DNA of 64,000 nucleotides, from NCBI GenBank assembly GCA_027972325.1, contig JAPMOS010000054.1, positions 191,998-255,997 of the forward strand, read 5' to 3'. The DNA comes from Paratrimastix pyriformis (lineage: Eukaryota; Preaxostyla; Paratrimastigidae). The notes under the pieces were generated by a model. That model saw only the letters and a list, made by a program, of their open reading frames with translations, was not told where the DNA came from and did no database searches. The position numbers and the translations under genes are program-made. This document shows, one piece after another, positions 1 through 64,000 of the stretch. Each line of letters begins with the position of its first letter. Within the stretch, counting starts at the first letter, position 1.

Positions 1-466
1 AGCGAGGAGGCCTCGGTGTAGGCGGCGATGGCCTCCATGGCCACGTTGAAGTGGTTCCACTGGTTCCACTTCTCCCGGCGGTACTTCTCGGCCGCCTCGG
101 TGTGCTTGTAGTAGTTGGTCGTGCTCAGCTCGTCCAGCCCGGCCAGCACCTCCTTGTCTTGCATCAGCCGCTGCGGCAGGCGGGCAGGGGCGGGCGGGCA
201 GGGCGGGTGGGCAGGAAAGACCGGGCAGGTGAGCCGCCAGCCAAGCACACGGAAGGGCAAGTTTCTCCATGCGGGGGCCATGGGGAGAAGGGCACGCGGG
301 GATGGGGGGTGACGGACGTCCGCGAAGGGCATCTTGACGAGGGGCGCCGGGCTGGCGGGAGCGGCGGCAGCGCCAGGCTCAGCCGGGGCCGCGATGGCGG
401 CAGCGGTGGCGGGGCCCTCGACACCCGGGGCGGCCGCGCCCGCAGGGACGGCTCCCGCTTGCGGCG

Positions 467-500
<34 letters not shown>

Positions 501-3500
501 GTCGATGGCCTGGAGGCCCATCATCTCCATCTCGAGGCCCGAGAGCCCGCCCGCCTTGCGGGGCTCCTTGTTGATGCGCTCCATGTAGAAGGTGGCCGCG
601 ATCAGCTGTGGGGTAAGTCCAGCCCCGTGCAACCCCCACGCACCATCGACCAGCCGCCGATCGAGGTGAAGCACCCGGGCCGACGGCAAGGAGGAGGGGC
701 GTGGGCGTGGAGCAGCCGTGGGCGGGTGGGCGGGTGGGCGGGTGGGCATGGCGCGGACCCGAGCCACGTAGAAGATGCGCCAGTGGATCTTCTTGATGAC
801 GGGCACGTACATGTGGCACTCGTCGCTGACGTCCTGCGGGTAGCCGTGGCCCATGTCGCGGGCCATGTCGGGGGGCAGGTCCGAGGGCATGCTCGTGGGC
901 AGCCCGTCGGCCCCCAGCGGGCCGGCCCCCAGCAGCGGGTTCTGGGGCGGCTTGATGGCGATCTGCACCGCGAACAGCGGCCGCACCTCATTCTTGCCTG
1001 CGGGGGGGGGCGAGCAGCGCGCGAGGTGAGGCAAGGCAAAGATCAGGCAAGCGGGGCAGGGCAGGGCAGGGCAGGGCAGGGCAGGGCAGGGCAGGGCAGG
1101 GCAGGGCAGGGCAGGGCAGGGCAGGGCAGGGCAGGGCAGGGCAGGGCAGGGCAGGGCAGGGCAGGGCAGGGCAGGGCAGGGCAGGGCAGGGCAGGGCAGG
1201 GCAGGGCAGGGCAGGGCAGGGCAGGGCAGGGCAGGGCAGGGCAGGGCAGGGCAGCGGACCGTCGCCCACCACATGGGCGCGGAACTCCTGGATGGAGCGC
1301 CGGACGGACTGCTTCAGGGCCGCGTAGATCTGCCCAGCCCCACCACCACATCATGGCAAGGACCGGTTGGAGGGTTGCAGTGAGGAAGCAGAACACGGTG
1401 GGCGCCGGTCTCCCGAGGGAAGGCTGGTGGAAGGGTGTGCGGGGGCAGAGGGTGGGCGCGGAGCGGGGGCGGCAGCGGACCAGCTCGTCGACGGTGTCCT
1501 TGTAGAGGTACCACTGCTCCTGCACCTCCTCCCGCTCGTCGTCCCGGAAGAAGCGCTCGTAGACGGTGGTCAGGGTCGTCTCGATCTCCGTCCGGAAGCG
1601 GCCCATCCTGCGCAGCCCCGCCCAGACGGCCCAGAGACGGCCCAGAGACGGCCCAGACAGCCCAGACAGCCCAGACCCGCCCCCAAGGAACCGAAAGCGA
1701 TGGGCGGCCGGAAGGGGGGCAAGGGAGAAAGAGGGGCGAGGCTAGGCTAGGCTAGCCGGGGCGGGGGGCGGGGGGCGGGGGGCGGGGGGCGGGGGCGACG
1801 GACGCGCGCTGAGGCGGCATGCCTTCTGGACGGAGGAGAACTCGCCCCCGAGGCGCTCCTCCACCTGGACGATGCTCTGCACCAGGGTCGGCTTGGGCGG
1901 GATCCGGGCGCCCCCCGGCCCGGCCTTCCCTTCCCCGGCCGCAGCAGCCGCGGCGGCGGCGGCGGCGCGGGGGTGAGCCTCGGCCATGAGGCGGCTGCGG
2001 GCAGCGCGCTCCTCGGGGAGCTCGTCGGGGGCGGGGTACATGGTCTCGTCGTAGACCCGGCCCCGGTCGATGCGCACCATGGGCGCCAGGGCGATGTTCC
2101 GGCACACGTTGAGCACCTCCTCGTGGCCCCGCTGGAAGGCCGCGATGCACTGCAGACAGGCAGCCGCACCCACCGATCCGCACACCGCCCCCCACCGCCA
2201 CCACCCATCGGCAGCCGTGAGGGGACCGGTCGGGCGGCGGGCGGCTTGTGGTCAAGCCCTGAGCGCACGGGCTGGTGTCTGTGGCGCATTTGATCGTGCC
2301 TATATGGGCATGTATGGCGCATATATGGTGGTAGTGGTGGTGGTGGTGGTGGGGGTAGGGCAGCAGGGGCAACCCCGACGGACGGCGGCCACCTCGCGGC
2401 AGCGGTCGCGGGCCTCCTTGACGAAGTTGAGGATGTCCCGGGATGCCCAGGTGAGCCTGGAGAGGCCCATGGCGATCTTCTTGTCGAGCCACCGCATGCG
2501 GGTCGAGAAGAGCTCCTTCACCGAGAAGGCCTTCCCACCCCCCGGCGGGGCGGGCGCCGACTCGCGCGAGGCGGTCAGCGAGCTCAGGATCAGGTTGTAG
2601 TCTGCGCCCCCACCCACCCACCCACGCCCGCCCCACGGGAGGACGCCCGGACCCGTGAGGGCGATGCGAATGGCGAGTGGGGAATGGCGAGTGGGAGTGT
2701 GGGGAATGGCGCATGGAAGATGACGGGGCGAATCAGGCGGTCGGGGGGGCGTAGGCGTGGGGCCATGAGCGCGGACCGCGGACGAGCAGGAGGACCGACT
2801 CGCGGAAGACCCGCAGCTCGGCGGCCTGCTTGAAGAGCTCCAGGGCGTCGGGGGGCACGTTGAAGGTGGGGTGCTTCTGCCAGAAGTGGATCTCGTTGAA
2901 CAGGCACAGCAGCGTCCGGTCGAAGTTGTGCGCCAGGAAGCCCTGCTCGTCCCGCACCAGCAGCGAGGCCTTGGCCAGCCGGTCCCGCAGCGCAATCGGC
3001 TGCCCGGCCGGGGCGCCCAGGGCCGCCGGGCCCTCGTGGGGGTTGGGGGCGGCGGCGGCCTGGTGGGCCTGGGAGAGCTGCTGCACCCAGGCCTGGAACT
3101 TCTTGGTCTTGTCCAGCTCCAGGGCCGCCAGCAGCTGCTGGTAGTCGCGGATCGTCTGTGCGCCGCCCCAGGTGGTCGGTGGTCAGTCAGCCAGGGCCAG
3201 GCAAAGGGACGGGGCGAGGGGGGCACACGGGCCCCGGGATCCCCGAGGGGCGGGTGGCGTGTGCGTGGTGGGGCGTGCGGGGCCGGGGGTGGGGACGGGG
3301 CAGAGGCCGGTCGGGCAGACCTCCTCCTCGCCCTCGCAGAAGGGGATGACGACTTCCTGGGGGCCCTGGGGGGGCTCGCCCTCCTTGGGGGGCGGCGGCG
3401 GGGGCGGGTGGGCCAGCAGCTGGGCCTGGGCCCGGGTGGGGTGGGCCTTGGCGTAGGCCTGGAGCTGCTGGTACTGGCTGGTCAGCCGCTCGGCCAGGGT

Positions 3501-5926
3501 GTGGGCCCAGAACATGGACCCGCCGTAGTGGGGCATCATCCCGTGCAGCCGGGGCGGGCTGGCCTTGGCGTGCTCGTACTCGGCCTGCACCCGCTTCAGG
3601 TCCTGCAGCCCCCCACAACAACAACAACAACCACAACCACAACCACAACCACAGCCACAGCCACAGCCCGGACCGACGGGACGGGTCAACGACGACGGTG
3701 AGCGTGGGTGCGGGGGCTGCGGGGGCGCCTCTCTCGGGGCGGCGGGGCATGGCAGGCGGGCGGGGAGCGTGGGGCGGGGACCTTCTTGAAGAGCTCCCAG
3801 ATATACTCGCGGCGGCACTTGAGGAGGGCCGCCTCGATCTGGGGCCGCAGGGCGATCTGCTCGAAGGCCGCCAGCAGCTCGAGGGCCCCCTCGACCGAGG
3901 TGACCTGCTTGTGGAAGGCCGTCGCGATGATGTTCCTGCACGTCCGCCATGCCCACCCGACCCGACCCGACCCGACCCGACCCGACCCGACCCGACCCGA
4001 CCCGACCCGACCCGACCCGACCCGACCCGACCCGACCCGACCCGACCCGATGTAAAGCCCCAGGTCAGATCGAGGAGGGTAGATCGATGAAGGGCATGAA
4101 GGGCACCGTCCCCGGTGCTGTGCGGGGGGGCCGGGTTGCGGGGCGGGGCGGACGTGAGCATGGCCTCGAGGTCGCGGAGGCCGTCCTTGAAGAGGGCGAA
4201 GTCGTCCGCCCAGCGGGTCTCCTTGACGTCGAGCACGTTGTACTCGACCTTCTGCAGCTGCTGCAGGTTGCGGGCGAACTTGGCGAAGATCTCCTGGAAG
4301 CTCTGCTCGATGGCCACCCCGTGCGAGCCGGGGAAGGTCGGCATCCGGCTGGCCGCCAGCGCCCCGAACTGCAGCTGGCCCGAGCAGACCTGCTGCATCT
4401 CCCTGCAGGAGCAGCCCCCGCCAAAGAACAACGCATCGCCATCAGCCAGGGTGGTCGGAGGGGGGCGGGGTTGGTTGGGTGGATGGGCACGTGAGAGGGG
4501 ATGGGCACGTGATGGGGGATGGGGTGGATGGGGTGGATGGGGGCGCGGACTGGCAGCGCTGCATGAAGGCGTTGACGTGGGCGAAGATGGTGGCCGTGTC
4601 GAAGTCGAACGGGGCCCCGTTGGCGGCGGCCAGGTCGGCTGCCTGCTGGTAGATGCGGGCCCAGGCGTGGATGGCGCGGATGCTGTCCTTCAGGCGGCCC
4701 ATGGGCTCGTCGACCCGGCCCCCGAAGATGTCCTCGATGCTGATCGCCGCCCGGCATCGGTTGATGACCTCGTTGCTCACCTGGGGCCACACAGCCGGCG
4801 CGGCACACACAAGGAAACCGAGTGAGAAAGCGTGAGCTGCTGGGCTGGCGGACGCAGCGCACAAGGGGTCGGGTGCTGACGGCCAGTGGATGGGGGCAAG
4901 GCGAGGAGGGAAGGGGCGCGGGCGGGACCTTGGGGATGAGGGACTTCATGCGGGGCCGGTAGCCGGCGGCCAGCGTCCAGATGAAGCACACCACGTGCAT
5001 CACCCGGGGCAGGATGCCCGGGATCTCCTGCGGGCTCGCCTGGGCCAGCTTCTCGCAGGGCTCCTGGAGCAGCGTCAGGAAGCGGTGGTTCTCGACGGCT
5101 TCCGCGTGCGAGCGCTGTGTTCAATGGGAACCGGGGGTGGTTGGGAGTGGTGGATGGGTGAGGGGAGGCACGGCGGCACGGCGTGGGGATGAGGCGGGTC
5201 GGCAGAGGAGGGTGTTGCAGGGGCCGGGCCGTGCTGCTGCAGACCTGGATGCGGTCCTGGAGGAGCTGGAACTCCTCCACGTAGTGGGCCTTGGCCAGCC
5301 GGAGGAGGGTCACGATCCGGGTGACCTCGACCGAGTTGAGCTGCTTCAGGATGTTCGACAGGTCCACCGTCCGGTTCCGCCAGAACTCGATCTCGGCCAG
5401 GGGGCCCTGGGCCTCCATCGACTCGGAGGTCGTTGTGTCCTGCTCGCTCAGCACATCCTTGATCTGCCGCGTCCAGTGGATCAGGCAGGCTGTGCCACGC
5501 AGAGGTCGGGGTGGAATGGGGGCGGTGAATCTGTGCCCTGCCGGGAGCAGAACGACAGACCATAGAGACGGGAGCAGAGCTCCTTATCCTTGGACCCACG
5601 CTCGGGGTCGGAGACGTTCTCCGGAGGAATATACAAAACGGTGGTGCCCTCGAGTTTGTTGGCGATCTCAGTGAGGGCAGCCATCGAACGGTGCAAAGAG
5701 AGAAGAAAGTCTTTCCGCACACCTGAACAGCAAGGAAATATGTGAAAGGGACCCACACCCAGGAAGTGTGCAGACTCTCGGGCCAGGTGCGGTCTTCTAA
5801 AAACCGCGGAATGTATTGGTCACGAATCTCTTGAATTACCTGTGCGGCATGGTGCTCTGAGGATGGATCAGCCTCACTCCGTTGTTCTTGAGGAGGTCTT
5901 GTGGAGTCATCGGATCCGTAGTCCAT
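1..5926 (-). CDS. Axonemal-type dynein heavy chain, N-terminal tail (partial, spliced)
   Basis: Large ATPase motor subunit of flagellar dynein; only the N-terminal tail is in the window, and the gene runs off the left edge. The start is the ATG at 5926 (MDYGSDD...). Exons read on the minus strand carry the DHC_N1 tail signature: HWTRQIKDVL near 5470, then GPLAEIEFWRNRTVDLS and a LKQLNSVEV stretch at ~5400-5300, the region by which heavy chains associate with each other and with intermediate chains. Further tail exons continue at ~5100-4940, 4790-4560, 4410-4140, 3930-3790, 3600-3320, 3150-2750, 2580-2400, 2160-1800, 1600-1480, 1320-1260, 1000-760 and 600-300. A run of about ten Gln is encoded by CAG codons at ~467-501. 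Introns hold tandem repeats such as (GGGCA)n and (CCCGA)n. No AAA module is present here, so the dynein subclass (outer or inner arm) cannot be set from the tail alone. The family assignment is firm, the exon ends approximate. Confidence 0.85.
467..501 (-). repeat. CAG/CTG trinucleotide run encoding poly-Gln in the dynein tail
   Basis: CTG repeats on the plus strand read as CAG (Gln) in the frame of the dynein exon, giving about ten Gln followed by Pro/Ala-rich residues. It lies in a low-complexity insert of the tail, not in a conserved helix. The frame is consistent with the flanking residues (LQAID before, PPQAGA after). Confidence 0.7.
1053..1254. repeat. (GGGCA)n pentanucleotide tandem repeat, ~40 copies, intronic
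   Basis: Almost perfect GGGCA units lie between the dynein exon ending near 1000 and the one at 1260-1320. On the transcribed (minus) strand the unit reads TGCCC. The long Cys/Pro/Ala/Leu reading frames across it are artefacts of the repeat. Confidence 0.95.
1752..1796. repeat. (GGGGGGC)n G-rich repeat, intronic
   Basis: About five units of six Gs plus C lie in a gene 1 intron, next to GGCTA-like repeats at ~1738-1755. The plus strand is a strong G-quadruplex candidate; on the sense strand of the gene it is C-rich. Confidence 0.85.
3956..4050. repeat. (CCCGA)n pentanucleotide repeat, intronic
   Basis: Nineteen perfect CCCGA units lie in a gene 1 intron. The same unit recurs as a short run at ~10106-10130 in an intron of gene 3, so one motif has expanded independently or been copied in two genes. 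Confidence 0.95.
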
Positions 5927-6029
5927 CCTGGGGTCGCGGGGCGTGTTTCCCGTTCAAAACGGGATTTTACGCTATAACCGCGGTGAATTGGACTGTGCCG
6001 TTCGTTTCAGGCGCGCCAGATATCGATCG
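5927..6029. promoter_or_regulatory. Divergent (bidirectional) promoter region between dynein and ankyrin genes
   Basis: Only 103 bases separate the start codons of the minus-strand dynein (5926) and the plus-strand ankyrin gene (6030). The interval is more AT-rich than the flanking genes and holds a perfect inverted repeat at 5949-5963: CCCGTT, a 3-base spacer, then AACGGG. A shared regulatory region is inferred from the geometry; no TATA box is evident. Confidence 0.55.
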
Positions 6030-9000
6030 ATGATCACCGATCTTGCGGAGCCGGCCTCTGATCTCTATTTTGCAGCGAGTAGCGGCGATGAAGACCGCGT
6101 CGCTCGTCTTCTCCGGGATCCCAAAAACGAGAAAATCATCAACGAGTCATTCCAACTCAAGGTCAGTGTCTTCAGGCGGCATGGTGGCATTTGCCTCTCA
6201 ATCAATTTTATTAGGTTGAAGGGCGAGAGTGTTTGCCCTCGCAGATGTCCCGAGTCAATGCTCTTCACATTGCCGCCGCCCAGGGTTACGTCGGGGTTGT
6301 TCGCGCTCTCTTGCGGTCGTCGACCTTGGATGTGAACAAAATTACCGACAAGAAGCGTTTTCGGAAGACGCCTTCTTCCCGTCTGGCGGGCGGGGACCCT
6401 CGCGACCTCTTGCACAACATCCAAGTCCAAAAGACGGCCCTCCATGTCTGCAGCCCCGCGTCCTCACCTGACCCTCACCCGCCCGTTCGTTCGTCTCCCC
6501 CTTGGGACTGGGACAGCTTGCCGTCGAAGGCGGCCACACCGAGGTGGTTGAGGCCCTCCTGCAGGACCCCCGCATCGACGTCAACGCCGTCCGTCCTCCC
6601 AGCCCGGCGATGGAAGGCCCATCGGGGGGGGGGGGGGGTGCCCCAGTGTCCACGGACGGGTGCTCATGGGTTTGGGTGTCCCCCCGGGTGCGGGGCAGCA
6701 ATCCTTCGAGAACTGGAAGGTGGTCTTCGCGCGGCTCAGCCGGAAGGAGCACCACAAGATCCAGCGGTGCCCCGTCCACATGGCGGCCTTCCTGGGCTAC
6801 CTGCCCATCGTCCGCATGCTGGTCGAGCACCCCATGTACAACCCGCGCCTCCCCTCCAAGTCCGCGGCCCCCCACAGCCACCACCACCACCACCACCACC
6901 CCCTGTCCACTAACCGCCGCCCGACCCTGACGGGGCAGCCCACCGCGGCCCCGCCACAGCCGTCTGGCCGCCTTTCCCTTGTTCACGTCTGTGTCTGTGC
7001 GTCGGCCTGGGCGGGGCGGGTGCAGGGAGAAGCGGGTGGCGAAGGAGTGGACCGACGAGCAGCGGCCCATCAACGGCAGCAGCAAGCGCAAGGAGGAGCA
7101 CCTGAAGGACCCCATCCACTGGGCCGCCCAGGGCGGCCACGTCGAGGTGCTCCGCTTCCTGATGGCCCACGGGGCCGACGTCAACTCGTCCGCCCCCTGC
7201 TCCGCCCCAGCCCCTCCGATCCCCTGTCGACATCCCCCCCTGCCGGCCTCACATCCCCTCCTGCCGGCCTCACATCCTGTGGACATCCCTCCCGCCGACG
7301 TCAACGCTCTCGGCCCCAGCCCCGCCTGTTCATGGCCCACCCTGATGTCCCCCTGTGTGCGTGATGTCCTTGTGTCCCTGTGTCCCTGTGTCCTTGTGTC
7401 CTTGTGTCCTTGTGTCCTTGTCCCTTTCTGTGCGTGGGTGCGGGTGCGGGTGCCAGGCGGTCGCGGTACTTCTACGAGCACTGCGTCTTCCGGATCTACC
7501 CCGAGCTGAACACGGCCGCCTTCGAGGTGGTCCAGTCGTCGGGGGGCGACTACGTGCCCCACCAGTGCCCCGTCCACCTGGCCGCCCGCAAGGGGCACAT
7601 CGACGCCCTCCGGCTGCTCCTCGCCGACCCGCGCACCCGCAACGACATCCCCCTCTGGAACGGTCGCACCGTCCGCGAGCCCCCCGGCCCCCCCAACCCC
7701 ATCCCAACTCCCCTCTGGCTCCGCTCGGCGCACTCACTCCTCGTGGGCTGGTTTGGCCTGACGCGTCGGGGCGTGTGTGTGGGCAGCTGCTGGACGAGGC
7801 CCAGGCGACGCAGGCCCCCGAGGGCGAGGCCAAGCGGGCCGTGTGCAAGCTGGTCGAGGACCACCTCAACGGGATCCCCATCGAGGCCCCCACCGACGCG
7901 CCCTTTGCCCAGGGCTCCCTCTCCTCCGTCCTCAGCGCCGAGCCGGCCGCCCCCGCCGCCGCGACCGCCCCCGCCCCCGCCCCCGCCGCCGAGGGGACCA
8001 CCTTCAGCTACGGGGCCGACCCCGAACCCACCGCCCCGGCCACCGCCCCGGCCGCCCCGGCGCCCCCTCCCGCAAACGGTCTGCATCGTCCCCGGCCCTG
8101 CTCGTCGGGCTTCCCCTTGCTGGAGTGGCGTCGCTTTGATGGTCTCCTTCCCTCTCTGCCCCCCCGGACGGCCCTGACCCCCCGTTCTTCTTCCGCTCCT
8201 GCCCTGCTGCTGCAGACGCCCCGCTGCTGCAGTTCGGGGCGCCGGCCCCGGCCCCCGCCGCGGCCTCGCTGCTGAGCAGCATCAACGCCCCGCCCTCCTT
8301 CGCGTACGCCTCGGCGGCGGCCGTGCCGCCCAGCGACCACCTGCTCTTCGCCCTGACGGCCCCCGCGGGCGCCACCGTGACGCCCCCGGCCTCGGCGGGC
8401 TCGGTGGAGGCCCCCGCACCGGCCTCCGGCGCCCCGGCCCCGCAGCCCTCGAACGACCTGACCTCCCTCTGGTCGGCCTTCTCCATCTCGGGCCCCGCGG
8501 CCCCCGCCGGCTCGGCGGCCCCCGCGGCCCCCGCGGCCCCCAACCCGTTCGACTTCCCCGCGCCCACGTCTCAGGCCCCCCAGGTCCGCCCCGGCCCAAA
8601 AGACACTCCAAGCCTTCTGCCATGCCTCGACCCGTACCCCGGCCGTGCCCGGCTGCCGACGGGTTCCCATCTCGGGATCTTCTCCTCGGCTGTGCGGGCC
8701 CCGGCTGGGTGCTTGTCTGCTCGCTGCTGGGGGGCCGGGGGCGCAGAGTGTGGCCCAGTGGGAGGCGGGCCGGCTGCAGCTCGAGTCGCACCACCTCACC
8801 GAGCAGCGCCAGAGCGGCGCCCGCGGTCCGCCCGCCCTCATTGCGCCCCCCCCCCCCCCCCCCCCCGCAGCCCTCCCCTCCCTGCATCCCTCTGCCCCTC
8901 CCTGCATCCCTCTGCCCCTCCCTGCATCCCTCTGCCGCCCGCATCCCTTCCTGCATCCCTTCCTGCATCCCTGCCTGCATCCCTGCCTGCATTCCTCCCT

Positions 9001-9064
9001 CGCGGCTCGGCGGTTGACCCGACCCCCCGCTGCGGGTGATGCAGGCGACCTGGGCTTCCACTAA
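6030..9064 (+). CDS. Ankyrin-repeat protein, spliced
   Basis: Scaffold-type protein built of ankyrin repeats; no catalytic domain is seen. The start is the ATG at 6030 (MITDLAEPASDLYFAASSGD). Exon 1 ends at 6161 (donor GTCAGT), and the acceptor at 6214 keeps the frame. Ankyrin units: NALHIAAAQGYVGVVRALL (~6255), TALH joined across an intron to LAVEGGHTEVVEALLQDP (~6435/6520), CPVHMAAFLGYLPIVRMLV (~6770), DPIHWAAQGGHVEVLRFLMAHGADVN (~7110; quoted in part) and CPVHLAARKGHIDALRLLLADP (~7570). From ~7790 the protein turns into an Ala/Pro/Ser-rich low-complexity tail (~7800-8600). Two short last exons follow (SVAQWEAGRLQLESHHLTEQ near 8740, then GDLGFH and TAA at 9062-9064). Donors are mostly GTCCGC or GTCTGC. 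The partner and process are unknown. Confidence 0.8.
7364..7430. repeat. (TGTGTCCCT/TGTGTCCTT)n tandem repeat, intronic
   Basis: A 9-base unit is repeated about seven times in the ankyrin-gene intron between the exons ending near 7189 and starting near 7460. It lies just upstream of the polypyrimidine/acceptor region. Confidence 0.85.
8846..9000. repeat. Poly-C run followed by CCCTGCATCCCT repeats, intronic
   Basis: A run of about 20 C is followed by imperfect CTGCATCCCT units in the last intron of the ankyrin gene, before the short terminal exon. Confidence 0.85.
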
Positions 9065-9487
9065 GTCGCCCTCACGCGCATCGCCGCCACTTCGCGCCTC
9101 GTGACTGCCCGCCGGTGGCCGTCGATGGGACGATGGATCGGCTCTTCTCTCCCCTCCCTCCCTCTCCCGCCCAAGTGAGTGTATTTTGTTTTTCGTGTGC
9201 GCTTCTTCGGTCTTGACTGGGCACTTACGTCCTGTGCAACGAGACCCGGGAAGGAAAAGAGGGGGGTGTGAGAGAGATCGGAGGTGGCGATGGTGACCGA
9301 CTCACGCTGCTTCGGTCGGGCCGTCGGCGAGGTTCCGAGAAGGAATTCGTGCCGACGACCTAACACTTCCGCCATCCATCTGGGCCAAAAGCAACGCGCG
9401 CCGTCCACAACGGGAGAACCCGGGGGGATAGTAGCTATCTCAGCTGGGAAAAATCGAAAAGCTTGGTGGAATCGTCGGTCAAAAAGG
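9065..9487. other. Intergenic region between the ankyrin and LPA1-like kinase genes
   Basis: Lower GC than the flanking genes, with no convincing coding exon. The frame of the following kinase gene stays open back to about 9284 and contains an upstream ATG at 9290, so the kinase N-terminus could be longer than annotated. The rest presumably holds the 3' UTR of gene 2 and the promoter of gene 3. Confidence 0.5.
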
Positions 9488-12400
9488 ATGCTGGCGCCCC
9501 GGCAAAGTGGGTCAGAGAAACCCAAGGGCGATGAAATTGATGGAGTCCCAGCTGCCCGACGAGTTCCGATCCGGTCGAAGGACGGGCCCGGCAGCAAGTA
9601 CGACTATGTGAAAGTTCTCATCCATCTCAAGGAGGGGCACTACTACGTTTTATCGCGGTTTCTGATCTCGCGTGCCCTTGAAACGATTCAGGTCTGTGGG
9701 GTGACCACGAGCGCGCCGACACGACCACCGGGTAGATTCCACTCAGTGATGCCCAGCTGATCTCGCTTTCGCTGAAGAAGGAGCTCGTGGACCGGAACCT
9801 CCTGAACATCTCACAGCACGACATGGACCAGTGGCTGGTGTGGCTGCTGGCTGTGCACGGGTACGACCAGCCGTACTTCCCCCGGTACCGGATGATGGGG
9901 GCCTTCTACCAGCACCGCATCCCGCTGGTGGTGCTCATCGCGGGCACGGGGGCCGTGGCCAAGTCGACCATCGCCACCCAGCTGGCCCACAGGCTCAACC
10001 TGCCCAACGTCCTGCAGACCGACCTCGTCTACGACATCATCGGGTCCGGGCCGGCCCTCCCACGCCCCCACGCCCCCCCACCCCCCCCCCCCCCCCCCCC
10101 ACCCCCCACCCGACCCGACCCGACCCGACCCATGCTGCTCTGGTGTTCGACTGGACGCGGAGGGCTTCACTGTGCGTCTGGTCCCGGGGTCGGGCACGGG
10201 GCACTGTACATGGGGCACGGGGCACGGGGCACGGGGCACGGGGCACGGGGCACGCAGGGGCGAGGGGCCCTCGCTGTGGGAGATGCGCTTCGAGCGGGAC
10301 GAGGACTTCCTGGCCGAGTACAGGCGCCGCGCTCGCCTCGTCCGCCAGGGTCCGCGGTGATCCCCTGTGCAGACGGCGCCTTCTCATCCGTCGCGGTGGC
10401 GGTGGGGTGGTGTGTGCGTGGGCCGTGGCGGGGCCGCAGGGGTGGACTACGACATGCACAAGGCCCTGAAGGAGGGCAAGCCAATCATCATCGAGGGCTC
10501 GTACGTTGACCCGGCCCTCTACGCGCCCTTCTTCGACCCGGCCCTCTCGGCCGCCGCCCTGGGCCCGGCCCAGCCCCTCGGCCCCCCGGCACCGGCCCGC
10601 CACCTGCTGTCCTTCTTCACCCCCGACTCGGCCTGGAGCTCCTCCCCGGCCGCGGGGGCCGCCCAGCTGGTCAGTCCCACCCATCGCCATCGTGCCGGTT
10701 GCCATGTCGCGGTGCCCCCTGGATGCGCCGTCGCAGTGGGCCCCCCGCTCACGGATTCCGGGTGCCCATCGTTGACGTGTGACGTCGTCGCCCCCCTCGC
10801 CCCCCCACACGCACACACACACACACACGCACATGTACAGACGCAAAACCCATTCGTGCTGTCTCTTCGAGCTCTCCGTTTTTCTATTTTCCCTTCCTGT
10901 TTGACGCGCACCCGCACCCGCACGCGCGTATGACACGCACTCGCTCATCCATCCCGGTCCTCCACCCGTCCTTCGCATCATCGCTAGGGACCGGGCGTGG
11001 TGCCGCTGGCGGACGAGCCTCCCCCGGCGATGACCTGCCGGCCGCTGCCCCGGCCGCCGCAGCAGCCGCACGAGGCCCAGACGCCCCTCTCGCTCTCGGC
11101 GACCCCCACCAACAGCCGGACGCCCCTGGTGGACCTGCCCCCGGCCCTGCTCACCTCCCCGCCACCCGCCCGAGGCCGTCGGCCCCGCCCTCCAGCGCGC
11201 CCTCGCCGCCGCCAGCAACCTGGCCCTCCCCCAGGCCGCCGCCGCCGCGGGCGCCCAACTGCAGGCCCAGCCCAACCTGGCCCGCTCGCCGGCGCCCATC
11301 TCCCTCCTCCTCGCCCCCTCCTCCTCCTCCTCCACCACCACCACCACCACAACGGCTGCTCCTCCCCTCACATCCGTGCCGTCCCTGTCCGTGGCCAAGA
11401 GCCCCCCGCCAGCCCCCAGCAGCGCGGCCGCCCCAGGTGCGCCGGGGGCACCCCAGCCCCAGCCCCAGCCCCAGCCCCAGCCCCAGCCCCAGCCCCGGGG
11501 TCACGCGGCCCATCGCGGTCGCCGTCCCACTCGCCGCCTCAAGGCCAGCCGGCCCTGCCTGTCCGTGCTCCTGCCGACCCGCTGAAGACGGCGTCCCCGT
11601 CCCAGCTGCAGGCGCGCCCGCATCGGCCCAGGCCCCGCCAACAGGCTCCCCCGCAGCCTTCCCCGCCCACCGCGGGCCAGCCTCCTCTCCCTCCCCTCCC
11701 TCCCCCCTCCCCGCTCCAGGCCATCCGCCCGCCATCGGGCGCCCCCGCTGGCCCGGTCGAGCCGGAGTATCTCAGCCTGGCCACCCTGCGCTCCCTCGTC
11801 AAGGGTGCCGCCCCGACCAGCCCCGACCAGCGCTCGGGCGAAGGTCACTCATGGCGCCCCCTCCCTGGCAGGGTGGAGGGAGGGAGCAGGCGGCTGTTGG
11901 TGGGAGGGTGAGCTGTCCCGTCTCACCACCGCGTCTCGGGGCTGCCTCGCTTCGCTTCGCTTCGGTGTCTGGTGGGCCTCGCGGGGCTCCGGGTTTGGGG
12001 GTGGCGCAGGCTTCCCGGGGGTGAAGGCCGTTGCGGTTGCGTACATCCTGCGCGGGACGGCCGAGTCACAGCGGGTCCTCCTGGACGGGTGGCTCACGGC
12101 CCACCACGACCAGGCCGTGGTTCGTCCCCGCCACCGCCACTGCCCCTGTACTGTCCCAGCCACACGGCCCGACTGCTTTCTCCGAGTGGGCGGCTGACTG
12201 ACAGCGGGCCGGGGGGCGGGGTTTGGGTCGTTGTTGCGGCAGGCGTTCGGGGCCACCCGGGCCGAGCAGAGCCGCGAGGCGCAGCGGCGTTTCGATGTGC
12301 TCCAGGTCGGTCGCCGTCTGCTGGCCGCCGCCCCCCGTCGCTCCTCTCTGGGGCCCGTCTTGACCGACCTTCTTTGGCTGCCCCGTCGTCCTGACTGTGC

Positions 12401-12681
12401 GGGTGATTTGACCACATCTTTGTCTGCCCCCTGTGCAGCGGTACCTGTGTGGGGCCGTGGAGGGCCTGCCCGGGGCGCGGGTGGTGCCGGTCGAGGCGAA
12501 CCTCGAGGCCACCGTGACCCGCATCCACAGCCTCTTCCTCGAGCGGATCACCGACCTATACGTCGAGCCGCGCCCCCCGACCCCGCCAGACGTGTCGCCG
12601 TTTGATCCCAGCATCCAACAACAGTCCTTGTCATCACTCAGTGGAGAGGCCGTGCTCATGCCTCCGCCGGCGTCCTCATAG
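9488..12681 (+). CDS. P-loop kinase of the 2-phosphoglycerate kinase / LPA1 family, spliced
   Basis: Similar to plant LPA1-type proteins (needed for normal phytate levels) and archaeal 2-phosphoglycerate kinase; substrate here unproven. Exons: 9488-9691, 9736-10043, 10258-10349, 10440-10669, then 10988 onward; these phases agree. An N-terminal domain (KYDYVKVLIHLKEGHYYVL) is followed by DMDQWLVWLLAVHGYDQPYF. The Walker A region is LVVLIAGTGAVAKSTIATQL (~9925-9985) with LNLPNVLQTDLVYDII after it. RRARLVRQG and ALKEGKPIIIEGSYVDPALY (~10460-10515) match the lid and IIIEG motifs of the family. A Pro/Ser-rich insert of several hundred codons follows (~11000-11830), where small introns such as 11128-11173 seem needed to keep frame. 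Family signals resume at AVAYILRGTAESQRVLLDGW (~12030) and RYLCGAVEGLPG (~12440). The stop is at 12679-12681. In the P-loop the residue before KS is Ala where plant homologues have Gly. Confidence 0.8.
10066..10131. repeat. Poly-C run plus short (CCCGA)n, intronic
   Basis: Long C runs broken by single A are followed by four CCCGA units, in the intron after the Walker A exon of the kinase gene. Confidence 0.9.
10196..10255. repeat. (GGGGCAC)n heptamer repeat, intronic
   Basis: About seven GGGGCAC units run to within a few bases of the acceptor of the exon beginning at 10258. The repeat therefore occupies the place where a polypyrimidine tract would be expected. Confidence 0.85.
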
Positions 12682-12884
12682 CCCTTTGTTCTTCTCCTCC
12701 CCCTCCACCCCCTCCACCCCCTCCCCCTCCTCTCCCCTTCTCCCGACATTCCCACTATTTCGCTGTTTAGCCGCGGTCTTTTGCCGTGTTCTCTTCTGAT
12801 CCGAATTCAAATATTCGAACACTCAAAAAACTGTCCCTCTTGGGCGGATCCTACTCGACCCCGTCGCAGAACCGTTTTTGGTTG
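12682..12884. other. Intergenic region upstream of gene 4
   Basis: A pyrimidine-rich stretch (CCCTCCAC units, 12690-12740) follows the kinase stop. It then becomes AT-richer (~12790-12830), which suits a promoter or 5' UTR. The frame of gene 4 is open upstream of its ATG, but no in-frame ATG precedes 12885. Confidence 0.5.
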
Positions 12885-13611
12885 ATGGCGGAACGTTCTT
12901 CGCAAATATCATCTTTGCTGAGCGGGAAAGATCCCGGAGTTCCACTGGACCGAATTTGGAGAGAATATCGGCAATTGGTTCGCAATCATTACACTGCAAA
13001 CACACCGAAGTCCGTGGTTTTCTTCACTCGCTTCCGCACCACACATCCAACCCCCTGCTGTTAGAATACCCGGTGACCGAGACCAGCAAGCTTCCGGTCA
13101 GGCATCGACATCCACATCAGCCGGCTCTCTCTCCTCCTCCCTGTCTTCTCTGAGCGCTCAGCCTCCAGTCGCATCCTCTGCGACTCCGATCACGGCTCGG
13201 TTGAAATCGTTGAGCGCCAGCCTCTCTGCTCCTCCCAGTACCGCCGCTCTGCGCACCAGCAGCACCACCATGCCCTCGGGTCCCGCTGCCGGGGCCGCGG
13301 CGCCCCCGCCCTCGCACACCCCGGTCCCCGAAAGCCCGGACTGGGGCTCGCAGGCCGATCTGATGAGCGTACTGCCCGCATCGCAGCTGCATGGACTGAC
13401 GGCCCTCCTGGGGGCCACCCCCGAGCCCGTCGTGCGGGCCCTGCCGCCCGAGTACCTCAACCTGCTGGCCGCCCTGGGGGCCGCCATCCGGTCCAAGCTC
13501 AGGCCCCTCGTTCCCGCATCTCCCGCCACTCCCAGCCATGCGCCGCCAGCGGCCGGGGGTGCCGGGACTTATTCAGGAGCCCTCCGCCCGCAGCCGCCGC
13601 CCTCGGGCTAG
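12885..13611 (+). CDS. Unknown protein, two exons, ~223 aa
   Basis: Not recognised. Exon 1 is 12885-13009 (start MAERSSQISSLLSGKD) and ends in phase 2 at donor GTCCGT. The 55-base intron ends in TTAG at 13064, and exon 2 is 13065-13611 with stop TAG. The N-terminus contains a basic, probably helical stretch (RIWREYRQLVRNHYTANTPK). The middle is Ser/Thr/Ala/Pro-rich and looks disordered. A more ordered, hydrophobic segment near the C-terminus (DLMSVLPASQLHGLTALLGA and PPEYLNLLAALGAAIRSKLR, ~13360-13500) may form a helical pair. No signal peptide or membrane segment is seen. The short intron with correct phase joining two open frames supports a real gene; a longer unannotated 5' exon remains possible. 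Confidence 0.6.
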
Positions 13612-14147
13612 GCGAACACCCCCCCCCCCCCCCACACACACACACACACACAGACTCATTCGTACACGTACACGTACACGCATACCGCAACAACGCCGCC
13701 CTGCATCCACCCATTTCCTTTGGGTGAGTGGGTCCGGACGGCGGTGTGCGGTGTGAGACTCGGTTTGGGTTCCTCTTTTTGTTCGGTCTCCGCTCTGTGG
13801 TCCTCACCTTCCCTTCCTGCCCCATCTCCTCCTCCTCCTCTTGTTATTTGGCTCGTCTTGCGCCCCTGCTGCGTCGTGTGGTTCCTCTCGCCCCTGCTGT
13901 CCCTCTTGTGCCCCTGGGTGTGCATCTGCATGCTGATCGGCTTCTCCCCTGGGGCCCATCGCCGTCTGGGCCCCTCGCTCGCTGGCCCTGCGACCTCCGT
14001 CGGCTCGTCCCGCCCCGAACCGAACCCCACCCCCACCCCCACCAACCCTTCCCGATGCGTCTGCCACCCGGCAATATCAGACGAGCGGAACCGGACCCTC
14101 TTCCCGTAGAGAGCTGGAATGGATGGATGGATGTGGGGGGGCGATCA
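13612..14147. other. Intergenic region between convergent genes 4 and 5
   Basis: No supported gene. It starts with a poly-C run and (CA)n (13619-13652), then a short ACGTAC-type repeat (~13665-13682), then pyrimidine-rich sequence that would contain both 3' UTRs. Open frames across it have no recognisable protein content. Confidence 0.55.
13619..13652. repeat. Poly-C followed by (CA)n
   Basis: A C run of about 15 is directly followed by about nine CA dinucleotides. The same composite recurs at ~53811-53852 and ~57291-57325, always with the C run 5' on the plus strand. Confidence 0.9.
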
Positions 14148-17100
14148 TCATCGGGCGGGCTTTGGGGGAGCCGGTGGCCCCATGGCACCGCCGCTTGTGG
14201 CGATGGTCGAGGAGCCTCCCGGGGAGGCCGCCACCTCACGGGCGCGCCCGATGGCGAAGCGGAGGGCCCGCAGCCAGCCGTCCCGCTCGCTGCCGTCGCA
14301 TGCGGCCAGCCTCAGGGGCCGCCCGGCGCCCCGCAGGTGGACGGCGAAGGTCCAGCGCTCGTTGGGCATCAGCTGGCCGGGGCTGGCCGGGGCAGCCGCT
14401 GGGCCGCCCGGGGCGAGGGGCGCAGGGAGGGCCCCCCCATCGGGCGAGGCCTCGGTGGGGTCGCGCTCCTCGGGCCCGGCCCCCTCGCCCTGCCGCCCGG
14501 AAGGCAAAGCAACGAATGCACATGAGGCGCAGGGGGGGGCCCACAAGGGCAAAACAAGAAGAAGAGCGGGCATGACCAAGGGTGGGCATGACCAAGGGCG
14601 GGCATGACCAAGGGTGGGCATGACCAAGGGTGGGCATGACCAAGGGTGGGCATGACCAAGGGCGGGCATGACCAGGGGTGGGCGGCGAGCGGGGCGGCGG
14701 CACGGACCTCGTCGGAGAGGGCCGTCACATCGGCCAGGGCGATGATGTCCTTGGGCCGCGCCCCTTCCTGCAGCCCCAGCGTCCGCAACCCCCACGCCCC
14801 GAGTCGCCGAAGGGCGAGTGGAACGATGCACGGGAGGTCCAGGAGGCGTAAGGGTGAGTGGAACGATGCACAGGAGGCCCAGGAGGCGCCGCCCCACGGG
14901 GGGCCCGGCGGACGGACGGTGACCGAGGGCCAGCAGGTGAGCCGGCCCAGGGTGAGCCCGAAGAGCAGCACGCTCCACGAGCTCCGGAAGGGGCCCCGCC
15001 GCAGCAGGAAGCCCGCCTTGAGGGGCATATCCTCGCCCTCGGCCGTCCCCAGCACCGCCGGCACGCCCTGCGCCCCACGCCCCGCCCAGAGAGCCATCGC
15101 CCAGGCAGGTGATGCGGCAGCTCCCCGTGGCGGGGAAGTGCCCAGAGGGCGCGGAGGGTGGGGGTGGCACTGGTGCGGACGAGGGGCGCCTGGGGCCGCT
15201 GGAGGGCCTCGAAGAGGCCGAACGTGTGGGCCAGCTCTCCCGAGCGGGGCACGAAGGCCGGCAGGGGCCCCCGGTATGCGACGGCGCTGGGGCAGAGCGA
15301 GAGCAGCAGCAGGATGCACTCCACGTCGCCCTGCAGCCGCAGCCGCGCCAAGCCCGACATGGTCGCCGTGAGGCTGGGCAGCAGCAGCCAGCAGCAGCAG
15401 CCAGCAGCAGCATCAGCCAGCAGCAGCCAGCAGCACCATAGGGGCAGGCAGCGGAGGGCGGGGGCAGGGCGGACGGTGGCCGCGAGGAGGTCGATGACGG
15501 TCCGGCCGGCGCAGTCGGTGAGGGAAAGGTCGGCCCCCCGGGCGACCAGCTGCCTGAAGCAGCCCAGCACCTGCTGGCTCCGGTAGAAGCTGTCTCCCAA
15601 AAAAAAAAAACAGGCGGCAAGTGCCGGCGGTGAAGGAAAGGGGTGAGTCGTGTCGGCTGCAGCGGCAGCTGACGAATGGCCATCCGTTGGGCTGGGGCTT
15701 CACATCATGCGGGGGTCGTTGTGCGGGCGCCTGGGCGAGCGGACCTCATCTGGGGCGGGCCCAGCGGGTAGCGCTCCCCCTGGACCCTAAGGACGGCCTC
15801 CTCGGGGACGTGCATGTGGCCGTGGGGGCACATGGCCGCCAGGTGGAGGGCCGTCGCCCCGGCCACGTCGCGCCGGTCGATGTACGCCCCCAGGTGGGCC
15901 GGGTCGGCCTGGCCATAGTCCGCCAGCAGCTCCGCCACCTGCATCCAGCCCCGCCCGCAGCCAAGCATTATGCTGATGCTGATGCTGCTGATGCTGCTGA
16001 TGCTGCTGATGCTGCTGATGCTGATGCTGATGCCGGTGCCGGTGCCGGTGCCCATGCATGGCGGCACACGGTCGACAGCGGCGGCGCAAAGGGCATGTGT
16101 TCGTGGGGGGCATGTGTTCGTGGGGGGCATGTGTTCGTGGGGGGCGGGCATGCGGGGGGCGGGCATGCGGGGGGCGGGCAGGCGGGGGGCCAGCGTGACT
16201 GACGGTGGTCGCGCGACCGGCCAGGGCGGCCAGGTGGAGGGGCGTCCGCAGGGTGACAGGCACCGCGGGCACACGGGAGACCGAGGGCAGCCCCAGCAGG
16301 AAGTCCACCACCCTAGGACACGGCCCCGCCGCCCAGGCCACCCATGCCGAAAGGCCACGCCTCAATCAGCATCCAAAGGCGTTCGGCCCCCGCCGCCCAT
16401 CGGCCGCCCCTCTCGGCCAGCCCTCGCACGGCCAGCCCTCGCCCGGGCCAATGTCGGATGAGCCCCGGGCGAGCCGACGGACCTGCGGTGGCCGCCCCAA
16501 GCGGCCAGGTGGAGGAGGGTGTATCCCTGCAAGGCGGGCCGGTCGTCCAGCGGGAGGTTGCGCATGCCCCGCGCCAGCAGGTCGGCCCGGTCCAGGGCAA
16601 TGGCCACGACGCCTGCAAACCACGGTGGTGCACCCAGCCGTCAGATCGCAGGGATCAGATCGCAGGGATCAGATCGCAGGGATCAGATCACAGGGATCAG
16701 ATCGCAGGGATCAGATCGCAGGGATCAGATCGCAGGGATCAGATCGCAGATCGCAGATCGCAGATCGCAGGGATCAGATCGCAGGGGTCATGTCAAGGAT
16801 TCCAGGGCCAGGGAGGGGGCGCGGACTGCGGGCCGTGAGGGCCATCTCCTCGCCGCCCCGCCTGGCGGCCAGCTGGCTGTAGGTGCGGCCCCAGCGATCG
16901 GTGGCCACCAGGTCGCCCGCCAGGCGGAGGGCGGCCGCCTCGGGGCTGCTCTGGCCCACGGCCGCGGCCGGGACGAGGCCCCGGGCGACGATGACGTAGA
17001 GGGCCACCAGCTGCCCGCACCGGGCGGCCGTCAGGAGGGGCGTCTCGCCCCGCAGGGCGTCCCGGGCACGGAGCAGGTGGTGGGCCCAGGTGAGGGCCTT

Positions 17101-20100
17101 CAGGTCGCCCGGCCCGGCGGGCGGGCTGCTGCCGCTGGTGGGCCCCGTGTACGGGTCGGGGGCGTGCACCGCCCCCTGCACCGGGAAGGGGCAAGGGAAG
17201 GAGGGACTGCGCCGCCCCCCCCGACGGACCCCCACCGCACAGCAAGCAACCGCCCCAGCAGCCCGCAGCATGAGAATCGTGCCCTGATGGCGAGGGGCAG
17301 GCGGCGGACCTGTAGATGCCCTGGCGGGCGTCCCGGGGCCCGTAGCCGGTGCCCTCGAAGGCCGTCTGGAGGGTGTAGGCCGCCCCGGTGGCGGCCAGGA
17401 AGTGCAGCAGCGTCCAGCCGCCCGCCCGGGGGAGCGGCTCCAGCAGCGGATGTACCCGGCAGCCGACCGTCCCCACGGCCGCTGGGGGTCGCGGGGCGGG
17501 CGGGACGGCTGCCGGGGCGGCCATGAGCCGCGGGGCGAGGGAGAAGCCCCGCGTCCGGCCGGGCGCCGTCCCCGAGGCTGCCGGCTGGGGCAGGGCGGAC
17601 GGGGGCACCGAGACCGACGGGGCCCGCGGCCGGGTGGGGGCCGGGGGCGGGGCGGGGCTTTCGGGCCGCCGGGTGGCTGCCAGCCGGGTTCGCGAGGGCC
17701 GGCCGGGGGCGTGGGGCATCAGGAAGGCCCACTCCTCGGCCTCGGCCCCATCGGCCGCCGTCGGCCCCCCGCTGCTGGTGGGCGGGCTGTCCCCTGCCCC
17801 GGCCTCGCCTGCAGGGGCCGCGGGGCCGGGGGGCGAAGGCGAACCGAGGGCATCCTCGTCGAGGAGCGGGTCCAGAGGCGGCATGACGGCTGCCCCCGGG
17901 TTGGCCTTCATCCACTCGGGCACCACCGCCGCCGAGATCTGCCCGCCCCACCAACGTCCCAGGCCCAGGGGATGAGCCGGGAACCACGGTGCGGGACTGG
18001 GCGGACCTGGAGGAGGAGCAGGAAGGCGTCGGGGCGCGACTGGGTGGCGGCGTGGTGGACGGCGGTCAGGCCGCGGCTGTCGGGCTGGTAGGGGTCCACC
18101 CCGGCCGACAGGAAGAGGACGATCACATCCAGGTCGCCCCGCGCGGCCGCCAAGTGGAGGGGCGTGTACCCGCCTGCACAGGGAGCCCACCGCAGGCGAC
18201 CCACAGCACCCGCCAGCACCCGATCGATGGAGCGTGAGGAAGAGGAAGTGCGTGGCGGCCGAGCAAGAAAAGGCCGAGCAATGGCAGAGGCACAGGCGGC
18301 GGGCATGTGCGGCGGCGCGGGGGGATGGCGGACCGCACTCGGGGCGCATGGCCTCGTTGGGGCGCGCTCCGGCCCTGAGGAAGGCCTGGACGCGGGGCAG
18401 GTACGAGGGCGACCCGCAGCTGCAGCCCCCCGTGGCCGCATCCAGGGCCGCCTCGGTCCCGGCAGGGTCGGCCCCGCCCAGGGCGGCCGGCACCCCCCAG
18501 CCGCCCGCCCGCGAGTGAACCGCCGCCGCCCGGCCGGCCTCCACAAGGCGCGCCAGCGTCCATCGGGGAGCGCCCCGCTCCTCGGCCCGGCCCTCATCCT
18601 CGCCGCCCCCGCCGCCGGCGCCCACCAGGGCGCGCAGCTCGGCCCCGACGGCAGCGGGCAGGTCAGGCTCGGCGACAGGCAGCCCCCCCGGGTGCCCGGG
18701 CTGCTCGGGCTGCAGCGCTGGGGCGGGCGAGATGGCCCCGTCCCGGTCCATGCCGACCAGCTCCTCGCCCCCCGCGGGGGGGACACTCCAGGCCGGGGCC
18801 GGTGGGGGCGGCCCGGGGCGGCCCTCGGGCGGGGCTGGCGGCATGGGGCCGGCGGGGCTGGGCAGGGAGGCGGGCGGCTGCTCGGGGGGCCAGAGGAGCG
18901 CCGGGTCGGGCAGCCCGTAGGCCTCCCAGAGCAGGCACAGCAGGGGCGTGCGGCCCCACCGGTCGCGGGCGTTGACCAGCTGCTCGCGGGGCCCCAGCCA
19001 GGACACCTGAGCAGGCCCCGACGGGGCAGCAGCAGCAGCCGCAGCGGGCTGAGCGGGGCCGACGGGAAGAGCGGCGGCCGGGGCGGGGGGCGGCCCCTCG
19101 CTTACCAGCGGCCTGGCCGGGGGGTCGGTCGCAGTGCCGGCCGGTTGCTGCTGCAGCTGCTCGGGAGTGGGGCCGGGCGCTGGGGCGCGCCATGCGGGGG
19201 GCGCCATGAGGCCCGAGGACGCGGCGCCGCCCGGCTGGTCGGCCGGCTCGGCGCTCTTGTTGTTGTTGTTGCTGCTGCTGCTGCTGCTGCTGGCTGGGGG
19301 GCCACTGACGGGGGCAGCCGGCAGGGGCCGCAGGGCCGGGGAGGAGGGCGCGCCCAGCGGGGAGGCGGCAGCGGACACAATCGAGGCCGTGGGGCCCGAG
19401 GGGGCCGCGGGGGCGCCGGGCTCGGCGGGGGGCAGCCAGGGGGCCACCGTCATGTGCTGGTGCAGCGCCAGGCAGAGACCCAGGGCGGTCTGCACACGCC
19501 ACCGGCCCACAGAGGGCAACCGGAGGGAGCAAGATGGGCCACGAGTCGGAGCAGCGCGAGGATGGCACCGAAACCAACGTCAGGCGCAATCGCGTGTGGG
19601 GCAGCGGCGTGTGGAGCAGGCGGTGATGGAAGGGACACAGCCACGAATAGGGCGTGGGCAACCACGGATGGGGCGGGGCGGACCTCGTCGACGGCTGGGG
19701 CCCAGTGGAGGACGGTCTCGCCGGTGGCCCGCAGCCGCCGGGCGGGCAGCAGCCCACAGCAGCGCAGCAGGTGCGTCACCAGGCCGCTCCGGTGGGCCCG
19801 CCAGGCCACCATCAGCCCGTCTGCGCAGCCCATGGGGCGGCCGAGGGGCCGGTCAGGGGCAGAAGGGGGAGCAGGCGGGTGAGGGGTATGAGGGAAGGAT
19901 GGCGCAGGGGCAGGAAAGGGGTCAGGAAAGGGGTCAGGGGCAGGAGGGAGGGGCCGATCGGGATCGGGATGGATGGGTTGGGATGGGGATGGGGATTGGG
20001 ATTGGGATGGGGATTGGGATTGGGATGGGTTGGGATGGGGATTGGGATGGGGATTGGGATGGGGATGGGGATTTGGGATTGGGATGGATCGGAGGCATCG

Positions 20101-23100
20101 GACCCTCGCCCAGCCAGTTGGTCGCCTGTGGGTCGGCGCCCAGGCCCACCAGGAGACGCACCGTCTGCAGGGGCCGCTCCGGGCTGGGGCTCAGGCCCAG
20201 GACCACCTGGCAGCCCCGCCCCCGCCGGAGTGCCGTGCCGGCACAAGCAGAGGAAACTGATCAGGCACAGCCAAGCAGCCACAACCCACCTCGCCCCCTC
20301 ATCGCCGTTTCAACAGGATTTCTGCCGCCTCGCCGAGCGGATCATCATGACTGGATCGCCATCATCGGGTCGGCATCATTTCGATGGTGCCGGGATCACG
20401 CAAGAGGATGGCAGGCGGACCGCCTCTGTGGGGAGCAGGCCCCGGCACGCGCAGAGGAGGAGTGTGTCGCCCGAGACGCAGGTGCGCAGGTTGACCAGCA
20501 TGTCTGCCCACCGGCAAGGGAAGCCCGGGATCAGCCATCCGATGAGATGCCCGGGATCAGCCATCCGATGAGATGCCCGGGATCAGCCATCCGATGAGAT
20601 GCCCGGGATCAGCCATCCGATGAGATGCGCGGGGCCGGCGCGGGCAGACCGGTCTGCATCCGGGCCAGGGCGAGAGCAGTGCCCGCAGCCCCAGGGCCGG
20701 TGGCGCCGATCGGGTCGCGTTCCTCCGGGCAGGGCGGGGCGGGGGTCGTGTGAGCGAGCAGCGAGGTCGACGGGGCCGTCAGCAGGGCGTACAGCAGCGT
20801 CACGTGGCCGCACTGGGCGGCCGTGTGGTAGACGGTGCGCCCCTGCCAGTCGGGCAGCCCCACCGCTGGCCGGTGCGAGTGCCGGGCGGGGAGCGGAGCG
20901 TGAGCCCCACATGGACAGTCGCACCCGCCATCCGACCCGGCAGCCGTGCTCGCCGCGTGCGCATGCCCATCCCGGGCACGCCCGTGCCCAGCCATCCCGC
21001 CCGACGGACCGGCCCCGGCCGCGAGGAGGAGCCTGAAGGCGTCCATGTCGTTGGCCATGGCGGCCGCGTGGAGGGCCCCGATCCGGTTGAGGGCCGTCCC
21101 CCCGCCGCCCCCAGGGTGCCGAGGCGCCACAGGCCGCGCTGGGGGCTGGGGCTGGGGCTGGGTTTGGGGCTGGGCAGGGCTTGACGCCGACCCCGGGGCG
21201 ACGGGGGCGGCCGGGGGAGGGGCGCCCACAGCGGGCGCCGCGGCGGCAGCGATGGCGAAGAGCTGGGGCCGGTTGGTGCGTGGGTCCCACTGGCGCCGGA
21301 GCAGGTGCAGAACTGCGCCGTCCCGTCCGTGACCGGGGGAGAATGGAGGAAAGGGAAGGGATGGAGGAGCGTGAAGGGATGGAGGAGCGTGAAGAGGCGG
21401 AGCAGCCCGAGGGGACATCGGGGCTGGGGCAGGAGGCAGGAGGCAGGAGGCAGGAGGCAGGAGGCAGGAGGCAGGAGGCAGGAGGCAGGAGGCAGGAAGG
21501 CAGGAGGCAGGAAGGCAGGAAGGCAGGAGGCAGGAGGCAGGAGTGGCGGCCGACGGACTGGACTTGGTCAGGAGGCCCGCGTGGACGTCGGCCCCGGCCT
21601 CGAGGAGGGCGCAGCAGAGGGCCGGCCAGCCCGCAAGGACCGCGTGCACCAGGACGGGCTGCCCGTCGGTGGGCGAGAGCGTGTTGGGGTTGGCGCCCTG
21701 CCGAGCGAGCCGGTCCCACCGTGCCAGGGAGGACAAGGCGAATGAGACCCCAGTGGCGGAGAGATAGGATGGGGGTGGGCCGGGAGATGTGATGGCGATC
21801 GGAAGGCTGGGGGGGTGGGAAGAGGGCAGGCGGGGCGACCTGGGCGAGGACCTGAATGGCCCGGACGAGAAGCGCCCCGCGGAGGCCCTCCTCCTCCAGG
21901 CCGCGCGCCTCGGGGCCGCCCATGGCGCGGGCGCCCTCCACAGCCCGGACCAGCTCATCCTCGAGCGGCCCGTCGGGGAACCGGAAGGGCGCATAGCCGC
22001 CGCAGCGGGCCCGGTAGTCCGACGACATGTTCATCGGGGCGCCGCTCGCGGCGGGCCCGCCGGGGGCCGGGGCCGGGGCCGGGGCCTGGGGGGGCGCCGA
22101 GGGGCCGGGCGAGAAGACCACACCCGGCATGTTCGACTCGGGCGGCGTCACGTTCCGCCCGATGCTGACGGGCGGCGGCTGCTGCTGCTGCTGGGGCCGC
22201 TGCTGCGGGTCGGGGGGCGCAGCGGGGATGGCGATCGGCCGGGCGGCAGGCGGGACCGGGGCCTGCGCCCGCGGGGCTGCGAGCGACTCGGTGCCGAGGG
22301 GTGGCGGCTGCGGCTGCGGCTGCGGCTGCGGGTCCCCACCGGCCACGGGGGGCAGTGCCTCCCCGCCGCCCGGTGCCCGCGATGGGCAGAGCATCGGGCT
22401 GGTGCCGGCGGGGCGGGGGGCGCCGCTCGGGGCTGCGGGGGCCGCCTGGAGGATGCTGCCGGCCGATGTCGGGGCCGTGAAGGCGCCCATCCGGGGCGGC
22501 GAGGCGGCCGTGGGGCCCAGCGACCCGGCCGGGCCGGTGGGGGGGCAGCGGAGGGCGGCGAGCATGTCGGCGCGGGTCTGGTCGTCGAGCAGCAGGGCGC
22601 AGTAGTCGAGGGGCGTCAGGTCGTGCTGGTCACGCTGGCTGGCCGACCCGCCCGCGAGCAGCAGCAGCCCGGCCGTCTGCAGGTCGCCCCGCAGGACGGC
22701 CGCGTGGAGAGCCGTGCGGCCCCGAGAGCCGCGCAGGTTGGGCCGGGCGCCGCGGCGCAGGAGCCACTCGACATTCTCCGTCTGCACGGCCCCCGCCCCC
22801 ACGAGGCGACCCGGGCCCACCGGGTGAGGTGAGTTGCCGCAGGGGGAGAGCGATGATGGCGGGCAGGGCGCGAGGGCGGGGTGGGGCGGGGCGAGACGGA
22901 CGATGCCCGCCCGAGCGGCGAAGATGAGCGGGCTGTCGCCGGCCCGGTTGCGCAGGTCCACCGAGATGCGCCCTGCCCCAGCCCCGGCAAGACGCCCCAG
23001 CATGTCGGCCCGGGTCGGAGCAGCCACGCATACGAGGAGGGCGGGGATGGCGAGAGAGGGAGCGGGCAGCCGGACCGATCTCGATGCACCGCGAGGCGAG

Positions 23101-23884
23101 GCCCAGGTAGCCGCGGTGCATGCAGGCATAGTGCAGCAGGCTCGTCCCCATGGCCGTCCGATGGCCCAGAATGCGGCCGTCTGACCACGGCGGGTGGGGG
23201 ACACGGAACGAGCGTTGAGCCGCGGTCAGAGAAAAAAAGAAACGGCGATGGACGGAGGGAGCGAGGGTTGAGCGGAGGGGTGGCAGCGGGAACGGGGGGC
23301 CGCGGACCGTGCTCGGAGCGCTTGAAGAGCACCCGCACCAGGTCGCGGTCGTTGTGGTGCAGGGCCAGCGAAAGGGGAATGTGCCCCTGCGTGTCGGCCG
23401 TGTCGACCTCGGCCCGGTTCTCCAGCAGATATCTGGGCTCCGACCCGCCCACCCCACCGACCGGAGAGGGGAGAGAAGAGCGGCCAGGTGAGCCACCCAA
23501 CCGAGGCGACGCAGACTTGATGACGGTCTCGTTGCGGGCATCCACGGCCAGCAAAAGTGGTGTCTGGCCGAGGCTGTCTCGGTTCTCGAGGGTGTTCCGG
23601 CCACGGGCCAGAAAGAAGTTCAGCAGCTGGAAGGTGGCCAGAGAGGACTCCCCCGAGCATGGCGGCTGAGCCGCCAAAAGATGCAGAGGAGACTGTTGGA
23701 GATACGGGGTCACAAAAGACGATGTTGTTGAGAGCTGGGCAACAATTTCGTTCTGGTGGCTCTGGACCAGAGCCAACGCGAGGTGATTTTGGGAGCATTT
23801 CAAGGCACCCAAGATGGCCTCGGGAACTGAGAGCATCCTGTTTCTTATCTGTTCTTCTGTAATCGAAAGGATGCCATAATTCAT
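14148..23884 (-). CDS. Very large ankyrin-repeat protein with C-terminal PH-like region, spliced
   Basis: Many-exon gene starting at the ATG complementary to 23884 (MNYGILSITEEQIRNRML); the stop TGA is at 14148-14150. Ankyrin units span most of it: SPLHLLAAQPPCSG and RDSLGQTPLLLAVDARNETV (exon 23884-23517), HIPLSLALHHNDRDLVRVLF (~23390), TSLLHYACMHRGYLGL (~23130), DSPLIFAARAGIV (~22930), RTALHAAVLRGDLQTAGLLL (~22710), IGALHAAAMANDMDAFRLLL (~21070), RTVYHTAAQCGHVTLLYALL (~20840), TPLHLAAARGDLDVIVLFL (~18150) and TALHLAAMCPHGH (~15860). Long Ala/Pro-rich linkers separate the units (~22500-22000, 19400-18600). The C-terminal exons hold a PH-like fold: LKAGFLLRRGPFRSSW (~15030-14985), later RWTFAVHLRGAGRPLRLAAC and a WLRALRFAIG helix (~14370-14240). 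PH domains usually bind phosphoinositides or protein partners, so a membrane-associated scaffold is inferred. Introns carry many different tandem repeats. Confidence 0.78.
14573..14690. repeat. 16-base tandem repeat (GGGCATGACCAAGGGT), ~7 copies, intronic
   Basis: Units vary only at the last bases (GGGT/GGGC). They lie between two PH-region exons of gene 5. Confidence 0.9.
15374..15438. repeat. CAG/CCAGCAG trinucleotide-based repeat, intronic
   Basis: AGCAGCAGCC-type units lie in a gene 5 intron; the minus-strand reading is CTG/GCTG. A second CTG-type run (GATGCT/GCT units) lies at ~15968-16033 in another intron. Confidence 0.8.
16090..16190. repeat. Two adjoining G-rich tandem repeats, intronic
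   Basis: Three copies of an 18-base unit (GGGGGGCATGTGTTCGTG) pass into three copies of a 14-15-base unit (GGGGGGCGGGCATGC). The two share the GGGGGGC start, so one may have grown from the other. Confidence 0.85.
16645..16792. repeat. 15-base tandem repeat (GATCAGATCGCAGGG), ~8 copies, intronic
   Basis: Near-identical units lie in a gene 5 intron, with a shorter 8-base sub-repeat (CAGATCG) inserted around 16741-16770. Confidence 0.9.
19255..19293. repeat. TTG/CTG trinucleotide run in coding sequence
   Basis: On the minus strand it reads as AGC and AAC codons, giving a Ser run followed by an Asn run in the Pro/Ala-rich linker of gene 5. Confidence 0.7.
19970..20085. repeat. (GGGATT/GGGATG)n hexamer-like repeat, intronic
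   Basis: Interspersed GGGATT and GGGATGGG units on the plus strand lie in a gene 5 intron. They resemble G-rich telomere-type repeats in composition but are not TTAGGG. Confidence 0.9.
20524..20627. repeat. 26-base tandem repeat, exactly 4 copies, intronic
   Basis: Four identical 26-base units (each beginning CCCGGGATCAGCC and ending GATGAGATG) lie in a gene 5 intron. The identity of the copies suggests recent expansion. Confidence 0.95.
21427..21547. repeat. (AGGAGGC)n heptamer repeat, intronic
   Basis: About 16 imperfect AGGAGGC units (some AAGGC variants) on the plus strand lie in a gene 5 intron; the sense strand is CT-rich. Confidence 0.9.
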
Positions 23885-24161
23885 CCGTCTAAAGGAGCAA
23901 CACGCCGGGCAATGACGTTTCTTTCAAATGGGAAGAGTTTATTCAACACTTTGGCTCTAGTGACTGTCCCCCCGTTTCGGTCCGGGTCTTGGGCCTTCCC
24001 CCAAGGGCATTTTGTGTGTTCGGATGTCACTCGATCCACGATTATTTGTACAAAGTCCACAACATCTCGCAGCCGTCCAGAGCCAAAGAGCTCGTCTACA
24101 TCAGGCTGCCTTGGAGCCCAAGGGTCCCCCGGCGAGGAGGCAACTCTCCTCTTCGACGACA
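23885..24161. promoter_or_regulatory. Divergent promoter region between gene 5 and the gene 6 dynein
   Basis: 277 bases separate the start codons of the minus-strand ankyrin gene and the plus-strand dynein. The left half (~23905-23965) is AT-richer than the surroundings and includes a TTTCAAATGGGA stretch. A bidirectional promoter is inferred from the geometry, as at 5927-6029. Confidence 0.5.
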
Positions 24162-27100
24162 ATGGTGAGCGCTCCACCATTTGCGCAGCAGGTTTGTGAT
24201 TGGGCGGGATTCCGCCACACATATTGATCATCGCCCTTCCAGTTTGGCGGTCCACCCGGGGACACTGCCGCCCTTCGTTCCTCGTTGGGCGCCGAAGGGG
24301 GAAGTGGCCATGAATTGCCCTACAATGCACTGCCCCCTTTCCTGGCCGCCGCCACCCGGCTGCAGCAGACGGCCCCACGGCGGGGCTCCGACCGGACTGC
24401 CGGCCCGGTGATCCCCCTGCCCACCCGGCTGGACCGGGCCGTGTCGCCGTCCCCCCATGGACGCCGGCACCGCCATTCGGCCTCGACCCCACCCCTGCGG
24501 GGCCGCGACAGCAAGCTCTGGTCGTCTCTGCCCGCGATCCGGTTGCCCCCTGCCGCCCCCGTGGCCCCCCTCCCGGAGGCCACACCCTCGGCGCTGCCCA
24601 CCTGGAGCGGCGAGGCCTCTTTCACCCTGCCATCGCTCCTCCTACAGACTCCACCGCTCCGGCCCGTGGCCCCACCGCCCCATCCGCCGCTTCTGCGGGG
24701 CGGCTCGGGGCCCATTCCCGTCACCCCGACGACCCCCACCACCCCGATGACCCTCATGACCCTCACCACCATCTCGGCCCCGCCCACGCCCAGGGCCTCC
24801 GCCGCCCCTCCAGCGGTTACTCTTGGCCCCGGCCCCGATGGGGGTTCCGACCTGGGCGCGGGACCCCCGTCGGGCCCCATGGGCCCCCCGAGCGGGTCTC
24901 GGGCCAACGCAGCGTTGGCTGGGGACTCAGCCGCGCCCCAACCGCGTCAATCCCAAGACGAGCAGCAGCAGCAGCAGCAACATCACGAGACACGCCGAGC
25001 TGCTGATGACCAGTCGCCGCGGTCGGGGCCTGGGACACCCGCTGTCGGCCGGCCGCCCTTCCCTCCCAGCGCCCCCCATGGGCGGCTCAGCCCGCCCCTC
25101 TTCCAGCTGTCGGCCCGCTCCCCCAGCCTGGCCGCCGAGCAGCCGTCAGCAGCCGCCTCCTCTCGTGGGCAAGTCCCACCGCCCACCGCCAATGCCGCCG
25201 GGTCGGCCAGGTCTGCCGCCACGGCCTGCCGCGCCGCGCCTTCGCCCATCCGCCCATCCGCCCATCCGCCCATCCGCCCATCCGCCCATCCGCCCTGCGT
25301 CCCCTCACCTCCTCACGCTGCGGCTTTGGCGTTGCCTCTGCACCCGCTGCCGGCTGTTGATGCTGCCGTTGCTCCTGTCGCTGCCGTTGCTGCTGCCTCT
25401 GCACCCGCTGCCGTTGCTGCCGTTGCGACTGTCGCTGCTTCGCCTCGGTCTGGTGGGCGTGGCAGGGAGGCCGCCGAGCCCTTGCCCAGCGCACCGCCCT
25501 CGCGGCGCCAGGCGCACTCGGCCCGGGCCGCCCAGCCGTCCCACCGGACGCCCCGCACGCCCAACAGCAGCCGGTCCTTCCTGTCCTCCCTGGGGCTGGG
25601 CTCGTCCCTCCCGAGCCCCACGGGGGCCCCCCCGGCGACGGCCCTTCCGCCGCCCACCCCCGGCACGACAGCCCCCGCCGCCCCCGGGTCGGCCGGGGAC
25701 AGCAGCTGGCGGACACCCGAGGGCCGCCCGGGTCAGCTCATCACCGAGGGGCCGCCTGCCCCACTGGGGGCCGCCGCCGAGCCCGAGTTCGCCCCGAGTC
25801 CACATGTGCGCCGGTTCCTCGACGAGAACCTCTCCCTGAACCCGTCCGCGGCCCGCCCCGCCACCCCCCGTCCCCACCCCCGTCCCCGCCACCCCGTCCC
25901 CTCCGCCGACCCGCCCTCACCGTGCTCGTCGTGGTATTTGGGCCCATGCAGGACGGCTCGAACGCCCCCGGCACCTCCGCGGGGCGGGTCCGGGTCCCCC
26001 TGGCGCGCCACGACGGCCCCCCACCCGGCGCCCCCCTTCGCCATGCCGCCGCCCTTCCCCACCGCCAGCACGGCCGCCCCGCCAGCCTCGCCGCCCCGCA
26101 GCATGGCCACGGCCAAGCAGCCTCCGGGCAGCCCCCTGTGGCACGAGGTGGCCCTGGGCGTGGCCATCATCAGGGTCCGGTCCCGATACCTCCCACCCCA
26201 CCCCACGAACCACAACCACCCTTGCCAAGCCCCCCCTGGGCCCGGCTGACCATCGTCTGGGGCTTGCCGGATGGTGGGGGCGCAGCGGTCGCACGTCCAC
26301 TCGAGCTCGGCCATGCAGGGGGCCCTCCACCTGCGCCGGGTGCAGTCGCCCCACCGGTGCGCCAGCCCGGACATGCCCGTCGGGCCGGCCCCGCCCCACG
26401 ACAAGTTCCCCCTGCCCCCATCGCCCTCATCCGCTTCCGCCGCCGCCCCGCAGGGTCCGGACACGCCGCTTGGCGCGCCCCTATCGCCCAACCTGCCCAC
26501 CGATCGCTACCCCTTCCCGCCGCCCCCGCCCGGGGCCGCCCCCGCCGAGTTCTCCGAGGCTGAGGCCGGGTCGACCTCTTCGGCTGGCTGGGGCCCCCGC
26601 CCCGTCCCGGTGCTGAGCCCGCCGCCAGCCCCTCGGAGAGCGGGCTCCCCTCTGGCCCGTTGCTCCTCGCCGGGGGGCCGGCCGGGCCCGCAGCTGCACC
26701 CGACCGAGCTGCTCCGCATGCCCGACGGGCCGCCCGCCCCACGCCGGGCCCCCGGCCCCGGGGTCGAGGAGCAGGGGCCGGAGCCCCCCGAGGGGCGCGG
26801 GGAGCGGATCGCGGCCCTCTTCGAGCGGGCCGTCAGCGCCCGGCCCGGAGCCGCCCGTCCCGGTCCCGGTCCCGGGGCCGCAGCCGTGGCCGCAGCCGGA
26901 GCCGCAGCCGCAGCCGTAGCCGGCGGGCCCGGAGCCGGAGCGGCGGGGCGCGGCCGCAGACGAGCAGCACCACGGAGGAGCAGCGGCGCGCCCAGGCCCA
27001 GCGGGAGGAGGAGGAGGAAGAGGGCGACCTGGCCGATGGCCCCGAGAAGTTCGCCCTGGAGCAGACCGAGCAGGTCCTCCTCCAGCGGCGCCTGCTGGAG

Positions 27101-30100
27101 CTCTGCGAGCAGAACCCCGTCATGTTCTTCGCGGTCCGCGGTCCCTGCCCCTCTGCCCCTCTGCCCCTCTGCCCTGCCCCTCTGCCTCTGCCCCTCTGCC
27201 CCCCTCCCCTCTGCCCCCCCCCCTCTGCCCCCTCTCCCCTCTGCCCCCCTCCCCCTCCCCCCTTCCCCCCCCTCTCCTGCCCCTCTGCCCCTCTGCTCCC
27301 GTCCCCCGCCCTCTGCCCCTCCTCGTCCTCCCCCCCCCCAGCCCGGTCCTCCCCTTCCCCCTCCTGTCCCTCCCCTCCACCCCCCCTCCGGTCCCTCCCT
27401 CTCCCTCACCTCCACCTCCACCTCCCCCTCCCCCTCACCCCTCACCCCTCACCCCTCACCCCTCACCCCCTCACCTCACCTCGACTCACCTGGCTGCGCT
27501 CCCTCGCCTCCCCTGGCCGCGCAGAGTTCATCCCGCTGGAGCAGTTCATCCGGGAGAGCGACCTCTTCGGGCTCATCTCCCAGCTGACCTTCTTCCGCAC
27601 CTTCCGCACCGCCAAGGTCCGCCCCACCCCCCGGCATGGCATGTCGCCCAAGTGATCATGCCTTGTGCCTCCTGCCTGGCTGGTGGCCGCTCCCGATGGT
27701 CACCCTGCGTCCCCTGTGGCATCGGGCGGCACTCTTGGGGTGGGCGGGTGGGTGGACGGTGGGGGGACTGGCGAGCGCAGTATTTCCGGCAATGGCGGGC
27801 CAACGTGGTGGCGGCCAAGTACACCCAGGCCCGGACGGCCGTCGGGCGGCTGCAGCTGGCCCGGCACCCGGCCTTCATGCGGGCCCTGGGGGACATCATC
27901 CAGCTGCTGGAGGACTCGCTGCTGGCCCGGGCCATGGCCCACACGCCCTCACACAGCCGCACCGCGGCCGGGCGACGCCACTCGCGGGCCGTCATCAAGG
28001 CCCTGGTGCCCACCGCCAAGGGCGAGAGATCTTCGACACGGTTCGCCCCCGCCCCCACCCCCCGCCCCCGCCCCGCCCCCCCGCCCCCGCCCCCGCCCCC
28101 ACCCCCCACCCCGGCATCCGCATCCGCATCCATCTGTTCGCTGTTCGGCGGGCGGGGGATGTCGCTCGGCACACAGGAGGAGGTTCCGCTCTTCGGGTTG
28201 CTGCCCTGCCACAACACGACGGCCCTGACGGTGGCCGAGTTCGCCAACCACCTGGCCACCCACCGCCGCGAGGCCCGCGCCATCCTCAAGCCGCGTCCGT
28301 CCCGCGCCCCCGACTCCCCTCCCGTCTTCACACCCGTTGCGCCATGCTGCTGGGTGGGCAGTGGTGCAGGACATCCGGACCCGGCTGGAGCTGCTCTGCG
28401 ACGAGTGCATCGAGCGGGCCTTCGCCGCCGCCGAGGAGGCCCACGCCGCAGCCGAGGCCAACGACCCGCTGGTGCGCCTCCTGCGGGCAGCCGCGGGCAG
28501 CCCACCGCCCAGCCAGCAGGGCGCCACCGACCGGCCCGCCGCGGGCGCCCCCGGAGCGGGAGCGGCCACAGCGCCCGGCGGGGCCTCCTCGCCTTCCTCC
28601 TCGGGCCCCTCGCCCGGGGCCGCCACCACCGCGGGGGCGCCCAGCTCCGTCGCCGGGTCGGGGGCGGCCACCCCGGGAGCCAGCACGCCCGCTTCCAGCA
28701 AGTGGCCCCTCACCGCCGCGGGGGGGGCACCGCCAGCGGCCAGCACCTGGACCGCGGCCTCGCTGACGGGGCTGCTGGGTGTGCCCAAGGGGAGCCGCGA
28801 CCCGCTGCTCGACGCGGCCGACGACGACGACGACCTTGACGACGACGAGGAGGAGGAGGAGGACCAGCCACAGCCCAACGGCCTGCCGGGGCGGTCCGAG
28901 CTGCTGGCCATCCCCGGGGAGGCCCGCAGCCCCTCGCCCACCCGCTCGGGCTCGCCCACGGTCTCGCAGGGACGCACCGTGACCGCCTCGCCCCCGCCCG
29001 AGTACCGCTCGCCCTCGCCTGTCATGTCCCGGGCCGCCTCGCGGGCAGCCAGCCCACGCTCGGGCGCACAAGGGTCACTCGACACCGGGCCGACCAGCCC
29101 CTCCCGGTCGAGCTCGCCCACGGGGACCCCCACCACCACCGGCGGGAGCCCCGCCGCCTCACCCGTGATGTGGGGCCGCTTCGAGACCATGAGCAGCTTC
29201 GAGCTGCAGCCGTCCCGCTCCCCGCTGCGTCCCCAGCCCACGTACCCCCAGCCCACGTACCCTCAGCGGCAACTGCTCATGGCCCACCAGGGCAGCGTGG
29301 CCGCCATGCCGGCAGTCAACGCGACGGCCCCCGGGGCCCCCTTCGCCGCCTCCCCGGGGTCCGCCTCAATCTCGGCCCAGGCCTCGGCTTCGGCTTCGGC
29401 CGCACGCTCGCTGACCGCCGCCGCAACGGCTGCCGTCGCTGCGGCCGGCGGGCCATCGGCGGGCGGCGCCGCCCCCACCACGGGCCCCCAGGCCGCCGGT
29501 GGCAGCGGAGTCCGGGTGCCGCGGTCGCTCCTCTCGCGCCTGGGGCGGCGCCACCGCCTGAAGGCCACCGAGTGCAGCGACGAGATGCGGCAGGCGTGGC
29601 GCTTGTGCCGGCTGGCCGAGTACATGGTGGCCGAGCGGACCGTCGTCTGGGCCCTCCGCGAGGCGGCCGCATGGGAACGCGGTCCGCGCCCCTCACCCGC
29701 CACGCACGCACCCACAGACGCCGTCGGTGGTCTCCGAAGCACCGACCCCCCTCCCGCCCATCACGCCCATCACGCCCATCACGCCCATCACGCCCATCAC
29801 GCCCATCACACCCATCACACCCATCACGCCCATCACGCCCATCACGCCCATCCGCTCAGACGGATCACAATCCATCCCCCCCACTCGCTCGTCCGCCTAA
29901 CCCTCTCTGCTGCGGGCGGCCGGCAGTCGTGACGACCCCGGACCGAGGCTACTTCGTGGTGGACGTGACCCTGGACGAGGCCTCGCAGCCCGTGCTGAAC
30001 CCATCGGCCGCCCAGATGGTGGCCATCATCGACCAGGCCCTCAGGGGGGTCGCCCTGGCCCTCACCAACCCCACCCGGATCGCCACGGCCCCCGCCTTCC

Positions 30101-33100
30101 GCCGCTTCCAGCTCATGGCCGGCCTGGACCCCGTCCGCAGCCCTGACCCACCCCCGGCGCCCCGGCCCCGGGTTCGGACCCACCATCATCTTTTCTTTTG
30201 GCGCTGCTGCGGGTGCGGGTGCCGGTGTCGGTGTCGGTGTCGGTGCCGGTGCCGGTGCGAGCAGGCAGACCGGCCGAGCCCGCTGGACGCGAGCGTGGGG
30301 CACTTCTTCACCAGCAGCCCGGCCTACGAGCGGATGGCGGCCGCCCTGCACGCCCATGTGGCGGCCTCCTACGAGCGCTGCCTGGCCCGCTGGCGGACCG
30401 ACGCGGCCAGCCTGGTGGAGACCCTGCAGGGAGCCGCCAAGGGGTGGGACGTGGCCGAGTACTTCGGGCGGGAGTGCGTCGGGCCGGACGGGCGGCTGGT
30501 GCTGGACCGGATCGACCGGGACCTCGACCAGTGCGCCCGCTGGAGCCTGCAGGTCTCCAACCTGCCCCACCACCTGCGCTGCGGGCTGGTCTTCCTCCGG
30601 CTGGGGCCCCTCAAGGGCCGCCTGGGGGCCGTCCCCGCCCAGATGGCCGGCGACCTCAAGGGCTACCTGGCCCGGTACCACACCCAGCGGGTCGAGGCCA
30701 TCCACGGCCGCCTGGCAGCCCTGCGGGCGGAGCTCGCCCAGGAGCCCACCACCATGCAGGACTTCGCCGCCTACACGGGCAAGCAGCGCGCCGCCTCAGC
30801 CGTCTACGAGGCCGCTGCCACCGAGTCCACGTACCTGGGTGTCCGCCAGCACTGCCGTCTCCTGCTCCTCCTCATCTGCTCCTCTGCTGCCCCGCCTTTG
30901 CCGGCTTGGACGGGTGTGTTGATGCTGTGAGCTCCCCCTCCCCCGGGCGGGACTGCAGGAGCTGGGCCGCCTCCTGGTCGGGAAGAAGGTCGAGTTCACG
31001 GGGCCCGAGCAGGACCGCCAGAAGGGGCTCCAGGGCGCACTCCAGGAGGCCCACGACGCCGTCGCCACGGCCGTGCTGCGGGTCAAGCGCGGCACCCCGA
31101 CCTGGGCCCGCACCATCGACAAGCTCCTCACCACCCACCAGGTCCGCCGCCGCCATCGGGCCCCCGGACCGCACCCGCTCATTCCGTCTCCGTACCCCCC
31201 CCGCCCCTCGCCCCCCGGCCCTGGTGGGCCAGACCTTGCTCAAGAAGACCGCCGCCCGGCTGGATGACGGGCCCTTCCACCCGCGCCACGCCGAGTCGGT
31301 GGGGCCCCTGCCGGCCCTGGAGCTGGTCCGCGAGCTGGCCGCCATGCGGCAGGAAATCGAGGCCATCGCCACGGCCTGCCGCCAGCTGGCCGCCTACCAG
31401 GGCGAGCTGGAGGTCCCCGTCACGGCCACCGCCCAGGCCGACCAGGTCCTGGAGCAGCTGGCCAAGGCCGAGGCCCTGTGGGGCCTGGTCTACGGCTGGG
31501 CGAGCGGCATCGAGACCTTCACCGAGACGGCCCTGCCCCAGCTCGACCTGGGCGCCTACCGGACGCTGGTCGAGGAGACCATCCGCCAGGCCGACAGCCT
31601 CCTCGTCCAGATCAACTCACACGCGGTCCGGTCTTGACCCTCCTCGGGGGGACGCACGCACCAAGGCCAGGACTGCCAGCCCGGTCGCACTCTCACCGCA
31701 CGCCGCCGCCGTACTGTCTGGACTGTGGTCTGTGCTGTGATGCCTGTGCTGTGGGCTGCCACGCTGTGTGCTGTGGGCCGCGCAGGTCGCCCGGGCGCTG
31801 AAGACGCAGGCCGAGTTCTACCGGCGCCCGATGGACATTCTGGCCGAGGTGCTCTCGCCGGCCTTTCTCAAGCCGCGCCACGTCAAGGCCCTCTTCGAGC
31901 TCCTCGTCCGTCCCGCCTCTGCCTGTCGCTCGTGCCGCGACCCTGGCTCCTCGACCCTGGTTCTGGGCGCGCTGACCCCGCTTCTTGTTGGGCGGGGGCC
32001 GGTTGGGGCTGGCGGCTGCAGGGCCTCGAGTGGGACGGGAAGGCCAACAAGACGACCGTCCGGGTGACCCTGGGCGAGCTCTTTGAGGCCCCCCTCACCG
32101 ACTGTCTGTGCTCCCCCCGTGTGAGCCGCCCCACCTGCTGCTGCTGCGTGTGTGCCCTGCCCTCACTCGTGGCACGGATGCACTGCCCTCCTTCGGGGAG
32201 CCCACCTTCACGTGCCTTCTTTGCGGCGGTTGCGTCATGCCCGCACTGTTGCCTGCTGGCGGCCAGTCCGCGATGCGGTCCATGAGCTGGCCGTCCGGGC
32301 CAACGAGGAGCACGCCATCGAGGCCTGCCTGGCCCAGACCCACGAGGGCTGGCACCAGCTCACCCTCTCCGTGGGCCCCGTGGGCCCCGACCAAGGCGCT
32401 GCCGCCCCGCTGATGCTCGTCGAGCCCACCGTCGCCGCCCAGATCCTCGACGACTGCAAGGTCGCCCGCCCCGCCCCAACCTGAACCTGACCCCGGCATG
32501 GCATCCCCCACCCAGCCCGGGCCCCGGGCACCCCAGCCTTGACCCACACCCGCTCCTCGTGCCTGGGGGGCGCAGGTGACCCTGCTGTCGCTGCTGAGCG
32601 CCCAGTCGGTGAGCCACCTGCTGGAGGACGTCGAGGCGGCCCTGCAGCGGCTCGGCCAGGCCCAGCAGCTCCTCGCCGAGTGGATCCGCTTCCAGGAGCT
32701 CTGGCTCGCCCTCCTCCCCGTCTTCGGCTCTGAGGGCCCCACCCAGCAGTCCCAGCAGCCCCAGCCCCAGCAGCCCCAACAGCCCCCATCCAGGGCGCCA
32801 TCCCCCCAGCCCCCATCCAGGGCGCCATCCCCCCAGCCCGGAGCGCCACCCCCCGCCCCCGAGCAGCCGGTCGGCCGAAGGGCTACGGCGCTGCACCAGT
32901 GGCTGCGGCCCGAGCAGCGGACCTTCAAGGACATCGACGCCGCATGGCGGGGTCTGCCTCGGGCCCCGGGTGGTGCCCCCGGCCCCTTTCCCCCCGAGGA
33001 GCCTCATCCCTCATCGCCGCCCCGCCACTCCTGGTGGGACGGGCGGGCAGGGCTGATGCTGGCCGTCCGGGAGAATCCGCTCCTGTCGGCTCAGTGCACG

Positions 33101-36100
33101 GGCGGGGCCGCGTCCAGGTTCCGGTTCCGCGAGCTCTCCGACGCGCTCGAGAAGCTCCGCGCTCGCCTCCACGGGTCCGCCAGCCCTTCCTCCCTTCCTC
33201 CTCCTCCTCCTCCTCCCGCCCCTCCATCCCTCTCACCGGCACCACCATCGGCGGACCTCCTCCGTCCCTGCGGCCGCTCAGACTCCTGGCCACCCGGCAG
33301 GCGGCCTTCCCGCGGCTGTACCTGCTGTCGAGCGCGGCCCTGCTGGAGCTGATGGTCCGCGGCAGCCGCGGCCCGGCCGAGGCGCAGCCCTTCCTCGCGC
33401 AGCTCTTCAGGTCCGCCCGGCCGCCCTCGCCCCAGCCCGCGCGCCTCGAGGGCTGTCAAGTCCCTGCTGGCTGCCCCCCCTGCCAAGGGCTCACACGCAC
33501 CTTCCCTCGCTTGCCCCCCCCCCCCCCCCCCCCCCCCCGACAGCAACGTCCAAGACCTGCACTGTAGCACGGCGGGCGAGTATATCACGGCCGTGTTCAG
33601 CCCCGAGCGGGAGTGGTTCCAGCTGGCCCGGCCCGTCACCGTCCACAGCCGGGTGGACCCCTTGCTGCCCGCGCCCCCCGCCGGTATCCGCCGCCCCGCC
33701 CCGCCACCGGGGCAGCCCGGCCAGGGGGTCACTCCCCCTCCCGCGGTCGTGTCGGCCCCTCCCGCCCCGAGCGAGCCCGCCAAGGGGAGGACCGGCGAGG
33801 GCGCCCCCGCCAAGCAGCAGCCAGAGGAAAAGGGCGACCGCGACCACCCGCAGGACGGCGACGGGGGCAGTAACAACGGCGGGGAGAGCGGGCCCCTCAG
33901 GCGCCCCGAGGAGGGCATCCCAGTCGACGAGGGCCGCCCCGGGGGCCTCGTGCTGCCCGTCGAGGAGGCCACCATGGACGCCCTGCCCGGTCCGCCCCGC
34001 CCCGCCCGACCCGCCCCGCCCCGATCCGCCCCGGCCCGCCCCCTCCGCACCACACCACCCGCTCACACGCATTCTTCCGCACCGCTTCCCCCCTGGACCC
34101 CCAGACGAGTGGCTGCGGGCGCTGGAGACAAGTCTACGCGTGTCCGTGGCGCTGAGCCTGAAGGCGGCCCTCCTGGAACGCGGCCAGGCCGATGTCTATC
34201 CGGCCCTGCCCCCGCTCCCCGCTCCGGGTGCCTCACGCGCGGCCCCCAAGGGCTCGCCCGTCCCTTCGCTCGCTGGCGCACGGTCTCCGTCGCCGCCTCT
34301 GGGCCAACGGTCCCCGTCCCCGCCCCCGGGCTCCCCACCGCCACAGCAACAGCAGCAGCAGGGGCCCCAGAGCGATGCGGACGGGGTGCCCGAGCTGAGC
34401 TGGTTGGGGCGAGCTCCAACCAGGTGGCCCTCCTGCAGCTCGAGGTGTCCTTCGTCCACCAGGTCGAGGCGGCCCTCTCCAGTCCACGCGTCCAGCCCCC
34501 TCCTCCCCTCCCATCCAGGCCCCGTTCTCCCCTCCTTCCATCCATCCGCATCCGCATCCATCCGCATCCGCATCCGCATCCGCATCCGCATCCGCATCCG
34601 CATCCGCATCCGCATCCGCATCCGCATCCGCATCCGCATCCGCATCCGCATCCGCATCCGCATCCGCATCCGCATCCGCATCCCGCCGACGAGCCCCCAC
34701 ACGCACTGGTGCATGCCCATTCCCCCCTGCCCATTCCCGGACACATTCCCGTGCCCGTGCCCACCCTCATCCTCGCATCCGCGTCTCGGCCGGCTGGGCA
34801 GCCGGTACCACATGGAGGTTGCCGGGTCGCTGGGCCGGGTGGGGGTCGCATCGCCCGCCGACCCCCGCTGGCTCCGCTACCCGCGCCTCTACTGGCGGCC
34901 CTGCGCCACCCGGTACGGCCCCCCCGAGGAGCCCGCCAGCCGGGCCGGGGGCCACTGCTTCGTGGACGCCCTCAGCGGGGCGCCCATCGCCGCCTCGGCC
35001 GAGCCGCCCTGGCCGGCCTCCGGCTCGGCCCCCGCTTCGTCCGACCCGTTCAAGGCGACCACCTGCGAGGTGGCAAGCTCGAAGCCCGGTCCGTCCGCGG
35101 CCCGCGGCCCGGAGCTGCCGCATCCTCCCGCCATCCCCGCTGACCGATTCGTCCCCCCGATCACCTCCGCCCTCTGCTCGCCGCAGCCGATGCTTGGCGG
35201 TCGGCGGGCCGTGGGCCGCGCCGTTTCACAGCGGTCTCCTCGGATGACGGGCCGAAGATCTGCTATCGGCCCGTGGCCACTTACCCGGGGTCTGCCGCCC
35301 CGCCGCGCTCCCCCAGGGGTCTGCTCACGTTCGCATGCTCCGCCCCTTAGCGCGCTGCTGCTGTGCCATATGGGCGAGACCTACGAGCATGGGCTCGAGT
35401 ACCTCGGCTGCGGGCCCACCCTCGTCGTGACCCACACAGTCGCGGTCTGCCCGACCCGATTTGCCGATTGCTCTTCTCCAGCAATGCCCATTCCTCCCTG
35501 CCCATTCCCCGATTTGCCGATTGCTCTTCTCCAGCAATAATTCTATCTGCTCGCGAATCTCTTTACGTTGGTACTGAGCAACCCCCGGATTTTCCAGATA
35601 AGTCTCACCAGTGCCACCCGTGCGCTCAGCCCTCAAGGCACGGCAGCACGTTTGGCACGCACCCGCACACCCATCCCTGGGCCCATGCATCCCCGCACTC
35701 ATACCCGCACATCCGCACACACCCGCCCACACCTGGCCAGACTGCCCTGGACGGGGTCCTCAGCTCGGCCGGTTGCTCGCAGATGTGCACCCTGGTGGGG
35801 GCCCCCGGGACGGGCAAGACGGAGCTCTTCAAGGTCGGCCCCGGCCCGCTCCCGCCGCCCCAACTCACCCCCGATGACCACACGCCCCACGACCCGACAT
35901 GCCCCTGATGACCACCCACGCACCTGAAGAGGACCGCCCACGCACCTGATGAACCCACACGCAAACCACACACCTCATGACCCTCCCGTCCGCTGCCCCC
36001 GCCAGTACGCGGCCCACCTGATGGGGCGCCCCTGGCTCCTCTTCACCTGCTCCAACGCCCTGGCGACCCCCTTCCTGGTACGCCTCTTCGCGGGCGCGAC

Positions 36101-39100
36101 TCAGGTCTCGACGCTTCCCCCTGCCGGCTGCCTTCGTTTGCCTCATCATCATGGCGCCCTGTGGCGTTTGGGTGGAGGGCAGACGGGGGCCTGGCTCTGC
36201 CTGGAGGGGTTCAACCGGCTGGCGGAGGATGTGCTCTCGGTGGCAGCCCAGCTCTGCTCGGAGGTGCTCGCCTGCCAGGCCATGCTGGCCGGCTGCCGGC
36301 CCGTCGAGCGCCCCTGCTGCCTCATGCCCGGTCCGCCCGCCCTGCCCGACCCTCACCCACCGCAGCATCCATCGGCCGCCCTCAACTCGAAATCACCCCG
36401 GGGGCGGGTTCGGATTGCCGGTCTGCAGGCGCCCCCGCCTGGGTGCCTGTGCACCCCCACTTCGGCCTCTTCGCCGCCTACAGCCTCGAGGGCCCCCGCG
36501 GCACCCTCCGCGAAATGCCCCTCCACCTGCGCCCCGCCATGCGTTGGTCTGCCCGCAACCCCTGGCCGCGCTTTTTGGCCTTGCCAGGATGAGGCCCTTA
36601 TCCATCTCCATCTCCATCCCATCCCAACCCCATCTCCCACCCTAACGTCGATCCTCCTGCTGGGCAGTGTGGCCATGGTGGCCCCCGACTTGGACCAGGT
36701 GGCCGAGCCGCTCCTGGTGGCCGGGGGCTTCCAGGAGGCCACTATCCTTGCCAGGCGGCTGGCCTTGCTGGCCATCCTGTGCCGGGATGCCTTGGCCGCC
36801 TACCCGCACTACGCGGCCCTCCTCGGGTCCGCCCCTGGCGCGCCCGTCGTCCGGCCCTGCCGCTTTGTACCCTGCGCCCGGCCGCCTCACATGCGTCCTC
36901 CGTACCCCCATCCCCCACGTCCACCTCACGTCCCCCAGGACCGTGCCGCAGCTGGTCTCGGCCGCGGCCGAGGCCCGCCTCAGGCTCGGGCCCGCCTCCT
37001 CCGCCGAGGGTGCCGGGCGGGCGCAAGACGAGCGGGTGGTGTTTGTCTCGGTGGTGCGGGCCCAGTGGGGCGTCCTGATGGTGGGGGCCGACGCGGACAC
37101 CTTCGAGGCCCTCGTGACGGACGTCTTCGGCCCGCAGGGCCCCACCTCGGCAAACACCACGGCGGCCCTCCTCTGTGCCTCCAACAGCCTGACCCCTGAG
37201 CTCCCCGAAGAGGTTGGACGGCCCGCCCTGCCCCCCGCCCTGCCCCCCGCCTGTCCCCGCCTATCCCCGCCTCCCCCGCCTGCCCCCGCCTGCCCCCGCC
37301 CTGCGGTCCAGTCCCCGAACACGCATTTTTTTCTCCTGTGGGCGTGCAGTGCCTGGGAAAGGCCTGGGCCATGCTCGGGATGGGGCCCCTGCCCAGCCAG
37401 CCCAACGTCCTGCGGCGGCTGCAGCACGCCTTGCACATGCACCAGTCCCCCCTGCCGCCCGACTTCCTCACATCGGCTGCCCCGCTCCGCCCTGCGCCAT
37501 GCGAGGGGGGCGCTGCCTGTCCCATGTGCCGCCAGCAGCCCGCAGCCACGGTGCTGGTAGGACCCCCGGGGGCCGGCAAGACCGTCCTGCGGCGGGTGCT
37601 GGCCCAGGCCTGCAACCTGGCGGCCGACTCGCTGGCAGCGGCGGTGGCGGCGCCCCCGAAGCGCAGCATGGAGGCCATCCGGCTCTGGCAGGGGCGCGCG
37701 ACCCAGCTGCACCCCGTCTCGGTGCACATCCTGGCCCAGGCAGCCATCGCCCCCTCGGAGCTGGTGGGCCGCTGCGGGGCCGCCTCGGGGGGCTGGCGGG
37801 ACGGCGCCCTGACGACCCTGCTGCGGCGCATCTGGGCCCACGCGGCTCCCTTCCGTCCCGACTTGGCCGCCCCCGGGTGCGGCCCGGCCGCTCGGCACCA
37901 TTGGATCGTACTGGACGGGCCCCTCGGGGGCACCTGGAGCGAGCAGCTGCAGGGCCTCTGGGACCAGCAGCGGTCCGCCCCTTCTCCATGATGGGGGCCT
38001 CTCGGACTCGCGGCACGCCGTGCGCACACGGGTTGCCTCTGCTCGGGTTGAAGGATCGCCGCCGCACACGGATGGGGGTCTGACACACGGGTTGCCTCTG
38101 CTCGGGTTGGGGTGGCTGCAGGGCGCTGACCTTGCCCACTGGCGAGCGGCTGCCGCTGCCCCCGCGGACGCACTTCCTCCTCGAGACGGACGACCTCGCG
38201 GCGGCCACCCCGGCCACCCTCGCCCGGTGCTCGGTGGTCCGTCCCCGCCCCGCTGCTTTGCCGTGCGCCCCCGCGGCGGTCGGTCGGTGCCCCGTCTCAG
38301 TGCAGCCGTGCGGGGCGGGTGTGCGCGTCCTGCTCAACTCCTCGTGCAGGTCTACTGCCCGCTGGACAGCCACGCCACGCACACCCACTTCGAGCGGCTC
38401 CTGGCCGGCCTGCCGCCCTGGATCGACGAGCCGCTGCGGGTCTACCTGCGGATGCTGGGCTCGATCTTCCTGGCCCGGGCCCTGCGGTGGATCGAGATGG
38501 AGCTGGCCGGCTTCGGCTTCCTCCAGCCCAACCCCAAGCCCCCCGAAGACCGTCCGTCCGGCCGGCCCGGCATCCTTCCACCTGCGCGCCGCCTCCCTTG
38601 CGGTTGTGCCGCTTCATGGGGCACTAAATAGCCATCTGTTTCTGGGCGGCCTTCCTCGCCGTTCTTCTCGCCACCCCACAGCCGCCCCGGCCCCGGCAGG
38701 CGCCGCCGGTGGGGAGGGCCAGCAGCCGGACAACAAGGGCGGCCGGCACCCGATGCCCTCGCTGGGCCAGCGGCAGACCAAGGGCGCCGAGAGCAAGGAG
38801 GCCATCTTCGAGGGGACTCCCTTCGCGGCCCCCCAGGCCCAGACCCTCCTCGAGGAGGCCGCCCTGCCCGCGGGGGTGGCCTCCAGGGGCCTCTATGAGC
38901 CGGCCCTCCCGGCGGCCGTGCCGCTCGACCTGGGCAGCAGCGGCGCCACCGCCACGGGCGGCACGGCCCGCACAGCCACCGCCCGGTCGGCCTCCATCAT
39001 CCAGGCCTCCACCCAGGCCCAGGCCGTCGCGCAGGGGCTGGGAGCGCCCCTCGGGGTGGGCCACTTCACGGCCGACATGCAGCATCGGCTCTGCCAGCAC

Positions 39101-42100
39101 TGCCTGGCCGGGGCGGCCCACGCCAAGGAGGCCCTGTGCCCCTCCCTGCAGCGGCCGGGGCTCCTGGTCGGGGCGGCCACGGGGGGCGCCCGCTACCCGC
39201 GGGCCGTGCCGCCCCTGGTGTCCCTGGTGGGCAGCTTCTGCCAGGTGATGCTCGCCATGGCCCGCGGTCTGCGCCCCGAGTGGAGCGGGGTGGCGCTGCG
39301 GCGCTCCCGGAGCAGCTCAGTCTCGCTGCTGGACCCTCTGCGGCCCCACGGGGCCTCGGCACCCTTCGACGAGCACACCCCCTCCCGGGTGGTGGCCTCG
39401 CTCTTCGCCTACAGCGTCCTGTGGGGCATGGGGGCCGCCCTGCCGGCCCCCCACCAGGAGCGCTTCGAGCGGTTCTGGCGGCACGCCCTGGCGGCCATCC
39501 CGCTCTCGCTGGAGCTCGACCGGACCTGGGTCACGGCCGGGGCCGGCTCTCGGCCCACCTTCAACGTCTTCGGCGAGATCCCCGCCCAGACGTCGCTCTT
39601 CCACTGCTACGTGCACCCCATCCTGGGCACGCTCACCGTTTGGGACCCGCTCTTCGTCGTCCCCAGGCCCCTGCCCCCCGTCCGTCGCAGCGCCATCCTC
39701 CTGCCCCCCGCCTCGCCTCGAAAACCCCCTCTCACACACACTCCGCATCCCCTCCCGTCCCCGACCGTCCGCCTGCTGGGACTTCGCTTTGTTTTTTGTG
39801 TGTTTTGGGCTGTGCTCGTCTGGCTGGGCCAGTCGCTCGAGGACCTGTTCGTGCCCACCCCCACGACGGCCGCCCTGCACCACCTGCTGGACCACCTGCT
39901 GCCCTGCGGCTCCTCGGTGCTGGTGCTGACGCCCTCGGGTGGCGGCCTCACCCGAACCCTGGTCCACTGGCTGACCCAGGTACCCCTGGGCGGCACCCTG
40001 GCCGTGACGGGGAACCTCTTCCCGCCCGGGACGGCCCCCTCGCCCAGCCCCTCGCCGGGGCCCCAATCGCAGCGGAACAACGCATCGATGACCTTCGGCG
40101 GCCCCCAGTCCCAGCGGGGCGGTGCCCCCATGTTCGGGCCCGGGGTTGGCGTGGGCATGGCAATCCCGCCCACCCCGCTGGGCGAGGCCCCCACCCCGCT
40201 GACGCTGCTCTCGGCCTACCGGGAGCCGCCCACCCCCATGACCCTGGCCCCGCACACACCCCTGGGCCCCATGACCCCGTCCTCGGCCCGGTTCCCGCTC
40301 ATCCGCCGGGGCAGCTCGAGCGCCCGGATGGCCCTGACCATGCTCCATCAGGCCTCCTTCCGCTCGACCGGCCCGGGGCCCTCGGCCTCGCTGCCCCTGC
40401 CCGGCGCGGTGGCGGCCCACACCAACCCGGGGCCCAGCCCGCTGGCGGCCGGGCCGATCGGGTCGGCGCGAAGCACCTACGTCACCGCGACCCAGACGGC
40501 CATCCCTGCGCTGCCCGGGCCGCTGCCGGTGCCGCTCATGTCGCCCCAGTCGCTCGCCTCGCCCGCCTCGTCGGTGGCCTCGTCGCGGGCGCCCTCGGTG
40601 ATGGCCCCCTCGGTGGCTGGCTCCCAGTACGCCCCCTCGCCGGGCGGCTACTCGGGCCGCCCCACCGCCGTCGCCCAGCTGGCTCTGCTGGGGACGGGGC
40701 CCCTGACCTTGCTCCCCTCGACGGGCCAGCCCGACCTGCGCGCCTCCCTGGACGCCCTCACGGCCGCCTCGCTGGCCCCCCTCCCCGAGGCTGTCCGCGC
40801 CTGGGCCGCCCAGGCCGCATCTCCGGGGGCCCCCCGGGCCGAGGCGGCCCCGACGGATCGCCCATCGGGCTCCCCGGACCCCTCTGGGTCGGACGATGGC
40901 CCCCGGTCGCCCTCGCCGCCCCCCCGGCCCCCAGGGGCCGCCCCCGACTGGCCCGACCTGCTGGGCATCGAGCCGGCCCTCCTCGACCAGAGCCCCGAGC
41001 CGCCCCCCTACCGGCACATCCTCTTCGTGGACGACCTGCAGGCGTCCGTCCTGCCATCCTCCCCTCCCTCCACCGCTCCTCCTCCTTCATATGTTGCCTC
41101 CCCAAACCCTCCTTGCTCCTCCTCCTCCGTATTGCCACCCCCGTTTCGTTGCTCCTTCCCTCTCTGGCCGCCCCCCAGGCCGCCGCTGCGGAGCTGGTCC
41201 GGCCCGGCCGAGCCGAGCACAGAGCTCCTCAGGCACCTGGCCGACCCGGCCATCCGCACCTACCACAGCGTCCTCGCCCCCGGCCAGACTCGCCCCAGCC
41301 AGCCCATGCCCCTCCACCCCCGGACCCTCGCCAGTCCGTCGCCCCTGCTCAGCTCCCCCGTCCCAGACGCCTCTGCCGCTCGTCGCCTGCCTATACTTGG
41401 CTCCCCTTGCCTGCAGTCGCCTGCCCGTCGCCTGCCGCTCGCCCGCTCACGTGCCGGGCGGGGGTCGGGTTCTCCTCGACTTGCGTGGTGGTGGCGGCGG
41501 CGGGCCGCAGGCTCGGTGACCCTGCTCTGCGGAGCGCACCCCCGGGCGCCCCACCTGAGCGGCCGCTTCCAGCGCCACTTCACGGTGGTGCGCCTGGGGG
41601 GCCTGATGCACCGCGGGGAGCAGCTGACCCTCTACGGGTGCACCGAGGAGGGCGTCCGCATCGCGGCGGGCCTGGCCGAGGCGGCCCTGCAGCCCCCCGT
41701 GACGGACGCCTTCAAGGGGGCCATCTCGCTGACCATGGGGGCCACCCTCTCGCTCCTCAAGCAGCTCGCCCACCACTTCCTGCCCCTGCCCCACTACCCC
41801 CTCTACCAGTGGCACTTCGCCGACCTCGTTCGGGTCTTCGAAGGTCTGCATCTGCAGCCCCCCCCTCGGGCTGGACTGACGTTGTCTGGCGGGGCCTGGC
41901 CTTTCCATCGGCCGTCACCTGGGCACGGACTCATCTCCACGCGTCCGTGCTGCCGTTCCCGCTGCCGCTGCTCTGCTCCCACCCACGACAGGACTTCGGG
42001 CCTTGACGGTGGACGATCTGGACGGCGGGACGCGCAACTCGGTCTTCTGCGAGATGCGGGTGGTGCTCATGTGGCGCCACGAGTGCCGCCGCTCCTTCGG

Positions 42101-45100
42101 CGACCGGCTTCTGCTGGACGAGCACCGCAGCGGTCTGCCCTGGCCCTCCACCCATCATCGGATGTTCCGCCTGGGGGGAGGGAGAAGGCATGATTGATTC
42201 GGCGCTGATTGGGTCTCTCGGCCGGTCGGCTCTGCGGGGCGGCGGCAGTCTTCGAGAAGCTGCTCAACGAGAGCACCGCCCAGGTCTTCGGGCCCAAGAA
42301 CATGCAGTGGGCCCTGCGGGACGAGCGCAACCTGGCCGGCCCCCCCGACGGGGCCCCCGAGGAGGCCCTGGACGACGCGCCCGGGGCCTCGGACAGCGAG
42401 GAGGTCGGCCGGCCCAAGGCCTTCCTCGCCCTGGAGCCGCCCACCGGCCCGGGCCAGCCCCGCGCCCCAGCGCGGTCTGTCGCGGCCCGTTGCTGCCCCC
42501 TTTGGTCACACACCGACCATGGTGACGGATCCGATGATGATGATTGGATGATTGGTCATCATCATCCAATCCATCCAACCATCCAATCATCCAATCATCA
42601 TCATCCAGCCATCACCATCCAGCCATCACCATCCATTCATCCATTCATCCATTCATCCATTCATCCATTCATCCAATCATGATGGTGATGATGATGATTG
42701 GATGATGACGACGATGGCAGGCCGTACACATGCGCCGAGATCCGCGACCACGTCCGAAGTGTGCTGCGGGAGCACAACAGCAAGTCCCCGGAGGGCGCCG
42801 TGCCCCTTCGTGTGGCCTTGGTCGACGAGGCCGTCCATCACATCGGTCCGCCCCAGCAGCCTCGACCGCACGACCATCATCATCCGCCCGCTTTTTTCCT
42901 TTTTCCTTTTCTTCTTTCCCCGCCCTTCTTCGTAGCCCGTTTGGTGCGTGTGCTGCATCAGCCGGGCGGGTCGGTGCTCCTGCTCGGGACCACAGGCGCC
43001 CAGGGCCGGCGCACCCTGACCCGGTCTGCGAGCATGCCATCAGAGGCCATGCCCCCCACAATCTCGCCCCTTCACGATCTCTTTTTCATTTCCCCGCCTG
43101 CGCTGTCTTGGGCAGGCTCGCCTGTCTTGTGACGGGGACCGAGCTCTTCGAGCCGGATCCCACCTGCGCCCTGACCAGCGCCGGTTTCCGGGCCCTGCTG
43201 GCGGGCGGGCCCCTGGGACCCGCGCTGCTCACCGATCGGCACATGTGCCTCTACCTGACCCACCGCCACCTCGCCGCGGCTCTGGGGGGGCCCTCGGACG
43301 ACGGGGCCGCGGGATCCTTCAGCGGAGGCCTCACCCGCGGCCGGGGCATCGATGGCTCCGAAGGGGTTGCCCGGCCCGGAAACACACCCGGCTGGAGGGC
43401 CGCCGCTCGGGCGCCCTATTCGCTGTGGGCCCCAACCAGCGGGGCTGCGACCGGCGGGGCTGCGTCCGGCGGTGGTGGTCTTGACGGTGGGTCGGTAGCC
43501 CCTGACGGGGGCCCCCTGCGCCCCGACGGGTCCCAGGCCAAGCTCGCGCCCCCATCCGGGGCGGCGCTCGGAGGCCGGACCCGCTCGCTGACGGCCATCG
43601 AGTACGCCCGTCAGAATGCCATCGTCACCCAGCAGGAGGCTCCGGGTACGACCGGCGCGGGGGTTGCCGGGGGCCCCGGGGCCGCGGCAGGCGGCAGCCG
43701 ACCCGAAGCCGAGATGGCCGACCCGGCGGCCGAGGGGAGCCACGACCCGCGCCTGCGGGGCCACCAGGCCCTCTTCGACGAGGACGATGACGCCAACGGG
43801 ACGCGCGAGGGCGCCGGGTCGGCTCTGCGGGGGCAAACCCTGGTGGAGGACCTGATGGTCCTCATGGACCCCATGAGCTGCCCCGACATGATTCAGCGCG
43901 TCCACACCAAGGACAGGTCTGCTGCGCCCGTCACGCCGCCGGCGCCGCCGCCAATCACCACCCCACCCGCCACTCCCTTCCTTTGTTTGCATCATCACCC
44001 CCACATCCCCGACTCACTCTCCGCTCCCACTGTCCCGCCAGCTTCGAGCGGCTGATTTTCGACGCGCGGGTGCCGGCCCGGCAGCGTGGGTGCGACGACC
44101 CGAGCCCGCAGGGGCTGCTCGAGCACCTGGCGGGGCAGCTGCGCCACCGGCTGCACGTCGTGATCGCCCTCGACCCGACCCCCACCCCGCCCGGAGACCC
44201 GGCCGGCATGGTGGTGGGCTGCATGCAGGCCGCCCCGGGCACGGTGCTCCCGCTGGGGCGGCTGGTGAGCATGTATCCCTCCTTCGCGGCCCGCTTCCAC
44301 GTGGACTTCTTCCCCACCTGGTCGCTCGGCTCGCTGGCCGACGGGGCCCAGTGGGCCCTCAATACCTGGGACCCGACCCTCTCCTCGGCCCTCAGCTGCG
44401 CCTCCCTGAGCGGCCCCGAGCCGCCCTCACCCGACGAGGTCGGTGCCGAGGGCGAGGAGGCCGAGGCCGGGGCGACCGAAGGGGCATACGGATCGGCCGC
44501 CCCCAAGGGCGGGAAGGCGGGGCCTCGTCCGCCCGCCCCCCTGGACATCCCCCAGCGTGCCGACGCCCCCACCGCAACCTGCGCCCAGCTGTGTGGGGTC
44601 CTGCACCTGGTGGCCTGCCGGCACGCGGCCATGGCCAACGCGGACGGGGCGGGGACCCACCCGGGCGAGCTGATCGTGGGCATCGCCTTCGCCTCGACCC
44701 TGGTCCTCGCCATGGGCCGCCTCTACGCCCGCATGCTCCGCGGCAAGAAGGCCCGCCCCTCCAGCGGGCCGTTGGGCTTGGTGGTGGCGCCCCCTGCTCA
44801 TGGCTCGCATGTATTCGGCTGCTGTCTGCGGGGGGATGCAGGAGAAACACAGTGCCCGCATCCGCCGCTACCAATCGGCCATGGCCAAGGGCCGCCAGAT
44901 CCGCCAGCGCGAGGGCATCTTCCTGGCCCGGTGCGGCACCATCAAGGTTTGCCCCGCCCCCACCTCCGGGTGCCGGTGCCGGTTCTGGGGGTTCTCGCCG
45001 CATGTTGGGGGGTCTCGCCCCATGTTGGGGGGTCTCGTTGGGTCTCGTTGGGTCTCGTTCCGGGGGAGCGGATGCTGGGGGTCTCACCCTCACCCTCGCC

Positions 45101-48100
45101 CTCGCCCTCACCCTCACCCTGGGCATGGCGGCCCCGCAGCCGATCCTGGAGGAGCGTCGCTTGCGGCGGGACGAGGCTCAGACGGCCCTCGATGGGGCGC
45201 AGCGGCTGCTGTCCGAGGCCCAGGAGCGCTTCCGCCTCGACCAACTGGAGGAGCGCCGCGAACACGCGGCCCTCGACGGGCTCGTCGCCCAAACGGAGGT
45301 CCGCCCGCACGGCCCAAGCGCGCCTCCATGCTCACCGCCCCCATCCTCACCGCCCCCATCCTCACCGCTCCCATCCTCACCGCCCCCATGCTCACCGCCC
45401 CCATGCTCACCGCCCCCATGCTCACCGCCCCCATGCTCACCGCCCCCATGCTCACCATTCCGCTGACCCCAGAAAACCCTCGGGGAGACGCTGGGCCCCT
45501 TCCGTGCGGCCTGCCTGACGGTGGAGATGGTCAGCCAGGAGGACCTGGCCACCATGCGGGCCGTCCAGCCCGTGCCCCCCTCCACCCTGACCGTCCTCCG
45601 GTGCATCTGCGTCCTGCTGGGCCAAGAGCCCACCCCCGAGGCCGTCAACAAGCTCTACCTCGCCGACAAGCTCCCCACTCGCTTGGTCTGCCACCCTCGG
45701 CACCGGGCACCGCCACTGGGCACCGCAAGGGCGACACGGGCACGGGCACGGGCACCAAGGCACCGCAGCAGGGCCGGAGATCGCCGTTGGGGGATCACGA
45801 GCGATCGATCTGTGGTGGCTGTCACCGCGCCATCCGCCTAGGGGGGCTTTTCGCTGGAAGCCGTGGCCGAGCCCCGCGACCTGATGGCGGGCGTGAGCGC
45901 CTTCATGGGCGGCGAGGGCAGCGCGCTCTTCACGGCCGAGCGAATCGAGCAGCTCGACGGGGCCATGCGGCGGATGGCCCACTGGGTGAGCACCCTCGAG
46001 CGCCACCTGCACACCATGCTGGCCGTCCGCGAGCTCCAGGCCCGGACGGGGGTGGCCCGCGAGGCCCACGAGGCCGCCCTCAAGGTCCGCCCTGTCCTCC
46101 AGCCCTCTGCTCCTTCCACCTCATTATCGTGCGCGGTGCTGCGCTCTGCTGCTGCTGCTGCTGCTGGCTGCTGCTGCTGCTGCTGCTGCTGCGAGGGCAT
46201 CGCTCACGGTGTGCCGGTCGGGGGGGTCGCTCCTCACGCGCCTCGTGGGACGGCGGGCGCAGCGGATGACCGAGCAGCGGGCCGCCCTGAAGGCCGCCCA
46301 GGAGAAGAGCGCCGCCTGCGCTGACGAGCTGGCCACTCGGGCGGCCCAGCTGGCTGAGATCGAAGAGCAGACGAATCTCAACGCCACTCGGCTCGAGCGC
46401 ACTCGCGCCCTGGCGGCCACCTACCAGGGTCAGCGGCTCGCACCCAAGCGGGGTTGGACCTGCTGTCTCTCGACGTTTCCTCTGTTCCGCACCTTCCCCT
46501 CACCCTCTCCCTGTCCGCCCGGTCCGCGTCTCCCCAGCGGCGGAGCCCAAGTGGCGGGCCGAGATGGCCAGGCTGGAGACGGTCGAGAGCACCATCGAGG
46601 GCGATCTGCTCCTGGCGGCGGCCTGCCTGACCTACATGGGCCCCTTCTCGGCCCCTGCCCGGGCCAACCTGCTGCAGAACTGGATGGGGGCCCTCGCCGA
46701 GGCCGGGCTGGCCACGAGCTTCCCCTTCTCGCTCTCGGCCGTCCTGGGCAACCCTGTCGAGCTCCTGTCTGTCATCCCCCCCGTGTCCTTGCCTCTCGGC
46801 ATTCCCTCCCCACTGCTCGGCATCTGTCCTCGGCATTCGTTGACCGGCTCGCTCGCGCCTGTCGGGCCCCGCAGGGAATGGTCGACCTTGCTGCCCCACG
46901 ACCCCAACTCGACCACCAGCGCGCTGTTGGTCAAATACTCCCTGGCCGACTCGAGGCCCGCCCTGCTGATCGACCCGCATGGCTTGGTCCGCCTGCCCGC
47001 CCGCCCGTGCCATGCCCGGTCCCCCTGAGGCGCGCCCTTTCCACCCGCTGGCCATGCCCGCACGTGCCATGCCCGGTCCCCCTGAGGCGCGCCCTTTCCA
47101 CCCTCTGTGCCCATGGGTCTCCTTTGGCGCTTGCTGTCGTCTGCGCGGCTGGCCCCACCCAGATCAAGCGCTGGCTGCTGCACCACTGGGCCACCCGGAG
47201 CGAGGTGCACCTGGTGCATGCCAGCATGCCCCTGGCCCAGTTCAACCGGCATCTGGAGCAGGCCCTGGCCCTGGGACGGCCCCTGCTGGTGGAGGGACTG
47301 ACGGGCCGCCTGCCACGGAGCCTGGAGATGGTCATCGACCAGCTGGCCATGCACCCCGCCGCGGCCTGGTCGACCAAGCTGCCCTCGGCGGTGGCCATCA
47401 TGGCGGGCGGCATGGACGCGGGCACCCACGACGGGGGGCCCACCGTCCGGCTGGGCTCGGCCGAGGTTTCCGCCCACGAGAACTTTCGGCTGGTCCTCTG
47501 CGCCGCCGAGGGCTCCGTCCTCACCCCGGCCCTCTTCACCCGCTGCAACGTCATCAACGCCCTGGCTCCCGAGCCCCGCGCCTTGCACAGCATGGTCTGT
47601 CGGCCGGCCTCGACGCCACGGACACACTGACCCCCTTGCTTCCTGCTGGCGGCCCCAGCTGTGCCGAGAGGCCATCTTTCGGGCGCGGCGGCCGGAGGCC
47701 TATCGAGAGATGGTGTCCCTGGAGGGGAAGCTCGTCCAGAACCGGACCCACATCCACCGAGCCAGCAAGGAGCTTCTCCAGCTGCAGGTGGCCTGCCTCT
47801 GTCTCCCCGACCTGCCCCTCACCAGCCACCCTCCGTTTCATTGGGACGCAGACACCGAGCAGGCCCGGACCCCTGCAGATGTCCTCGATAACAAGGTCTG
47901 CTCGCCCTCGGGGCTTCCGGGAGGCTTACCCTCCCCTCCCCTCCCTCCCTCCCTCCTCCCTCCCTCCCTCCCTCCACAGGGACTGTCGGGCGACATGGTC
48001 GCTCTGCACCAGACTGTCGAGACGCTCCACGGGGCCTGTGCCACCACCGAGGCCGCGCTCGCCCGTGCCCGTCCGTTCGCCCCTTCCCCTGTCCCTGCCG

Positions 48101-51100
48101 CTGATCGCATCCTCTCTTTGGTTCCTCGCCTGTCCGGTCCCGCAGAACGCGAGGCGCGGCCATTCGTGGAGCTGGCCGACCTGTGCCTGGGGCTCTACAT
48201 GGGGCTCGCCGACCTGGCGCCGCTCTTTGGGCCCCCCGCCCGCCCCAAGGAGGGCACCCCGCTCCGGGCGCCGCCCCCCGGGCTGCTCGACCCGGAGCCC
48301 GTCGGATACGCGTCCTTCTACCGGTGCCCTCCGTCGCCCTTCATCTTCGCCACCCTCGTCGCCCAGGCGTGCGCCCAGGGCAACCTTGGCGGCCCCGAGG
48401 GGCTCCAGACCCAGACCCAGACCCAGACGCCCATCCTGCCCCAGGGGTCGGGCCCTTCTGGCCTTGATGGCCCGCGGATGGCGCCGGGGCCCTTCGACGC
48501 GCCCTCCGGGGAGCGGCCCGCCTCGAGCGAGGCCACCTCGACGACGGACAGCCGCATCGACGAGGTGAGCGAGACCTCGCCCGACGACGAGGGCGGCGAC
48601 GTGGTCCTCGTGGCCCACCCGGCCGCGCCCGCCCCCCAGCCGATCGAGGCGCCATGCGGCGGCCCAACGGATGAGACCCGCGCCCGGACCCCACCGCCGA
48701 CGCCCGGGGGGGCGCCCACCGAGGCACCGAGGCCGGGCCGCTTTGCATCGATCGAGGTCTGCCGCCCTCCTTCGGCCCCGGCGGGCCGGCCACCGAGTCC
48801 TCACCCTGACCACCCCGTTGTCTGGCGTTCGTACTGATGTGGGTTGTGGCGCGCAGGATGAAACGGCCCACTTCCGTCGCCGCATCATCGAAGCCGTCTT
48901 CCGCTACGTCCGGACCCTCCTCCTTGCGGTTCACAGGGTCTGCACCCAAACCCGGGGCGAGGCACCCGGGCCTCCATCGCCCGTCCCTTCTTCTCCCTTC
49001 CTCACCCTCGGGAACGACATTCGTTCGGACACTCGCGCACACACATGCCGATCGCCTCGCAGCCCTTGGGGACCTTCCTGCTCTGCGTGGCCCTGCTGAA
49101 GCCCCTTGACCCCGTCCTGAGCCCCTGCGGCCCGCACGAGCGGCCCCACCGTCGACGGGGCACCCGGGGCGGGGAGGGCGCAGGGATGTGCCTGGCGCAT
49201 GCCGTCAGCGAGTCCGAGTGGCAGATGTTCATCCGGGGCCCCGGGGCCCTGGCCCAGCTGGCCCTCAGCATCAGCCGGGGCCGCAGCGGCGAAGGCGACG
49301 GGCCCGACGAGGTGCCCCTTTCGCCGCCCTCGCCCCTCTCCCCCATGGGCCGCATCTTCCCCTCCAGTCCGGCCGCGGGCGGAGGGCCGGGGCCCCAGCA
49401 GCCCGGCTGGACGCCCGGCCATCGCGGCAGCACCCCGGCCGAGCTACTGGCCAATGCGGGGCCCATGCCGCGGTGGCGCCCCGACCCCGGGCGGACCTGG
49501 CTCACGGAGGACCTCTGGGCGGCCGCCTGGGCCCTGTCCCACCTCGCCGCACGTCCCCTCAAGGGCCTCTTTGCCGTCATCTCGAGCAGCCCGGCCCTCC
49601 TCGAGCCCGTCCTCAGGGCCACCGGGGTCTGTCCCTCGAGCCTCGCTGCTTCCCGTCCTTCCTGCGACCATCTCCTGCCCCGGGTCCTTTCTTCCTTTCC
49701 TTCCATCTGGCTGGCTGGTGCCGGGGGCTCTGGATGAGGGTTTCTTCTTCCTCATACGATCGGGGCTGCATTGGCATCGACAGCCCGTGACGGCGGACGA
49801 GTTGGCTGCTTTCTTGGACCGGCCTGCCTCGGGCCACATCAACCCGTTCACGCTGGTTCTTGCAGCGCGGATGGTGGCCCCCCACCGACTGGCCCCCACG
49901 GCCGCGGCCTTCGTGTCGGCTGCCGTGGGCCCCGACCTGGCCACCTGGGCGGGCCTCGAGGCGGCCCCGGAGAGCCTCCTGGCCTCCTACGGGACCCGGC
50001 TGCCCATGGAAGCATGCGCCGCCCGCTGCGGGAGCGCCACGGTGCCGCATCTGCTCTACGCCGACCGGCCGGACGGGGAGCCCGACATCCACGGCGCCCT
50101 GACCCTCGTCGGCCCCGACGAACGGCGTGTGGTTGGGGCCCCACCCCGGGAGCACATCGACCCCGTCGCCGCCATCGGCCAGGCGGCCACCCGGGCCGGG
50201 GTGCGGCTGCGGGTCCTCTCGCTGGGCCATGCCCAGGCAGCCCGGCTGGACGCCATCCTGGAGGATGCCATGCTCGAGGGGTCTGTCCATTGCTTGCCGT
50301 CTGGCGGCTCATCATCGCCCCGCTGCATTCCGATGCTTGCCACCCGCCACCCACCACCACCGCAGGGGCTGGGTTGTGCTGCGGGACCTGGACTTGGCCC
50401 CCTTGAGCGCCCTGCGGCAGCTGGAGCAGCTGCTGGCGTCGCTGCAGCTCCGCGAGGCCGACAGTCTCGACCCCGCCCTGGCCGGCCTGGCCGAGGCGAC
50501 CGCCTTCCGAGCGCCCCTCTTCCCGGCGAGCCCCGACGCCCAAGCGAGCTCGGCCAGCCAGCCCGGAGGCGGCGGCGGCTCCAAGGGCATCAGGGCCGCC
50601 CGGCGGGCCCTCGAGCGGCGCCACGTGGTCGCGACCTCTGCCGGCCCGGCCGGCCCGGGCGGGCCCACCGGTGGGGGCGGGGCCTTGGCCGGGGGCGGTT
50701 CTGCCCCTGCTCCGGTCGGCTACCGCGAGTGCACCGTCTCGCCGCGCTTCCGGCTGTGGATTCTGGCTTCCGCCTCCCGGCAGCCTGCCCGGGGAGGGGA
50801 CGCCTTGGCCCTGGTGCGCTCGATCGCGGCCCACTGTTGGGTCGAGTGCACCGAGGGCCCGGTGGGCCTGCGGGGGCGTGTCCTGGCTGCGTACCGGGGC
50901 CTGCTGGCAGCAGGAGCCTTCACAGGGGATCCGCTCGCCGACTCGAGGGGAGACCTGTACGGCCTTCCCACCGAGGCGTCGGCTGCGACCCCCATCGCCA
51001 CGCCCACCTCGCGGCTCGCCCCCACGGTCTGCTCCCAGAGTCCACCCTTCTGCCGCCAACCATTTTCACCCTCCCCGACCCTGTGCGCAGTCGGCCCTTC

Positions 51101-53815
51101 CGGCGCCGTCCTTCACTGGGCAGCCCCCAATCACGCCAATCCCGGAGACCCCGACGAGTTCAGCTGCTGTTCCCATTCCGCCAGCCACGCCCACCACGCC
51201 CACCACGCCCACCACGCCCACCACGCCTGCGATGCCTGCTGGCCTTGCCGCCAGCGAGACTGCCGCACTGGCCAATGCCGGGCCGGGCCTGCGGCGGGAG
51301 CTGTACTCCCGGCTGCTCTACGGGCTGGTGCTCTTCTATGGGCTGCTGCAGTCGCGGTCGAGCATCCTCGAGGCCATGCTGCCCGCCCACCCAGCCCCTC
51401 CCCCCTCGGTGCCCTGGGCCCAGGGCGCCATGGCCATCGGGGTGGGGCCCCTCGCCCAGGCGGTGCGCTGGCTGGGCGGCCTGGTGGGGCGGCTCGAGTG
51501 CCGCGTGTTGGTCTCGATGCCCCTCGCCGCAGCCGAGGCGGCTGCACCGCAGTACCGGCGGGCTACCCACGCCCACACCGGGGGCGGGGGCGGCCGCACA
51601 TCGTCGGCGGGGCCACCCCCGCCCACCTCGGCGACGGCCATGCTGGCGGCGGGCATCCCGGTGGCGGGGCTGCTGGTGCCGCTGGCCCAGATCGCCGACA
51701 CGGTGGCCCGGAGTCTCTTCGGAGCCAGCTTGCCGGCCCCCTCGGACCGGGCCATGCTGGGCTCGCTGCTGGCCCTGTGCTGCGCCTCCCTGAGCGGCAC
51801 CGTGGTGGGGACGCGGCCCCCGCCCCAGGTCGACCCGAGCGGGACGCTCTTCTTCAGCGGCTCCGAGGTGTGCATCCTGCCCGGGGTGCCATCGCCTGCC
51901 CCCTGCGGGCCGGGGCTGCAGGCGCTGCTGGAGGAGGCGCCCCTCGAGCCGCTCCTGGAGGTCCACCTGGCCCGGGCCGCCCGGCTCCCCGCGGAAGAGG
52001 CGGCCGAGGCCCTGATGGCTGCCGCGAGCCTCGTGCCCGCCCTCGAGCGCACAGCCAGCGAAGCCTTCATCCGCGCCATGGAGGGCCCCGCGCGCCAGGT
52101 CTGCATGTTGTGATGGCCTCGGCCGGGCGGTCTTGCATCTCCTGACAGCCTCCGGAGGATTCACCATCCTCTCCTCTTTGCCCGTTTTTAGCTGACGCTG
52201 TACGTGCTGGGCAAGGGGTACCGTTGGCTTGCCCTGGCCGGGCTCGGCGAGTGGTTCGCGCCTGTCACGCCGGGCAGCCTGACCTCCTCGTCCCGGGCCG
52301 GCTCAGGACCCGACGAATCGTCCATCCTCGGGGCCGCCAGCAACCCGGCCGCCTCGCTCTTCCCCCCGGCCTCGGTGAGCCTGGCCTTGCGCTCCTTCCA
52401 GTCGGCCGCGGTTGTGCTCTCGGGGCCGCTCTTCCATCCCCAGCTACAGGTCCACCACACCGGTCCGCGCGCCTCGCCTCGCCCGGACCCAGCCAGCCAG
52501 CTCTCGCCGCCTCATCGCCGCCTCATCGCCCCCACCCCACCCCACCCCACCCCCACCCACCCACCCACCCAGAGTCCCTGCTCCACGATGCCGTGGCCAT
52601 GGTGCGCCAGTGCCTGCCCGCCCCGCTGCTCTTCGGGTTGCCCAAGTATCGGCGGCCCCAGGCCGGGGGCGCGGCAGGGACAGCTGCGGGGGCGGCTGGG
52701 AACCGGGTCGACGTCGACGAGGAGGCCGTGCTGCGGACGGCCATGCGCGAGTGGCAGGAGAAGTTCCGGCTGACCGTGGGCGACATGGACCTGAAGGACC
52801 TCGGCTTCGAGCTGGGCAGCAACATCCTGAAGCGCTCCGGCAGCCAGTCCTCGCTGCTGCCGCCCCGCCCGGGCGGAGCCGGGCCGGGCCAAGGGCACCA
52901 CCTCGATCATCAGCTCGGAGTTCTCGACGAGCCTGCCCCAGCAGGGGGACGGGGCCCCACCCCCGGCGGCGGCGGCCCTGAGGGCCGAATCTCCCGATCC
53001 GCTGCTGCGCTTCCTGCTGGGCGAGTGCGCCCTGACCAACCGGCTGCTGGCTCACGTCGAGGCCACCCTGGAGGCCGTCATGCGCACATCGCGGGGCCAG
53101 GCCCCCGCGGCCCTGCCCGGCATGGGCCCCTTCCGCAGGGCTCTGGTCGCCCACTTGGTCTGCGCCCTCCCGCCCCGCCCTGCCCCCCGCCCCGCCCCGC
53201 CCCGCCCCGCCCGCCCCGCCCCGCCCCGCCCCGCCCCGCCCCGCCCCGCCCCGCCCCGCCCCGCCCCGCCCCGCCCCGCCCCGCCCCGCCCCGCCCCGCC
53301 CCGCCCCGCCCCGCCCCGCCCCGCCCCGCCCCGCCCCGCCCCGCCCCGCCCCGCCCCGCCCCGCCATCGGCATGCGCACAGGAGGCAGCAGGTTGGTTGC
53401 CTGCTGCTGCTGGTACAGCCTCGATCTCATTCCCTCGCACCGATCTCGCACCGATCTCCGGCGTGCGGGCGCTGCGACAGGTTCCCCGTCATGGGCCGCA
53501 CTGTCGGCCCAGCCCACCCAGCCTACGTTGGGGTCGTGCTCCCTGGTGACTTGGCTGGGCCAGCTGGGCGAGCGGGTCTACTGCCTGCGCCGGTATACCC
53601 AGATGGCGCTCGGCATGCGCGGGCCGGAAAGCCCCAGACCTGCGCCTCCTGCCGGCTCTTCTCCAGCCAGGTCCTGCCGGGCTCGCCCAGGGGGCCTCCG
53701 GGGGCCGCAGGGCGGCCTCGCCGCCGGCGTGGCGGTGCCGCTGTATTGGCTGGGGGCCTTCTACAGGCCCTCGGGCTTCCTGCTGGCCGTGTTGCAACAG
53801 GTCGGCCGGCCCCCC

Positions 53816-53846
<31 letters not shown>

Positions 53847-54885
53847 ACACATTTCACCCACCCGCTGGGTGGGCTGCTGCTTCTTGGGTCTTTCCTGACC
53901 GCCACCGCCCGTGGCGCCTCTGTGTGTTTCCCCGCAGGCTGCGCGGTCGTTGCAGCTTCCCCTGGGGGCCCTGTCCCTGGGCCCGGTGGTGCAGTCGCCC
54001 GCGCACATCCTCAACGCCGAGCTGCCCACCCTGGTGCCCCCTCTGGCCAACAGGCCGGCCTTCGTCTCCAGGGAGCAACCGCTGCCCCTGGGCCAGCGCC
54101 ACCTGGTGTGCAGCATCACCGTGCCCAGCGCCCCCAAGGAGGGCGTCTTCATCGGGGGCCTCCTCCTCCAGGGCGCCCGCTGGAACGACGCCTCCATGTG
54201 CATGGAGCCCTGCGAGCAGTTCACGCCCGCTGCCTCTCGCGGCGCCGCGCCGTCCCGAATACCCTCGCGGGGCTCCTCGGGCTCGCTGCTGTCCCATCGC
54301 CTGGGCGGGGCCTCGTCGAACGCCCTGGCGGCGGCGCCCCCGGTGCCCCTCTCGGCCAACGGGCCGCTTCTCGTGACCGCCGGCGCCCTGCCGCCCCTAT
54401 TCCTGCAGGTGGTGCAGTCTGTGAACTTCCGGCCGACGGGCGTGCCCGTCCCCGTCTTTCGGTCGGCCCTGCGGGGTCTGCACCACCCCTTGTCCAGCGG
54501 GCTGGTCGCGGCGGCACGGACCCACCTCGGGCACGCGGACCCTCGCCTGGCAACCGTCTTCCTGCCCACCACGCCACTGACCACCGCAACTGGGACAACG
54601 AGCCCCCCATCCGCTGCTTTGACGACGGACCGGACCCCTACGACCCCGGGAGGACCTCCCGGGGCGGTCGATGGGTCGCCTGCAGAAGCGGTGCCCCTCC
54701 TTCCGTTTGGCTGGAGCGGCCTCCTTCGACCCGAGAGGCCCCCTGTGGCTGCAGTTGCCTTCGGTGCCGACTACACCGAGGCGGAACGGGCCGAGTCGCT
54801 CCTGTGGACATCGAGGGGGGTTGCGATCATTCATGCCCCTGGCCCGTGGGAACCCTCTGTCGTCGCACCTAAAGATAAACTCTAA
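24162..54885 (+). CDS. Divergent dynein heavy chain, complete, many exons
   Basis: Start ATG 24162 (MVSAPPFAQQ), donor 24192, exon 2 from 24243. A long Pro/Ser/Ala-rich N-terminus (to ~26960) ends in an Arg-Ser-rich stretch. The dynein tail follows: IPLEQFIRESDLFGLISQLTF (quoted in part; ~27530) and FRQWRANVV (~27785), then tail exons to ~31130. The linker (DHC_N2) runs ~31200-34500, with RQAAFPRLYLLSSAALLELM (~33295). AAA1 lies at ~35360-36850, AAA2 ~37500-38260, AAA3 ~39850-41850, AAA4 ~42730-44750. The stalk and microtubule-binding region are ~44830-46430, and AAA5/AAA6 ~46550-50800. The C-terminal domain ends in SLLWTSRGVAII... with the stop at 54885. The order of modules is that of a full heavy chain. 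AAA1 and AAA2 keep P-loops; AAA1 Walker B and AAA3/AAA4 Walker A are degraded. Exons join in phase across dozens of mostly GTCYG introns, arguing against a pseudogene. It is probably an axonemal inner-arm type, but the subclass is not assigned. Confidence 0.85.
25245..25292. repeat. (CGCCCATC)n octamer repeat
   Basis: Six units lie in the Pro-rich 5' part of gene 6. Whether it is exonic (Pro/Ser/His/Arg) or intronic cannot be settled from sequence alone. Confidence 0.85.
26845..26960 (+). other. Arg-Ser dipeptide-rich coding segment in the gene 6 N-terminus
   Basis: CGN-AGC codon pairs in the frame that continues into EEQRRAQAQREEEEEEGDLA and the dynein tail exon (~27000-27120) encode repeated Arg-Ser/Arg-Gly pairs. 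RS segments are typical of splicing factors, not dyneins. A different reading frame there is Ala-rich, but it does not join to the downstream tail. Confidence 0.5.
27140..27490. repeat. Pyrimidine-rich (CCCCTCTG / CACCCCT) repeats, intronic
   Basis: A long C/T stretch separates the tail exon ending at ~27130 from the exon starting near 27520. It contains CCCCTCTGC units first and CCCCTCA units at the end. Confidence 0.85.
29752..29852. repeat. (ATCACGCCC)n 9-base tandem repeat, intronic
   Basis: About eleven units, some reading ATCACACCC, lie in the intron before the exon that starts near 29925. A related CACGCCCAC repeat lies at ~51186-51226. Confidence 0.9.
34549..34683. repeat. (GCATCC)n hexamer repeat, ~22 copies, intronic
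   Basis: Almost perfect units lie in a gene 6 intron between the linker and AAA1. Overlapping long Ile/Arg, His/Pro and Ala/Asp frames are repeat artefacts. Confidence 0.95.
35325..35640 (-). mobile_element. Possible relic of a retrotransposon pol fragment inside a gene 6 intron
   Basis: The intron before the AAA1 P-loop exon contains an AT-richer patch (~35510-35615) unlike its surroundings. On the minus strand it reads YQRKEIREQIELLLEKSNRQ, like the stretch just before the first reverse-transcriptase motif of Ty3/gypsy pol (basic residues, then a Q/I-E-L-L-E-K helix). A 31-base perfect direct repeat (35455-35485 and 35508-35538) duplicates the end of it. No further RT motif, integrase or LTR is seen, so at most this is a broken fragment. 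Confidence 0.3.
35798..35821 (+). other. AAA1 Walker A (P-loop), intact
   Basis: Codons for GAPGTGKT, followed by ELFK and an intron donor. This corresponds to the main ATP-hydrolysing site of dynein. The Lys and Thr that contact nucleotide are kept. Confidence 0.85.
36198..36221 (+). other. AAA1 Walker B position, degenerate
   Basis: The sequence reads CLEGFNRL where dyneins have CFDEFNRI. The Mg-coordinating Asp is Glu and the catalytic Glu is Gly. The flanks GAW before and FNRL...DVLSV after leave no doubt about the alignment. Confidence 0.8.
37560..37583 (+). other. AAA2 Walker A (P-loop), intact
   Basis: Codons for GPPGAGKT after ATVLV. The matching AAA2 motif HWIVLDGP at ~37897-37920 keeps its Asp, as in the WIVFDGP motif of other dyneins. 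Confidence 0.85.
39917..39961 (+). other. AAA3 Walker A position, lost
   Basis: The frame reads VLVLTPSGGGLTRTL where dyneins have a GxTGTGKT loop; the Lys is replaced by Leu. The later AAA3 motif ILFVDDLQ (~41015-41038) still has both Asp. Confidence 0.7.
42968..43023 (+). other. AAA4 Walker A position, degenerate
   Basis: The frame reads GSVLLLGTTGAQGRRTLTR where axonemal dyneins have GNALLVGVGGSGKQSLTR. The Lys is Arg and one residue has been added to the loop. Confidence 0.75.
44830..46430 (+). other. Dynein stalk coiled coil and microtubule-binding region
   Basis: First helix exons lie at ~44841-44946 and ~45136-45298 (EERREHAALDGLVAQTE and similar heptad-like sequence). A compact segment at ~45475-45690 with VQPVPPSTLTVLRCICVLLG aligns with the microtubule-binding head, where other dyneins have a KPP motif. 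The returning helix is at ~45850-46085 and 46260-46430. The Lys of KPP is Val here (QPVPPS). Confidence 0.65.
45336..45460. repeat. 15-base tandem repeat (CACCGCCCCCATGCT), ~8 copies, intronic
   Basis: Units alternate CATCCT and CATGCT. They lie in the stalk intron between the exon ending near 45298 and the exon starting near 45470. Confidence 0.9.
47006..47103. repeat. 41-base direct repeat with 57-base period, intronic
   Basis: Two identical 41-base copies (47006-47046 and 47063-47103) lie in a gene 6 intron near AAA5. Confidence 0.85.
53186..53364. repeat. (CCCCG)n pentanucleotide repeat, ~36 copies, intronic
   Basis: Perfect CCCCG units lie between the C-terminal-domain exons of gene 6. 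It is the plus-strand counterpart in kind to the (GGGCA)n tract at 1053-1254. The Pro/Ala/Arg frames across it are not coding. Confidence 0.95.
53811..53853. repeat. Poly-C followed by (CA)n, intronic
   Basis: A C run of about 20 is followed by about ten CA units in the intron preceding the exon that begins near 53939. Confidence 0.9.
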
Positions 54886-55274
54886 CGAGCCCCCGAATTT
54901 TCCACCCTGATCCCGACTCAAGAGACATCGTCCCCTGGCGCGACGAAATGAAAAACCGCCCGCACCGCCAGGACCAGCGGGGAGATCGGCAAGCTCTCCC
55001 ATCATTGGGTTTTTGGAGACAGGATGCTCTCGCCGCGTCGGAAGGTTTGCCCTCTCCCCCGTCGCACCCGATTCTTAAATCACACAGTCTGCCGCACCTA
55101 ACCCGCTCTTGCGGAAACGTGATGAACTTGGCCATGCTCCCGCTCCGTTGATTCCTGTCAATCCTGCCACAACCGTTTTTGGCGCCCCTTCTTGCCGTCA
55201 TCCAGAAGAGCATACTTCTCAACGTCTGATTCATCAAACATTGAGTTGTTCCATGTCGACGGTTTTCCCTAGTC
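54886..55274. other. Intergenic region between genes 6 and 7
   Basis: Markedly more AT-rich than the coding sequence, with no supported gene. It should hold the dynein 3' UTR and the gene 7 promoter. A further non-coding 5' exon of gene 7 cannot be excluded. Confidence 0.5.
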
Positions 55275-56298
55275 ATGCGTTGGCAAACCTATCAGGCGCA
55301 ACCTGCCCCTGCACCTCCGACAAACTTCATCCGGTTGAATTCCCTTGCCCTTGATGTCTGAAAACCAAAAAAAAAATTAAAATAAATAAAAGCCGTCGAC
55401 TTTCACCTCCTGTCTCCTCCAGAGCGCTTCCAATCCCCAGCAGCGCGACCGGTCTCCCGCCAAGCAGCGTGCGTCTGCCTCTCCGAGACGGCTCGGTTCT
55501 CCAAACAGGAACCGGTCGCCCGCTCGTCCTCTGGTCTTTTTCCCCTCTGGATTCCGCCTTGTTCGACTTCTTCTGGTTTCCTTCCACAGCCCTCGGAGCT
55601 GGACCCCGGCTACGCCTATGGGAACCTGCCTCGGCCCATCCACAGCATCAAGGACCTTGTCTCGGGAGCTTACCAGGACGAGTGGATGTCTCTGCAGGCC
55701 AGCCAACAGGCCGTCATGGCCCGGGAGTTGGAGGTACGCGTCGTTTCCTTTCTGTCCCTCACGGTCACCCACCCACCCACCCACCCACCCACCCACCCAC
55801 AGAAACAACAGAGTCTCCGAACGCGGGGTCTCGTGAGCCCCCAACGAGTCCGCCCGCATCCACGCAGCGCAGCCCCCGAGCCATCCAAAAAGGAGTCCTT
55901 CAAGATGGAAAGGCCAGCAATCCCCTTGGCGCGTCTTCTTTCACCCTCTTCATCCTCCCCGTCCCATCTCCAGGTTCCTGAGTGTCCCGAACAAGGTGCA
56001 ATCGTACCGAGCGGGAGGATCTGCCTCGAGCCGAGCCCCTCGACCATCTCATGCGGCGGTCCCCCTTGTCGACGTGCAGACCTCGGCTCAACCGTTGGCC
56101 GTGGCAGGCCCCCCGGCACCCCCCCCTGTGGATGGTCCCGTCCCTGATGGTCCTGTGCAAGACCAAGTGACCTTCCATCACACGGGGAGCCTCGTTCCCC
56201 CGGAGGTCATCGAGATGCACAATCAGGCCGGAAAGCACCAGCATCACCATCACCACCACCATGAGCCGAGTTCTCCTCCAGCCATACCACCCCAGTAA
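55275..56298 (+). CDS. Unknown protein, four exons, ~222 aa, His-rich C-terminus
   Basis: Not recognised. The model uses exons 55275-55355, 55590-55733, 55814-55932 and 55974-56298, which give one open frame from MRWQTYQAQPAPAPPTNFIR to PSSPPAIPPQ and a TAA stop. Exon 2 is the best-ordered part: SELDPGYAYGNLPRPIHSIK followed by a helical stretch (DEWMSLQASQQAVMARELE). Exons 3-4 are Ser/Pro-rich and end with a run of about seven His encoded by CAT/CAC at ~56247-56268. Donors are GTCTGA, GTACGC and GTCTTC. The exon 3 acceptor (…ACAGAG) was chosen because it alone links the frames. No signal peptide or membrane helix is seen. Confidence 0.5.
55770..55802. repeat. (CCCA)n tetranucleotide repeat, intronic
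   Basis: About eight CCCA units end directly at the CACAG preceding exon 3 of gene 7. Confidence 0.85.
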
Positions 56299-56714
56299 TT
56301 GTAAAGAAGGAATACGAATCTTGGATGATGACTCTACCTCGCAGGGGGCGATGATCGGGGATGTGCAGCAACAACGACGATGATGTGGGCTCGTCATGCT
56401 CGATGAGACGGAGGGAGCGGGAGTTGACTTTTTTTGTTAGGTTTATGATCTGGAATTTTTAAAGTTCGCCGGGGCGCACGAACACGCGATACTGAATTTT
56501 TTTCAGCTCTGCCGGCGGCGAGGCTGCTAGAATCCGGGTGCGATACCCTAGTTTTCCCATCCCCCGTTCGCCACCGCCACCTTGTCTTCGACGGATTCGG
56601 CTATCGGGGTCAAAAGAGGTTTGTCTTTGTTCGGTTCACGGATAAAACGTCTCCCGTTTGCGATTGTCTGTCGGCTCCTTCGCCTTTTCATCGGGTCAGG
56701 TCGGGACGAGGGAG
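56299..56714. other. Intergenic region between gene 7 and DHX16
   Basis: AT-rich for this window (long T runs near 56430 and 56500), with no supported gene. The first DHX16 exon may begin anywhere from ~56580, since two overlapping frames are open there. Confidence 0.5.
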
Positions 56715-63025
<6,311 letters not shown>

Positions 63026-63182
63026 AAGACCCAGGTAACAGATCCAGAAGTTCCTCATTTCGAATTGGTCGGAGTTTCGGCGAATTGTCCGAGTGGGAGA
63101 AAGGGGGGCAAGTTTTTAAAAATTCGATGAGGTCGGGGGTTCGAGTCAGGCTGGCGCGTCCTGGGGGAGACAGAGGGGGTTG
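63026..63182. other. Short unique stretch between DHX16 and subtelomeric repeats
   Basis: About 155 bases, AT-rich at first, presumably the DHX16 3' UTR and terminator. No gene is seen. A GGTTCGAGTC at ~63139 resembles a tRNA T-loop, but no stem forms around it. Confidence 0.6.
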
Positions 63183-63712
63183 GTGAGCGGGTTGCGTGGT
63201 GAGCGGGTTGCGTGGTGAGCGGGTTGCGTGGTGAGCGGGTTGCGTGGTGAGCGGGTTGCGTGGTGAGCGGGTTGCGTGGTACGTTAGGGTTGCGTGGTAC
63301 GTTAGGGTTGCGTGGTACGTTAGGGTTGCGTGGTACGTTAGGGTTGCGTGGTGAGCGGGTTGCGTGGTACGTTAGGGTTGCGTGGTACGTTAGGGTTGCG
63401 TGGTACGTTAGGGTTGCGTGGTACGTTAGGGTTGCGTGGTACGTTAGGGTTGCGTGGTACGTTAGGGTTGCGTGGTACGTTAGGGTTGCGTGGTACGTTA
63501 GGGTTGCGTGGTACGTTAGGGTTGCGTGGTACGTTAGGGTTGCGTGGTACGTTAGGGTTGCGTGGTACGTTAGGGTTGCGTGGTACGTTAGGGTTGCGTG
63601 GTACGTTAGGGTTGCGTGGTACGTTAGGGTTGCGTGGTACGTTAGGGTTGCGTGGTACGTTAGGGTTGCGTGGTACGTTAGGGTTGCGTGGTACGTTAGG
63701 GTTGCGTGGTAC
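63183..63712. repeat. Telomere-associated satellite: 16-base array then 18-base array
   Basis: About six GTGAGCGGGTTGCGTG units (63183-63280) are followed by about 24 GTACGTTAGGGTTGCGTG units to 63712. A single 16-base unit interrupts the 18-base array near 63350. Both share GGGTTGCGTG. Each 18-base unit contains one TTAGGG. Confidence 0.95.
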
Positions 63713-64000
63713 TAGGGTTAGGGTTAGGGTTAGGGTTAGGGTTAGGGTTAGGGTTAGGGTTAGGGTTAGGGTTAGGGTTAGGGTTAGGGTTAGGGTTAGG
63801 GTTAGGGTTAGGGTTAGGGTTAGGGTTAGGGTTAGGGTTAGGGTTAGGGTTAGGGTTAGGGTTAGGGGTTGGGGTTGGGGTTAGGGTTGGGGTTGGGGTT
63901 AGGGTTAGGGTTAGGGTTAGGGTTAGGGTTAGGGTTAGGGTTAGGGTTAGGGTTAGGTTAGGGTTAGGGTTAGGGTTGGGGTTAGGGTTAGGGTTGGGTT
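63713..64000 (+). repeat. Telomere, (TTAGGG)n, right chromosome end
   Basis: Perfect TTAGGG units run from ~63713 to ~63864. A short mixed block with TTGGGG variants follows (~63864-63898), then TTAGGG again with a few irregular units. The G-rich strand reads 5'->3' toward the window end, so this is a true chromosome terminus and not an internal tract. Confidence 0.97.

Follow-up and report, generated by a model that had tools for sequence, protein, structure and literature searches.

Two kinds of system described previously bear on the locus analyzed here. DNHD1 is a human orphan dynein heavy chain gene which, according to the available portions of Braschi et al. 2022 (PMC8754002), may be a relic of some old duplication or a nascent pseudogene. 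It was the sole related idea among the matches listed in a literature search for a natural hydrolysis-dead dynein; the accessible parts of PMC12338079 and PMC12637542 contain nothing on such a protein. The second consists of engineered yeast dyneins. As far as the excerpts of PMC7683685 go, a motor blocked in AAA1 hydrolysis and in AAA3 and AAA4 ATP binding adopts the gamma registry whichever way it is loaded, with unbinding forces near 1.5 pN. The AAA1 E/Q + AAA3 K/A combination shows alpha/gamma behaviour (same source).

The window is a 64,000 nt stretch of Paratrimastix pyriformis DNA. It carries a very divergent dynein heavy chain gene on the (+) strand, from the linker at about 31.4 kb to the C-terminal domain at about 54.5 kb. 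The original prediction of a complete heavy chain holds, with linker, AAA modules and C-terminal domain found by Pfam, profile alignment or both, but the span that it gave, 35798–43023, is too short, as the gene reaches about 11 kb beyond the quoted end. The domains follow one another in the expected order from linker to C-terminus by profile alignment, Pfam and genome scan, which is also the order in axonemal dynein heavy chains. The gene model is computed and not derived from RNA, and its end at about 54.5 kb was set by eye. The features are as follows.

29916–31439, + strand: candidate distal tail, several exons (three-frame translation, exon boundaries by eye)
31440–35444, + strand: linker, DHC_N2 (Pfam and profile; start approximate)
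35783–37310, + strand: AAA1 module (AAA_6 102.6 bits; profile 97.6 vs controls 19.1 and 19.1)
35798–35821, + strand: AAA1 Walker A, GAPGTGKT, intact (sequence, motif scan)
36198–36221, + strand: AAA1 Walker B, CLEGFNRL, canonical CFDEFNRI (sequence)
36467–36484, + strand: AAA1 sensor I, LFAAYS in place of canonical FITMN, with Ser for Asn (exon 36429–36546)
37397–38551, + strand: AAA2 module (profile 176.8 vs controls 35.2 and 26.5)
39326–39643, + strand: dynein AAA lid preceding AAA3 (PF17852)
39827–41942, + strand: AAA3 module (AAA_7 33.3 bits; profile 101.8 vs controls 25.4 and 25.9)
42721–44500, + strand: AAA4 module with GTTGAQGRRTLTRL (42986–43021) and LLTDRH (AAA_8 45.9 bits; downstream end approximate)
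45140–46560, + strand: stalk coiled coils and microtubule-binding domain, PPSTLTVLRCICVLLGQEPT ... MRRMAHWVSTLERH (profile, alignment of a piece spliced by eye)
46585–47492, + strand: AAA5 module (AAA_9 46.6 bits; profile 110.0 vs controls 19.1 and 17.8)
49063–50437, + strand: AAA6 module, LRVLSLGHAQAARLD...GGWVVLRDLDLA (profile 97.2 vs controls 29.4 and 26.1)
52573–54520, + strand: C-terminal domain, KEGVFIGGLLLQGARWN (Dynein_C, end by eye)

The dynein reading frame in the window is not a product of chance. Spliced profile alignment against nine paralogs from the same genome scores 417.3, compared with 73.3, 97.0, 84.5 and 75.6 for four controls (the reverse complement, the reversed sequence and both strands of window positions 1–26000). 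Under stricter gap costs the score is 164.4 vs 61.1–73.5. When the alignment is divided by domain, the score in seven of nine chunks is at least double that of either control. The two that fall short, AAA4 at 60.0 (controls 31.9 and 36.2) and the C-terminal chunk at 39.4 (controls 30.3 and 28.3), are backed by Pfam matches on spliced pieces (AAA_8, 45.9 bits; Dynein_C, 28.7 bits). AAA_6, the lid, AAA_7, AAA_8 and AAA_9 all exceed their Pfam cut-offs on such pieces. The aligner disallows stops and maximises similarity, and part of the openness of the frames and of the identity values therefore comes from the method. Unspliced genome scans with AAA3, AAA4 and AAA5 profiles show no match inside the window, a sign of the strong divergence of the gene and of its splitting by introns.

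The linker gives a DHC_N2 score of 155.6 bits over profile positions 2–350 of 403 for a piece spliced by eye (cut-off 31.9) and 96.8 bits on another piece, with a profile score of 103.2 vs 23.1 and 26.1 for controls. The distal tail probably begins at about 30 kb and is assigned through its continuity with the linker; the piece at 29916–31439 has no Pfam match, and DHC_N1 (N-terminal tail region 1) has none in the tail pieces scanned; the gene start is approximate. The stalk region sits where expected, between AAA4 and AAA5, and aligns (profile 86.4 vs controls 32.6 and 40.5), although its MT score of 19.0 bits is below the cut-off of 24. AAA5 matches solved dyneins down to 1.2e-21, and AAA6 has a Dynein_heavy score of 29.7 bits, marginally under the cut-off of 30.5. 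Dynein_C, with a cut-off of 25.7, scores 28.7 bits on the spliced C-terminal piece and 25.6 bits on a second piece; the genome scan gives 24.3 bits at window positions 54067–54216.

As originally predicted, the AAA1 P-loop is intact and Walker B is altered: Asp is replaced by Glu, and the catalytic Glu by Gly. FDEFNR is present in all 11 other dynein loci readable at this position in the genome, i.e., the nine paralog models (9/9) together with C432 and C421; C494, C57 and C373 are outside the count. The sensor-I Asn is lost as well, a further change absent from the original prediction. LFAAYS was placed by eye inside a gapped alignment, while TMN is found in 9/9 paralog models (C421 outside the count). 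AAA1 thus reads LEG and AYS where an active dynein motor has FDE and TMN.

The other motifs quoted in the original prediction are likewise present at their places in the window. AAA2 has GPPGAGKT at 37560–37583, WIVLDGP, and the finger ATLARCSVVY with its Arg retained, and it matches solved dyneins down to 5.2e-18. The lid that follows scores 32.2 bits as an open frame and 32 bits as a spliced piece (cut-off 23.1). The AAA3 Walker A reads PSGGGLTRT at 39932–39958, confirming replacement by Leu of a Lys kept in 9/9 paralog models, and HILFVDDL is retained at 41015–41038. Positions 39962–40972 within AAA3 are an intron in the computed model, yet they are in frame and open (ORF 38084–42193); a Ser/Pro-rich coding insert is therefore likelier, and the intron was rejected. 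The AAA4 P-loop, GTTGAQGRRT at 42986–43015, has the predicted Arg in place of Lys and one extra residue. Arg occupies this position in four of the nine paralogs, so it is nothing special and was rejected as a sign of inactivity; the one-residue insertion alone is odd.

The genome carries a large set of dynein genes, and trees built with paralogs among them do not place the window gene. Identity to each of the nine paralogs is 30–33% across the columns aligned, a figure that the aligner inflates, and did not yield a class. The LG tree joins the gene to C452, which we take to be dynein 1-like from its AAA3 motif, with bootstrap 93; support under the mixture model is 58/31. Both branches are long, and the grouping is likely an effect of attraction. 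The AU test rejects neither a placement with C463/C222/C146/C485 (p = 0.158) nor one with C446a (p = 0.219). C446a had no match to solved structures at a very strict limit, which is hence uninformative, and C234 has a weak AAA_6 match. The best matches differ by domain: AAA2 matches cytoplasmic dynein 1, to which the tree link through C452 weakens under the mixture model; AAA5 matches an inner-arm chain; the AAA1 open frame matches DNAH17; and DNAH1 and inner-arm chains lead for the tail/linker piece (best E 7e-5). Axonemal-type paralogs C222, C256 (DNAH10-like) and C451 (DNAH9/17-like) keep FDEFNR, TMN and the AAA3 Lys, unlike the window gene.

The nearest concept is the 'ghost' dynein DNHD1; the window gene is likewise an orphan, left unplaced by the trees and with best matches that vary in class from domain to domain. 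Like the window gene, it is dynein-related and outside the standard motor classes, and it is described as possibly degenerate (PMC8754002, available portions). It is possible, if doubtful, that the window gene is an orthologue of DNHD1 and so of a kind already known, which would be compatible with a pseudo-motor; the likeness is one of description.

A second alternative, that a gene of whole appearance is a decaying pseudogene, draws on the long branch (0.95 substitutions per site vs 0.25–0.63 for the others), the weak domain scores and the catalytic-site losses. It is considered improbable in view of the splice signals, the coding periodicity and the pattern of residue retention. The many introns said to join in phase were borne out: 50 of 55 modelled introns have the +3 C donor of this genome (donors chosen by weight matrix), as do 6/6 well-anchored introns located independently of any donor model. 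Of the 44 exons measuring 90 nt or more, 39 have their strongest GC3-GC2 signal in the model frame (p = 4e-14) and five do not; GC at the three codon positions is.748/.528/.889 in matched codons vs.740/.749/.695 in introns. Among aligned cases at near-invariant columns, hydrophobic residues with Gly/Pro are kept in 125/167 and polar or charged residues in 56/101 (Fisher p = 0.001; Ala, kept in 10/19, and unaligned columns, 101/369, are omitted), although hydrophobic residues alone vs polar give only p = 0.033. Stops are infrequent in this sequence in any case: over 3702 codons one off frame has 50 and the other 20, and 11285 intron triplets include 82. So deep a divergence without disabling changes would be hard to reach neutrally, though the aligner may mask some such changes as introns. 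By these indirect measures the gene looks maintained. Copies were sought in the genome with a single exon, that of AAA2, and no close one was found (next match 28.3 bits). The introns of this genome start with GTCCGY, and the 5' end of its U1 snRNA is changed.

It is quite unlikely that the gene encodes a fast-evolving but still active motor, in which hydrolysis is sustained by the Glu in LEG or at a different site of the ring. The gene retains its linker, Walker A and the Arg of the AAA2 finger, but the Asp and catalytic Glu of Walker B have changed along with the Asn of sensor I, and the AAA3 Lys is lost. A mistake in the assembly or gene model at Walker B, conceivable for a computed model, can hardly be the explanation: the change takes several base differences within an exon that is open and aligns well, the exon after it has an altered sensor I, and the alternative exon that the original prediction had named as a refutation does not appear as any contiguous DE-type motif in six frames of the window (an intron-split motif would escape this search).

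The reading that we favour, with moderate confidence, is a maintained pseudo-motor, i.e., a chain that is whole between linker and C-terminus but lacks AAA1 hydrolysis residues and the AAA3 Lys. We infer from these losses that the product would be non-hydrolysing at AAA1. The chain keeps its linker, six-module ring and C-terminal domain, and a putative stalk with a recognisable microtubule-binding domain; it may become part of a dynein complex or an axonemal arm and grip the microtubule without a power stroke. It would probably serve as a static microtubule tether or a structural arm subunit. The set of disabled sites is analogous to that of the engineered yeast AAA1 E/Q + AAA3 K/A (+ AAA4 K/A) dyneins, but those are laboratory changes in an active motor, whereas the changes here are natural and lie amid wide divergence. 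If the Arg and inserted residue disable AAA4, behaviour like the yeast triple-site block would be predicted (gamma registry, about 1.5 pN); if not, alpha/gamma behaviour as in AAA1 E/Q + AAA3 K/A (PMC7683685, excerpts). The predicted grip is directly comparable with the published mutant data. A more specific and rather unlikely proposal is that a dynein naturally disabled at AAA1, AAA3 and AAA4 serves as a conserved, permanent, ATP-insensitive microtubule crosslinker in a flagellar arm, held in one stalk registry; if true, nature would have arrived at an equivalent of the engineered triple-site mutants. Dynein heavy chains are usually regarded as motors. A complete chain without hydrolysis at AAA1, the drive site, would imply that the fold can be kept for a non-motor job, and would offer a route to asking what 'ghost' dyneins of the DNHD1 type do.

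The divergent dynein heavy chain gene lies in a window of 71% GC, in a 56 Mb eukaryotic genome. Beyond this gene, the genome has dynein heavy chains at 12 loci, and contigs C57 and C373 carry fragments. Within the window, the dynein linker and AAA1 profiles give weak, fragmented matches, and unspliced genome scans found no matches there to the AAA3, AAA4 and AAA5 profiles. For these reasons a spliced profile aligner was made with nine of this genome's own dynein paralogs, and it aligned the gene from the linker to the C-terminus. At moderate gap costs, the score of the window is 417.3 versus 73.3–97.0 in four controls (reverse complement, reversed, and both strands of positions 1–26000); with stricter gap costs it scores 164.4 versus 61.1–73.5. 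A chance origin of the alignment is excluded. By domain, seven of nine chunks score at least twice both of their own controls, the exceptions being the AAA4 and C-terminal chunks. Spliced pieces exceed the Pfam cut-off for the linker, AAA1, lid, AAA3, AAA4, AAA5 and C-terminal domain; AAA6 is slightly under it and the stalk is under it. The gene runs to about 54.5 kb, far beyond the end at 43023 in the original prediction, and its tail, read by eye, probably starts near 30 kb.

AAA1 retains its Walker A motif. Its Walker B reads WLCLEGFNRL, where all nine paralog models have FDEFNR, and its sensor-I stretch is LFAAYS, where all nine have TMN; Walker B is also intact in the C432 and C421 dyneins, each read separately. 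The AAA2 Arg finger is present (ATLARCSVVY). In AAA3 the P-loop Lys, found in 9/9 paralog models, is gone and FVDDL is retained. AAA4 has Arg plus one additional residue. The motifs originally described in AAA1–AAA4 are as stated, but the weight placed on AAA4 does not hold, since Arg by itself occurs there in four of the nine paralogs (C463, C222, C446a and C485). Of losses at AAA1 hydrolysis, AAA3 and AAA4, the gene has the first two and the third is doubtful. Between the AAA3 Walker A and Walker B, positions 39962–40972 form a Ser/Pro/Thr-rich stretch of 337 codons, open and in frame, which is probably a coding insert.

As outlined in PMC7215579, ATP binding at AAA1 leads to microtubule release and hydrolysis to reset of the ring. 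The chain would grip microtubules without a power stroke, and its motifs suggest a putative microtubule holder of this kind.

The best matches differ by domain: DNAH17 for AAA1, cytoplasmic dynein 1 for AAA2, an inner-arm chain for AAA5, and, weakly, DNAH1 and inner-arm chains for the tail/linker piece. An LG tree groups the gene with the C452 dynein (bootstrap 93); under a mixture model this support drops to 58/31 and alternative placements are not rejected. When the AAA2 exon was searched against the genome, no close copy turned up (28.3 bits for the next match). DNHD1, termed an orphan or ghost dynein gene in PMC8754002, is a known precedent by description.

Other features in the window and elsewhere in the genome are as follows.
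Window 3187–4689, minus strand: match of 42.1 bits to the dynein tail profile DHC_N1.
Window 20583–23225, minus strand: 880 aa open frame with ankyrin repeats.
Window 57557–59608, plus strand: open frame resembling a helicase; match to the DEAD profile under cut-off at 20.3 bits; GETGSGKT at 58817.
G000:C446:164268–164411: weak AAA_7 match within a 4057-residue open frame.

The first probably belongs to the N-terminal region of another dynein heavy chain, C446a; the motor of that chain is on the minus strand immediately left of the window. The 4057-residue frame may be a midasin-like AAA protein.

Donor sites in this genome are unusual, G|GTCCGY. In six paralogs aligned without a donor model, position +3 is C in 83 of the 84 introns placed with confidence (+4 C in 69, +5 G in 76). 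The divergent gene has +3 C in 50/55 modelled introns with the donor matrix in use, and in all six well-anchored introns without it. A long GCATCC-type hexamer array (34549–34683) lies within one modelled intron. Among the 44 exons that reach 90 nt, 39 have their strongest GC3-GC2 signal in the model frame. Residue retention was compared at 369 columns near-invariant across paralogs, with Ala (10/19 retained) and unaligned columns left out: in an alignment optimised for similarity, hydrophobic residues and Gly/Pro are retained in 125/167 aligned cases versus 56/101 for polar or charged residues. The contrast is weaker for hydrophobic residues alone versus polar (p = 0.033). As indirect evidence on whether the gene is maintained, this fits relaxed catalysis with a preserved fold.

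A search of the assembly for the canonical U1 5' end, ATACTTACCTG, gave no exact match, versus 57 for the reversed pattern. Eight U1 loci are present, each under the Rfam gathering score, and the three copies read all start with AUACAGACCUUG and not AUACUUACCUG.
C212:360323–360478: U1 copy (L049).
C231:12923–13078: U1 copy (L050).
C24:520094–520250: U1 copy (L051).

U1 is an imperfect donor complement: its G6 pairs with the donor +3 C, but its A5 is not a partner for the C usually found at +4. The perfect complement, ATRCGGACCTG, has 111 matches in the assembly versus 16 for the control, none at a U1 locus among the 100 listed. The single U6 copy read (L052) retains the canonical ACAGAGA box. 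From these sequences, the U1 5' end and the donors look to have co-evolved, a side result that may be of wider importance.
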